Source: Megalonaias nervosa (taxonomy: Eukaryota; Mollusca; Bivalvia; Unionida; Unionidae). Taken from it: a DNA stretch of 64,000 bases. Both the position numbers and the translations under genes were made by a program. The stretch covers positions 62,001 through 126,000 of the forward strand of contig JAECUM010003217.1 of assembly GCA_016617855.1 (NCBI GenBank), in the 5' to 3' direction. Position 1 is the first letter of the stretch, and every line of letters starts with the position of its first letter. Shown here one piece after another: positions 1 through 64,000 of this stretch. Below the pieces are notes generated by a model that was not told where the DNA came from, made no database searches, and saw only the letters and a program-made list of their open reading frames with translations.

Positions 1-2
1 CG

Positions 3-922
3 TATGGAAAAGATGCCAAGAACACACATCTGGATGCTTGCATAGTATGGAAACCTGACACAGCAGGCGAGGACAAGTTTAACGACACAGGTCTGACAGC
101 AGCAGATGATCCTCACAGTGTGGGTTTTAACGACCGTCTAAAGAAAATCCTGCAAGGACGTAATTTAGAACTGATGGATAGTTTGCATTTGGACTTGTGA
201 TCGCAAGAAAAGTATTTGCTGAACGAGCTGGATATCAGCCTGAGACTGACTCGTACCAGTACCGTTTTCCATTTGATGACCAACGCCAACGAGTACAAAA
301 CCATCATCCAAGAAACCAGACTCTACGTGCGACGCCTGGAAGTGTTACCTAAAGTGGGAAACGACATTAGCTACACTTTGAAGAGAACCACCGCCAAGTA
401 TCTGATAATGACGCGTGGAAGTGATAAATTTCACCACTGCCGCTGGACTCCGATCCAAGATCGAAGATCATCTGTTCCAAGGGCAGTTATCCAAACGTTT
501 AATCATTGGTATCGTCAGCAACGAAACCCTCAACGTAGCCGTCACTGCCAATCTTTTCGAGTTTAAGCACTACAGAGTGTCCAAGATCGAATTCAGTCGC
601 GATGGCAAAACCTTGTGTACCAGACCCTTCGAACCTAAGTTTACCGAGAAGAATTACTTGAGATCGTACTTGTCCCTGTACGAAGCCACGGGACAGTTAG
701 GGACCAATACCGACCACGGCAAATTCGGACGACGATTATGCAGGACGCTACGCTTTGTGGGCTTTTGATTTCACTACATACCAAGGCAGCGACGAGGGAC
801 ATTTCCACTCTATAAAATCTGGTCAACTGCGTGTGGAACTTCAGTTTGCAGAAGCTCTAACCGAGGCGGTGAACATCATCTTGTTTTCCGAATTCGACAA
901 CACTCTAGAAGTCAACATTTGA
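3..922 (+). pseudogene. Polinton/adintovirus-like major capsid protein, C-terminal part (element A)
   Basis: The reading frame resembles the C-terminal half of the double-jelly-roll major capsid protein of Polinton/Maverick and adintovirus elements; metazoan copies are often annotated F54H12.2-like. Features seen are NELDISL, a LYVRRLEV strand, FQGQLSKRLIIG, an FEFKHY segment and a terminal SEFDNTLEVNI strand before TGA at 920-922. The 5' half lies outside the window. The copy is broken: in-frame TGA at 198-200, a frame change near 410-430 and another near 735-770. Downstream are small ORFs and a C5 protease, as expected for a Polinton structural block. It is unrelated in detail to the capsid gene of element B at 9889-11448. 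The capsid assignment is confident at family level; the lineage is uncertain. Confidence 0.82.
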
Positions 923-950
923 GAGAAGTCATTCTAGACTATCAGAAGTT

Positions 951-1088
951 ATGGAAGACTCTTATCCCTATTTGAATGGTGGAGCCTGTTTGGAAATGGA
1001 ATGGGAGGATATCTTGGAAACAGAACCAAATGACAAAGACGAAGAGATGATGGTAATGTCAGGATGGCCAGAACAAGAACAACATTAG
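951..1088 (+). CDS. small acidic ORF downstream of the capsid gene
   Basis: This is an intact 45-codon ORF beginning 28 nt after the capsid stop. The product is rich in Glu and Asp with an aromatic N-terminus (MEDSYPYLNGG). Its end overlaps the start of the next ORF (ATG at 1064) in another frame, the compact layout common in small dsDNA virus-like elements. I do not recognise a family. It could be a short late protein or simply the open part of a decayed gene. Confidence 0.4.
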   Translation: MEDSYPYLNGGACLEMEWEDILETEPNDKDEEMMVMSGWPEQEQH

Positions 1089-1387
1089 TCTCCTGCTTTG
1101 CCAAACACCTGGCAGAAACAATTACTGGCTTGACCAAGAAAGACTGCTATGGATGTCAAAACGATCATCCCAGTCAAATTTAACACGATAAATGTCTGAG
1201 TCAAGAAGAAGAATTGGACGAGTATCTGGATGACGCTTGGGGTCTCATCTCGGAAGAAGCAGTGTTGCATCAGTGGTATAAAGACTTGCGTGATCATTCC
1301 TTCTCTCCATTGACTGCTCTAGAGATCCAACTCATCGAATCTCTCTTGACCCAGAGTACGGAGAGGAAGCGAAGAGACCTTACTTGA
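1064..1387 (+). pseudogene. small Cys/His-motif protein between capsid and protease genes
   Basis: A frame of about 107 codons runs from ATG 1064 to TGA 1385-1387 with a single in-frame stop (TAA 1181-1183). Around the stop is a possible zinc-binding pattern: CYGC, then a histidine three residues on in HPSQ, then H and C a few residues later. The C-terminal part is acidic then basic (ends ERKRRDLT). It overlaps the preceding ORF and precedes the protease, so it belongs to the structural block of element A. One nonsense codon over about 320 nt is milder decay than in the capsid. Function is unknown; DNA or RNA binding would be a guess. Confidence 0.5.
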
Positions 1388-1464
1388 CAAAGATTTTCAA
1401 GCGAAAAGTCAGGATTGAATTGATGACTTATCATTACCTGTGAAACAAGAAAAAACAAAACAAA

Positions 1465-2012
1465 ATGGATACCTGGGAACTTCCTTTTGAAAAACAGTTC
1501 GTTCACCGCTTCTTGGAATCCTGTCGTGTGCGCTAACGATGATCTTCCTGATCGCAAACCTAAAGACCATCAAGCTTATATCATCAACACGGAAGACACT
1601 CATCTCCCAGGAACCCACTGGGCAGCCGTCTACTTTCTCCACGATGCTTGTGTGGAGTATTTTGATTCGTATGGAATGCGACATCATCGACTTTATGAGA
1701 AGAAATGCCCAGACGACACGATTCAATAATGTGAAATTACAAGGCACAGATTCCATGGTATGTGGACAATATTGTGTGTATTTTCTTCATCAACGCAGTC
1801 TTGGATATCCCTTAGAACATTTAGTGACTTATTTTTGATCGTGACTCTTCTAAAAATGATTGTAAAGTAGATAGATGGTTTTGTGACCATTATGGATATC
1901 TCTTGTCTTTAGGCAGGAAACGTAGTGTACATCAATGGCCAAATGACCTCCATCATTGGAAGTCTAACTTGACTTCACAACGTTCTCAACCTTGTCAAAA
2001 TATTTTTGTTTG
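1465..2012 (+). pseudogene. adenain-type (C5/Ulp1-like) cysteine protease, broken (element A)
   Basis: The family matures capsid proteins in adenoviruses, Polintons and adintoviruses. The catalytic motifs are visible in order but in different frames: GTHWAAVYF (His), YFDSYG (Asp), then SMVCGQYCVYF, where the last Cys of CGQYC is the expected nucleophile. The frame starts at ATG 1465 (MDTWELPFEKQFV), shifts near 1525, shifts again near 1725, and carries an in-frame TGA just after LVTYF at 1838-1841 before a Ser/His-rich tail ending at TGA near 2010-2012. Total length of about 180 codons fits the family. The active-site residues survive although the frame does not. Position behind the capsid gene supports the call. 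Confidence 0.85.
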
Positions 2013-2190
2013 AAGAAAAAATGTGTTGATGTTATATTATTTGTTGGTTGTTTGTTGGTTGAATAAAAATGTTACCAATAATTATTGTCTGTGGTTTGTT
2101 TTAAAAAAATTTTATCACTATATATGCTCTATGACTTCTCTCTATTCTTGTACATTAGATGAATCAAACACCGTATGGATGTTTTCTATA

Positions 2191-2217
2191 GCGTCCGCGC
2201 TTGAGACATATAAACCG
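2191..2217 (+). promoter_or_regulatory. core promoter of cassette 1: CGTCCGCGCTT box plus TATA box
   Basis: CGTCCGCGCTT at 2192-2202 is followed five bases later by ATATAAA at 2208-2214, about 50 nt before the ATG at 2264. The same box with the same spacing occurs at 4096-4118, and a weaker copy (GTCCGTGC) at 2891-2898. The TATA spacing suits a transcription start about 20-25 nt before the ATG. The promoter role is inferred. Confidence 0.6.
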
Positions 2218-2263
2218 AACCAGTCTCCAGTCTGACGATCCATTGTTGACTCAACTCGTGAAG

Positions 2264-2461
2264 ATGTCTTCCAAACTAGCTAAACTAAATGAACCCCACA
2301 TCTATTTACACCGTGTCAGGCAAAACCTGATGCCAAAGCTCGAAGAGATAGAAAATGTCAGGATGTTGAAAGTTGCACAAGACCTGATAGAAGAGGTCTT
2401 CAGAGAAGAAATGAAAAAGGAGCAAGAAGAGTGGACCGAGAAGTACAGACATCAGAAGTAG
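2264..2461 (+). CDS. cassette 1 small coiled-coil protein (element A)
   Basis: This is a 65-residue intact ORF. An upstream TTG-initiated extension to 2201 overlaps the promoter, so ATG 2264 is preferred. It begins MSSKLAKLNE and is mostly charged helix, ending in a Lys/Glu-rich segment likely to form a coiled coil. No family is recognised. The neighbouring cassette begins MSRIAKLLEL and also runs into Glu/Lys-rich helix, suggesting divergent paralogs. About 190 nt after its stop lies a histone-type stem-loop, with Gln-rich potential coding in the intervening sequence, so the ORF may originally have been longer. No conventional AATAAA lies between stop and stem-loop. Confidence 0.5.
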   Translation: MSSKLAKLNEPHIYLHRVRQNLMPKLEEIENVRMLKVAQDLIEEVFREEMKKEQEEWTEKYRHQK

Positions 2462-2650
2462 CAACAGCAGCAGCAGCTGCAACAACAACGGCAGAAGCCA
2501 GAAAGAGGCCTTGTCGACTGTAGAGTGGACACCAAGGAGTTCTTATTCTCCTTCCGAAGAAGCAGACAGTATCCCGTGGGAAAGCCTGCAGCCAGACGGG
2601 GGACAAAATCTCAGACGTTAAGGGAAATTGCCCAAAGTCTTGAACAAAAC

Positions 2651-2687
2651 AGCCCTTTTCAGGGCTATCCCAAAAATCTAGAAAAGA
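2651..2687 (+). terminator. histone-mRNA-type 3' processing signal 1 (stem-loop plus purine element)
   Basis: AGCCCTTTTCAGGGCT (2651-2666) forms a 6-bp stem with a TTTC loop, matching the metazoan replication-dependent histone stem-loop bound by SLBP. It is preceded by an A-rich flank (GAACAAAAC). Thirteen bases after the stem, TAGAAAAGA (2679-2687) resembles the histone downstream element that pairs with U7 snRNA. Signals 2 and 3 in the window repeat the arrangement. Confidence 0.75.
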
Positions 2688-2741
2688 CATACTTCTCAAT
2701 TGCCAAAATTTGTCTGCATTTATGTGCTGGTCTGTAGTTGT

Positions 2742-2890
2742 GATTGTAAGTCAAAAGATAGAAGTGTGCCTATAAACACTTTGTTTCCCTAACATATAAG
2801 AGTAGTGTGTGTTTTTGTTTATGGGTTGTATGTATGTGTGGTAATAAAGTGTGTTTGTAGGCAAAAGGTGAGCGTGAGTGTTTCTTTTAG
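2742..2890. other. spacer between cassettes 1 and 2
   Basis: GT-rich spacer without an ORF. It holds CTATAAACACT, a word seen twice more in element A at 3716-3726 and 3881-3891, then TATAAGAG at about 2796 and an AATAAAGTG at about 2843 that could serve as a fallback poly(A) signal. Confidence 0.35.
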
Positions 2891-2910
2891 GTCCGTGCGA
2901 TCCATAATTT
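2891..2910 (+). promoter_or_regulatory. weak cassette 2 promoter-like box
   Basis: GTCCGTGC at 2891-2898 matches the core of the CGTCCGYGCTT box seen at 2192 and 4096. The following CATAATTT is a poor TATA element, and the ATG at 2987 is about 90 nt downstream, farther than in cassette 1. Recognised only by comparison. Confidence 0.3.
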
Positions 2911-2986
2911 GGTTGTGGTGTGGGTATTGTTAATTTTTGTGTAAGGGGGTGTTTTTACCCATCTTTGACGTATCAACTTCAACAAA

Positions 2987-3520
2987 ATGAGTAGGATTGC
3001 CAAACTGTTAGAACTCTAGATGCACCTGGAATATGCTCGGCGCCTCCTAGACGAGCTAGCCATGGTGGCTATTGCAGAGGAAGCCAGGATCGAAGAGGAG
3101 GAGGAAGAAAAGAAGAAAGAAGAGGAGAAGCAAAAGAAAAAAAGGATCCTGTTTCACCTCATCCTGAGACAGGCTTGTGAGGTCACACCTACAGTGAGGA
3201 CACTGCCACTACCACCACCACCACCACCAAAACGTCAAGCACAACAACCATCTAGATCCGCTGTCCCCAGATAGAATACTGGGAGCAGGAGTTGGAGAGA
3301 CAGCGACAAGAGTGGGATCCTCAGCGCCAGCGACAACATCCGCAGGCACACCGTAGAGTCGTGAGGGAAAGAGCCTTCAGGATCCCTCAAAGTGAGAATT
3401 GGGATGATGAGGCAACTCATCAACCATCTGCACTCCCAACGACAACAGTCAATTGGAAACAGTATTGGAGTCGGCACTGCGTGAATGGGACCAGACCTGG
3501 GAGATGTCATCATTAAAGAG
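2987..3520 (+). pseudogene. cassette 2 coiled-coil/Pro-Gln-rich protein (element A)
   Basis: The frame opens at ATG 2987 as MSRIAKLLEL and meets TAG at 3017-3019, then continues open to 3274: a helical segment, a dense Glu/Lys tract (EEEEEEKKKEEEKQKKK), then a proline run (LPLPPPPPPK) and a stop. A second frame from about 3280 to 3516 is rich in Gln/Arg (ELERQRQEW, then PQRQRQHPQ) and looks like the continuation after a frameshift. The N-terminus resembles cassette 1. A histone-type signal follows at 3545-3580. No known domain is recognised; low-complexity charged sequence limits any homology claim. The product may be a virion core or scaffold protein, but that is a guess. Confidence 0.45.
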
Positions 3521-3544
3521 TTGCATCTGGAGTTTTAAAAAACC

Positions 3545-3580
3545 AGCTCTTCTCAGCGCTAACAAGATCTCTAGAAAAGA
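3545..3580 (+). terminator. histone-mRNA-type 3' processing signal 2 (degenerate stem)
   Basis: AGCTCTTCTCAGCGCT (3545-3560) keeps the stem-loop layout with one mismatched pair and a TCTC loop. Twelve bases further is TAGAAAAGA (3572-3580), identical to the element at signal 1. The conserved spacing and identical downstream word argue that it is a decayed copy of the same signal. Confidence 0.6.
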
Positions 3581-3645
3581 GAAACGGATCAAGTTGCCAC
3601 AAATATTGTTTGCTGGTAGTGTGTGTCTGTGTGAATGTATTTGTC

Positions 3646-3892
3646 TTTCCCTTAATAAAAAACCCATGTCCCTACGCTAAAGAATGTTTGTTTTGTGTGA
3701 AAGTGGAGTAGTGTGACTATAAACACTAACTCCTTTGCTGCTGTGATAGTGTATGTGTGTGTGCATGCGCGTACGTGTGTGTGTGCGTGTGCGCACGTGT
3801 GTGTGTGTGGTTTCCCTTAACAAAACCCTTGTCCCTAAACTAAAGAATGTTTGTTTTGTGTGACAGTGGAGTAGTGTGACTATAAACACTCA
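3646..3892 (+). repeat. two direct repeats of about 82 bp carrying CTATAAACACT
   Basis: Copies at 3646-3726 and 3811-3891 share TTTCCCTTAA, GTCCCTA, CTAAAGAATG, TTTGTTTTGTGTGA and GAGTAGTGTGACTATAAACACT in the same order. They are separated by a GT/GC-alternating stretch (about 3749-3810) with purine-pyrimidine alternation that could adopt Z-DNA. Each copy has a TATAAA-like word near its end, so they could be duplicated promoters; no ORF follows. Confidence 0.7.
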
Positions 3893-4094
3893 TTTGCTGT
3901 GTGATTATAGGTAATGGTGTGTTTTTGTAAATAAAAACTTTCTTTCTCCACTATCTGTTGGTATGGAGTATTTTGGATTTTGTTGGTATTAATGTATTGG
4001 TTTGAATAAAAATTTATTTTAGGTTAGCATTCCACTCACTTATCAATTTTTAATATGTGGTATGTGTAGTTGGTGAGAGGGGTTTTTTTCCTTC

Positions 4095-4122
4095 ACGTCC
4101 GTGCTTAATGTATATAAAGCGT
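4095..4122 (+). promoter_or_regulatory. core promoter of cassette 3: CGTCCGTGCTT box plus TATA box
   Basis: CGTCCGTGCTT (4096-4106) precedes ATATAAA (4112-4118) at the spacing seen at 2192-2214, and the flanking bases also match (AGCG after the TATA box here, ACCG there). The coding sequence expected about 50 nt downstream is replaced by a LINE relic from about 4150, so this promoter has been separated from its gene. Confidence 0.55.
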
Positions 4123-4149
4123 AGCGTTCGTCATTCGCGCCATAATCCA

Positions 4150-6190
4150 TACAGGACGCTCAGATATTGAAATTTTCAATATTTATGACCCTGGGAGTAA
4201 CATTCCTACCTCAGTAAAGACCTACGAACAACTGACAAATAACCTTACAGACTACATCATATGTGGAGACTTTAACGCCCATAGCGATAGAAAGTTGGAG
4301 TAACCACGGGGATACAAAAGGAAAACTAATAGAAGAATGGGTCTTTAGCTCATACCTAGTCATTTTAAACGACGGAGCTTGTACAAGAATTAACCCGGAA
4401 AACGGCTCCTTAGCGGCTATAGACCTCACTACCTCTACGCACAAACTGGCTGAATTAGCCGACTGGGAAGTGGACCAAACCAGCACGTTAGAAAGTAATC
4501 ATTTTCCAATAATAATCACCCTGAACCTAACCGTCCCTATCACAAACTCGGCTAGGATTCCCAAATGGAAATTAGATAAGGCAGGCTGGTTAGCATTCAG
4601 GTTTACACTTGAAGACATAAATTTAGAACAACTTCAAGATGTGGACATTAATAAATACACCCAAAATATAATAGATGCACTCTCAGCAGCGGCTGCCTTA
4701 AGCATCTCCAAAACGGGAGGAGGCGATAACCACATATCGAAACAAACCTGTACTATGGTGGAACCAGGAGTGTAAACAAGCCCTTAAGGAAAAGAAAAAG
4801 GCCCTGAATAAGTTCAAACACACCGGCCTTTCCTCGGATTTTATCATCTACAAAAGCAAGGAACAAGCAGCCAAACTTACTATCCGCACCGCAAAGACTA
4901 ACACCTAGTAAGATTATTGCTCGTCTTTGGACTATAGAACCAATGCAAAACATGTATGGACCAGAATAAAGGCAATGAAAGGAAAAGCTACTCAACCTAT
5001 GCCTTATGTAACCGGAGCAATCTCCAATAGAATAAAGCCAACCTACTAGCAGAGCATTTTGCAGGGATGAGCGGTAATAAAAACCAATCTACCAGGTTCC
5101 AAAGCCATCGGAAACTTGTGGAAGAGAAATACCCCGAACTGTTCACCGATTTGGGAATTGATTCCAGTCCACTAAACATGGATTTTTACCATTTGTGAAT
5201 GGAGAACTGCCTTGAGAAAGGAAAGAAACAACCTCACCAGGAGAAGACAATCTAGGGTACGAGTTTTACAAGAACCTACCCGGAAACATGGAGACCATAA
5301 TGCTGGACCTAATCAACACTTCCTGGAAAACCGGAAAAATCCCTAACAAGTGGAAGCAAGCAATAGTTATCCCAATTACAAAAGCGGGAAAAGATCCTAC
5401 AGAATTAAGTTCCTATAGGCCAATCTCCCTCACAAACAATATATGCAAAGTGACGGAAACTATGATTAACAACAGGCTTAAACACCACCTAGAATAAATA
5501 AGCAATTCTCCAAAATTTAAAGCGGCTTCCGCAACAAAAGGTCCACTCTAGATCAATTATTCTGACTGAAATCGAGCATTAAACTAGCATTTAACGCTAG
5601 AAGAAACTCTCGACTTAGCAATGGCAGTAGGGACAGGTTAAAATTACTAAATATTATGCAATGCACATAGTAATAATCCATATTTACTACCTATATAACA
5701 AATCTAATAATAATACAATTAAGTGATAGGTAAACTATCCAGTTATTCATTATCATAGAGATTCGATACTTTTCAATACTAACAACTTCTGTCTTCTTTC
5801 ATCTATTTCTCATCTTTCAACACTAAGTGAAGTGGAGTAATATATACTATATATTCATTACATTAATATGGTCCATAAATATTAGAAATTATAAGGTGGC
5901 TCCATACCAGCCGTCAGGACTAGCCGCAATAATTGATAAATGAAAAGTCTAAATAATTAATGTAAGAACCCCAACATTAGAATTTTAAGGTGGTCAAAAA
6001 TCCAATGGCCATTAGGCCCCGCCGCACAATGCGGCACACAAATTATTCATAGAAATTAAGGTCCCAAATTAAATGTACAAGGTGACTAACATCCAAGTCA
6101 TCAGGTCCCTCGCACAAGGAGAAAAATAATTTACATAATTTTATAGAACCCCAAACTATCAAACGTTATAAATAAAAACCCAATCAAAAT
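4150..6190 (+). mobile_element. degenerate Jockey/I-type LINE relic
   Basis: A non-LTR retrotransposon lacking its 5' end. The endonuclease domain shows IICGDFNAHSDRKLE near 4250-4300, then LNDGACTRINPENGSL and a SNHFPIIITL motif near 4495-4530. After several frame breaks the reverse-transcriptase N-terminus appears at about 5288-5497 (PNKWKQAIVIPITKAGKDP, then SYRPISLTN) and a GFRNKRSTLDQL-like segment near 5520-5560. The YADD palm motif and 3' half of RT are absent. The AT-rich tail to about 6190 contains three loose repeats starting AAGGTG (about 5893, 5989, 6079) and may be 3' UTR. It interrupts cassette 3 of element A. Confidence 0.75.
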
Positions 6191-6350
6191 AAATTAGAAC
6201 TTAATGCCCACTTCAAAACAACAAAAACAAAAAACAATTCTTCCCTACCTTTTCACTACATTCAGCAGCACGGATACAATCTTTCAAAATTCTGCAAGAC
6301 GCTATTTATTTTTGGAAACTGGAATCTCAATTAGCTCTGGATGTTACAAA

Positions 6351-6607
6351 CGGGGCCCCGAGTGCCCGAGTAGTCTAAAGCGGTCACCGTTACGGATCAC
6401 TGCCATCTCACCTCTGTCTGCGTGGCTTCGAGTCTCGGATTCGGCCAATGTGGGTATGTGAGAAAGCTTGCCAGTAGCTTCTCGTGGGTCGGTGGTTCTT
6501 TCCGGGGTTTTCCCGGGTTCTTCCTCCATTTATAATGGCCGCCATGTATAGCCTATCTTGTGCTGAAAAATGGCGTTAAACCCTACAACAACAACAACAA
6601 CAACAAC
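6351..6607 (+). mobile_element. tRNA-derived SINE with (CAA)n tail, copy 1
   Basis: The head is tRNA-like (box A around CCGAGTAGTCTAAAGC, box B around GCTTCGAGTCTCG), followed by a conserved body (GTCGGTGGTTCTTTCCGGGG) and an (ACA)n tail. It is flanked by perfect 10-bp duplications ATGTTACAAA at 6341-6350 and 6608-6617. A second copy lies at 39999-40256. Body and head are nearly co-linear between copies. Confidence 0.9.
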
Positions 6608-6617
6608 ATGTTACAAA

Positions 6618-6961
6618 TGGCTCCCCTCTTAACTATATCCCTACCATCCTACCCTCGTCCGGACATTCAATCATACTGTGCCATGCACGCATTAAACCTA
6701 CTACCCTGATGAGCGTGTCAGCATGGTACCGGGGTGACTCTATAAGTGGAGTATAATTCTTCAATAAGCGAAGCAATGGAGGCAGACTTTCTAACGATGA
6801 GCATGGATGCATTTAATCCAGCTCGTCTTTGTCCCGTGGGACTTTAATGTCCCGAAATCGGACACAAGTAGCACACTGTGTACATTACTGCGTTGGGGGA
6901 TGTAGTGAAGAAGATAAGGAACTTGTGGAAAAGAAGAAGAAGAAGAAGAAGAAACCCCAAA
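6618..6961 (+). pseudogene. remnant of cassette 3 with Lys-rich end (element A)
   Basis: Sequence between the SINE and the third histone-type signal. A CTATAAG word lies at about 6740. ATG 6777 starts a 23-residue ORF (MEADFLTMSMDAFNP...) ending at TAA; an overlapping frame from about 6829 ends in EEDKELVEKKKKKKKKPQ right before the stem-loop. A basic tail close to the 3' signal is consistent with a core or DNA-binding protein, but no family is recognised and the 5' portion has been separated by the LINE and SINE insertions. Confidence 0.35.
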
Positions 6962-6997
6962 GGCCCTTTTCAGGGCCACTCAACTGTTTAGAAAAGA
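6962..6997 (+). terminator. histone-mRNA-type 3' processing signal 3 (perfect)
   Basis: GGCCCTTTTCAGGGCC (6962-6977) is a perfect 6-bp stem with TTTC loop, preceded by CCCCAAA and followed by ACTCAA, the canonical flanks of metazoan histone stem-loops. TAGAAAAGA at 6989-6997 lies 12 nt after the stem, in histone-downstream-element position. This is the best of the three copies. Confidence 0.85.
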
Positions 6998-7079
6998 TGC
7001 CTATTCTCTCTTGCATACAATTTTTTTTTGGTCAATTTTTTTGTGTAATAAATTTATGTCGATAAATCTATGTATGTCT

Positions 7080-7455
7080 ATGTCTCTAACCCTGTCACTA
7101 ACCATGTCTCTATTTGTCCCTAGAGCAGCGCCTATTCAGTTCAGCCCCTTGCAAAACTATTCCGCCCGAGTGAGGTCAGCCCCTTGCACCATTGTTACCA
7201 TTGTTTCCCAGGTGTCCAGTACCGTGACGTCACCCCTGTTCAATTCTTATTGTCCCTAGACAGGCCCAATACATTGTTGCTATACATTCCCTATGTTAAA
7301 TTCCCATTGACCCTATACAGACCCACCCATGTTAAAATGCCTTTTGTCCCTATAGTGCCTGGACCCTGTCTGTAATGCTAATTCCCCTTGTCTCTATAAA
7401 TCTTGTCGCTATAGGGCCGCGGCACTTTTTAACATGGAAGTCCCATAGTCCCTAT
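7080..7455 (+). repeat. pyrimidine-rich region with recurring TGTCCCTA words
   Basis: No gene is seen. TGTCCCTA or close variants recur irregularly near 7117, 7251, 7310, 7345, 7390 and 7447, and GTCCCTA also occurs twice in the repeats at 3646-3840. GCCCCTTGCA occurs twice near 7143 and 7179. The shared words tie this spacer to element A rather than element B. Composition changes sharply to AT-rich at about 7480. Confidence 0.4.
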
Positions 7456-7480
7456 TTCGCTACATTCTCTAACTTCACAT

Positions 7481-8636
7481 GAAATTAGGACTGCGTTGGG
7501 AAAATTATCAGAAAGATTAGAGGATATTGAAAAAGAACAAAAAGATATTGGTGAGAGAACGATAAAGTTTTTAGAAATTTATGAACAAAAACGAGTTTTT
7601 AGGAAAAAAAAAACAAATGAAAAAATATCAGATGGTGAATATCGTGAATTTCTGACAGAAAATGATATAAATGATATTGATAATATAAAAACTTGGTCGA
7701 AAGAAAGATATGATAAACTTAATAATGATTTAAATAAAATGATATTTTCTGGTAACGAGTCTAATGCTAAATTAGATGAAGCTATAAAACACGAGGAAAT
7801 GATACCACTATCTGTTAAAATTAGGCGAGGTATTATTGCTAATGTCTTTTATCAAACAGCTGAGGCTAATAGAACTAAAGGGTTTGGTAAGAGTTGGACT
7901 TTTTTAAGGAAATTCAAAATAAATGATGAAAATCGAGTGAAAGAATATAGAAAAGAAGAAGCTGGGATACCAAAAGGCATAACATTTTTAGAAGAGATTG
8001 AACAGCCACTAGTTATATCCCCAGGAAAAATAAAAACTTCCGAGGAAACTGAAAGAATGAAGCAAATTGAAGAAATAAAAGTAATGGTAAAAGAGAAAAT
8101 AGAAGATTCAGATTATGATACTTTTATGAAAGAAAATATTATTAAAGATGTTGATAATATTGATAAATTAAAACAAAATGAATATGATACTTTAATTGTT
8201 ATATTGGATAAAAAAAATTAAAGATGGTAAACAAGCTTTAGATGAAACTGATAAAGCTGAAGAAAAAGATTTCACAAAATTTTACAAAAGCTCCCGAGAT
8301 GGTGTTATTGCCGGTGTTTTTAAAAATACTGCAGTAAAATTTAGAACTGGAAAATTTAGAACTGAAGGACGAAGTTTTAAAAATGTATTTGATGGTTATG
8401 ATAAACATCGTTTAGATAAAGCTAAAGAAAAAACTGGAACTGGGGTAAAAATATTTGCATTAGTAACCGAAATGATAAGCAGATTAATGCTGCTGATATC
8501 ATCAAAGGAAGCTGGGAATGTTGGCGCTGAAATTGACAATGAAGTTATTGATATACTTAATCATTTAAGATCGGAAAATTTATTAACATCTGATGAATAC
8601 AAAACTTTACACACCGATTTAATCGCGACGACCTAA
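7481..8636 (+). pseudogene. unknown protein with two tandem domain copies (element B)
   Basis: About 385 codons with one frame break in an A-rich tract near 8210. There is no ATG at the start; the frame is open upstream of TTG 7496 and composition changes there, so the 5' end seems truncated. The product is Lys/Glu-rich and helical. Internally, a unit containing RRGIIANVFYQTAE, then WTFLRKF, recurs as RDGVIAGVFKNTAV, then RSFKNVF; a unit containing DGEYREFLTENDINDIDNI recurs as DSDYDTFMKENIIKDVDNI and, weakly, near the C-terminus. The repeat period is about 140 residues. I recognise no family; position ahead of the capsid genes suggests a late or virion-associated role. Confidence 0.5.
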
Positions 8637-8676
8637 ACTTGTAAATGTCAATTTTATAAAAATATAATAAATAGCA

Positions 8677-9443
8677 ATGTCAACAACATTATTACTAGAC
8701 TCTAGTACGGCCGCGATAGCTTACGCGAAAGATAGCGCAAATTTTTCAGTAATTATATTCCGCCAATACAACTTGATACTGAAAAACAGTATGAAATTGG
8801 ACTAATTTCATGCACATGTTGGCATTCCATGGCTAACGTAAAAACTGGAGTAAACGATGAATTTGATTTTACTTTAGCTCCAGCTCCAAGACCTATATGG
8901 AAATCAGTTAAAATTCCGCAAGGAGCCTACAACGTAACTGATTTAAATAAGACGATACGCGAATTAATAACGAAAAATGGAGGAGTTTCAGACAATTTTG
9001 AACTGGTACCGAATTATAACACATTACGCGCTAGAATAACATTAAAAAATAATTTGATAATAGATTTTTCATCATCAATAAGCATAGCGTAGCTGATTGG
9101 ATTTACTCACAAGCAATATGGATCTGTAGCAGAACAAACTATAACATATGACAGTGAACTGCCGGTAAATATAACTGACGTAAATACAATATTGATAAAT
9201 TGCTCCATTGCAACTGGATCTTACTCAGCCCAGGGTAGTAAAGGACAAACGATATATAGTTTTTCGCCAGAAGTTCCACCAGGCTCGCTCATGCAAATTA
9301 ATCCGCGGAAAGTTATTTATTATCCGCTAAATGTTGAAAATCAAATAACAGCAATAAATATGCAGTTGACAGATCAATCTGGACGACAGCTGGATCTGAA
9401 TAACGAGGTTGTTACTTACTATTTACACCTACGCGTTGCGTAG
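8677..9443 (+). pseudogene. penton-like minor capsid protein (element B)
   Basis: The frame starts at ATG 8677 (MSTTLLLDSSTA), breaks near 8730-8830, then is open apart from TAG at 9090-9092, ending with LHLRVA and TAG. Recognisable are KIPQGAYNVTDLNKTI near the middle, GFTHKQYG, then NCSIATGSY, an IYSFSPEVPPG loop and LTDQSGRQLDL, a pattern I associate with the minor capsid (penton-like) protein of Polinton/adintovirus relatives. Length of about 255 codons fits a single jelly-roll protein. It lies upstream of the major capsid gene. Family assignment rests on pattern recognition. Confidence 0.6.
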
Positions 9444-9484
9444 GTGCGCACAATCGACTTCGGTTTTATACAACCTCAGATATA

Positions 9485-9874
9485 ATGAAACAAAAAAAAA
9501 AATTTACCGAAGAAAAATAGTTGGTGGATTTTTGGGAAATATATTTACTAAAATTATTGAAAATGCTCCGGGAATCGCGCGTAAAGTTGCACCAATTACA
9601 CTTGACGCATTAAAAGCTTTTGCAACTGGAACCGCATCTGCCGCTGGAACTGCGGTGGGACAAAAAAATAGCTGATAAAATAAAAGGCGATCCACAACGT
9701 GGAATACCGTCTACATCTGAGATAAAACAAGTTATATCAGAAATCGCTCCAGCAAAAGAAACTCAACATGCTATGATAACAACAACAAAAAAAAAACTTT
9801 TATCACCAAAGGGCGAGCAGATTATACAAAAATTAATATCTAAAGTAACAGCGCCGCAATACAATTTTATATAA
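9485..9874 (+). pseudogene. small basic, Gly/Ala-rich capsid-associated protein (element B)
   Basis: ATG 9485 leads into an A11 tract where the frame breaks; the downstream frame reads YRRKIVGGFLGNIFTKII and an Ala/Thr-rich helix to 9675, then a further shift gives ADKIKGDPQRGIPS to TAA at 9872-9874. About 125 residues in all. The N-terminus is basic, then an amphipathic or hydrophobic GGFLG segment, reminiscent of the membrane-active pVI-type proteins of adeno-like viruses. The call is by composition and position between the penton-like and major capsid genes. Confidence 0.45.
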
Positions 9875-9888
9875 TCTAATAAATAAAA

Positions 9889-11448
9889 ATATCTGTTAAA
9901 AATTATCTCGATTTAACAGAAACTTATGACATCGATGACACTGTAACAGAATTTGAGTATGTTGAGTATCTCGATGAAAATTCTAATGAACCAAATAAAG
10001 CTGGTGTTAGAACATTTAATACTCGAGACGAAGATGCATTTCTACTGCCATATAAAGCAATATTGGAAGTTCGCGGTCAGATTATGACAGTGGCCAATCC
10101 ACCTGTTGCAATTGCAGCTAACACAGAAGTAGCTCTTATAAATGATGGTTGGTGTTTATTTAAAAGTGCTCGATATCAACTAACCAATCAAACAGTAGAA
10201 GATATTTCGAGCCACCTACAAGTTGCAAGTACAATCTTAAATATTATTTCGTTTTCCGACGATTACTCCAGATCGACTGCAACTAATATGATGTGGTTTA
10301 AAGATACCGGAAGTGGTGGGTCTGGTTTTATGGCATCATCTAAATTTTCAGCTGGGGGTCAACCTATTCTAGTGGCTGGAGCTAATGCCGCTGCAGATGT
10401 TGTAACTGTAGGAGATTTTCTTATTATTAATGCTGCTGCGTTAGGTATAGTCGAACCAGGTGCAGTCGCCGGTGATGCAGCTACAAGAGTCACGCTTACT
10501 GCTGCTTGTAATAATCTTGGTATGACACCACCAGGTGGTGCTGCAACCGGCACTGAAATGTTGAATTTGATTAATAACTCATTTCCTATCGTCAGAAAAA
10601 ATATACGTTATAATGAAGGTTATACCAGAAGAAAGTCACTTGCAGCAGGATCACGTCAAATTACAATGATGCTGCCATTAAGTACAATATTTGGATTTTG
10701 TCGCGATTACAAGAAAGTATTTCGTGGAGTTAAACATACACTTATTTTAGATCAAGCAGAACAAAACGACTGCCTGTTTAGGTCAGGCGGAGCTGATGTA
10801 CAGTTTATCATAAATAAACTTGCGCTGTGGATGCCACGAATAACACCATCAATCACTAAAATGTCAGAATTAAATGATATGCTGCAAAAACATACAAACA
10901 GAATTTATTTTCAGCAACATAAAATACATCAAACAGCAGTTCCAAATACTACTGACTACACATGGCGAGTTACAACAACATCAAGTGAACAACTGCCGAG
11001 GCAATTATTTGTTGTATTTCAACAGCAAGCGCGACGTGGTAACCAACAACAAAATAATGCGATATTTGATAACGCTGATGTTAGACGAATATATGCTAGA
11101 CTAAATTCAAAGCAATATCCAGAGCGAGCGATAGAATGTAATTTTGCAGATGACGCTAATAAAAATATTACTCGACCTTACATGTATCTGCTCGACGCAG
11201 TGCAAAAATATCAGGATGTTGGAGACGAATCTCAGATATCAGTAGAGAAATTTCGTACACTTTATCCAATATTTTATTTTGATGTTAGTAAACATTGCGA
11301 GCGAGCTGTCGATTCAACAGCTGATATTGATATTACTTGTACACTCGGAGCAGTTCCAGCAGCGCAGTTGTACGTGTACGCGTTGGTGATCAGCGACAGA
11401 TTTATTACGATTGATTCTGTTGGAGGTAAAATGACAGTACAAGTTTAA
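9889..11448 (+). CDS. major capsid protein, double jelly-roll type (element B)
   Basis: An open frame of about 520 codons follows TAA 9880-9882. The position where ATG is expected reads ATA (9889-9891), so the native start may be lost; the next in-frame ATG is 10084. Features are a VEYLDENSNEP N-terminal region, SFSDDYSRSTATNMMWFKD, the RRKSLAAGSRQITMMLPLS segment, GFCRDYKKVFRGVKHTLIL and a late FDVSKHCER segment. Size and place between a penton-like gene and small capsid genes fit a Polinton/adintovirus major capsid protein, of a lineage distinct from element A. The whole gene lacks nonsense codons and frameshifts, unlike the polymerase and integrase of the same element. Confidence 0.75.
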   Translation: MSVKNYLDLTETYDIDDTVTEFEYVEYLDENSNEPNKAGVRTFNTRDEDAFLLPYKAILEVRGQIMTVANPPVAIAANTEVALINDGWCLFKSARYQLTNQTVEDISSHLQVASTILNIISFSDDYSRSTATNMMWFKDTGSGGSGFMASSKFSAGGQPILVAGANAAADVVTVGDFLIINAAALGIVEPGAVAGDAATRVTLTAACNNLGMTPPGGAATGTEMLNLINNSFPIVRKNIRYNEGYTRRKSLAAGSRQITMMLPLSTIFGFCRDYKKVFRGVKHTLILDQAEQNDCLFRSGGADVQFIINKLALWMPRITPSITKMSELNDMLQKHTNRIYFQQHKIHQTAVPNTTDYTWRVTTTSSEQLPRQLFVVFQQQARRGNQQQNNAIFDNADVRRIYARLNSKQYPERAIECNFADDANKNITRPYMYLLDAVQKYQDVGDESQISVEKFRTLYPIFYFDVSKHCERAVDSTADIDITCTLGAVPAAQLYVYALVISDRFITIDSVGGKMTVQV

Positions 11449-11499
11449 AAATTATAAATAATTTTGCAAGTTTAATCTATAAATTTAATATAATTAAGG

Positions 11500-11889
11500 A
11501 TGACAAAATATATTGCAAAAGAAATATACTTAACTGAAGGTCAAGTTAAAAAATTAGCAGCTGCTGTTGCAAAGCAGAAACAGGTATCATTAAAAATCAA
11601 CCCTGACATTTCCAAGGGTATTTTAACAAAATTAATGTTAACCAAAAAACAGGTGAACAGGTACGATCGCAAAAAACCTTTTGTTTTAAATTTAAGTGCC
11701 GCACAAATAACAGCGATGGCAAAACAAGGTGGTTTCTTTGGTCCGGCATTATCAGTAATAGCCATAACGTTAATGCCTAAAATTTTGCTGGTGTTAGGTA
11801 CATTAGGACTAGCAGCAGTGTCTGGAGCAATATCTGGCGTAACGAAAAAAGCAGTTGAGGGAAGTGGTATAAAGAAACTTTCAGTTTAA
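11500..11889 (+). CDS. small basic capsid-type protein with hydrophobic segment (element B)
   Basis: An intact 129-residue ORF starting MTKYIAKEIYLTEGQ, 51 nt after the capsid stop. The N-terminal two thirds is Lys-rich with helices; residues about 83-105 form a hydrophobic GPALSVIAITLMPKILLVLG-type segment, followed by an Ala/Gly-rich TLGLAAVSGAIS region and a short basic end. A basic domain plus a Gly/Ala hydrophobic patch is typical of small capsid-cementing or membrane-active proteins downstream of the capsid gene in adintovirus-like genomes. No specific family is assigned. Confidence 0.6.
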   Translation: MTKYIAKEIYLTEGQVKKLAAAVAKQKQVSLKINPDISKGILTKLMLTKKQVNRYDRKKPFVLNLSAAQITAMAKQGGFFGPALSVIAITLMPKILLVLGTLGLAAVSGAISGVTKKAVEGSGIKKLSV

Positions 11890-11911
11890 TTTTATGTGAC
11901 TGATAAATATA

Positions 11912-12496
11912 ATGCCACAACGAAAAACAGCAAAAAGAAAGACTACGAAAAAAGACACCGCGACGTCGAAGAACAACCAAAGGCGGATTTATAGGACCGT
12001 TGATAGCGGGACTAGCGGGAAGTCTAGTGCCAGGTCAATTTGGAATAGGACGAGGACTAACATTGCCGGGAACACGCCCCCCCCCCCCGCTAAGTAACTT
12101 TGATATACTTGATAAGCTAAAAGAAGTAAAAAATTTCCACGGAGTTTATTCCAAAGATGAACTTGCTAATATCACAGATGTTGGTTCCTGCGTGATAAAT
12201 ATACAAAATTTCAACGACGGATCTGGTACACACTAGGTAGCAGTTTATAATAACAATTATTTTGACTCGTTTGGACTTCCTCCGAGCGACGCAATAAAAA
12301 AATACATGTCGAAGTATGAAATAATAAATTATTCGTCTAATCAAATTCAGCCTGTGGAACTTCTGCTTGTGGATATTATTGTATAATGTTCGTGAAACAA
12401 ATGTCCCAGCCTAAATTTAATTTTTTAAAATTTATTTTACAATTTGACAAACATCCTTCTCACGCTAATGATGAGATTGCACAAAATTTTATCTAA
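11912..12496 (+). pseudogene. basic N-terminal region joined to adenain-type C5 protease (element B)
   Basis: ATG 11912 opens a Lys/Arg-rich stretch (MPQRKTAKRKTTKK). After a frame shift near 11955 comes RRRRTTKGGFIGPLIAG and a Gly/Pro-rich part, then without a break the protease start (PLSNFDILDKLKEVKNFHGVY). The catalytic His lies in GSGTH at 12224-12234, but the next codon, Trp in the family, is TAG (12235-12237). NYFDSFG follows, and after another shift the nucleophile motif SACGYYCIMF near 12366-12395. A run of 12 C (12077-12088) lies in the linker. So either two genes are fused by mutation or the protease carries a basic mu/pX-like N-terminus. Stop at 12494-12496. Confidence 0.7.
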
Positions 12497-12510
12497 ATTG
12501 CAAATATATA

Positions 12511-12723
12511 ATGTCAACATATTGTCTCAAATGTAAAACTAAAACAGAAAATATCAATGAAACAACAGAAAAAACAAAGAACAACAGGACGATGCTGAAA
12601 AGTATTTGTGCAATCTGCGGAAAAAGAAAAAGTATGTTTTTAAAGAAATTATCCCCAGCGATAAAGTCGTTGGGAGCTGGTTGCCCTGACAATGTCAGGG
12701 ACGTTATTTTAGTAGACGACTAA
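12511..12723 (+). CDS. small zinc-ribbon protein (element B)
   Basis: An intact 70-residue ORF. It begins MSTYCLKCKTKTENINET and has a second pair, CAICGKRKSMF, so two CxxC knuckles spaced about 25 residues apart, the pattern of a zinc ribbon. Similar short CLKCK...C..CG proteins occur in adintovirus-like elements and some large DNA viruses. It ends eight bases before the phospholipase ORF, suggesting co-transcription. The role is not established; a nucleic-acid or virion structural function is possible. Confidence 0.65.
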   Translation: MSTYCLKCKTKTENINETTEKTKNNRTMLKSICAICGKRKSMFLKKLSPAIKSLGAGCPDNVRDVILVDD

Positions 12724-12731
12724 TTAATAGA

Positions 12732-13229
12732 ATGAGATGCAAGTGTGATTGTGATAGAGATTTATGTCTTGAGCAAAATAAAATTGTCACATACTGTCAA
12801 CAATGTAACAACAGAGAAATAATAGGAACAGGTATAGATATACATAAAGTAATTGGCAAATTGCCGAAACCAAAAGGCGGTTGGACATTGCCAGGCCATA
12901 AATATACTGGACCTTATAATCCTCTTGATAAACAACTAGATGAAAATGATAATCCGCTGCCAGGACAAGAACCTTACAATCAAGTTGATGCAATAGCAAT
13001 GCGCCATGATATCTGCTACCGGGACAACGAGCAAGATAAGGCTGGTTGTGATAAAGTAATGCTAGACGAAGTTCGTGATATGAAACCGATAAATATGCGA
13101 GAACGTTTTGATAGAAGGCTGGTGCAGTGTTTTATTGGAGCAAAATATAAACTTGGACTCGGAAAGGAATTGTATGATGATCTGGCAGCTGAATTACATA
13201 AACCTAAAAAAAAAGTTTACGCGACTTAA
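12732..13229 (+). CDS. secreted-type phospholipase A2 domain protein (element B)
   Basis: An intact 165-residue ORF. An N-terminal Cys-rich stretch (CKCDCDRDLC, CQQCNN) precedes the PLA2 core: PGHKYTGPYNPLDKQL provides the YxGPxN calcium loop, and DAIAMRHDICYRDN supplies the catalytic His-Asp pair. This is the arrangement found in parvovirus VP1 and in some adintoviruses, where it is thought to breach endosomal membranes. The C-terminus (ELHKPKKKVYAT) lies in an A9 tract directly ahead of the integrase frame, which has no start of its own. Catalytic residues appear intact. Confidence 0.85.
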   Translation: MRCKCDCDRDLCLEQNKIVTYCQQCNNREIIGTGIDIHKVIGKLPKPKGGWTLPGHKYTGPYNPLDKQLDENDNPLPGQEPYNQVDAIAMRHDICYRDNEQDKAGCDKVMLDEVRDMKPINMRERFDRRLVQCFIGAKYKLGLGKELYDDLAAELHKPKKKVYAT

Positions 13230-14071
13230 AGTTGTTGCAAATGCCGTTGACGATATCTGGGCGATAGATTTAGTTGATGTGTCAAATCTAACCGAATTTA
13301 ACGATAACAAGAAATACTTGTTTAATGTCATAGATATTTTTAGCAAATATGCTTTTAGTGTTCCAGTTTCAGATAAGACAGGAACGTCAATAACTGACGT
13401 ACTAAAACAGGTTATCGTTAGTACAGAAAGAAAACCAAATAGAATCTGGACCGATCACGGAGCAGAATTTTTTAATAAAATATTTGAGCGGTTTTTGCTC
13501 CAAAATAATATCAAAAAATATGTTACAGGAAAAGAAGGTAAAAGCGTTGTCGTCGTGCGATTTAATCGCACGCTAAACGAAAAAAATTCATAAATATTTG
13601 ACAGTTAATAATACAAATAAGTATATTGACAATTTACAGATCATTGTTGACGAATACAATAACACGAAACACCGAACCACTAAAATGTCGCCAAATGACG
13701 CAATTAAAAATCCGATATTGGCAAACAAAAACATGTACCGCTGACATAAATTTAAAGTTGGTGATAAAGTTAGAATTTCTCTGACGAAAAAAACATTTGA
13801 AAAAGGATTTACTCCAAACGGGAGCGAAGAAGTATTTGTTGTTGATAAAGTACTTTTAACAATACCTGTAACATACGCGCTGAAAGATTTATTAGGTGAG
13901 CCTATAACTGGTAGTTTTTACTAGCAGGAACTTCAGAAAACTTCCCAAGATATATTTGTTATTGAAAAAGTTATTAGAAAGCGCGGCGACAAAAGTTTAG
14001 TTAAATGGAGAGGATATAGCGATAAATTTAATAGCTGGGTACCAACTAAGTCGATGCAAAATTATTTATAA
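13205..14071 (+). pseudogene. Polinton-type DDE integrase with C-terminal chromodomain (element B)
   Basis: Retrovirus-like integrase core: DDIWAIDLVDVS (first Asp), then VIDIFSKYAFSVPV, and RIWTDHGAEFFN (second Asp). The expected catalytic Glu directly before RFNRTL is Val (GTG at 13555-13557), so the triad is broken. A frame shift follows near 13585, with in-frame TGA at 13741-13743 and TAG at 13921-13923. The C-terminus is a chromodomain (FVIEKVIRKRGDKSLVKWRG, then SDKFNSWVP) ending at TAA 14071. There is no start codon near the beginning; the frame is entered from the PLA2 gene across an A9 tract. The family inserts Polinton DNA into host chromosomes. Confidence 0.88.
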
Positions 14072-14607
14072 TGTTATTATAAATTTGTTCGTACTTTACA
14101 AGTACAGATTTACATTTGATAGTTTTACATAACGAAATTAAATGTAATTTTCTTGTATTATCAACTGGCATTAAATTACATATTTTAACAAAAATAAAAT
14201 CATATTTTATATTTCTTTGACAGCCAGTTGTTTTTACACCAAGAAAAGGTTTGATAAGCTGCCAAAATATTTGTTGTTCAGCAACAGTAAAATTAAATTT
14301 TATTATTTTTTTACCAATGTGATACTTAACATTATATCGTCCAGTTGTCGGTCAGCTGTAATTTTTTCTGTCAGCGACAGCAACTACTTCATCATCATCG
14401 TCATTGTTGTCGTACAAAATATCATCTTCGCTATAAGCAGCAAATTTTTCTGAGATTATGTTAACATTGTTGTTGGCGACTTTTTGTGTTGTTGGCGACT
14501 TTGTCGTTAGTGATTTTATCACTTGTGATTCTGTCGTTGGCGATTTTGTCGCTAGAGATCAAATTATCATCAGCATATATATCAGCAAGTCGTTTCATCA
14601 AGTTCAT
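14046..14607 (-). pseudogene. minus-strand acidic protein of unknown family (element B)
   Basis: Read on the minus strand from ATG 14607: MNLMKRLADIYADDNLI, then a short repeat of DKI/DRI/DKV units (SDKIANDRITSDKITNDKV), a frame shift near 14460, an acidic run (DNNDDDDEVV), TGA near 14350, and then a C-terminal domain with KKIIKFNFTVAEQQIFWQL, KPFLGVKTTGCQRN and CKTIKCKSVLVKYEQ, ending at TAG 14046-14048 inside the integrase 3' end. About 185 codons. Codon-like composition continues across the breaks, which argues for a real decayed gene. It is divergent from the ORF at 14642 with a 34-bp gap. No family is recognised. Confidence 0.45.
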
Positions 14608-14641
14608 ATTATAATATACTTTTATCTAATTTATGATAATA

Positions 14642-14906
14642 ATGGCCAGCGAAACGAAATCTCCAGAAGTAAAATATCATCATAAAGTTAATATACTAAA
14701 TTACAAAGAATTAGCTGAGGCAGTTTGTTTGAAAATGTTTGTTTGGTTATAGTACTTATTCTGTTGACGTTATTGTAATGCAAGGCCAAAATGATAGGAT
14801 ATTACTAACAGCAACAGACAAAAATAAACTTAATGATGGTGCATTTATAACATTAAAATTTGACCGTGATGATATTTTGATGTTTGCCCACAGTTGCTTA
14901 ACTTAA
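14642..14906 (+). pseudogene. small protein of unknown family (element B)
   Basis: ATG 14642 opens MASETKSPEVKYHHKV followed by LNYKELAEAVCLKMF; a frame shift near 14745 leads to VDVIVMQGQNDRILLTA and a D-rich end (FDRDDILMF) before TAA 14904-14906. About 87 codons. It converges on the HNH gene and starts 34 bp from the divergent minus-strand gene. Not recognised; the mixed alpha/beta pattern looks like a small folded domain. Confidence 0.4.
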
Positions 14907-14922
14907 ACCGAGCTAAGAAATA

Positions 14923-15743
14923 TCATTGATCGTCATATCTGAAACTAAATCTGTCAAAAGTGGATGTTGACGTTGTTGATTTATGTACGCCATCTGCAAC
15001 ATCTTTTATTCTAGCTGTATTAATTTTATGATATTTCCCAGCAGCTTTCATTGATCTAAATTTTATTTCTTCATTAGTTTCAAGATTTACTGAAATAACT
15101 TGTTTAACCTTACTAAAATCATTATTTCCAGTATTTTCTCTTCTACTATTTTCTCTTGGTGTAACTAGATCTAAATTTTCTAGACGATTGTCAGATTTAA
15201 TGCTGTTAATATGATCGATAACTAAATTATTTGAAATAGCGCCATTAAATGTTTCATAAACAAACCTATGTGATTTATAAGAAACAAAATCTGTTTTAGT
15301 TCCTCTAACAGTTACATTTAAATAGCCAGTAATTTGCATAAAACCAACAACTTTTTTTGGTTTTTATGTCTTATAATACCCCGATCATTAGCTTCATAAA
15401 GATCAAATACTGGATGCGGTTGAAATTCGTTTTGTAATGCTAAATTTTCAAAATTGTCATCGTTTATTGAGTTATTTACTCTATAAACTCGTTGTCCAGC
15501 TGGGATATCATCGCAGAACAAAGTATAAACAAAATCTTTTCTAAACATTTCAGTCATATCTGTATTATCACCTTTTACTGAAATTATCATTCCAGCTGGT
15601 GTTGGTCTACCAATATATTTTTTAGATTTTATGTTAATAACCGAACCTAATACATTTGCAGCATATAAGTTGTACCTTGGGTGAACATCATATGCTTCTT
15701 GCTCTTCCGCTTTCAGTTTCATATATATCGAAATTTTTGTCAT
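14923..15743 (-). pseudogene. HNH endonuclease with tandem NUMOD/HNH-like modules (element B)
   Basis: On the minus strand, ATG 15743 starts MTKISIYMKLKAEEQEA. A first module (YNLYAANVLGSVINIKSKKY, then NNSINDDNFENLAL) resembles a degenerate HNH unit lacking clear catalytic His. After FDLYEANDRGIIRHKN the frame breaks in a T7 tract near 15345, and a second module follows: SHRFVYETFNGAI, VIDHINSIKSDNRLENLDLV (the HNH core with DH and two Asn) and a NUMOD1-like tail (KVKQVISVNLETNEEIKF). Stop near 14923. Total about 270 codons. Such free-standing HNH genes typify phages and giant viruses. It lies between a small ORF and the divergent polymerase gene. Confidence 0.72.
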
Positions 15744-15838
15744 TATACTATAAGGATTTTATATCTCTAATTAAAAAATAAGTAAAAATTAATTAAATAT
15801 AAAAATTAATTAAATATAATAATGCTATATATAATATA

Positions 15839-18800
15839 ATGCTAAAATTGCGCGATATTGCTAAAAAGAGCATTATCAAAGCAGAAAAAATTGCTACAGC
15901 ATTTTCCGGATACGACAACAGTTACAAATTTGATAATCAAAATGTTTTAGCAAATTTTAACTCTACAAATTTGTATCATCTTTTACAACTAGTTATAGCT
16001 CAAGAACTTGCAGCACACAAAAGTATCAAACTAATAGTTCAGTATCATATGATTTTATCAAAGTTACATGCGCTTCAAAAAGATATACTTGATATAATTT
16101 TTGAAAATACAAGTTTCGACAGAGAAATTTCAGAACCATATCTAACAGCTAAATCACGAAAAATATTAACTGGAACAAATATTACCACAGTCGCCGATGA
16201 AATACACCAAGAAATAAATAAAAAATTGGAGGAATTTACTTCATCTGGGTCAGGTTGGAAATTTGAAATGATAAAGTAAGTTTTAATTCATACAGCAAAA
16301 TATAACATACTTCGACATAGTTCTTACGTTGATCTTCCAAAAAAAAATTAAAAACAAAAAATGCTGTATAAATGTCAAAAACAACGACGATCAATCCTTT
16401 CGTTGAGCAATTTTGTCTGCGAAACATCCTCAGAGTGACCACAGTGACCGAATTGAAAAGTATTTGTCATACAAAGACGAACTAGATTTTAACGGAGTAA
16501 CTTTTCCAGTGGCAGAAAATCAGATACCAAAGTTTGAAAAACAAAACAATATTTCAGTAAATGTTTTCGGACTGGATGAGCAAGGAAATGTTTACCCAAG
16601 ATATATTTCAGAGACTGCTACAAAAAACCCAATAAATTTATTATTTTATAAAGGACATTACGTTTGGATAAAAAAAACTTTAACAACTCAGTTGGCGGAC
16701 AGTATAATAAAAATAAAAAAAATAAATATTTGTTACAAATGTTTGCAGGGTTTTTCTAAGAATGAGAAACTACAGGAACATCTTAAATACCGTATCAACG
16801 TTCAAAGAATAACAATGCCAAGCGAAAAAGAGAAAGTCTTAAAATTTTAAAATTACGATCATAAACTAAATATACCTTTCGTTATTTATGCCGATTTTGA
16901 GTGTCTACTCGTTCCAGTGGCTGGCGCTGAAAATAATCCTAATAAATCAAGTACAAGAAAAATACAGCAACATGTTCCATGCGGAGTAGCTTATAAAGTA
17001 GTTTGTTGCGTCGATGATAAGTTTTCATGTCCGGTAAAGTTATACAGATGTAAAATAATAAATCTGAAAATCCGGCGGTATGGTTACTAAAAAATCTTAT
17101 AGATGATGTTAATAAGATTTCTAACAGATTATTTAAGACAGCTCCAGTGAAAATAACATCTAAGCAACAACTTGAATTTGATGAAGCAGTTGATTGTCAT
17201 ATTTGCGAGAAGTTATTGGTAGACTCAAACGGAGTTCAAGACAAAGTGCGCGATCACTGTCATCTAACTGGCTAGTATCGTGGAGCAGCTCATAACAATT
17301 GTAATTTAAAATTTCATGCGCCAGATTTTATACCTGTCGTTTTACATTATTTTCGTAGTTATGATAGTCATATCATTGTAGAAACTTTTGGCAATGAAGA
17401 AATTAAATCTAAGCTAAAACTAAATAATAAGATAAAATGTATTCCAAATAATTTTGAAAAGTATATGTCAATTACTCTCGGAAAATTACGTTTTATTGAC
17501 AGCATGCAATTTACATTAGTATCATTAGAAGATCTTGTAAAAAAAAAAGCTGTAAAAGCTAGTAGCAGTTTTCATAATCTGCGAAGTTGCTTTGGTGATA
17601 AATTTAATCTACTGACAAGAAAAGGTATCTTTCCGTATGAGTATCTCGACGACTGGAGCAGATTTGATGAAACTTCTCTGCCCGGCAAAGATAAATTTTA
17701 CTCACAGCTCAAAAATGAAGATATTACAGACGACGAGTACAAATATGCACAAGATATTTGGAATAAATTTAGTTGTCAAACATTTGGTGATTATCATGAT
17801 TTATATTTGACAACAGATGTATTACTACTAGCAGATGTTTTTGAAAGTTTTCGTCGAGTAAGCTACAGCAATTATGGACTAGATCCTTGTTAGTATTATT
17901 CTGCTCCCGGGCTGTCATGGGACGCTCTACTAAAAACAAGCAAAATAGAACTGGATCTCTTAACAGATGTTGATATGTTTAATTTTATTGAAAAAGGTAT
18001 CAGAGGCGGAATTAGTGTTATAACAAAAAAAATATGCAGTAGCCAATAATAAATATCTAAAACATTATGATAAAAATCTCCCATCCAATCATATTATTTA
18101 TCTAAATTGTATGAATTTGTACGGTTGGGCCATGTCAGAGCCAATGCCCTGCGGTGGGTTTCATTGGATAACTCCAGATCAACTTCTTAAAGAAACTGAA
18201 AAAGATTTACCTGGAAATTTTTCATACTTTGTTGAAGCTGATCTAGATTATCCTAGTTCGTTACACAATCTACATAACGACTACCCATTTTGTGCAGAGT
18301 CGACGATGATAGATTACAGTTTACTATCACCTGAGCAACGAGCCATGACAACAGTAAAAAATTCCGTTGTTAATAAGTTAGTTCCAAATTTGCTAAATAA
18401 AAGAAATTACATGATACATTACAAAAATTTAAAACAAGCAGTAGATGCTGGACTAATTCTGAGAAAAGTCCATCGTGTGCTAAAATTTAATCAGTCGAGG
18501 TGGATGTCAAATTATATTGACTTAAATACCAAACGTCGTGCTATTGCTGAGACCGACTTTGAGAAAAACTTTTTTAAGTTAATGAATAATTCAGTTTTTG
18601 GAAAGACAATGGAGAACATTAGAAAGCGAGTAAATCTTGAAATTGTATATGATATAAATCGCAGAAATAAATTAGTTAACGATGACGATTTTGTTAGCAT
18701 GAAAATATTTAATGAAAATCTTGTTGCAATACAACGACGAAAGACAAATTTAAAGTGAAATAAACCAATATATGTTGGTGCAGCTGTACTTGATATATTA

Positions 18801-19343
18801 AAGTGGCTAATGTATTATTTTCACTATAATTTTACTAAAAAGCAGTGGCAAGATTCGGAGTTGCTATCTACTGATACAGATTCGCTAGTTTATAATATAA
18901 AATGTGAAGATGTCTATGAGGATATTTATAACAATAAAAATTTATTTGATTTATCAGATTATCCGACAAATATTGGATTTTATGATGATACTAACAAGAA
19001 AGTTATCAGTAAATTTAAGGACAAATTTATGTTTGTGCCGGTGAGAGAGTTTGTTGGACTTCGAAGTAAAATGTATGCCGTAATTCTCGACGATAATAAA
19101 CTGACAAAGAAAGCAAAAGGTATTCCTAGTGGTTATGTAAAGAAATGTATGAAATTTGATGATTTTAAAACCGCACTAAACAATAATGTCAGTTTTATTA
19201 AGACAAATGTAATCCGTACAAATCTTCACAAGCTCGAGACAGATACGATTATTAAACGTGGACTTAGCAATTTCGATGATAAAAGATATTGTAAAGACGG
19301 AATTAATACTTTAGCACTTGGGCATTACACCAGTGTCTGTTAG
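15839..19343 (+). pseudogene. protein-primed family B DNA polymerase (element B)
   Basis: The frame from ATG 15839 continues through several breaks to TAG after NTLALGHYTSVC. Domains in order: helical N-terminal region, CYKCLQGF...H partial zinc finger near 16735, exonuclease motif I IYADFECL near 16882, an endonuclease-VII-like DHCHLTG...YRGAAHNNCN element near 17250, FRSYDSHIIV (exo II), then the palm: YLNCMNLYGWAM at 18095-18130 (motif A, where Asp is expected but Asn is present), NNSVFGKTMEN (motif B) and STDTDSLVY (motif C, intact). In-frame stops include TGA near 16400, TAA 16848, TAG 17274, TAG 17891 and TGA 18756; frame shifts lie near 16277, in an A9 tract near 16345, near 17060 and in an A8 tract near 18025. 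Replicates Polinton/adintovirus genomes. Confidence 0.92.
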
Positions 19344-19887
19344 AAAATTATTTATAATTTTCCCTATTTTGTGCAAAACTTTAAAATTTAACGTTATTCG
19401 ATGAAAAATATTTGTTTGAAAGGGAGATAATACCGTTCCAGCTAGTTTAAATCGTATTTGGATTATCGGACATAGTTAACATACATACAAATCTGATGCA
19501 ACAATTTTGCTTTCTATCGTTCAAAGACATTAGAATTACTGTATACATATGTCTAATTTCGACTTAGACAGATTAGATAGACAGCGAAATTTCCAACTAT
19601 GAAACATATGTTCTGTATTAATTTCACTTGGGTGCATGGAATCTTCATGGCCTAGGAAAAACCCACTATCGATTTTTCAGACTGCAGAAGTCGCTTGTAA
19701 TGTATACAGCCGCTGTATTATAAAGCTTCGTTTTTCTGTACAAACAGATTTATATTTTACCAAAGCAGATGTATCGTAGATTTCCCGATTCATTTATAAT
19801 AACGTTTTTCAGAATCATAAAATGTAATGCGAAATTTCCTGCTGGTAACTGGTAAGTATATAATAATTTGTGAACATATATATACAA
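19344..19887. other. AT-rich spacer after element B
   Basis: No gene is seen. The right end of element B probably lies here, but I find no terminal inverted repeat matching sequence near 7480, consistent with truncation of at least one end. Confidence 0.4.
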
Positions 19888-20235
19888 GACAGGTCTGTGG
19901 TCTAGTGCTAAAGCGTTAGATTCTCGTGCTCAAGGTCCGTGGTTTGATTCCCATGATCGACATATGTCAATGGAGGTGATTTTGATGCCATTTTTCTAAG
20001 ATAATTGGGGGTCCGGAAAAATCCTCGAAATCCACAACAGACAAAATACACTCTCCCACCATGTCACCACGTGGTGGGTGTACTTTTGCACTCCCCGGGT
20101 TGATTATGGGAAGAGTGTACAAAATCTGTTGGACGTAGATAAGGCCCCCGTTTGTTTGTGCCGTCCTTTAGGATAAGTTTATGTGTTGTGTTTGTGCCGT
20201 CTGTGCAGCCCAAAAAATAAACAGCAGGATTATGT
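19888..20235 (+). mobile_element. tRNA-derived SINE, second family
   Basis: Box A-like TGTGGTCTAGTGCTAAAGCG near 19895 and box B-like CCGTGGTTTGATTCCC near 19938 form a tRNA-like head. The body includes GGGGGTCCGGAAAA and two TTTGTGCCGTC words (about 20155 and 20190). The 3' end is unclear, near AAAAAATAAACAGC. Confidence 0.6.
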
Positions 20236-20331
20236 GAGCTCGTGACATTGTGACCTCACTAAAGGGGTACCCCACACAAGGGCCATTCCGAAAAAAACAT
20301 CGCTAGACTAAAACAAACCTCATTAGGTGCC

Positions 20332-20555
20332 TGGCCACAATAAAGGCCTTGAAATAGACAGCCCTCTGAGTTTCTAAAGTTTCGTTTCGGATATTTAGGA
20401 ATTCGCCGTAGGTATGTCTTAACAAAAATGAAGAGTCCCGTGGGCCACAAAAAAAGGCCTACATGAAATAGACAGCCCTCTGAGTTTCTAAATTTTCGAC
20501 TCGTATATTTAGAAATTCGCCGGGGGTGGGTGGTCGGTGGGTGGGTATGTCTGAA
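20332..20555 (+). repeat. direct duplication of about 110 bp
   Basis: Copies at 20332-20418 and 20444-20552 share GGCCACAA...AAAGGCCT, GAAATAGACAGCCCTCTGAG, TTTCTAAA, GATATTTAG/GTATATTTAG, GAATTCGCCG and GGTATGTCT. The second copy contains an extra GGTGGGTGG insertion. Origin unknown. Confidence 0.75.
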
Positions 20556-20937
20556 AGGGACTCCTAGGACCTCATGAGGCTTATCTGTCAGACCTCGTGG
20601 AATGGTAGACCGAACGTCATCCTGTTGTTTATTTTTTGACTTATATCATTGTCAAATAAAACATCAACTATATTATCAATAAATGTCATTGGATTATCAG
20701 CTCAACTGTCATTTTCAGTTGCGATGTTCAATCAAAAAAGGTTTCTAAACTAGGATATTCTTTCTCCGACAAAATTGGAAAGGGTGGGGTCTCCTCTCCA
20801 AGATTGAAAAAAAATTTCTGGCCACTCCAATAAAATAGTTTTAGTCTTATTTTGAGCTGAAAATGACTCCTTAATAAAATTACAAAATAGAAAGTTTTAT
20901 AGGAGAATTCTCGGTTTGGTTTAGGATCTGCGTATTA

Positions 20938-22105
20938 GTCTACTATTATCATCCTTGGTGACTTCAACGTTTGAGCTAGCACAGGTCACCAAACATGACC
21001 AGATGTCACTGGCAAAAATGGCTTTGGCAAATACAACAACAACGGACTCCTGCTGACGAAATGAGCTGAACACTACCTTCCAATTACCAACACAGTCTTC
21101 CGCCTGGTCAAACCGGAACTAGACGACTTGGATGCACAAACGCTCCAAGCACTGGCATCTGGACTGCGTCATTGTCAGGAGACTACACAGGCAGGATGTC
21201 TGAGTAACGGCAACCATGAGAAATACAGAATGCTAGACTGGCCACAGTCAAGCTCAAAATCCAGATTTTTCCTAGCAGATCACCACAGCGCAAAAACTTC
21301 CAGCAGCTCAATGTCTCCAACCTGGAACAGGAGAATGCAAAGCGGGCATTTGACGAAAAAATGTGGAGCCAAATGGAAACAATTGATGCAAATTCAGAAT
21401 ATCGAGGAAACTAAGCATCAGTATAATGTAGAGGTGATGCACCAATCTGTTCCTGGAAAGCCTTACTTACAGCATAAAATCAAAGTAAATAGTCAAGACA
21501 CTCCTGGCAGTGGAGAAATTCGCTTATCCTGATAGTACACTGTCACGTGCAGTCCACATCGATAATGAAAACAACGCCAGAATAGCTAAAGCAAGTGTGG
21601 CCCTTCGCTGACTTTGTAGAAATGTGTGGAAGTACAGAGGCTTCGGTCTGCAAACAAAACAAAGTCAGCAAAGTCATTAAATTGCCACGCTGCGGTATGC
21701 ATGCAAAATCTGGACGGTGTACAGACGATGCCAAGAATCTGAGCTATTTTCACTTTTTCTAGACGTCTGCCTGAGGAAACTGATGAGGATAAGATGGTAG
21801 GACAGAGTCCCAGACACTGAGATGTTCACACTGACAGGCATTCCAAGCATCAACACTGTGCTGTTGAGATCACGGATGAGATGGTCAGGCCTAGTCATCA
21901 GGATGAAAGCAGGGCAACTACGAAAGAAGCTAGCCAACTGAATGAGCGAAAGCGATCTCAGTGTGGTCAGAATCAACGCTTCAAAGATTCTCTTAAGTCA
22001 TCCTTCAAACAATTCAACATCGGGAATATCTTGAACAGGATCGCTCCATCTGGCGCACTGTCATCCATATTGAAACGACAGACTTTGTGTTGAAAGGAAT
22101 TGCAG
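20938..22105 (+). mobile_element. rearranged CR1-like LINE relic
   Basis: Opens with an endonuclease-like LGDFN motif (ATCCTTGGTGACTTCAACG near 20950), followed by TNTVFRLVKPELDDLDAQTL-like coding near 21085-21150 and QENAKRAFDEKMW near 21335. The reverse-transcriptase core is missing. From about 21800 a C-terminal tail typical of endonuclease-RT LINEs follows (TGIPSINTVLLRS-like, then RWSG and QRFKDSLKSSFKQF) to about 22060. Multiple stops and shifts mean it is dead. Confidence 0.65.
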
Positions 22106-22109
22106 AGAC

Positions 22110-23660
22110 CGAATTGCACTTGCCCGCCCCACCCCCACCTCCGATTTCACATCTAAACTGTTTTGGCCTACATCCTTAAAGCTTAATAGCTGACCACTAC
22201 ATGTTCGCCCCCCTCCCCCCCCGAAAAAAATTCTGACGGAGCCCCTGAATGTGATGGTCATCTTCATATGAACACGTGAAATCATATACATCTTACATGC
22301 TAATAGTTTGGGTCTACGAAGGACAACTCACCAATGAGGCATCTTGCCGAACGAAAAATTCACGGACGCAATAATAATACTACTACTAATAATAATAATC
22401 TGAACTTGCCATTATCACATTGTTACAAACCTGGTATATTTTCCAAAGCACAATCGTTTTCGTAGTTCTATCAGTTAGCAACAGTCCAGATTTCGACTAT
22501 ACAACTTTAATCAATAATTACTTGGATTGTGCTTAAATGTATACTTTTCTATTATTTTCACATATTGCAATATGCGTCGAAAGTCACACATTTAACACTT
22601 TAGAATAGCTTATCTTGTGCTAATCAGTACGGGTGGAGAGAAGAGCAAAGTTTTGAAACTCTGATTTAACCGTCATATTTTCGCTGCTGTGATCAAACGT
22701 TAACATTGGCTTTGAGGTTGCACACGTGCATGCATGTGATCCAGCAAATCACGTTAATTTTTCTGCCAACTTGCATGCATTTGAATTAATCTCATGCTTT
22801 TGAGCGTACTGGCAAAAGCAAGCACAGAAAGCCCTTCGTGCATTCTTTCTCTGTATTTTCTTTTTTCGTGAACATGTCAGAATTGTATGCAAGTATTCGC
22901 GTGATTTAAAAGAATGTATAATTATTATTATATGAATGACGTATTTTGATTCTATAGGCACAGATGAGAATAGCCAATATGTTAACATATATGCTGGTCT
23001 GAAATCAGAAGTGATCGTATCTGCCAAATGGAATTTAGATTGAAATGTGTATTCACTTTCTAGCGTCTTGCACGATTTAACTGAGCCTATATAGACATTT
23101 TATGCATAATTTTTTCACGGGACAAACAAATAATTATTAGTTAGAGTCTCTATAATCCAGAGAAAATAATTTAACAAATCCTCCCATTACACATTATTAA
23201 CACATGAACCTTTCTAATCAGAGGGTTGTGAGATTGTGTGCAGTGGTTTGCTAAAAGTTTTAGTTGACAGGTTGGGGTAAAATTAATGATTTAAAAAATA
23301 CTTTATTGAATATTTTAAATTTTTAGTTACTTCCTTTGATCAAACCAATTAAAATTTGAGAAAAGTCAATGCTTAGTATAGTTAATATTAGACTCGATGT
23401 GTATGAGCCAACTGCATTGCTGCGTTCGGGTTCTTAGTCATATGTTTATGGCCAGCGGAACACTTCGTAGCTTTCCCCGTAGTCGTATTGGTCCTAGGAG
23501 AGGACAGGATTTCGCGAGGCCAGGCGTAAAACAGACCAGGTGCCAAGAAAACCAGTCGGTTTACATATTTCGGAATATTTTTGATATAATTGCCCTCAGA
23601 ATGACTTTGCTTCTACCACTGGTAAGATGCATAAAATGAAAGTGTGTACTTTTGATGGTG
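22110..23660. other. no gene recognised
   Basis: AT-rich sequence with short C/G runs near 22120 and 22205, a small (TAA/TAC)n patch near 22375, and no ORF with recognisable content. Confidence 0.4.
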
Positions 23661-23665
23661 TCCCC

Positions 23666-23749
23666 CTAGACCAACAAGTAGGTCTCCGCTTTGTTTTTTT
23701 TTTTTGTTCTGACAGCGGAAAAAAAGCGGAGACCTACTTGTTGGTCTAG
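23666..23749. mobile_element. 84-bp foldback MITE
   Basis: Perfect inverted arms of 27 bp (23666-23692 and 23723-23749) starting CTAGACCAACAAGTAGGTCT surround a T-rich loop of 30 bp. Flanks carry TGTCCCCCT on both sides (about 23659 and 23750), suggesting an 8-9 bp target duplication. Each arm also contains its own small inverted repeat (GACC...GGTC). It codes for nothing. Confidence 0.8.
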
Positions 23750-23839
23750 TGTCCCCCTTGACGACTCCTTAATACTGTATCACCATAGGGGCTCGTATCG
23801 TTGCTTACAATTTACCCATCAATCATATAGTCTATATCG

Positions 23840-24645
23840 TATCTGGTCATTCCGTACCCAAGTCGTTTCGTACCCAATTGAGTCGTTTCGTACCTAAAGC
23901 AATGGTCGTTTCGTACCCAGGGTGCTGGTAGTTTTGTACCTAATGCTATAGTTGTTTTGTACCTAAAGTTCAAATATAACCACCAATATCATATAAAAAG
24001 ATATTACATACGTATTTCAAACTGTTTAAAGCTGTTCAATGTTGCTTATCCGTATAATATACCACGTTCAACACATTTAAAAGCAGGCGACAAAAATTGA
24101 AATTAACACCAGTATTGGTCCTTGGAGAAGAGAAACTTAAGCAACACTGTTTTATCTGCATTCAGCCCCATTATTAAAATATCGCAGAATTTCTAGTTGC
24201 TTTGAGAGAATAAACATGTGTAATTTTTTCAGTCACGTTAGTCGTTACTAAATAATACCAAGAAATATGACAATAATTTGAACGATAGAAAAAAGAATGG
24301 ACTTATTCAATTCAGTTATTTAAACCTGTCCAACGTTTTATTTTTACTGGCAATGTGAATTTTTGTTAAATCTTTTTAGTACACAGATGCTATTCTACAG
24401 TGAAAACAATACAATTACTGTAATTATTTGTGTTTGGTCAATTTTTTGCCTAGATATGCTTTGCTCATGCAATTTTTAAGGTAGGAAAAAGATTAATCCT
24501 GGAGAGGGAGCGGTAAATATGACAATACTGTATATTTGACCTTGTAAATTAATGGGTATGAAATAACCAGCACTTTGGGTATGAAATGACCAATACCTGG
24601 GGTACGAAACAACTTCGGTACAGAATGACCATGAGCCGGCCTATA
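23840..24645. mobile_element. non-autonomous element with inverted arrays of a GTACGAAAC word
   Basis: The left block (23849-23962) has five or six irregular repeats of GTCGTTTCGTACC; the right block (24547-24622) has the reverse-complement word GGGTACGAAAC/GGGTATGAAATGACC three or four times. Outside each block lie AT-rich segments that also match in inverted orientation (TATAGTCTATATCGTAT and ATATGATATACTATATA). The roughly 580-bp middle is AT-rich and non-coding. Confidence 0.65.
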
Positions 24646-24649
24646 TGAT

Positions 24650-25929
24650 ATACTATATAATCCTACACGGGAGGACACTTCTCTCTATTCTCGCATGACC
24701 TATTTATGAATCAGTGTTGATATTCCAGCAGCAAGTTCATGTAGCTTAATAAATGTGGTACCAATGTTTAGCTCGGACATTATTGATATAGATTGTTAAG
24801 TTGGTATGCCTACACGAAGTTTGACTTCCTATCATACCTTTAAGGCATGCCAGACTATTTTCCGCTACCCTTCGACATGGCCTTGATTGCGCCTGCTTAA
24901 TATGCAAGTGCATTAAGATGAATGGAACATACCTTTCGACTTTTCAAAATTAAAACATTTTTACTAAATATTGACCGATCTTCCAGGTTCAATATGCGTG
25001 AAGTTCTCAAACGATGCACCATTTCTCCATGTGACGTTTCTTATTTTCCACCAGGGTGTGCCATCTTTTCATATTCTGGTTAGCTGTGGCCAAACTGCAC
25101 AATAGCTAAAGCTTAATCTTAAGTAAATAAGCAAGAAAGCCAGTTTGACTAATTAAAAGTTAATTCTTATCATTCATTGCAATTATCTTGTAAAAAGGAC
25201 TGGTCCTCCATCATAATTCAAAGAAACTATGTTCTACAGTGTGTATTGTGTAAGCACTAGCAATTGATTGGCAAATAAGTTATGCCCTATTTTGTTGTTA
25301 ACTAACAGTGCCTAAATACACAGTATGAAGCTACTATACGTGTGGCAACTCTTTCCCATGTTTTATATCCCAACTTATTTTCTTATTCTCATCCCGAAAG
25401 GCATATTTACAAAATAATTTATTTATTCTGAATCAGTTTTTTGAGGTTACATTACCTTCACGATATGTTTCTTCATTCCTTTTTTTAATTTAATGATGGT
25501 AATTAATGTTTGTATATACGATATAGTAATGCCAGGTGTTCACTCGTGTAAGTTTCTGTGGTGGGAATGGAGATGCTACAACATTCACAGTGATCATTTC
25601 CTGGGATTGAAATTAATTACTGACAATTTTATTGTTGTGGTTTATTTTTCATTGTGGTTTATTTTCTGATTTTATTATTGCTGTAGGGTTAAAAACAAAT
25701 TCATAAATTGACATGAATAATGTTTAAACGTAACATTCTGTTTGCAGAAGAATAAATTTCCTTTCAGTTTGATAATAATTATTACATCACAACTATATTC
25801 ATGGCAGGGGTCAAGCTAGACTTAAATTTTAGGGAGAAGTGACTTCTCCTTTTGGTCAGAACAGGGAGAAGTGGGAGCTAAACAGGGAGAAGTGGAAGCT
25901 AAACAGAGAGAAGTGAGACCAAAGCAATA

Positions 25930-25996
<67 letters not shown>

Positions 25997-26990
25997 CTGC
26001 ATTATCTTATTTTAATCATTTGCTCTATTTCTCAGTATGCTTTTAACAGTTTTAAGCAACGCCTTGTTTTCAAGTTGAAAAATATGTTATATGTTTATTA
26101 TCAACACATTTTGTATGTGTATAAAAATTATTATATTCATACCCATTCTATTCATACTTGTAGTATATGTGTGTTTGGATTGAGGTAAATGCAGTGTGTT
26201 TTGGCCATATGACTTAAAAAGCACATCAGAAGCTATGCATTGTAATTAATTTTAACTGATAGCAGTAACAAGATTAGAGTCTTGTAATTGCAAGTTGGTA
26301 AAAATGCTTAATAAACTACCACTTAATCATTTTATTTTCTACAAGTTTTGTGTAAAATTGCAGTCAAAAAAGATTTCTAGCACTCTTTGAAACGACCCCT
26401 AATACATGTACATACGAATAAATACACAAGTGACTTCAGACCATACTCTTCGTCCTGATTTCATTGTTACCGATATAACATTAATGTAACTTTTCATAGA
26501 CAACACACTGAAGCACTAAAGTCGATATATAACTAAACTGGACCCTTTTCCCCTCCAACTGAAACATCCAAGAACACGTATTGCACAATACGAGTGCATC
26601 TGTTTTTAGAAAGAGGGCTTTTCTTAATATAACTACCCACTTTCTTGCTTCATTACAAAAACTCATTAATAGGACTGCTTATTTATGGTTGTATTATTTG
26701 TCTACCTACTGGAAATAACGATATGCATTGGTTAAATAGTATTTGCTTCATTACTATATATATTTTTCGTATTTTCACGAAAATTAATTACGGTAAGTCA
26801 GAAAACAACCTTGACCTTGCAACATTGTTTCTGACCAACATTGTTAAATATTTAGGCTAAATCTCAGCATTAAGGGAACAGCTTTCTATATCCCTTCCCG
26901 AGAACCAGATGAGGACAGTCCAAGAGGGAAGTCTGCAAATAGAGAGTTCGGAATAGAAAGGTCAGAGGAAGAACCAAGCATACATGCTAG
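24650..26990. other. no gene recognised; AT-rich, with an (AT)n microsatellite
   Basis: Contains (AT)32 at 25932-25995 and, just before it, three short repeats of AGGGAGAAGTGG (25830-25915). A tyrosine-poor ORF at 26645-26860 has no recognisable domain. Confidence 0.45.
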
Positions 26991-27170
26991 ACATGGAATA
27001 CACAAACCCTGGTTCGAACCCTGGCCGAGTCATACCAAAGACTTATAAAAATGGTACTAACAGTGGCCACGCTAGGCCTTAAGTATTAAGAGGTTTGTGT
27101 TTGTTCTGGTCATCCTTGTGTCAGGATAATGTGACTGGGTGGGACATCATGTGTGTTCTAATGCTACATA
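26990..27170 (+). mobile_element. 5'-truncated tRNA-derived SINE, third family
   Basis: Box B GGTTCGAACCC near 27010, then CATACCAAAGACTTATAAAA and TGTCAGGATAATGTGACTGG. It matches the minus-strand copy at 57300-57535 but lacks box A. Confidence 0.75.
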
Positions 27171-27267
27171 AAAATTATAGGTACATGCAATTTTCTTATG
27201 AATTTGTGCATTACTTGAAGATATTGATAATGTTGAAAATATGATCATTGTTTTGTTAAAGGTGAAC

Positions 27268-30200
27268 ATGTTCTCAAGAAATACAGCAAGGAATCTGTTC
27301 AGCTATTCAAAGTGGAAGCATATACGATGCATGCAAAGGTAATCCTGAATATTGATCATATTTATTGTTCATAAAACATAAACTGTATTTAAATTAAGCT
27401 CTTGTGATCTTATAAAATTTTTAAAAAGGTACCAGAGTTCTTATGTACAATACACATGCATACAGACTGTTTTTGATGGTAACTTTTGCTTATGATTGAT
27501 ATGTTTATTTACATTTTTATTTCTTGTATTTTTAATGAAAAATGCTATATCTGTATATATAAACTTACATACAGGGCTAGAAAAATCCTACTTGCCCAGA
27601 ATTGATATTTTCACACAACTGAGCAAAACTTAGTATTTGATTTTATTATTAGTTAAAAAATTCTTGGTGAGTAATGTGAAAGTTTACTTCCCTAACACAA
27701 GTTTTCCAATCAGCTGGACCGGGAATTTTCTCCATACATGCACATCTCTTTTCACTTTTTTTTCCAGATGCAGTTTTAGTGAAAGTAGACAACTTTGTGG
27801 AGTTTTTGAGCCAGATGACTTGGTAAGATATCAATCAAGGATAAAAATAATGTATGGAAATATGATATATCACTGTGATAGTGTGAGAACTAAATGTGGC
27901 CCTTATATTAAAATACATATGATACAGTCTGAACACTATATAACCCCCATACTGTGATACATATGCAGTATGAGAACTAAATGTAATCACTTTATCATGA
28001 TACACATATGTGTTGAGAACTATGTGTAATCCCCATATGATGATACATGATACAATGAGAACTAAATTTACCCCTAATATCATGATACATTGTAAGAATT
28101 AAACGTAACCCCAATATCATGATACACATGTTAAAATGAGAACTAAATGTAATCCTCATATCATGATACACATGGTACAATGCAAGAAATATATATAATC
28201 CCCATATCATGATACATGATACAATGAGAACTAAATGTGCTCCTGATATGATAGAGTATAAAAAGAGTTAAATGTAACCCCAGTATTGGGATACACAATA
28301 CAATGAGAACTAAATATAACCCCATCATAATACATTATAAGAACTAAATGTTACCCCAGTATTGGGAAACATGATACAGCTGAGTTCTATATAGCATATT
28401 TGTATATTTTATGTAGATAAACTGACAAATTGACAAGATGTGCATAATATTTTTAATGAGTGTTAAAGATGGATTGATTTTAAGCATTAAGTCCATAGTT
28501 GTAAGCAGGGGGTGAAATGATAGACCTCTGTCTTGTATTGATATGATTCATGATACATAATCAATAAGCATCATTATTGATACACATATCAACTTGATGG
28601 TCTTTCATCTTGAGATGGTCTCAGAGTAGTAGGTTTGTGCCATTTTGTTGACATATTGGTTGTATTTCTAGTATGCTGATTACACACAGGCATAGACTTA
28701 TCATATTCCATTCTCATCTTTGACAAGATAACAAATAAATACTTCCAAACAGATGACCTTTTAGCTGTCAGTGATTTTTATTCAGTCTTTTGGGCCATTT
28801 TAGACTGCTCCATTTGATCAGGTGCGGGACTTATCTTGGTCACAGGAGGTCTTGGAAACACTTAATCACGTGTATTTGGATGCAAATTTTTTATCTGGGA
28901 TGCAGAAAATCACTTACGCAGGAGTCCTTTGTATGCTTGCAATAACTGGGCGGCAAATTCAAAGGCTTGCTAGTCTTACTTCAGTCACCTGCTGAGTGGG
29001 AAAATGTGTTGATCAATTGATCATTTTAGCTGTGCTGATATTTACAATGACAGAATTCAGTGGCTGAAAGGCCCCCATATGTACCTGTTGTCATTTTAAG
29101 AGAACATCAAAAGAACATAATGCAATAGCTGGGCAGCAAGTTCAAAGACTTCGACTAGCTGCTGAGTGGTGGGAAAATGATATTTCGGCCTTCAGTGACC
29201 CAGAGATACATGTGTTAATTGTAAGTGTACATCAAATGAACAAATTTAGCTTTCATTATTGTGTTTGTTTCCTAGTGTAGCAGAATAAGAAGTGCGTGTG
29301 GCCTCGAAATCAAGACACGTCGAAAAGACAATATACCATTTGCAAAATTTGGATAAGTATTTTGGGGTTAAATGGCAAATTGTTGAAGATTGTAATGAGA
29401 TTCAGAAGAGTGCTGAAGTTGCTAGAAGTTATAGTTCAGATGTAACAGTAGCCAAGTGTAAGAAAGTGTGTGATGCCTGGCTTAGTGTTTGGAATAAGGC
29501 CTTCCCTTGGATGGACAAAATTCAGTCTCACTATAAAGAACAAACAAGAGCTAAATGTCATTGATGTAAAGAATTTGGAAAATTAAACTCAATGACAACC
29601 ACTGGTTCTTCTCATCAGGACATTTAGCCACTTCAGGTATGCCCAATATGCTTATGGGGACTGAAACTTTAGCTGGTGGGACTCCTATTTTTGCTAAAAT
29701 AGAAGCCCTCGGCTCCTAGTTTTAAAATCCTAGCGAAACCTCTGGTCACCATACCTTTGTTTTGCACAACAACAATACTTTTAAAACATTTTTTATAACC
29801 AATTTCATGTCTAGACTACTAAAATTTGGAAGTTATTACTGTATTAATTTAAAACATAAGAAATAGTGCAGTTTTCGCCTGCAAAGGAAAATCTTATCTA
29901 GATCAAGTCCGAGTATGAGAGCGGAGATGACTAACATCCATATCCTCCATATTGTATCTCTGCAGATGCCAAAAACCTGCTGCGGATACACACTCTCATT
30001 TCTGAAAAAGGAAATTATTAAGAACACCCGCACCCATTGTGCAAGTTAGCACTGTGTTCATAACTCGTGCAGTTTGGAATCTGCCCTCTTGCCATTTCTG
30101 TGCTAATTTTTTTGTTAATCCCATCAGCACTTACAGTCACTGATTTCATATATCAGTGTAAAAGGAGACATTCCAAACTTTTTCCCCATGTATGATTTAA

Positions 30201-33200
30201 GTACTGTATAGATCATTTGTGAGATTCAGTCTGGTTTTCATTGAATCACACCAATTGGTTGGCCTTTTTTAAAAATGTTCATGTACTTTAAAAAATTTTT
30301 TATCGTATACATTTCTCAGGGCATTCATATAATCTTTCAAGGATCAGATTCTCAAACATTATGCCTCTTGCTGAAGCATTTTCAGAACATCTACATAACC
30401 TGTATGACTTGTACTTTTGATTACAATGGGAACACTAATCAAACAGAGCCATTTAATCCAGTGTATCCTAACTTAGTATTGGTCATTTAGCTGTTGAACA
30501 CATTCTCAAAAGCCTGATAAACATGCTGAATTTGAAGAGTTGGTCTGGGGTGTTTTCTGTGGTTTTCACATAGCACACTTTTGAAATTTAAAAAAGAACC
30601 TATTTGAAACCAGGGAACAAAAAGATCTATTTATTAGAAACTGCTTTAGAACTCTCTACAAAATGAGAACTACATGTTATTGCACAACACTGACAAAATC
30701 CTTTAATATTACGTGCCAGAGCCTTACTGTGTTAAGTTTAGCAGCAACTTTAGAGCTATTACCCTTTTTGTTTTGTAACATAATACAGTTTATGATACAA
30801 TCCCATTAGCGCAACTATATGTCTTGCAGATTATTATGGACTGTTGTTAAACTTGGTACATATTGTGGTTTTTAGTTGATTGCTGTGAAATCTAGTACAT
30901 AATAGGGTAATCACACTGTTTTTGCACTTCCCTACTTATACTCATCAAAGATGAGAAGAGCTGATATGATGGTCTGTTGTCCATCCATCTTCTAGCACAA
31001 ATTATTTTGATTTGTCCTGAACTACTTGGAGGATTGCCTTGAAACTTCAGACACACATTCATTGCAGTCTAATTAGTCCCTAATGAATATGGTGCTAATT
31101 TGACATTCAGTATGGCTGTCATGGCAGCCATCTTGAAAATCTTGTTATATCTCCACCATAATGGAAAGTCATATCAACATGGGGTTTTCACCAGAAGACT
31201 TCTCATGGATAGTTGGTTTTAAATGAAAATGGTGCCAGTTGGACCTCTAATATGGCCATGATGGTGATCATCTTGAAAGTTTTGTTATCACAATATCTTT
31301 TGGGAGGTAGGAGAAGCCATGGCAGCACAGTGGTTAACATACAGGACTTGTGACTAAGAGGGTGCAGGTTTGCGTCCTACTACTGTGTCAGGTACTGGGG
31401 TGTGTCCTTGGCCAAGGCACTTTATTCCAATTGCCATAGCACTAAATAACCAACATCCATTGCTGAGTTTCAAGGCACCAAAACCAAGCCAATCTTCAGG
31501 AACGATGGTCATTTTTGTGACATGGGGTTTTCGCCCAAAGAGTTCTTATTACGTGTAGTGTGTCATAAGAGAAAATTGTGCCAATCTGTTGTCCATTATG
31601 GCAACCATGGCAGCCATCTGAAAAAATGTTGTTATTGCAACTCTACTAAACAGAAAATCATCATGATATGGGTTTTTACCTGAAGACTTCTTATGGTGTC
31701 TATTTGGTCCAAATGAAGCTGATGCCAATCTAACATCCAATGTGCCCACCACGGTGGCCATCTTGAGGATCTTGTCATAGCTCCAAAATATCAAGGCAGT
31801 TTCATCAGTAAACGGTTGCAAAGAAGGAAGTCTTATCTTGCATTCCTGGCCATTTTTCAGGGCCAGCAGATTGTCAGTCCCTATGTGGAACTCTTGACTC
31901 TTGTCTTGTGATAGATTCATCTTGATCATGGGCTTGGGGGAGGGGGGGATGTAGCATGGGAAGCGGGGTGGGGTGGGGGGGTGGGATATTTGAGCAAATC
32001 CTCCAGTTTGATTTTATAAAATTCTGATATATTATTTTTAGTTTTGACAACGTTATTTATTTGAGATCAAGAACCAAAAGTCAATTATGATCAAGAAGTG
32101 AACATTGTGTAGAAATTTAACACATGTATTCTGATATATATCACCATTTTTCACACTTAGAGTATTGGACATTATCGTCTATAGATAACTCCATAAATAT
32201 ATCCTACACTCTTAAAGGTAAAAATGTCAAACTTGTGACCATGATTGTACTCTAGGTGCCAACACTTGGAATTTTAATCTCCTGTTGGGGTCATGTAATA
32301 GACAAGACTGAGGTCCATGCCTGTGGCTGCCATCAAATAAGAATCTGCATTCCACAAGAATTGATATGCCATGAAAATAGTTTATTCACAGCATTTATTT
32401 TCTCCAACACTTTCTTGTTAAAATGTTGCTTAGTATAAAAACTTGTACACATCAGTCTTCCTTTAAGCTTGTAGCAAGCATAACTTTGCAATCATACTAT
32501 ATTGACTTTCGGTGTCTTTTATTTCAGAGCAGTGGGACAGAGATTCCCGAATACGAGTCAGTCCATATCAGAATGAAGGGATATGATTTTGTAGTTCTAG
32601 AGACTTTTGCTAAATATGTTCATAAAATGGGAAAGGCAATGGAATTTGAAACAGACAGGTACATTTTGTGAATTGGTACACCATATTTATGGCTTGCTAA
32701 ACCCAGATTAATATAATTATTGGTTTATCCAGACCAAGTATCCCCTGAATTGAGCTGTTCAAGCTTCTGGAACAGTGTTTAGTAAATTTTTCAAATCAAC
32801 TCTTACGCTTTTTAACTTACAATTATGTTTTAGATCAGTGGTTCCCAAACTTGCTTGACCACGAACCAAAAAAATAGGTTTTCAGAACCTAATGACCCCG
32901 TTTCCACATTTTTATAAATTTTGCCACCCTCAAAAAATAGCGTCAATGAAGTCTTGTTATTGATATTAGTACTAGTGATATATAGATTACACTTTTTAAC
33001 CATAGATTACGCTCTTTTGCCACTATGTTAGCAAAATTTGTGCTTATACCTCTCTTGTGGTTGGCATGTATGAGAACATCCTCTTGTCCTGAGGATTGGG
33101 AACAACTGTTTTAGATTGTCTAGGACATGATACTCATTCCAGGTTTCAAATATCTGTTGAAAATTAAAATAATGGATGGAAATATATTCTTTAAAGTCTT

Positions 33201-33499
33201 AATAGGATTGTTTGGGGATTTTTTTTGTATTTTGACAGTTCCTCAGATTTAAGGAAAACTCCGGTTTTACTTTGCCGATGAGCAAGACAATGTTTTTAAG
33301 AATTCATGTAATGACTCTATTTGTCAAATGCTAAATTTTGTGTCCTGGTGAAATTTCATTATCATAAACAGAAAAATCAAAATTATGAGTCTCAGATTTG
33401 GAAAGATTTGAGAAGTTGATTGATAAATGTTGGATCATCCAAACCATTTTTCATGTACCCCACCAAAAGTCCAATTAATACAGTGCATTGTCAAGAATC

Positions 33500-33548
<49 letters not shown>

Positions 33549-36500
33549 GAAGTCCACTGAAGTGGTTGCATGATTAACACGTACACAAAAATGTTCTCCG
33601 TATAAAATAGTCCCCATCCTGATTGTATTATACAATGAGGGCAGAAAGTGCAATAATTGAAATGAAAAAGTAATAAAGACAGTGATATCAGAAAGCTGTG
33701 TGCACATAGTTCGTCTTCATTCAATTTGATGTAAGTGAACTAATTTTGAAATATGGAGCTTAGGTAAAACAAAATATAAATTTCATTCACAACACATTAT
33801 TCCAGTATACCCAAATCAGTGCATATGCTATAATATTGTTTTTCTTTCTAAAAGAAATTACATTATTTTGAGGACAAAATGACTACAAAAATCATGTTAT
33901 TACAGTTACTATATAGATTTCTGTTTGCAGTTTTGCTGTACCTTCCACCAGTTGCAACGTGAATATATACAAGCCCAATACTTCAAGTGTACAGAATACT
34001 TACTCACTGAAGCTGTATGAACGTGTAGTAGAGGTATGATCTGTCTCAGCCTCTTAGAAAGATTTCATTTCATATAAACCCGTGTATGAAGCACACCTAA
34101 AAGGGAACCATGAGCATCCCAATTTGTTGTTACAAAAACCCATCGGCAGATCAGGGTCCCTGCTTTTGATGTGAAATTAACAATAGAACAAGCAGGGTAG
34201 ACCCAGTTTTGTCGGTATTTAATGTACCACAGATTTGGGTCTACTCCATTGGCAGTTGGGTACATGTTGTAAACAAGCCAATTCAAATACAGTATCAATG
34301 TGTGACATTGTTTAAAAATTTAACACACAACAAGTTGTTATACATATTGGAGTAAATCTTTTTTTCTTATTCAAGTATGAAATATTTATATATTTTGGAG
34401 GGTTATTTTTTATTGACACAAGTAATGGGATCTCCAGTGGACCTCAAATACCTCAAAAAACATACAATTTCATTATGACCATAGAAACCTTTAAAAAAGA
34501 CTAAAAGTCTGAAGAAAAAAAATTTATAAAAAATATTTGAAAAGATGATAAACGGCTCTACCATGACCCCACAAAAAAATGGTTTTTTTGCAAATGGTTT
34601 TTCATTAGGCTAGTCGAGCAGTCGAGAAAGAGCATGAATTAAAGCCACTGGGTCATTTTTGTCTGTCATTCATTTGATAGACCGATAAAGGTATACCATT
34701 TTCAGCATTTTTTGAAAGAGCACCAATTTTACCCTTTTTAAGATATTTTTGAAAATTTAAACTGATGTGCCATGCCTGAAATTGAGTTTTGCATTAAGTG
34801 AGTCAGGCATGTAATCCAAAATGGAAGATGTACTGCCAACATGGCAGAAGTAGTATGTATGGTTAGTGGTGGCATTCTGAAGGCTTAAAAATATGTTACA
34901 CTGCAAAAGCATGTCAACTTTTGGACCAAAATCGGTACATCATATAACATTTTCAAAACTTTTCAATCACCAGATTTGTAATTTTTAATAGGTCTGATCA
35001 TCAGCTTAAAGGTTTGAACTTCTGTCTACACCTGTGGCAGTTGTTAGCACCAACTTATAGACTTATAAACATGGATTAACCCCTTATGTTCTTGAGGTGT
35101 GTTGTTAAGTATTATCTTGGCTTTTAATTTCCAATTCAGTTTTCCGTTACAAGAATGTGTACAATTGAACAATGAACAGTAACATGCACTTACATTCTCT
35201 GATTTACTTGGATTGTTTTTATTTCAAAGTAAATCAAAGCAAGGTAAATTCAGATTTATAATTGGGGATGATTTACCCCCAAATTACTGTGGATAGGAAA
35301 ATCATGGGGGGATACATATTTTCACTGTCGTTTTAATTCACTTGAAGCATGGAATATCACAAATGAAAAGGGATGTAACTCCTGTCTCTTCTCAAAGATT
35401 AACATTTTCATCAGTAATAGCTTTAATTTATAGGCCAATAAAATAGATGAAGGTATGGAACTATACATGTTACACTGTCACAGATGGCAACTCCCATTTC
35501 AGCTGCAACTTTTAGACAGCTTTTCCCACCATCCAGCAAACAAATTGTTTCAACTCTATCAACTAAGGGACAGACGTTTAAGTTTGAAATGGGGGGGGGG
35601 CTACGATTTTGTTTCCAATCAGAATAGCTCTTTTCTTGTTTCATTTCAAAATAGTCAGTGTAACTTTTTTTTTCAACTAATATGATCAATAGTATTTTCT
35701 TCCACAACTCAGAGCAAGAGTATTTGATTCCAAAGCTTTTGGTGGGCCAGAAATTTAAGAATAAAATCCCTTCTGCAATGATAAAGATCACCTCTCTCAA
35801 TTTTCTTGACCTATTGACACCTTCAAGTTTCACTGACTGGAGTATGGCGAGTACCAATGAGGTAAGAAATGTTTACACATCAATTCACATATTCCTTTAT
35901 CGAAACAATTCTTTCCTGATCAAATAAGTTTAATTTGCATGCATACAATGATCACTGCCCCAGCAACCACTTACAGAAGGTGAAAGCTGCTATTTGGTTT
36001 TAAAACACCTGGCCTCTGACAGTTATATACATGACTTTTTTATACGAAATTGGACGGGAAAAAAGAATGGCCATTGTGACTGGGTGACTGCTATATAATT
36101 GTGACTGTCTACCTTTATTCTGCATTTTATTTCTGGGATCTTGTTTACCATGTTCCAATTTTTGTCAAGCACTTGTTACAGTATCAGAAATGGACATTTG
36201 CTTTAATCCTATCTATTCGGTTGCCTTTTATGTTCATTGGTATGTCTTTCCTCCTCTTCCATCATCTTTTTATTGAAGCAAAATATTCTGGATGGAAATA
36301 ATGAAACTTATTGCAATAGTTGTTGGTGATTTAATTAACATGTTTCAATGAATTTGTTTCCAGTTACAAGATGTGCCTTCCACCAAACTTCCTGCTTTTG
36401 TTGAGCTTTTAAGAATGCACACACCAGAAGGAATTCAAGTTACTGTTAAAGAGGTAAACATTTTTTTTAAAAATTTAGTTCACTATGATTTAACCATACA

Positions 36501-37628
36501 GCCAGAGAATACTTGTTTGAATTGTGTAGCCAAGATGAGATAACTATAAAACAACTCATGGTCGATAGTGGTAAGCTGAAGACACTTATAAATATTTTTG
36601 GTGTTTTGTGGTCAAAATGTCAAGTTCCTTTATGATAATATAATTATTCACACAAATTATTTGGAGGTTTTTTTTATTTGACAGTATATTTAGATCAAAG
36701 GAATGCTATCGGCGTCACTATTAATTTGAAATGTGATGGATCCATTTACCTGTAAGCTGAGAAGTAGTTTAGCCTGCTTTTGATTACTTTATATAAGGAA
36801 ACTCCATTGATGTAAAATTTAAAAAGTGAATTTCCCACTGGCATTTTTACCAGGTGAGGATTTTCTATTGGGGTTAGAAGAATAGTCTACACAAATAGAT
36901 CCCATTTTGGTACGTTTCAACAAATATGTGTGATAAATAACTTTTAATGAACAACAGTACAATTTACTGTTGTTTATCTTCATTATCAGCACAGTGGCAG
37001 CAATTATGACAATGGCATGATGTATGCATGTAACTGTAGAGAAATTAAAAATTAATAACAAAAACTGCATCTCTGCCACTGTACAATCTTTGCAAGTGCA
37101 TTAGGTAAAACTATTTTAATAATAGATAATCAGTGAAAGCACCTCATTGCTCAGTTTAAAAAATTCACTTAATAAATGCTTGATCATGGCAGTTGATCTA
37201 ACAGTCAAGTACTTACATGGTCGGATTTTGTTTTTGTTAATATTAATTAATGTTACAGTTTTCATTATGCACAAGGTAAATTGCATGTGCTTGATTTTTA
37301 TGTGTTCATTCAGACCTAAGCTATTGTTCGTTTCATCACATTGGATTTCAATTGTCAGACCTTGTTTACATCATATTACTGTCTCAGTAGGGGAGTGCAG
37401 CTGCTGCACAAGAATTTATGATACAATGTTTATGGGAGTGCAGCTGTTACACCAGAATTTATAATGCAATGTTACAAATATTTATCAAATGCTAATAACC
37501 ATTGGGTTCACCACTTCCAGCCTACAGAAGAAGACGATGAGTACCGCTACATCCCAGACAGGGAAAAGGAAACTCTTGAAGCACAATTGGAAGAGCTTGG
37601 AGGTGCAAGTAAGCCCAAGAAGAAATAG
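27268..37628 (+). CDS. MRPL48: mitochondrial ribosomal protein mL48
   Basis: The product is a large-subunit mitoribosome protein with an S10-like fold. Exons placed: 27268-27338 (MFSRNTARNLF, a basic mitochondrial targeting start), 27768-27822, 32528-32658 (MKGYDFVVLETFAKYVHKMG), 33931-34033 (FAVPSTSC to KLYERVVE), 36364-36453 (THE loop LLRMHTPEGIQVTVKE) and 37521-37628 (PTEEDDEYRYIPDREKETLE, ends KPKKK). All introns are GT-AG and every junction phase closes. The C-terminal order, ERVV then PEGIxxxVKE then TEED, matches vertebrate mL48. One or more extra phase-0 exons could hide in the 4.7-kb second intron, since the family usually has more sequence before the S10-like domain. ATTAAA at 37673 is a possible poly(A) signal. 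Confidence 0.87.
27890..28385 (+). repeat. minisatellite of about 55-60 bp units in mL48 intron
   Basis: About nine imperfect units built on CCCCATATCATGATACA, then CATG/ATGATACAATGAGAACTAA and ATGTAA. Unit lengths vary. It lies in the second placed intron of the host gene. Confidence 0.85.
28940..29185 (+). repeat. short direct duplication in mL48 intron
   Basis: TGGGCGGCAAATTCAAAGGCTT...CTGCTGAGTGGGAAAAT near 28948-29005 recurs as TGGGCAGCAAGTTCAAAGAC...CTGCTGAGTGGTGGGAAAAT near 29130-29180. No coding content is recognised. Confidence 0.5.
31050..31800 (+). repeat. tandem repeats of roughly 180 bp interrupted by a SINE
   Basis: Recurring ATGGCAGCCATCTTGAAAATCTTG, CATGGGGTTTTCACC-like and GAAGACTTCT words appear near 31115-31200, 31240-31290, 31535-31545, 31600-31690 and 31740-31780. 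The SINE at 31315-31530 splits the array. No gene is seen. Confidence 0.6.
31315..31530 (+). mobile_element. tRNA-derived SINE, fourth family
   Basis: Box A-like CACAGTGGTTAACAT and box B-like GTGCAGGTTTGCGTCC are followed by TGTGTCCTTGGCCAAGGCAC and TTCCAATTGCC, a central motif seen in many invertebrate and fish SINEs. The relic at 58505-58690 has the same motif. Confidence 0.7.
33504..33544 (+). repeat. (GA)n microsatellite
   Basis: About 20 uninterrupted GA units inside an mL48 intron. Confidence 0.95.
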
Positions 37629-37869
37629 GACTTTTCAAAAATGTATTCATCATTGTTTGTAAACAATTTAGAATTAAAATGTTAATTTTTTTGCAGTTAT
37701 GTTATTGATTATTCAGTATTAGCATCTGACAAATACATGGATGCACAAACACACAAGCAAGTATGTCCATCTTTTGTGACATCATCATACCAATATATCT
37801 AACACTGTTCACCAACAAGAAACACACTGGTCCTGTATCCCCTAAAAGAAACCTAAAGTCAACTACAAT

Positions 37870-38260
37870 AATGTTATTTTTAGCTTCCCTGGCCAAAGGC
37901 CAAGTGAGCTTATGGCATGGCCTTTGTCCATCCTGCATTGTCCATCTACATTTGCGAGTGTATCAGCTTTTTATAAAATTTGGTGCGTAAACTTTTATCA
38001 TCAAGATCTCAGAAAATTTTAATTAAGGGTGACATCCATATAGATTAATTAGGTGAACTTGTATCTAATTGGCTGAGTTTGTGAATATTCTACTGGCCAT
38101 GTTTCTGATCAGATTTGGTATGTAAGCTTACATCATCAAGATCTCGGTTGAGTTTGGTTATGAGCAGCATCCATGCATCTTAATAAGATAATACTCTCTA
38201 TGACATATTTCTGATAAGTTTTTGACCTGATTTTGGTGTGTAAACTTGTATCACCCTTCA
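37870..38260 (+). repeat. dispersed-repeat-like tract with internal repetition
   Basis: TTCCCTGGCCAAAGGCCAAGTGAGCTTATG introduces words that recur loosely (ACATCATCAAGATCTC near 38000 and 38130; TTTGGTRYGTAAACTT near 37978, 38115 and 38235). The GAGCTTATG...GTCC theme is common in mollusc dispersed repeats. Non-coding. Confidence 0.4.
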
Positions 38261-38551
38261 ATGAGTCTGATTATAACAGACATTATTTTTCTTCATATTA
38301 AAACAGAATTCCAATTTTCTCCTGATGAGAAAAATCTGAATCTCAGTGCAGTCCATTTTTTTAATCTCCAATCCGGTTTGTAAAAAAAACAAAACAGGTC
38401 TGTCCAGTCCCAACAGTCCTTGTAAATATTCATACTGTACATTAGTTTAGATATGATCATTGTAAAGAGTATTCTGATTTGTCAAAAGTTTCTACTCATC
38501 CAGTGAATCTTTGTGTAACAAGCTGATGAAAATGGAAAGAAATAAGCATGC

Positions 38552-38960
38552 TTGCAAAACATGGCATCTCGAGTTTCAAGAGAGAAAAGAACACAGACAG
38601 TTTCAATAAATGTTGAAAAATGTGTGGAAATGGCAAGGGCTGAAGCAAAAAATCAATGGAAATGTAGTTGGTCAGTCATAAGAAAACTGAATGCCAAAGG
38701 ACTGGCATTTTGTGATCTTTTCAAGAAAGAATTTAATTATGCTAATCTTGGTTGGACGAGTTTGGAGCAGCACACAGCACCTCCAAAAGAAGCTGCATCC
38801 ACAGAAATTTAATATCAGAAATACACATTACAGCCGATATGAGGAGGTGCTTGAAAGGAAAAAAAATCCTTGTTGAGAAAAACGAAACATTTAACACAGA
38901 GCCAAAAACATCAGTGGTGACAAAAAGGAAAGCAAAATAAATCTTCTCCAAGACCAGCAT
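38552..38960 (+). other. unrecognised ORF pair
   Basis: An 86-codon ORF (from ATG 38561: MASRVSREKRTQTVS) and an overlapping frame to 38940 ending TKRKAK. It contains a cysteine/tryptophan segment (KNQWKCSWSVIRKLN). No domain is recognised, and flanking splice sites are not evident. It may be an old transposon fragment or a chance ORF. Confidence 0.2.
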
Positions 38961-39135
38961 ATCAATATCAACAGGTTTTGTCCAGTAGAGGAAAAAGACA
39001 AGTAAATTTATGTGATTATTTGTATATAGTTGATGTATTTGGGTGTTTTATTTAACAGATTTCTTCTGAAGAAGAAAGTGTAATCAAATATTTGCTGCAA
39101 ATATAGACAAAATAACCGTGAGTGAATTACTGCGT

Positions 39136-40333
39136 TGTTACATGTAGGCTCGTACAAAAGTAACAAAAGAAAAGAGTGAAGTCAACAAGCTTTGTAAATT
39201 TAACAAAATAATTTATTTCCCCAGAAACAAGGTAAAAATATGAAATAGGACATACGGTTTGTGAATCTAACCCAAAAATTAATCCTAGAATTCAAAAATA
39301 TAAGTCCTATCACTAAAAAGTTCTAATTAAATCCAAGTTTGAATCTTGATGAAATTCCAATATGGAAGGCGATGATGTCCTCTATAACCAGTTTGTGTTG
39401 ATGTGTCAACAGTTCCTTGTTGAGTCACCAAGAATATAATTCCGGCTTTTGAATTCCGAATAATTTAGTGAATGTCTTTGTCCAAGAATTTCATTGAAGA
39501 AGAGTATTTTCCAGGGTGAATAAATTACTTTAAATAAAAAAACTCAGTTCAAATGACAACAACAGGAATACCTTTCTGCCTGAAGGTATATTTTACGACT
39601 AAACCAGAAAACACTGAGATTGAGAATTAAATCCAACTAAAATGTCATTTTGACACTTGTGATGGGTCACATGATCACTTACTTTGTCCGAACAGCACAG
39701 TAAAAAATATGTCAATTATCACGTAGGCTAGAATAGCCCTATCTAAGAATCAGATTCCCACACTGGAAATAAATTTAAAAATAAACTGTTTACAGCAGAC
39801 TAACATGTATGTTTAACATGACCTTGGTAATGACCAATCATTTTCTCAATGTTTACAAAATTGGAACCAAGGTCAAGAACTAGGTTAACTAAAAATATAA
39901 CTGAGCAATAGACTGCGTGTTTATCAGGTCAAAACAGAAAACTGAATTTTCCAAAAACAAAATCAAATCCAGTGAATAAACTTATTACAATAACATGTGG
40001 GGCCCCAAGTAGCCGAGTGGTCTAAAGCACTCTCCGTTACGGATCATTGCCATCTCACCTCTGCGTGGGTTCGAGTCTAGGATTCGGCGAATGTGGATAT
40101 GTGAGAAAGCTTGCCAGTAGCTTCTCGTGAGTCGGTGGTTCTTTCCGGGGATTTCCCGGTTTCTTCCTCCACCATTAATACTGGCCGCCATGTATACCCT
40201 ATCGTGTGCTGAAAAATGGCGTTAAGCCCCACAACAACAACAACAACAACAACAACAATAACATGTAATGAAAATAAAAATAAAAGAGAATTTAAAACTA
40301 ACACACAAGCAATTAAATTACATATATGTAACA
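39136..40333 (-). repeat. 3' LTR of the gypsy element
   Basis: Bounded by TGTTACA and TGTAACA. The part 39858-39998 plus 40267-40333 matches the right LTR remnant 43937-44144 with few differences; the extra 258 bp is a SINE insertion. The remaining left part has no counterpart because the other LTR is deleted. Confidence 0.85.
39999..40256 (+). mobile_element. tRNA-derived SINE with (CAA)n tail, copy 2
   Basis: Same family as 6351-6607: box A AGCCGAGTGGTCTAAAGC, box B GGGTTCGAGTCT, body GTCGGTGGTTCTTTCCGGGG, (CAA)n tail. Flanked by the 10-bp duplication AATAACATGT at 39989-39998 and 40257-40266. It lies inside the gypsy LTR, so it is younger than that element. Confidence 0.93.
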
Positions 40334-40479
40334 CTTTCCCCCCATAAAGAAAAAGAAAGATTTATATAATAAAGCTTTCTTTTTACCATATGTAAATTAT
40401 ACATGAGGTAAAACAAAATTACATAAGAAGAACTCTTATGAATTATACAAAGTGTACATGAAATAATATTTCTATACAC

Positions 40480-41990
40480 AGGAAAGTGCATCTGCAATTA
40501 AATTGTCTTTTCCCTTGATGTGCCTGATGTCAAGATTATATTCTTATAAAAACAAACTCCACCCTAATAAACTTTGATTTTTATTTTTCATCTTGTCAAT
40601 GAAAGTAAGGGGGTTGTGATCACTAAACACAACAACCGGAGAAGGAGCTGAACTAATATAAACTTCAAACTGCTGTAACGACAATGTTAAAGCCAAACAT
40701 TCCTTTTCGATTGCTGAGTAATTTCTTTGGTGCTTATTTAATTTCTTAGAGAAATAGCACCATTTCTATCTTCTTGAATCAATACTGCTCCAACCCCAAC
40801 ATCACTCGCATCAACAGATAGTTTAAAAGATTGACTGAAATTTGGAGCTGTAAGAACCGGTGCACTTTTAAGTATGGCTTTTAACCTATCAAAAGCCTCC
40901 TGACATTTTTCAGTCCAAAGAAACTTGTTTTTCTTGCTCAACAAATTTGTCAGGGGTTCAGCAATATTAGAAAAATTGGAACAAAATTTCTGAGAGTATC
41001 CAGCCACACCCAAAAATCGCATCAGCTGTTTTTTACTGACAGGCACAGGGAATTCAGAGATAGCCTTGACCTTAGCATCTATAGGTTTAACTTGTCCATG
41101 TCCCACAATATGTCCTACAAATGTTGCATAAGCATGGAAGAACTCACTTTTCGATAAATTAATTGTCAAACTTGCATCAGTGAGTCTGTCAAAGAATTTC
41201 CAAATCATTTCTAGATGTTCTTTCCAGGTGTCATTGTAGATGGTGACATCATCGATGTAAGCATCACAATTATCTAGACCAGAGGTAATCATATTCATCA
41301 AACGTTGAAAGGTACTTGGAGAACCCTTCATCACAAAACTGCATCACTTTATATTGATAAAGTCCATCTGGAGTCACAAATGCCAAAATTTCCTTTGCCC
41401 TTTCTGTTAGTGGAACTTGCCAAATCCTTTCAGAAGGTCAAATTTGGTGATGTACTTGGCATTTCCAATTTTATCAATACAGTCCTCAATTCTTGGTAAT
41501 GGAAATGAATCTATTTTTGTCACACTGTTCACCTTCCTATAATCAGTGCACATACGGACAGTTTTATCTGGTTTCGGAACAAGTATACATGGTGTACTCC
41601 AGTCACTTTTACTGGGCTCTATATGAAATCATTCTCTAGTGAATACTGAATTTCCTTTTTCAAGTATTCCTGTTTGAGAGGGTTCATCCTGTATGGGTGT
41701 TGTTTTACAGGTTTAGAATTCATAATTTCAACGTCATGAAAAATTTTGTTTGTCCTCATAGGAACATCTGGAAATAAGTGCTCATATTCAAATAATAGCT
41801 GTTTAAGTTCATTCCTTTCTTGTTGTTGCAAATGTAAAAGTTTCTGGTCCAGAGTTTTCATAATTTCCGAATTCTGAAGATTTGTCACTCCAAAACCAAT
41901 AGTGTCCGATTGAATTCCTTCACTTAAGTCTTCAGTGAGTGGGGCAGGTACAACTAAATTTTCATTGGCTATCTCTTTCAATATACTGGT
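40480..41990 (-). pseudogene. gypsy reverse transcriptase and RNase H
   Basis: On the minus strand the RT starts near 41980 (LLFEYEHLFPDVPMRTNKI, then MNPLKQEYLKKEIQYSLEND), breaks near 41615 and 41335, and reaches the palm in CDAYIDDVTIYNDTW near 41260. The connection to RNase H (KSAPVLTAPNF, LSVDASDVGVGAVLIQE) is open to 40738; after a stop, RNase H motifs continue (RNYSAIEKECLAL-like, FSDHNPLTF-like, KGKDNLIADALS-like) to about 40480. YIDD is intact but the frame is not. Confidence 0.85.
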
Positions 41991-41999
41991 ACTCCATTA

Positions 42000-42585
42000 A
42001 TTTATTTAGATCAGAGTACTATTATAATTTAACTCATTCATTTTCTTCTTAACTTGGTAATGGCTGTAAAATCTAATTTGAAGAAAATTTTGAAGAATGA
42101 GCAAGAGAGAATGAACTCTATTACAAAACTCAAAAGTTCTCTCCATTAAAGTTCTGTGAAACCGTTAACTTCACTTTTGACTTGAATTGCCAGGTCCTTA
42201 TTTCAAGCATAACTAGCTGCAAAATTCCAGACAAAATTTGACCCATGATCCGATTGGACAAATTTGGGAAGGTCAAATTGAGTAAAAAACTTTATCAAAG
42301 CTTTTACTATGGTTTTGGTTTAAATATTCCTCAAAGGAATTGCCTCTGGGAATCTTGTTGACGCACACATAATTGTCAAATGCAGGAATAGGTTGCAGAT
42401 GAGCCTTAGGTATCTTCTGATTGGGTTTTCCTACCATTTGACAAGTATGACAAGATCTACAGTATTTACAAACATCACTTTTGATTTTTGGCCCATAAAA
42501 GTGAGTCAAGATCTTGTGATAAGTCTTATTAATCCCTAAATGACCAGCCAGAGGAGTTTCATGGGCCAAACTAAGTATTTCCTGT
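42000..42585 (-). pseudogene. gypsy integrase, zinc-binding domain with deleted catalytic core
   Basis: The HHCC domain is clear: HETPLAGHLGINKTYHKIL then CKYCRSCHTCQMVGKPNQ. After PIPAFDNY the core is truncated; only an FVQSDHGSNFVW segment (the second catalytic Asp) remains near 42240. The first Asp region and most of the core are deleted. It lies upstream of RT. Confidence 0.8.
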
Positions 42586-43390
42586 CAGTAAGATTTTGGA
42601 ACTACAATCTGATAGTTCACTGACCACTTGTCACCAGCAGGTACCTCGGGAGGTCTCCATTTTCTCGTAAGAATTCCATTTTTAATGAAATAACAGACAG
42701 GTACTTCAGTGGCTTCCGTTTCACTAATGGCCCTCTGAAACAAACAGGAGATCTCAGGATCTTTTTCCTGTTCGACGACAAGCGATTGTCGTTTAACACC
42801 CTGATTAGATAAAAGAGAATGTGTAGTTAAAAGAGGATCACTGTGATCAATACCCTTTGATTGATCCAAGCAAGGAGTGAAAGTGACCTCATCAAAAGCC
42901 TGATCGATACATGTGTCAGCTAAAGGAATATTTTCCTTATCAAAATCATTCTCAAGAGCTTTCTTTGACATAGCTCTAGTAACTGCACAAGCTGGGTATA
43001 AATCAGGGATTTCTTTTTCAATAGGATCAACTTTCTGATCCAAAGAAGGCTTGTCAGTTACAAGTGGATTAACCACATCCTTGTCTCCAGCTAGGTTGTT
43101 ACCTAGTAATAAATGAATGCCCTCAATGGGTAAAGAAGACACTATTCCGACTGTCACATGTCCTGAAACTAAGTCTGATGACAAATTTACACAATGGAGA
43201 GGAACATTAACAAAGCCGCACTCTACTCCCTAATGAGAACACTCTCATTAGAACAAGACTTCTCAGAAAAAGGCAAAGTACCTGATAATAAAAGACTCTG
43301 AGAAGCTCCTGTATCCCTTAAAATTTTAATAGGGATAGGATTGGCCAAATCACCCAAGAGTGATATAGAACCCTTCGACATGAATGGTTC
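42585..43390 (-). pseudogene. gypsy protease region and linker
   Basis: Minus-strand frame from 43184 to 42585 with GHVTVGIVSSLPIEG and HLLLGNNLAGDK, the conserved C-terminal side of the aspartic protease domain of this family, then a long acidic linker (RAMSKKALENDFDKENIPL) and FIKNGILTRKWRPPEVP leading to integrase. The catalytic DTG-equivalent lies in the broken stretch 43190-43390. Confidence 0.6.
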
Positions 43391-43935
43391 CTAATTCTCC
43401 ATAATACAATCAGACTGGGGCTTATTAGACCCAACAAATGTATTGCTTTCAATACATGACAGTGGCCTTGACCTCTTAGAAATAAGAGCATTTAGGATAG
43501 GTCTATCTTGATTCTGATGCTTATATTTCAATTTGAAGCAATCAGAAATAACATGTCCTTTCTTCTTGCAATAGGTACACGTAGGAAGAGACAAGGATTT
43601 TGAATCAAGTTTATCAGAAGCTTGATTTTTAAAAGTTGTGCCAGATTGAGTTTTAGAAGGAGTCATATTAGGCTGAAATACCTTTTTACCAGTAGACTGC
43701 TGAGTGAAAGACTTGCTTACAACAGGAACTTTATGAGTTAAGAAATACTCGTCATTGGCAAGAGCAGCATTTTCCAAGGTTTCGATCTTGTGCTCTTCAA
43801 GATAAGTCTTAATATCACTAGGGACACAGTTCTTGAACTCTTCAAGTAATACAAGTTGTTCGCGACTTTCATAATCATGCTCAACTTTCTTGGCTAAGCA
43901 CCATCTCTTAAATAACTGCTCTTTTTCTCTTGCAA
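43391..43935 (-). pseudogene. gypsy gag C-terminus with CCHC zinc knuckle
   Basis: CTYCKKKGHVISDCFKLKYK gives a CX2CX4HX4C knuckle near 43560. Upstream gag sequence is cut short by the deletion that joins it to the LTR remnant near 43935. Confidence 0.75.
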
Positions 43936-44149
43936 AATCGGAACCAAAAGGTCAAGAACTAGGTTAACTAAAAATATACCTGAGCAATAGACTGTGTGTT
44001 TATCAGATCAAAACAGAAAACTGAATTTTCTGAAAACAAAATCAAATCCAGTGAATAAAGTCATTACAATAACAAGTAATGAAAATAAAAATAAAAGAGA
44101 ATTTAAAACTAACACACAAGCAATTAAATTACATATCTGTAACAGCGTT

Positions 44150-45960
44150 AATACTGACATGCACATGTAATAACTTCAGCACTAATATTACTGGAGAAGA
44201 AGTTGATGTGACAATGAACATTGTGAAATTCTTAAAGTATTGTTGAAAGGTTTTTAGTTATTATTTCAAATGATGTTTGTTTGGAATGAAGTAACTACTT
44301 TGAAATATATTAAGATAATAAGGTCCACCAGGAACAGTTCTGAATGAGCGTAAAATACATTTTTGGTTGTGGGCCTTCAGTTCGTTCTGTGAACAGGGTT
44401 TAGTCCTCTTGGGTTCTGAGAGATCAAGGGGAGAATGATTCTACAAATGACTTGCTCTTTTTATTCTGAGAAAGTGATTATATATAAACACAGTCTAGAA
44501 AAGAAAAATATTATTTCAAGTTAATAGACCATTTAGTTGATATTTGCAGAGAAGTTGTGTATCATACTGAAAAAGTCCTGGACAAAGGCAGTTTGTTTGA
44601 TGGTGGTAGTTGGGGGTACATGACATTCCATGGGACAAAGCAGTTTTGACTCGAACAGTAATATGACATAAACCAATACAATATATTTGTAAAACATAAT
44701 CTTTATTTCTGTACTTTCAACTCTTCGAACATGCATCAAAACTGCTCACATAACAGGAAATCAGTAATATATTCATACATTATTCCTTCAAGCACTTTCA
44801 CATCAGTGTCATTGATGCTCTACAGGTAGGTACATTGTATAATTCAGGTTAGGTACATTGTATAATTCGGGTAAGTACATTGTACAATGTACCTACTTTA
44901 ATGTTAAATTGCTGGAGGGAAAAAGTACAAAAATATTACTGATTTTCTGTTGAACTGTAAAGAAATGTTCCAGATACACACACAAGTGTATAAGAGATAA
45001 ATTCATGTCTGTTTTAGATAGGTAATGATCTAAAATTGACTATTTAAATTACTTTGTAAATACCTATGAACGATCTACAGTTATGTGCATCCACTGTGTA
45101 TTTACATTGGGTAAGTTTACTGAAAGGTCAGACATTTAAAATCAGAAGTATTTCCAAATTAACACTAAAACAATATATCTATTTTGCCAATCAATTTGAC
45201 AGAACAGAATTCATGATATTAGTACATGTTGTTTATTACAGTCTATATTTAATCCTATTAGTAAATCATCATACAAGTTCAAGGCCAGAAAATGTCTCCT
45301 GGGAAAACAGGTTGTCATCACATCAGTGTAAGGTACAACTCATCCTTCTTGCATTCTTATATCTGCATAACATCCTTTCATATATACAGCAACCTTTTGT
45401 AACATAAAGTGAAGTTCATATTTTTCTTCTTTTAAAGATCACACCACTCCAAAGTGAATCACCTTCACTGATTTCCCATCCTGAAATGACAAACTTAATC
45501 AATAATACATAGGTAAAAATAGATAACGTCAAACTAAATTGATTATTGCAGTCTTTCCAACAACCCTTTGTGAAAAAGTAGAGCCAAAATAGGGATATAT
45601 ATAAAAAAAATATTAAATTTGTGTAAATTAGTAAAACATTAAAGTCTTTACTTGATGTACCTTTGTAAACTTGAACAACAGCATGCTCTTACATAGTAAC
45701 TCTCTCTTTTGTCCAGGTTACCTCTATGTTCCTCAAGTTTATGTGCCCATTTTGGTCATGACACAATGTATTTTGGTCACATAACTTCAAATAAGCACAG
45801 CAGAAACAGAAACTATAAAATGTAATTAACTGCAACTAATATGAATAATGTAATTACATCACTAATTACAACTAGGTAAATATATTTTTTATAACCAACC
45901 GCCACCAGAATAAGATATTTACTTTTGTTTCAGTTTCCAAAACTTCACCCAAAATTGACA
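44150..45960. other. no gene recognised
   Basis: AT-rich. AGGTACATTGTATAATTC/GTACATTGTACAATG repeats lie at 44825-44900. No ORF with recognisable content. Confidence 0.4.
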
Positions 45961-45962
45961 AA

Positions 45963-48900
45963 GGGGTCATCCACATATGATGTCATGCAATTTTTGCCAT
46001 TTTTTGACCCCCGCGACCCACTGTCGTCACACTTCATTACAAAAACCAGACCCCCCCATGTGACATCACAAATCTCTTACCCCCCTCCCCTTTTTTTCCC
46101 CAATTTTTTGCAATACTGAAAAGTAAATGTAAATCAGTTAACTATACAGACAAAACAACAATCTTTTATGTAAAACAGTGTTTAATTAATCAGGCTTTTA
46201 CAAGGACTGCTTGGCTAGTTAATAGTTTATAAAATTATTTTAAAAAATTTAATTTTAAACAAAAAAACAAAAATGAAATGTAAATTAAATACATCAATCA
46301 CTTCAATTCTTATTAACATTAAACTTTCAACAAATCCACAAAATTGTAAGGGTTTAAAATATGAAGTATTTGTAAATGAATTACTTCTCTTCATAATTAT
46401 CATTATCCCAAGGCAAAGTAAGGTGCTCCTCCATTGAACGAACAAGAAATCCATTTGTTTCTAGATTAACATCGTTTATTGGAAGGAATATTCCCTCCAA
46501 CTCAAGCTCCTCCTCATCAATCCAATCCACACTTTCTCCATTCACTGCATATACTAGTATGACCATCATTTCGCATTGCCTTCTAGCAGCCACTCTCATT
46601 GGTCTGATGTGCTTTGATGGAACTGCTATTTGCTTGTGAAGGACTGAGTGACTATGCAGCAGGACCAGAGAGCTGAAGTACATGTGGCATATCTTGCAAT
46701 ATCTTGCACATCTTTCTCTCATTCAGCACAGACTGAAGTGAAAGGCAATAAAGATTATTGGGAATTGTCCAAAATGTGTTTGCTGACCGAGGTAGAATGT
46801 CTTCCGTTTTGAGACTTGAGTTGCAAACAAGGATGGAAATTTGTGGAAGGCTCCATCTGTTGCTTGTTCTGGAACTTTAAGTCCTTCACATGTTTGAACG
46901 AGGGGTAAAGGAGGAGGAAGATATCTGTCTTTTATCATGCTGAAGTATGAGCTTTGTGCTTTTGAACAGCACATGTTGTCATCACACTTCACAATTTGAT
47001 GCAAGTATTGGCTTGAATGGGCATGGGTGTTACACCAGTTTTGATCTCTACACAACATATCCTGTTCCATGAGCTCTGAATTTAATGGATCCTTATACTC
47101 GGCAATGGTTGGGTAATTGTCTATAGTCAACTGTGACCATATTTCAGCCAACGTTTTCCTGGCAAATTCAAAGTTTTTCTTCTCTAACTCAATGTCAATT
47201 GTCTTACCTCATTCATCTAAATGGCTACCATAGTTGTCATGAGGTAATATTAATCCACTCAGTTCCCTGCTCGGTGGCGCCATCTTTTTCTCCACTCTGT
47301 TTGAGGAACTTCGTCCCAGAGCATTTGTTGCAACAAAGATCATCTTTCAATGGTGGATAGCAACTTTAATGACTTTTTGATACCATGGGTTTTCATCTGG
47401 CCCACCATCAACAGTAAACATGAGAATTGGCTTGACCAATTTATCAATACCAGTCCTGGTTATGGTATCAAACTCTGTCAGACACAGCAACTTTTCAAAG
47501 TCAAATCCATGGCTGAGTGCTGTAGATGCAGTGTTTTCCAGATTGGATGGCTATAAACTTTGGGCCAGAAAAGCCAACAGTGTCTCTGTTTCCAAGACCG
47601 TTGTGATGGATCTCAATGCCGGCATACACCGAGGGTATAAGCTTGTGCCAGGCAGCAACTACCCAGTCATGGTCAAGAAGGCTTACTTTATACTCAACGC
47701 GCATTAGCAGTGGACTCTGCTTATTGGCAGTGATCAGACCAATTGGGACGCGACATTTATCGTCCTGGCTGATAAAACAAACCTCATCCAGTCCAAGCAT
47801 GTGAGTTCTTCCAAATGTCTTATTGTAGCTGTGCAAAACTGGCCATCAATATGTTTAGTGTGATAATCATTTTGCACTCTAACTTTACTGGGACAGTGGT
47901 TATATGACACTTACCTTCTGACGACAAACTACGCTTAGGAAGTAGACGAAGATATAGTCCACTTCGACTTATACTGAAGCCATCTTTTTTTAAATGCTCT
48001 GTTAATTGATCTAAGGTTTTGATACTTCTGCAGACTTCAAACTGTCTTTTTTCATGAGAAGTTGAACCATGCATTATGATATCCAGTATAGTTTGCAAAA
48101 GCAACGGTTGTTCATCGTCAATTTTTGGTTGACCACATCTGGCCCTGATATTCAGTTTTGTGCACAGTTCAGGATTATCTTCCAGTAGAGAATTCAGTTT
48201 TGATGGGTTTAATCTCTTGCTTTCTGAGATCTTCTTTGATCATCAATCTTCCTCTTTGGTTTCTTTTCCAACTCAGTTTTTCTTTATTGTTTATCTTTTA
48301 ACTCAAAGTTCTGCTCATTTGAAAGTAGTCCTTGTTTCAGTCGATTATACAAACCAACGAGGTCAGAATTTATGACATCAATTTGGGACTTCAAATGTAA
48401 TTGAGCAGTAGCATTTCTCAGAGTAGCCAAATGGCTGGTAGAAGGCAATGTTTCAGAAGTAATGATATTCAAGACATCAGTAGGTTGTTCATTAGACTCT
48501 AAATTATCCTGATTAGAAACTTATTTTGAAACTGATGGTGCTTGTTTTGTCCAAAAGTTAAAAAGTGATCCTTTTTTCATAACAGAGATCACCTTGAGCT
48601 CTTGCAACATATGGTTAACTTTTTCAGCCAAATCTGTGTCATTCTTGATACTATTCCATTTTATAATGAGTTCATCTTGGCACATCTTTTTGGTTTTTGT
48701 AGGATATGCCAGCACATAAGCATTAAATAAAGACTGATATAATTTATTTTTATCCATTGCTATGGGCTGCTGAAAAGTCATGAAAATTAAAACTAATGTA
48801 ACACTGGACACCTTAAGTTGAATGGTTTCAATAGCGTAAATGTTACTAGTACCGCACGATGGCCCAGTCCTCAAAGTTCTTCGCTCACCTCATCCTGTCT

Positions 48901-49671
48901 TTTTTAGACTGCTTTTTTTTTTTAATGTCTTCAAGTTTCAAAGACTCTTTGTACTAGTAGGATTGTTTATAATCTAGCACTTCAGTGGTGTCAACAAAAC
49001 ATTTTCAATAAAAAGAAAGAAAGAAAAAGCTAACATTTGATATGTTTATTCCCTTTAATGTGCAGTGTCTTCGCGCGACACAGGACCCAACCTTGGCGCT
49101 ACTGAACTAATTACATTTGTCGTTTTTTTCACATAAAAAATATTAAAAGATTAAAAGTTCACCGCGGACTGAATACCGTCTTTCAACTTGCTAAACTCGT
49201 ATGTCTTTGATTTCGTCTGACTGTTGTCAGGATGATGATGACTTGTTAGCCTATTATTTTATTTTTTAAAATCTAAGTTTAATCACCAGTAGGCCTGCAG
49301 TTGATTTAGTATACATTTTGTTTTTAAAGTGTGTATTACATTATATTAAAAAAAGAATTACAAAATTAAAAAAAACCCAAGAGTTTAAACCAGATAAAGG
49401 TTGTAACAATTACCCAATATTTCATCTGTTATAACAATATTAATAATAAGTCGTCCACGAGAGAGTTGTTATCTATTGTGGATAAAAATGAACTTAGGAT
49501 GTAGGTCACAAAATCTTTTTTGTTCTGGCATTATTTTTGAAGACGCGTTCCACACTCATATTTATTGTGACATCACATTTCTTCAACTCCCCCCCCTCTT
49601 CCCCCCTCGTCACACATTGTCAAAAAATTGACACCCCCCCACACTGCGTGACATCATATGTGAACAAGCCC
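45963..49671 (-). mobile_element. 3.7-kb DDE DNA transposon with GGG...CCC termini
   Basis: Terminal inverted repeats: left GGGGTCATCCACATATGATG, right (reverse complement) GGGCTTGTTCACATATGATG, both continuing with TCAYGC. Both ends then contain runs of C/G and a GTGTGACGA/GTCGTCACAC word in inverted arrangement. AAA flanks both ends (45960-45962, 49672-49674), a possible 3-bp duplication. A single decayed transposase gene lies on the minus strand. I do not assign a superfamily. Confidence 0.75.
46381..48874 (-). pseudogene. DDE-type transposase with C-terminal C2H2 finger
   Basis: Minus-strand gene in pieces: an N-terminal helical region from about 48757 (MDKNKLYQSLFNAYVLAYPT), SRSGLYLRLLPKRS near 47950, DEVCFISQDDKCRVPIG (candidate catalytic Asp) near 47790, DWVVAAWHKLIPSVYAG, TVDGGPDENPWYQKV near 47390 (second candidate Asp), SGLILPHDNYGSHLDE-like near 47250, then LAEIWSQLTIDNYPTIAEY to 46723, and a C-terminal finger CKICHMYFSSLVLLHSH with acidic tail ending at 46381. 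Several stops and shifts. This protein family is widespread in metazoan repeats; its formal superfamily name is uncertain to me. Confidence 0.7.
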
Positions 49672-50289
49672 AAAGTACAAATGATTTACATTCAGTTTTG
49701 AACTGTCCCCATAAACATGTAGTTGATAAAGCTGAGTTACCGACCCATGACAGTAGTGACCATTAAGGTTTGAGACCACTATTATATAATGAAGACATCT
49801 GTGAATATATTCTCGTATATTTATTGGGGCTTTCTCAAAATATCTTGACAATGTTTTGGACTCAATTTTTACTGATGTTTTAGAAACTAAACAAAAATCC
49901 ATTGCTTGTTCTATTGGGAGTTGATTAAATATTTGTGCCTATTTGTAATTACAATAATGAAATCCAGGCATTTGTATCAGTTTTAATTAATTACAATGTA
50001 TAAATTCTGCTCTGCTCATTTTACCAAAAGAAGCACACAAACCTCATACACCCAGTTCCACATCAGAGAGGTCATACCTGAATTAGCTTCAATATGGCCA
50101 TTCATGCATTATGTAATTGATTTTCAACGTTAGATTGAAAAAAACTTAGGGTAAGTAAGGGTCATGTTGAAAAACACAGGAAAAAATGGGGAGTCTGACA
50201 AAACAGTTGGAAAAATTTGGGGCCTCTGGAAAGACTGTACCTATCACCGGGGACCTGAAATGTCCCTAAGCTTTTTAATTATCAGACAC

Positions 50290-50545
50290 TTTATATAAGT
50301 AAATGCGTGGGACAATTTATATAAGTAAGTGACAGAGGGACAATTTATATAAGTAAGTGACAGAGGGACAATTTATATAAGTAAGTGACAGTGGGACACT
50401 ATAAGTAAATGATTGGGACAGTTTATATAAGTAAATGTCAATATGACTTTATATAAGTAAATGACAATGGGACAATTTATATAAGTAAATGACAGTGGGA
50501 CAATTTACATGAACAAATAATAGTGGGACAGTTCAGTGAAGCAAA
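50290..50545 (+). repeat. minisatellite of about 27 bp units
   Basis: About nine units of GGGACAATTTATATAAGTAA followed by RTGACAG. Each unit contains TATATAAG. Units vary by small deletions. No gene is associated. Confidence 0.9.
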
Positions 50546-51000
50546 TGACAGTGGGGTAACATGATCACATGTACTGATAAGAAAATTAATTTCAAAAGAT
50601 ATGAAGCATGCAAATTTTGAATATATACCAAAGTTCTAATGAACATGAGCTGAAGTCACCTGATACAAAATCCAAGAATTCATCCTCATTTTCTGATAAT
50701 GTCTGAAAATCCTCCATAACTGGTAAATCGTCATGGTCAAGTCATCTTAAATATCGTCTGACTTCCTTTCCTTGGCTTTACGGTCAAATGCATATGCTTA
50801 GAGACTGAGCTTGAGCTTTGTAAGTAACACTTTGATTATACAATTTGTGAAATCTATTCAGGGTTGCAACTGAACAATATCATTTGTGTGGTAAGATCCA
50901 ATAACCACCCTCTGTTACTTCCCACTGTACTACACTCAAGACTCAAGCACAAAGTTGTCACTTAGGAAAACAAGTTATGAGATTAAGGTCAATTATTTAA
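50546..51000. other. no confirmed gene
   Basis: On the minus strand 50690-50650 reads as acidic coding-like sequence (MEDFQTLSENEDEFLDFVS) before a possible GT donor, but no partner exon is found. Otherwise unannotated. Confidence 0.25.
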
Positions 51001-51266
51001 AGGAATAGGGAACGTACATGTTGGTTTATTATTATTTGACTGCCTGTCTTGCAAAATTGTGTTTTATCCTATTCCCGTACACCGTTCTTAGGCCCTTTAG
51101 TTACTACAAGGAAATATTTAGGTTATCCGCGCAAGTGCCTTGAGAGATAATTAGATACGTATCACGTGGCCAGTAGTGACATCATAGGATCTATAGCTAC
51201 CACCCAAGCGAGCTTACTACGAAGATTGCCAGCGTGATTCAAATAATTTCTTTTCCTTTTCGCATC

Positions 51267-52838
51267 ATGGAAAATTGCGAGAATGATTTCCCTGACTTCT
51301 CTGTAAGTGTGAACATATTTACTGTATCAGTTTGAGGCACTTTTTAACACTAACAATGAAGAGGGTAGTGATGCCACGGCGTCAGGTTCTTCGAATGATG
51401 AGGATATTTTGCTGAGTGAAGAAGGACGACTCGAGAACACACAATGGTTTGTATCGATTTATCGCATGCATTTCATATAAAAAAATGAGCAACTGGCACG
51501 TTACATTTCCTTAAAAGAAACTGGAACGTTGCCAACTCCTGTGTATAAATCATATGTTTTGGTGGACCCAAATTTCGATAATCCTCCCTTAATTGCCTGA
51601 AACTTTTAAAATATACCCAATACTGCCCGTTATCAAAGTAGATGCTTGTAAGCTGTATTCTAGTGTTTATATCTTGCTAAATAAAACATTTTCCATATTA
51701 AGTAGCAAAGTTTTCATAATTTTTAAAAGCAATGAGAGCCACATGTACATTTTGTAAAATTAGAATTGTTGCATTGTTTCAGAGCACTGATTCTAGTGGA
51801 AATAATGAAATAATGTACACTGTAATCACAGACTTTTGTTGTTCATTATTTTAAGATTCAACTACATTTACTCCTTGAAGTATGTATTTTTTTTTCAAAT
51901 AAACAATAAAAGCCCACTCAGAATACAGGACTGTGATAATGAATGTCAGTACACACCAAAGATGAACTCCTTGTGTAATCTATTAACACAATAATCACAG
52001 GTCAAAAGTTATTATAAGTTCCACTGAATATTAACATATTAAATACAATTCTGCTCATAATATCACATTGACTAGATAATGCTTACTCTAAACTTTGAAA
52101 GGCAACATATTGAGAACTAATGTTGTTTTGTCAAACTTTATTTCAGTTGCTGAATCAATGTGCTATTTCTAATCCGCATCTTTCCTTTTCAATGCTTAAA
52201 AAATGTTGAAAGTGATTTTTAAACATTCATGAATGGTCAAAATTATGTTGTGCCCTTTCCTTACAGGTGTGATTGTGGATATTGCCAAATGATGAACTCT
52301 GCAATTGAGTGCTGATGCTGTGAAGAGGTGGAGGTAATTGAGAAAAATAAGGGTGACCTGACATGTATAATCCTCCATGAAAGTTTCATTGCAAATTGCT
52401 TAAACAGACACATGCTGGAAGTATCCCTGTATGAATACCTTGAACATCATGGACCTTTGGATGATAATGAGCCAATTCATGAGTAATTTTTCTGTTCTTA
52501 TACAAATTTCTTCAAAATTACTGTTGATATACAATCAGATTTTCCTACACTTGGACAATGTTTGGAACACATTTTACAAAACAAACTATATGCAAGATTT
52601 TCATACTTTAAAGTGTTTTTAGCTTACAACTCATGGAGACAACATTTTTGCAGAGGGATGCATTCCATTATGATGTTCAAACTATGATGGTCTTGAACTT
52701 ATGAAAAGAATGCAGTTTTTAAGAACAAAATGTAGCTTTCTCTTTTAAAGACTTTACCTTTTTTTCTTGTCTTTTCTTTGGGCTGATATCTAAACTTATT
52801 TTACACTATACAGCTTGGATTGTGCTCATGTGCCATTA

Positions 52839-52897
<59 letters not shown>

Positions 52898-53410
52898 TGC
52901 TTGTTTTGAGAAAGGAATACCAGGTTTGTTATAAACTGTAATAATTACTATGATGTTGCAATCATCACAAAAAACATGTTTTTGCTTATCAACTAGCTTT
53001 AATGAGTCTTCAAAAACACAATGTACCTGAAATAAATAGAACAATTTTATAATGATATGGGTCATTTCACATGTATGATGTCTTGTATCAAATCTATAAG
53101 TATTCACTGAAGATTAATAATTTTATAAAAATAAACATATCAAAAGTAATTCACCCTAAGTACTAAAAGTACAACTTAGCAAGATTTGCCAAAGAAGAAC
53201 TATCTAAGTCTTGTTTCGATTTACTCTTACATGCATTCTTTATTTATTTTCAGAACATACAGACATATAGCATATCGGTGTTTTGTCACATGGATTTGGC
53301 ATCAGCTAGGCAGACATAGGCATAAAGTTCTTCCATCCTGTGTGGTTTCAAAAATCAGAGAATCATTTCCCTCAGAGGAGTATGTTGGCTTCAAATATTC
53401 TACACCATAA
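51267..53410 (+). pseudogene. P2RX7 cytoplasmic-domain-like zinc protein carried by the transposon
   Basis: Four exons with GT-AG borders and consistent phases: 51267-51302 (MENCENDFPDFS), 51331-51446 (acidic, ends ENTQW), 52267-52482 and 53254-53410. The domain is the Cys-rich C-terminal 'ballast' type of P2X7 receptors without the channel: WCDCGYCQMM, IEC-stop-CCEEVE, CIILHESFIANCLNRHMLE, then HIAYRCFVTWIWHQLGR, VLPSCVVSKIRESFPSEEY and a terminal FKYSTP. In P2X7 this region binds zinc and nucleotide. The only defect seen is an in-frame TGA at 52313-52315 between two cysteine codons. Stand-alone copies of this domain are abundant in invertebrate genomes. Gene status depends on that TGA. Confidence 0.8.
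52841..52893 (+). repeat. (AT)n microsatellite
   Basis: About 25 AT units in the last intron of the P2RX7-like gene. Confidence 0.95.
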
Positions 53411-53473
53411 AAATTCTAGGATTTCAAAAGGCATGATTTGTGCTTTTTTATGACTTCATGTTTTGAAAACTGG

Positions 53474-55016
53474 TTATATGATGCTGAGAGTGGTGGTGGA
53501 TACTGAGATGTCCCCTTTCATGACCATGTATGCTTCTGTGGATGTAGGCAATTCCTGCCTCAAGTCCAGCAACACCTGCTTCAGGAGTGCAGTGTAACCT
53601 TAAAGAATAAAAATGCACCAAGATATGAATTCGATAAACTTTTTTAATTTTGAACTATTACATTTTCATAATGATAGAGTAACCTGTGTCCCAACATTAT
53701 GAACTATAATAAAATTTATTCCATGAGCTATAAATGTTTTTAATTATTTAGAGACTACTTTATTTCTTCTAATCACTTGCAAGGCCAGATTACCCATTAA
53801 GCACACTAAGCACATGCTTATTAGGGCACCAGTCTAACAGGGGAACCAGAAAAAAATTCAAATTAAGTGTTGATGATGAAATTAATGAATTATATATGAC
53901 TATTTCAATCTGCATGTATGAGTATTTTGATTTATTTTTGTTTTTAGCTTTTAATAGTGTTTTTTTTTTTTAATTTCACATTTTGTAGGCGGGGTTATCA
54001 TATTTTCAGTGCTTAGGGCCCTAGAAGGCCTCAATCCAGCACTGATTACTTGTTTACACTGGACATTACATTTATACATTAAAATGGCTATTGTCAATGT
54101 ACAATTGACATCAATCATCCCCGAGAAATTGTGACAGAAGCTTATACACAATGACTTTGGTATAGAAAAGGAGGATAAAACACATAACAGATATGCCACC
54201 AACATATTTAGTCAAAATCTTACCAAAGGTTGGGTCTACTTTGCAGGGCTTTACAACAGCCTCTGTCCCTTTCTTGCTTTTTGGATAAACAACTCTCCAC
54301 CGCTCCTGGCCACTGCATGTGCATTGTTTGAATTTTCTTTATAGTGCGCAGCTAGATGCAACCTGAAGAAATAAAAGCAAAAAAAAAAAAAAATGCAATC
54401 AGAATAAAATGGTCAGTGATTCTTGCTACTTACTGAGCTGGTTTTACAGTTAGGGTAGGCAGGTAGGGTTTTTTCAATTTATTTTGTTAAACATTATATA
54501 TAGAATATAATGATTAATATCTAATATATTAAGTGTTTCAAAGTACTGGGCAAAACTAGCTCAATTTCTTGCAATAATCAATTTCTGCGACAGCTTTTTT
54601 TTTTATCATCATGGGGGGAAAAAAGTGCTAGGACCAGCCAACCGGAAACATGTTCTCATTTCTGCCTAATCTAATTGCATACTAGTTACCTTGCAAGCAT
54701 GGATCCATAAAAGAAGTATGTGCTCTTGGATGTGTAGTGATTCACAACATTGTGGAACATTTCTAAGCAATAAGTTTGATGTATAGGTGATAGCTTCTGG
54801 ATGTCTCGGAGTATGTGAGGACTGCGAGTGACTTTATCCAAAAGTTTGTATGCCCTGGAGCCTAATCAAGAGAAATGATTGTGTATATGAACAAGTGTAT
54901 CAGTCTGTGCTTACAGTTTTGGTTAAATAAGATGAACATGTTTGGTTAAATCAAAGGTGTCTTGCGATTTAAGCTCTTTAGAATAAGCCCACAATATAAA
55001 TAGCACTGGGTTTCCC

Positions 55017-55059
<43 letters not shown>

Positions 55060-55848
55060 AGTTAAATGCTGTCTTTCTGCCTCCCTCTTTCATGTACCAA
55101 TTTAAAAGTTGTATACATTATCATAATGACATTCACATATGCTCTAATGACAATCATATAATGTACCTGTACTAGCTGTATGTCAAGTACTTTGTTGGCC
55201 TACAAATCCATCAAAGCCTATTTTAAATACATGTACATAATACTATTACTCTAACGTGGCATTATATACAACTCTTTCCGAGATAAATATGTTGCAGGAA
55301 TATATTGTGTACGCAACAATTCAATCGCTGCAGCACATTGGTTGGGGGTGTGATAATAATACTGGAGAGGCACGAGAATCTGAGTTGAACAAAGCTCTAT
55401 TTTATGCAGATATCATTGTTTAAATACCTCAGTTACATTATGGACACTACATTGATGGAAATTAGAGTGCATAAACGTATTTATTTACCTCTGCATTCCG
55501 CCGCATGTGATAGGCTCTTACTCGTTGCGGTTTGACAGTTGTGGTGCTGCTGGCACTTGGATCTGTCGGTAGATCTTCTCCCAGGCCAAGGGGTAGAAGA
55601 ATGTCTGGTACTGCTGTCGGCTTCAGTCTTGCCCTGGCATTTAAATACCCCAATTCTGCACGTCTTTCTGGATCAACTTCATACTGATCTTTTGAATAAT
55701 GCAGGCTGCAAAGTCTATTAGTTACCGGTTCAAAGTTCTCACGGCTACAGTAATGGATCCAAGCCTTTCGTCGGATTTTGTCTTTCGGAAATCGGAAAAA
55801 ATTACCAGTCGAATTATTGTTGCATCCAAACACAGCACAGTGGGGCAT
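53474..55848 (-). pseudogene. THAP-domain transposase-like gene, core missing (Kolobok-like)
   Basis: Minus-strand exons: 55848-55489 with a THAP zinc finger (MPHCAVFGCNNNSTG, FFRFPKD, NRLCSLHY, KPTAVPDILL), 54861-54690 (SRAYKLLDKVTRSPHILRD, then SPIHQTYCLEMFHNVVNHY), 54362-54224 (LHLAAHYKENSNNAHAV, WRVVYPKSKKG) and 53598-53474 (YTALLKQVLLDLRQELP, stop TAA). Splice sites are good, but the first exon ends in phase 0 while the second needs phase 1, so at least one exon, presumably the DDE core, is absent or hidden in the 55488-54862 intron. The third exon has a one-base shift near GARSG/ERW. The THAP finger would bind transposon ends. Confidence 0.75.
55020..55056 (+). repeat. (AT)n microsatellite
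   Basis: About 18 AT units in the first intron of the THAP gene. Confidence 0.95.
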
Positions 55849-56229
55849 TTTGGAAATTCTTGGAAAACAAACTCAAATACAAGTACTAATAAGCTGCCTA
55901 CTCTCATTAGTCTCAAGTACAATGCTGAGCAATGGCCGATAGCTGCAAAAAGATTCTGTAACGTCACGTAAATTCAGCCTCGTTTCTACTCGACAAATAT
56001 GCATATCGGAACGTTCGCGCAATTCATTCCCTATAATGTACTGTAAATCTTTTTCGGTGTAACTAGGTCGTCCCAAACTATTATTTAATTTATCTTGGGC
56101 AACTAATGAGTAATATAACCACAACTTTAATTGTATGTTCCCTATTCCTTTAATGGAAGAGGCAGACCTCTGCTTGATACCAAAAATGTACATGTATTTA
56201 CAGCTCAATCAAAAGGATTGCTGACTTGA

Positions 56230-56790
56230 AAGAGAATGAGTGCTGCCTTTACAGGCACTGGAGAAAATTTTTATATGGTAAATCTTTACTCAGAGCCAAT
56301 CAGAATTAAAGGATATCCAATACCCTTTAATGCAGGGAAGGTGACTGATGAGGAAGTAACTAAAATGCTAGACCTGGGAGTAACTGAACCCTAAAATTCC
56401 CCATATTCGTACCATGCGATATTGTTAGAAAGATGGAACAAACCATTTTTTTATAGACTTTCATTAATTGAATAAAATCACTGTGTTCGATGTCAAACCG
56501 ATGCCAGATATGACAGGCTTGTTTTAAAAAATGGCTGGGTACTGATATATTTTAAAATTAGATCTCTCCAAGGGATATTGGCAGGATGTCCATGCATTAA
56601 TGGCCTTTATGACCCTTAAAAGTGTATACCAGTTTAAGTTAAGCCTTTCAGTCTGGTCAATGCCAGTGCATTCTTTGTTCATCTTATATGCAAATTGTTG
56701 AAAGGCATGGAGAACGTAGCTTCACTGAAGATATTGTTATACATGTGCATAATTGGGAAGAACATGTTAGGGTATTAATCAACCCGGTTG
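56230..56790 (+). pseudogene. decayed gypsy reverse-transcriptase fragment
   Basis: Coding-like pieces read GYPIPFNAGKVTDEEVTKML then DLGVTEP, a SLIE-KIT-like segment, DLSKGYWQ-like near 56570, a FQF/PFGLVNA-like part near 56635-56670 and a GMEN...WEEHV-like part near 56705-56775. Many stops. It belongs to a gypsy lineage different from the element at 39-44 kb. It begins immediately outside the right end of the Kolobok-like element. Confidence 0.65.
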
Positions 56791-56799
56791 ACAAAAATA

Positions 56800-57300
56800 G
56801 GTGATTTGTTTGCTTCGTTGATCTTTATTGTACAACTGAAATTAACTAATTAAAAAAATATGGGTAAGGGATTTGTTTACTTCATTGATCTTTATTTTCC
56901 TATTTTTCTCTGTATAATTATTTTTATCTGAAACAAAGCTGTAGTTTTATTTATTATTACAGCAATGCCAACAATTTAAAGTGGAGATTCTGTGTGGCAG
57001 TGTATATCTTAGTTTCCTTTATTTGGTAGAAATGTGAAGCTGGGGTTAGGAAGCAGCTATGACCAATGCCCAAGGTAATCTGACACCTGTCTTATGAAGC
57101 CTTGCCATCCCATATGTGCTTCATCAGATAAGGGGTTTGAAATTAATCAACTTTATAGTTGTGAAGTTAACATACAAGAAAAAGAATACAATTCACTTTC
57201 ACAACTATGTGTGTGTATGTGATTTGGATTTTCAATGTAACTTTAACAATTTTTCAGTCATATCATTACAATGTCTGCAGTGTGGCAGTTTATAGTGATA
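56800..57300. other. no gene recognised
   Basis: AT-rich; GGTNRRGGATTTGTTTRCTTC-like words occur twice (about 56800 and 56865), a short local duplication including TTGATCTTTATT. Confidence 0.35.
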
Positions 57301-57535
57301 TTTAGTGCTGGGGCACCATACCGCAGACAAGTAGCATCATGTCCCATCCAGTCACATTATCCTGACACCACGCTGACCAGTCCTAACACTAACCTCTTAA
57401 TGCTGAGTGCCAAGTGAGACAGGTGCTAATACCATTTTTATAAGTCTTTGGTATGAATTGGCTGGGGTTCAAACCCATGACCTCCTGCATCCAAGGCAGA
57501 CGCTCTAACCACTTAGGCCATCTGAGCAGTCTTTC
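57300..57535 (-). mobile_element. tRNA-derived SINE, third family, near full length
   Basis: On the minus strand: box A GGCCTAAGTGGTTAGAGCG, box B GGGTTTGAACCCC, then CATACCAAAGACTTATAAAA and TGTCAGGATAATGTGACTGG. It is the complete counterpart of 26990-27170. Confidence 0.85.
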
Positions 57536-58504
57536 ACAACTATGAATGTCCAACAACAGTATTTTGTAATCAGTCAAAATACTATTACCATCAGACATGT
57601 CTTGACGAGGCTTGGACTGAACCTTCAACTAAGCCAAATTAAGAAAACTAATATGATCAATGGGGCATGAAAGTAGGTCACTGTGACCTTATGTCCATCA
57701 TGAGTAGTACCCTCTATGATAAATACAGCCATCAAATTTCATGACTGTACATGTGACAGAGTCTGAGAAACTAAGCCAGATGCAAAACAACACTGATGCC
57801 AGTGCCTCTGACAAAGTCATCAGAATGTTATTGCCTATGCTTTGTAGGAAAGACAATAAACTGTATAACCCCTTCAGTCTTGACAAAAGCATTTTTGTTT
57901 CCATTTTTTGGCTGGATATATCCTTTTTACCCACAAACATACTGTTCCTTCCATTATTTGATTAAATAAAGCATGAACTACTATTATTTATATTTCATTC
58001 ATCCATACAAGGATGTTTATATTCCTATACAACAGAAGAAATGATGTGTCACACTCACCCCATCCTCATGTTCATCTGGAAAAAAAACATTCTTATTACA
58101 TGAAGTTTTCTGGCAATATGCTAAGAAATTCCAAATTTATTCCTTGCCCAGAACTTGAGTACAAATACAAATATGTATCAAATATGGGAAACTTCATATA
58201 GAGTGTATAATGTGTGGATTTCCTTGAAATTTCTATGACCAAGATTTTTACAAATGGACAGGATGTTCCTTACAGAAGAAACTGGACCAGGCCAGCATGC
58301 TAGTATGAGCATTGATAATGACAGCATACTGAAGCTAACTTCCAAATCTGAAAAGGGTAAGATGAAACAGTATTGAAATGAAAAGAAGCTAAAAAAATTG
58401 TTACAATGAGGTTAACTCAGGGCGTGGAAAACAGACATGCACACAGACACCAAGTGACTGCTATGTCAATCTTCCAGCAGGGCAGGCTTGACAAAAATCA
58501 TGTT

Positions 58505-58690
58505 CATACTGCTGTTCTTGCTGGTAGAGCATGGACTCATAATCCAAGGGTCATGGTTACAATACTCACCTATGCCAGCTTGGGGCACCTGCTTCTGTGT
58601 GTCCTTTCAAAAGGCATCTACATCCCATTTCCTCTGCATCATATAGCCAATAATGTGTTAAAAGTGCCATTAAAACCAACAAAAACAAAA
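58505..58690 (+). mobile_element. tRNA-derived SINE relic, fourth family
   Basis: Box A-like TGGTAGAGCATGGACTC, degenerate box B GGTCATGGTTACAAT, then TGTGTCCTTTCAAAAGGCAT and CCCATTTCC, matching the central motif at 31400-31432. Confidence 0.6.
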
Positions 58691-59290
58691 AATTCACAAT
58701 GTGATTTTCACTGACCACTTGAAAATATTGAATGATAACATACCCTGTTTGTTCCATCCATTATCATCTTGTAGAGCAGCTGTATAGTCTTGTATTAGAT
58801 CTGACTCCAAGTCGAGCTCACCTAACTGTAGGTGTCTGAAATCAGTTGTCAACAACAATTAATTTAATAGAAAACAAGGCCCTATTATGATGACAGCAAA
58901 AATACAATTTAGCCATCTGATCAAACTTTCAGTGCAGTGCTATTTAAACCATCTATGCAATCAAGTATGCAGAATCATGGCAACTGCATCCAGTGGGTGC
59001 TGAATATAGATGACAGACAACCTCTGAGAAAATATGTAATTTTTTTGCACCTAAAAACCAATAACATTGTCCCAATCAGAGGAAAATCACTATAGCCAAA
59101 GTATAACATTATACATACAAACTTAAGCACTGTAACGAAAAAGGGTGTCTCCAAAACAAAGTTTGTTAACCCTTGTTAGTTTCTAAAAGGAATAATTGTT
59201 GAACAAAACTAGAGATAAATGGCTGCTAGGGTAAATAATAAGATACAGTGTTAATAAGAGAGACACATTCCTTCCTGTTGAAGTGCCTGT

Positions 59291-59480
59291 CAAAAATCTG
59301 GACATGTCACTAAAACATTTAAGTCATTATCAAAATCAGGACATGTCACTAAAAATATTTAAGTCATGATCAAAATCTATACATGTGACCAAAACATTTA
59401 AGTAATGATCAAAATCAGGATATGTCACTAAAACATTTAAGTCATAATCAAAATCAGGATATACCACCAAAACATTTAAT
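59291..59480 (+). repeat. minisatellite of about 39-40 bp units
   Basis: Nearly five units of CAAAATCAGGACATGTCACT followed by AAAACATTTAAGTCATDAT. Non-coding. Confidence 0.9.
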
Positions 59481-62460
59481 TTCAGTCCTATCAAAATTCA
59501 AAGTGTCTGTAAAGTTTGTCAGATATTTGTGGGTAAAGGGCTGCTAAGGGAGATGCACACACTAACCAAGTTCTTTAAAGTTGACCGTAATAGTAGTAGA
59601 TAACGTGACTAATACAAAAGTCTTACCTCATCATAATACACTTTGTGCCTAAGTACAGACATACACACATAATGTATATATTTGCTTATAAGACAAATCC
59701 AACTATAAAATGCACAGACCCAGATCTGCCTTCACATAATGCCTCAGCATATCTGGGTCTATGCATTTTGTTAGGATTAATCAGTAGAATAAACACCATA
59801 TAACCCGATCTGCCAGTGCATTATGTTGCAGCAGATTAGATCTATATTGTATACAGTTGGACCGGACTTATAAGCGAGTATATATGGTACACCTTTATAC
59901 AAACCACACGCTGATGTATAAAGGTGATACATACAGGCCAGAGTCCTGATCATCCTCAGCTGATCTGGACCGATGGCTCTGCTGGCTCTGCCTGGATCTA
60001 TGCTGACTTTCATATCCTGAACTTGAGGAATTATGGGATACTGAGGAGGATGGTGGCAAGTTCTGTTGCCATGGATGCTGCCTGGACCGAGGAATCTGTA
60101 AAACATGAATTGGATGGCATATGTTACCTGTATCTTTGAAGATATGGATTAACTAGAGTGGCCTGGCACTTAAGATTTCATCAGAACATCCGTAAAATTA
60201 GTATTATCTTAAAAAATATAAGTGATCTGCATATCTACTGCATGTTTGGTATGCTGATATTAATTATGCAATCTGTATGAAGTATGCATGATGCATACAC
60301 AAATTCATACAGACAAAATATTAACAAATTTTAAAAACATTATAATGGTAATGAGATTCCACAGAAAATCAGCATCCCTTATGACATATGCATGCCTGCC
60401 ATATTCCCAGACAGTGTTGGATGGGTTTTCAGACTTAATAAGTGTCTTTTGAGGTCCCAAGGTGTGGTCACTGCACATGACTCATAAAAAGCCATGTCAT
60501 CCAATTGCTAATAAACTATCATTTTATATAGGCCTCTCCAAAATGATGATAAATTGAAATCTGAATGAAAGAAAATAACTTTGTGTTTTCTTTTAAGTAT
60601 TTAATACACTTGCAAGAAAAAAAATCATTACCACAGACATACGCTTATGTGCAAACACTCACATAATAACAATGACATTACCTGGAGAGGCTGATGTCCT
60701 ATATTAAAGAACATGGCATCACACTTTTATGTTAGCCACATGCATGGAATCCCTGGATTTATCTGTCAAGATATGCTCCACTGATGAACTCAAATCATGT
60801 TTTGATGAGTGGTATTTTACCCCAGTGAATGCTCAATTAAATGAACAGGACTGCTGGACAATGGAGAGTATCAGACAAGGTCTTGATTGACCTTATATGC
60901 ATCTACACGTAAACCAATTAACATAAAGTGGATTATCTCCCCACATGACAAACATAATTAAAATGGTGTTAAAGTTTGATTATTCAGCAGTTAGTTATAT
61001 GTATCATATCTAATTACAGTAAAACCTGTCTTCAGAGGCCACCCATTCTAGCAACAAAAAGTTTTCTAGGTTGAAATTCAACTGGATTTAAGAGGAAAAA
61101 TTACATGTACATGCTGTAGATACATTTTGTTCTTTAATTATAGTCTGTTAAAATAGTACATGCATTCATATAAAAAATAATATAGCTCTAAAACACATCA
61201 GTCACAAACAAAATATTTGTTTGAATTTTACAGGTAATCTACTGGCATTATGGTAATGATAAGATAATGCTAACTTTTCCATCCATAAATTCTACCGTTG
61301 GCCAATACTTTGTTCAATAAATTTATTTACACCCAAAGGCTAAAACCTAAGTCACCCTCTATGTAAAATAATACATGGATCAACTCAATAAACAAAAGGA
61401 TGTAACAGCTGGGCTAAGGTGAACATATGATGAGTTATCTGGCAACAGAACATCTGGCCTTGTGTGGGTTTAAAATTTTGTGTGTGTGTGTGTGTGTGTG
61501 TTTTATGCTACCTTAACACAATTATAGAGTATATGGTGCAAAATAATAGTTCAATTTTAAAATGGAAAAATCAATTGCATAAAACTTTGCAACAGTAAAA
61601 CTGACAAAGCAATAAAGAATTCAGACCTTACAATAACAAAAGAATTAACTACTTTGAAAAAAGCAAATAACATAATATGAGAAGAAGACAAGATCTCATT
61701 CACCCCAACCATCTTGTATTGTGACACCACATACAAACAATTGAAGGCTGTTCCCATCAAACTACAGTGAAGTGAAGGCGAGAAAATCTCTCATTATGAC
61801 AATATCATCATTGTGCAGGTTTTCACGATGGATAAACAAACAGGATGAATCTTAGAACTATGTTGCATCCATCATTGCTAATCCTTTAAAGAAGGTATTC
61901 GGAGTTCTGATTATAATCCAATTATGGCATTTTGTGACCGGTATATAAGTCTGGTTTACGAACTTTGGAATACAACTTACAGAAATGAAAACTAGACTCA
62001 ACTTTTTCCCACATATTTTCACTATGCAATTGTTAGAAAAAACTAAAGAAAGGTTGGTATTTCTTATATCTGGATTTAAAATACAGACATTCATAGCAGT
62101 GTTGAAACACTTATCATGCCAGTCCATTTATGTACTAAAATGATTCAAGCATGACCATTTTTGCCACAAATGACAAGTGGTTGCTCATAGCTTAAGTTGC
62201 TTGAATATGCTCTTTTATTCCATTTTCTCAATCGAATAATGAATAGAGGTTGTAGCATAATGCAAAAATCAGCTAAGAGAGAAAACAGTAGCTATAATTA
62301 TTTGTGAGAAAAAATATTTCAAGCATTTTGTTGGATCTCCGACATTTCTGGAGCAAATCTCCTCTGTTTTGTTCAGGAGTTTATAACATGCATGGGGCTA
62401 TGTCTGGAAAGTTTATTTGGCATCATCAAATAAAAACATGGTCTCAGCCTGCATGTCTAG
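59481..62460. other. no gene recognised
   Basis: AT-rich sequence with a (GT)n at 61479-61500. ORFs at 59777-60106 and 61858-62127 (minus) have no recognisable domain or splice context. Confidence 0.4.
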
Positions 62461-62467
62461 TCAATGA

Positions 62468-62634
62468 CCTATATCAATACACAAACTCCAAAACCCCCAT
62501 TACCATATTCCTACCAGGTCTGAGCCTGCATTTAAATTCAGTGACCTATATCAATAACAAAATTTCCATGACCTATAGCAATACACAACGTCCAAAAACC
62601 CCATTATCACACTACAACCAGGCCTGAGCCTGCA
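62468..62634 (+). repeat. duplicated 65-bp unit
   Basis: CCTATATCAATACACAAACT...CCAGGTCTGAGCCTGCAT at 62468-62532 recurs as CCTATAGCAATACACAACGT...CCAGGCCTGAGCCTGCAT at 62570-62634. A partial third copy (GTCTCAGCCTGCAT) lies just before. Confidence 0.8.
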
Positions 62635-62754
62635 TATCAAGCCAACGATGAAAACATTGCTGTAAAATTTGTGAACTCGACACAAAAGTGAAAACTTAGA
62701 CATATCAGAGAATGAATTGTCTGGTGGCTTCATAATGATTTATCTAATGTGTGA

Positions 62755-63290
62755 ACAAAATCCATCAACAACTTCTGGAAACAAAAGCAAATACACCAAC
62801 CTTAACCAAAACATTCATGTAAATTCCATAAGATTGTAACCTTAACCCATGATTATGGTGTGAGAATGAGAATTGTGAAGAAAATCCATCAAGGTCTTTG
62901 GAAATAAAAGGAAATAAAAAACTACAGCTAAAACCTTAACTCAAACTTTTTTCATCACTGTGACCATGACCCCATGATTAAACTTGCAAGCATGCATGTT
63001 ACCTATAGGATTTTCTTACTCAGCTTCATAAAATTCATCTCAAGTATAAAGAAAATCCATCAAGTGGGTTAAAATATACAAGTACATGAAAAAACTGTAA
63101 CCAAAACCCTAATTCAAATTTTCTATGACTATGACCTTGATCCCCAAAATTACAAGTGTAAACAACCAAGTCATAGAATGAATTATGACAGCTTCATAAT
63201 AATTTATGCCAATACTGATGAGAATTTATCGCTGACTTAAGGAAATATTAGCAAATGAATAGCTATAACCTGAACCATAACTGTTGACAT
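62755..63290 (+). repeat. degenerate tandem repeat of about 180 bp
   Basis: RAAGAAAATCCATCAA, GGAAATAAAAG, and CTRTARCCAAAACCYTAA-like words recur near 62757, 62880 and 63050, with a weaker copy near 63225. TCTATGACTATGACCTTGATCCCC/TCACTGTGACCATGACCCC link the units. No coding content. Confidence 0.55.
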
Positions 63291-64000
63291 TGTCACGGCA
63301 AATTGTGCTGTCAGAAAAGTGACCGATTTATCTTGCTGTCCACTAACATGAGCTCCACAATAATAAAAACCATACCTTTTCATTATATAAAATAAATGAT
63401 GAAAATAAAGAATCAAAACATTTCCATCCCACTTTATCTTAAGAAGCCAGCAATCATTTCAGTGCATGAACAGCTTGTAACTATTACCACCGAATGACAA
63501 ACATTCTCCAGAGTAATACCACGATACTGGTTTACCATATTTTTTCAGTCTACCAGTATGTCAGTAGTTTCCATCAGTAAGGAATGTATGGAAATTCCCA
63601 AGGAATCTTGTTATGACTTTAATGATGTTAACATCATGTTTTCATTATTCATGACAAAATAGTTTTAAAAATTTATCTTTTTTTTACAAGAAGCTTGTAT
63701 CTGTCACAAATTAATGATGACAAATAGAATTCTATTTATGATCTTTTTAATGACGTCTTTGACACCTGACATGTATGCCAACATGGTGACCAAATGATTT
63801 GTGAAACAGATTTGGGCAGAATCTGACTATCAAAAAAACTCAGATTAAAAACCAAAAAAAAAGATATAAACCAAAAAACACATGTCATGTTTCAGTTATT
63901 TACTAGAGTATGTGAATGTGTTAAGTATATGTATTTCTCTATAAGACTGTGAATCACTACTCTTTCACCATATCAGCTATAGTGTAACCTTAATCATCCC
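63291..64000. other. no gene recognised
   Basis: AT-rich sequence without convincing ORFs or repeats. Confidence 0.4.

Follow-up and report, generated by a model that had tools for sequence, protein, structure and literature searches.

Histone-type stem-loops with purine words behind small non-histone genes of a putative endogenous DNA-virus-like element in Megalonaias nervosa

Two adjoining elements lie in the window, by which is meant the whole 64-kb stretch of DNA that was analysed. The one that holds the stem-loops runs from 1 to about 7400, with a GC fraction of about 0.39-0.46 outside an inserted retroelement; it leaves the window at position 1 and sits at one broken locus. The other is a Polinton at 7433-19340, with a GC fraction of about 0.27-0.39 and its own capsid and integrase, and the PolB and integrase found in the window belong to it. 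No inverted repeat of at least 40 nt was found in 1-30000, and on its left side the stem-loop element continues past the window. A search of 7433-19340 with the Rfam Histone3 model (RF00032) gave no match, and on this ground the stem-loops were rejected as part of the Polinton; no relatives of the Polinton capsid were confirmed in IMG/VR. The initial annotation had described a single Polinton/adintovirus element. Its capsid upstream of the loops stands, as does, on weak matches, a probable protease, but there are two elements rather than one and the loops lie in that with the F54H12.2-like capsid. Within the explanation favoured overall, to which we give somewhat better than even credence, the stretch with the stem-loops would be the right-hand portion of an endogenous element that resembles a DNA virus. 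The features are collected in Table 1.

Table 1. Positions of the genes, signals and insertions discussed in the text
Feature	Position	Strand	Remark
Major capsid gene remnants, F54H12.2-like double jelly-roll	3..916	+	three frames; left end beyond window
Acidic frames, broken, between capsid and protease	909..1384	+	reading frames
Probable adenain-type cysteine protease, broken over several frames	1427..2013	+	weak matches
AATAAA behind protease	2062..2067	+	no stem-loop there
TATA-like box before gene 1	2208..2214	+	by eye
Gene 1	2264..2621	+	predicted helical, basic-tailed non-histone protein; broken frame
Site 1	stem-loop 2651-2666, purine word 2679-2687	+	AGCCCT-TTTC-AGGGCT, perfect stem, 12 nt between
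AATAAA behind site 1	2843..2848	+	3' of the word
Gene 2	2987..3516	+	charged, Pro/Gln-rich; frame broken, last frame ends 3514-3516
Site 2	stem-loop 3545-3560, purine word 3572-3580	+	AGCTCT-TCTC-AGCGCT, decayed, 11 nt between
AATAAA behind site 2	3654..3659	+	3' of the word
Decayed non-LTR retrotransposon inserted in element	4150..5494 (approximate)	+	Exo_endo_phos_2, RVT_1
Gene 3 region	6740..6961	+	TATA-like box 6740, ATG 6776, short Lys-rich frame; by eye
Site 3	stem-loop 6962-6977, purine word 6989-6997	+	GGCCCT-TTTC-AGGGCC, perfect stem, 11 nt between
AATAAA behind site 3	7047..7052	+	3' of the word

The capsid gene survives in pieces, which tblastn with P0001, P0002 and P0004 places at 3-407, 412-720 and 725 or 731-916 with 60-80% identity. 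Homologs were found in 25 protein clusters at E up to 0.01, including Crassostrea virginica entries. The modeled fold matches the capsids of virophages and NCLDVs, at a mean pLDDT of 60.8 that speaks to fold class and not to details, and a double-jelly-roll capsid is, on this model, present in the stem-loop element. Two pieces of the acidic frames that follow gave no significant match in Pfam. The next gene is probably an adenain-type protease, by a set of sequence matches of which none is significant alone: Peptidase_C5 is matched at E 0.038 and 14.1 bits (cut-off 21.3), the first piece can be aligned to SENP2 in its His/Asp region (E 0.67), and the second to adenain in its Cys region (E 1.3). 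For this second piece an out-of-place match to a poxvirus RNA polymerase ranks higher (E 0.12). Searches of IMG/VR with a capsid piece, a protease piece, the capsid alignment and P0026, the relative of gene 1, confirmed no relatives, nor did a search of prokaryote genomes with the capsid alignment. The retrotransposon that interrupts the element further on was recognized by matches to Exo_endo_phos_2 (E 1.9e-5) and RVT_1 (E 0.0015), neither of which reaches its curated cut-off.

The small genes in front of the stem-loops are broken to different degrees. Gene 1 is interrupted by an early stop codon and shifts frame close to its end, and its final stop at 2619-2621 is deduced from the C-terminus of P0026 and the reading frames. 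It shares 72% identity with P0026 over 2264-2602 (tblastn), and by this sequence conservation it is a real conserved non-histone protein, although it is by position only that gene 1 is assigned to the virus rather than to the host. The model of P0026 has two helices, one of them long, and a disordered tail (mean pLDDT 74.9), which led us to reject a histone fold for gene 1, and P0026 has no significant match in PDB (best E 0.12), Pfam (0.066) or PHROGs (0.027). A homolog search with gene 2 found none, and its pieces align too weakly with gene 1 (29 and 33% identity) for the two to be accepted as paralogs. For gene 3 neither the coding frame nor the stop is clear, its coding limits are uncertain, and those of its frames that were tested had no match in Pfam. 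No histone family was matched by any of the frames tested against Pfam, in keeping with the earlier claim that these genes are not core histones, and gene 1 has, in P0026, its own relative.

In animals, histone mRNAs end without a poly(A) tail by means of a hairpin and a downstream signal. The stem-loop is the site for SLBP, and the downstream purine element lies at the position where the U7 snRNP pairs. At each of the three sites in the stem-loop element the purine word TAGAAAAGA stands 11-12 nt 3' of the stem, and the sites share a T-rich four-base loop, an A-rich 5' flank and a CA behind the stem. The three combinations of loop and word proposed in the initial annotation are thus found where it had placed them, two with perfect stems and one with a single mismatch; in this last, site 2, a T.C mismatch is accompanied by an altered loop. 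The gathering score of RF00032 is 34 bits; site 3 exceeds it with 37.6 bits (E 2.2e-7), and site 1 falls short of it with 27.9 bits (E 9.1e-4). Site 2 is unmatched at E up to 10, and no other match to RF00032 exists in the 64-kb window. From the inferred stops to the stems, with the frames broken as they are, there are 29 nt for gene 1 and 28 nt for gene 2.

The sites do not represent three independent events, a reading that was rejected: sites 1 and 2, which can be aligned at 74% across 81 columns, represent a single 3' end that was duplicated and are not independent. Site 3 has only the 36-nt motif in common with site 1. Between these two the loop and the word are retained although the flanks do not align, and the outer stem pair differs on both sides, A-T at site 1 and G-C at site 3. 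Therefore, the window holds only two independent instances of loop plus word.

Several controls bear on whether hairpins have come to lie beside a common purine word by chance, a reading that we consider extremely improbable. A strict motif scan of both strands of the 64 kb, under rules drawn up after the sites had been seen, found two loops, both with the word. In 200 dinucleotide shuffles of 1-7400 (+ strand), loops with at least five pairs occurred at a mean of 0.015, and loop plus word occurred in none. The word TAGAAAAGA is present in six copies on both strands of the window, three of them at the sites; a stem of at least five pairs lies 8-18 nt upstream of three of the six (background 8.1%, binomial 0.009) and a full six-pair stem at that distance upstream of two (background 0.8%, binomial 0.001). 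Folds of 32 nt reach -9.0, -2.4 and -11.4 kcal/mol at sites 1, 2 and 3, and 10, 45 and 2 of 200 shuffles, respectively, fold as well or better. Of the 101 IMG/VR stretches that contain the exact loop, none is followed by AC or the word within 35 nt (two of the 101 are incomplete), and one of the 101 has a looser purine run 3' of the loop. Among the matches listed for CTTTTCAG plus word, a full stem is found in 0 of 120 stretches and a five-pair stem in 6. One IMG/VR contig with the canonical histone loop pattern and flanks was set aside as a chance occurrence, with frames that look phage-like by eye and no Rfam match. Site 2 taken alone is unremarkable and unconvincing, and to that extent the chance reading has something in its favour, but the RF00032 matches, the shuffles, the counts of words and stems and the IMG/VR controls all speak against it.

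The spacing of the sites can be set beside that of known histone 3' ends. The distance from the stem to the AAAGA core is 16, 15 and 15 nt at sites 1, 2 and 3, and the core of mouse H2a lies at 16 nt, in a tail composed for the comparison from two variants printed in PMC7026596. The CA ends 6, 4 and 5 nt 3' of the stem at the three sites; the cleavage of histone pre-mRNAs is placed 4-5 nt behind the stem in a passage of PMC7026596. Pairing with U7 was calculated with the human and fly RNAs, which may differ from the U7 of the host. With human U7, 719, 651 and 1193 of 2560 background pieces pair as well as or better than sites 1, 2 and 3, and the mouse H2a control is equaled or bettered by 1 of 2560. 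With fly U7 the count is 156 of 2560 for site 2 and 1710 and 1655 for the other two. Human U7 therefore pairs with all three sites no better than with background, and fly U7 stands out at site 2 only (best 6%).

The reading that we favour, with a confidence somewhat above even, is that small genes of an element with an F54H12.2-type capsid used SLBP/U7 processing when the element was active. In its favour are the RF00032 matches, the counts of loop and word with their shuffle and IMG/VR controls, the histone-like spacing, the short distance from stop to stem, the relative of gene 1, the retention of loop and word at sites 1 and 3, and the protease gene with its AATAAA and no loop. Against it weigh the single broken locus with only two independent instances, the decay of site 2, the broken frames of genes 1 and 2 and the unclear one of gene 3, the results of U7 pairing and the AATAAA behind each site. 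Histone-type mRNAs would, on this reading, have come from gene 1, from its neighbour gene 2, whose 3' end is a duplicate, and probably from gene 3. Some 29 nt past the stop codon, SLBP of the host would have bound the stem-loop; the U7 snRNP would have been directed by the purine word, 11-12 nt beyond the stem; and cleavage by CPSF73, close to the CA whose end is 4-6 nt 3' of the stem, would have left a message with no poly(A) tail. An ordinary poly(A) signal would have closed the capsid-protease block, in contrast to the histone-type ends of the small genes, such that mRNAs with two kinds of 3' end would have been made by the element. It would probably have benefited through expression tied to S phase, with the host replication machinery at hand. 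Given that the element is broken, present-day use of the signals is unlikely. More tentatively, and at a little short of even chances, there may be a lineage of DNA viruses of animals that carries F54H12.2-type capsids and in which poly(A) ends serve the capsid and protease and SLBP/U7 ends serve small non-histone genes whose expression is confined to S phase.

Other explanations place the same hairpins in other roles. A captured host histone 3' end might have spread among the genes of the element while the mRNAs were mostly polyadenylated at AATAAA, with the loops as passengers or minor regulators. An AATAAA does lie 50-156 nt 3' of the word at each site, such that poly(A) ends are possible, and some human histone genes use both modes, with histone pre-mRNAs described in passages of PMC9756948 in which a poly(A) signal overlaps the downstream element. 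However, AATAAA occurs 13 times in 1-7450, and its presence behind the sites therefore means little, and the retention of loop and word at sites 1 and 3 despite diverged flanks argues against loops that were mere passengers; we consider this explanation unlikely.

It is less likely still that the hairpins acted without SLBP, such as by terminating transcription or by affecting RNA stability, and that the word is a separate promoter or end motif. The lack of support for U7 pairing with human or fly U7 would fit such a role, as would the exact loop in the 101 IMG/VR stretches, some of which resemble phage terminators by eye, but the sequence class of the sites and the spacing of the word fit the histone model. 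That Rfam classes the motif under histone genes could point to host histone-cluster fragments that lie beside viral genes by chance, a case that the initial annotation had itself raised. This is disfavoured and very improbable, given that the frames tested contain no histone match and that gene 1, which by its inferred stop ends 29 nt upstream of site 1, encodes a conserved non-histone protein, with a relative predicted to form a helix pair and a disordered tail.

Among known systems, the closest likeness at the mRNA 3' end is to the replication-dependent histone genes of metazoans, with which the sites share the six-pair stem, the four-base loop, the spacing of the word, the CA 4-6 nt behind the stem and a nearby stop codon. 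Unlike those genes, the genes described here, known from sequence alone, are non-histone and adjoin a viral capsid. If the favoured reading is true, the class of genes with histone-type 3' signals would be widened to viral non-histone genes. The element would then illustrate how, in nature, a virus makes use of SLBP and U7, and would represent an uncomplicated means of limiting viral expression to S phase. No report of histone-type mRNA ends on such viral genes was found among the literature matches listed. The idea is directly testable because F54H12.2-type relatives, in 25 clusters, are present in public sequence sets.

With elements that carry F54H12.2-like capsids, compared as protein entries alone, the likeness lies in the capsid, of which a 118-aa piece shares about 80% identity with the nearest cluster. 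Adintoviruses and Polintons likewise have a double-jelly-roll capsid and, as is probable here, an adenain-type protease; their PolB and integrase would, for the stem-loop element, lie beyond the window if present, and the true Polinton next door differs in having no stem-loop. Adintoviruses are defined in part of the preprint PMC11071296 by a PolB with an OTU-like domain and an integrase with a chromodomain. The same source, in whose main text the term stem-loop is absent, describes histone-like 'Histoid' proteins in adomaviruses and tailtomaviruses, which are also small animal-associated DNA viruses. In those viruses it is the protein that is histone-like, whereas here it is the 3' signal only, with no histone match. 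Given that small animal DNA viruses hold histone-like genes, capture of a histone gene together with its 3' end is plausible, and the signals described here may descend from a host histone gene.

In the initial annotation, three histone-type stem-loops, each with a purine word downstream, were placed behind small genes of a virus-like element, and each site was found at its claimed position. Under the Rfam model of the histone 3' stem-loop (RF00032), site 3 scores above the curated threshold and site 1 below it; the model has no other match in the window. A strict motif scan of both strands of the 64 kb, with rules fixed after the sites had been seen, finds two loops; loop plus word appears in 0/200 shuffles of 1-7400. 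The exact loop GGCYCTTTTCAGRGCC is present in 101 IMG/VR stretches (two incomplete); none has AC or the purine word within the next 35 nt, and one has a looser purine run. Among 120 IMG/VR matches listed for CTTTTCAG plus the word at similar spacing, none has the full stem and six have five pairs. Because of these matches, scans, shuffles and counts, the combination of loop and word is not a chance product; site 2 taken alone is weak.

An alignment of sites 1 and 2 spans 81 columns at 74%, from which they are read as duplicates of a single 3' end. Between sites 1 and 3 the similarity is confined to the 36-nt motif (81% identity), within which the outer stem pair differs on both sides, A-T to G-C. 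The motif has outlasted its flanks, which in this sample of two lineages at one locus speaks for selection on it during the element's active life. Behind site 2 lies a 69-nt direct repeat (3659-3727 and 3822-3890, 94% identical) that contains TATAAACACT, present behind site 1 too.

Sites of the stem-loop signals and parts of the two adjoining elements
Feature	Position	Remarks
Site 1	2651-2687	confirmed letter by letter
Site 2	3545-3580	confirmed letter by letter
Site 3	6962-6997	confirmed letter by letter
Stem-loop element	before 1 to ~7400	GC 0.39-0.46 outside inserted retroelement
Capsid gene remnants	3-916	stem-loop element
Acidic frames	909-1384	stem-loop element
Probable protease	1427-2013	stem-loop element; weak matches
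Decayed non-LTR retrotransposon, inserted	about 4150-5494	stem-loop element; Pfam matches below curated cut-offs
SINE-like stretch, interrupting	about 6350-6600	stem-loop element; by eye
Polinton	7433-19340	GC about 0.27-0.39
Double-jelly-roll capsid, open 521-aa frame	9883-11445	PF21738, E 6.6e-23
Phospholipase A2-like protein	12690-13226	E 2.9e-9
rve integrase	from 13093	E 3.5e-14
HNH endonuclease gene	minus strand	E 1.4e-15
PolB pieces, broken	16407-19340	by eye

Two virus-like elements adjoin here, the stem-loop element, which also holds the small genes, and then a Polinton. Two Polinton PolB pieces tested gave no Pfam match, and neither protease nor packaging ATPase was seen by eye in this element. 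Elsewhere in the window are a long, nearly perfect hairpin (23661-23754), perhaps a short inverted-repeat transposon, which two microRNA families matched far below gathering scores, and two minus-strand features recognized only by eye: LTR-retrotransposon-like frames (reverse transcriptase, integrase zinc finger, gag-like; 40738-43951) and a THAP-domain-like protein frame (55462-55872).

The viral capsid proposed beside the small genes was borne out, while the protease, also proposed, is probable from weak matches; behind its gene is AATAAA at 2062 and no stem-loop. An intact 118-aa frame within the capsid remnants matches 25 protein clusters at E up to 0.01 (best 80% identity), three of them, from Crassostrea virginica, named F54H12.2-like; these oyster relatives point to an animal as the probable source of the window. 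A model built from 20 of these clusters, aligned (mean pLDDT 60.8), best matches Sputnik, iridovirus, PBCV-1 and mavirus capsids in the PDB (E 7e-13 and weaker); in a viral library, a Cotesia bracovirus protein is the top match (36% identity) and adomavirus LO7 the third. On this model the capsid is read as a double-jelly-roll from a lineage that Pfam does not cover, since four family members tested gave no Pfam match above cut-off and a PDB sequence search gave nothing significant.

The genes ahead of the sites are not core histones, as had been stated: no frame tested matches a histone family, and P0026, a 120-aa metagenomic protein with 72% identity to gene 1 over 2264-2602, is predicted (mean pLDDT 74.9) to form a helix, a long helix and a basic, disordered tail. 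The gene 1 frame is broken in the window; judging by the C-terminus of P0026, its stop would be at 2619-2621, which is 29 nt upstream of the loop. The last frame of gene 2 ends at 3514-3516, 28 nt upstream of its loop, and gene 3 is short, with uncertain limits. In two stretches, 2192-2217 and 4096-4121, CGTCCGYGCTT stands just upstream of a TATA-like box (weak alignment, E 0.45) and may serve the element as a promoter motif.

In their positions the signals fit the requirements of the histone-mRNA processing factors SLBP and U7 snRNA. From stem to AAAGA core are 16, 15 and 15 nt at sites 1, 2 and 3 (mouse H2a: 16). Each stem is followed by a CA whose last base is 6, 4 or 5 nt away, in the same order; histone pre-mRNA is described as cleaved 4-5 nt behind the stem (PMC7026596). 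A direct pairing test with human U7 was negative, all three sites lying within background, and with fly U7 it gave a mild signal at one site; a composite mouse H2a sequence used as control did pair well with human U7. Transcripts would be cleaved behind the stem, as in histone pre-mRNA, leaving mRNAs without poly(A) whose expression would be coupled to S phase. AATAAA follows each purine word by 50-156 nt, so poly(A) ends may also have formed. All of these observations come from one broken locus.

Among matches listed from open-access literature (titles and abstract starts), none describes 3' ends of histone type for Polintons, adintoviruses or transposons. Histone-like proteins of adomaviruses and tailtomaviruses are described in a preprint on animal DNA viruses, and the term stem-loop is absent from its main text (PMC11071296). 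The apparent novelty lies in the genes: the 3' signals are of the familiar histone type, and the genes that carry them are unexpected.
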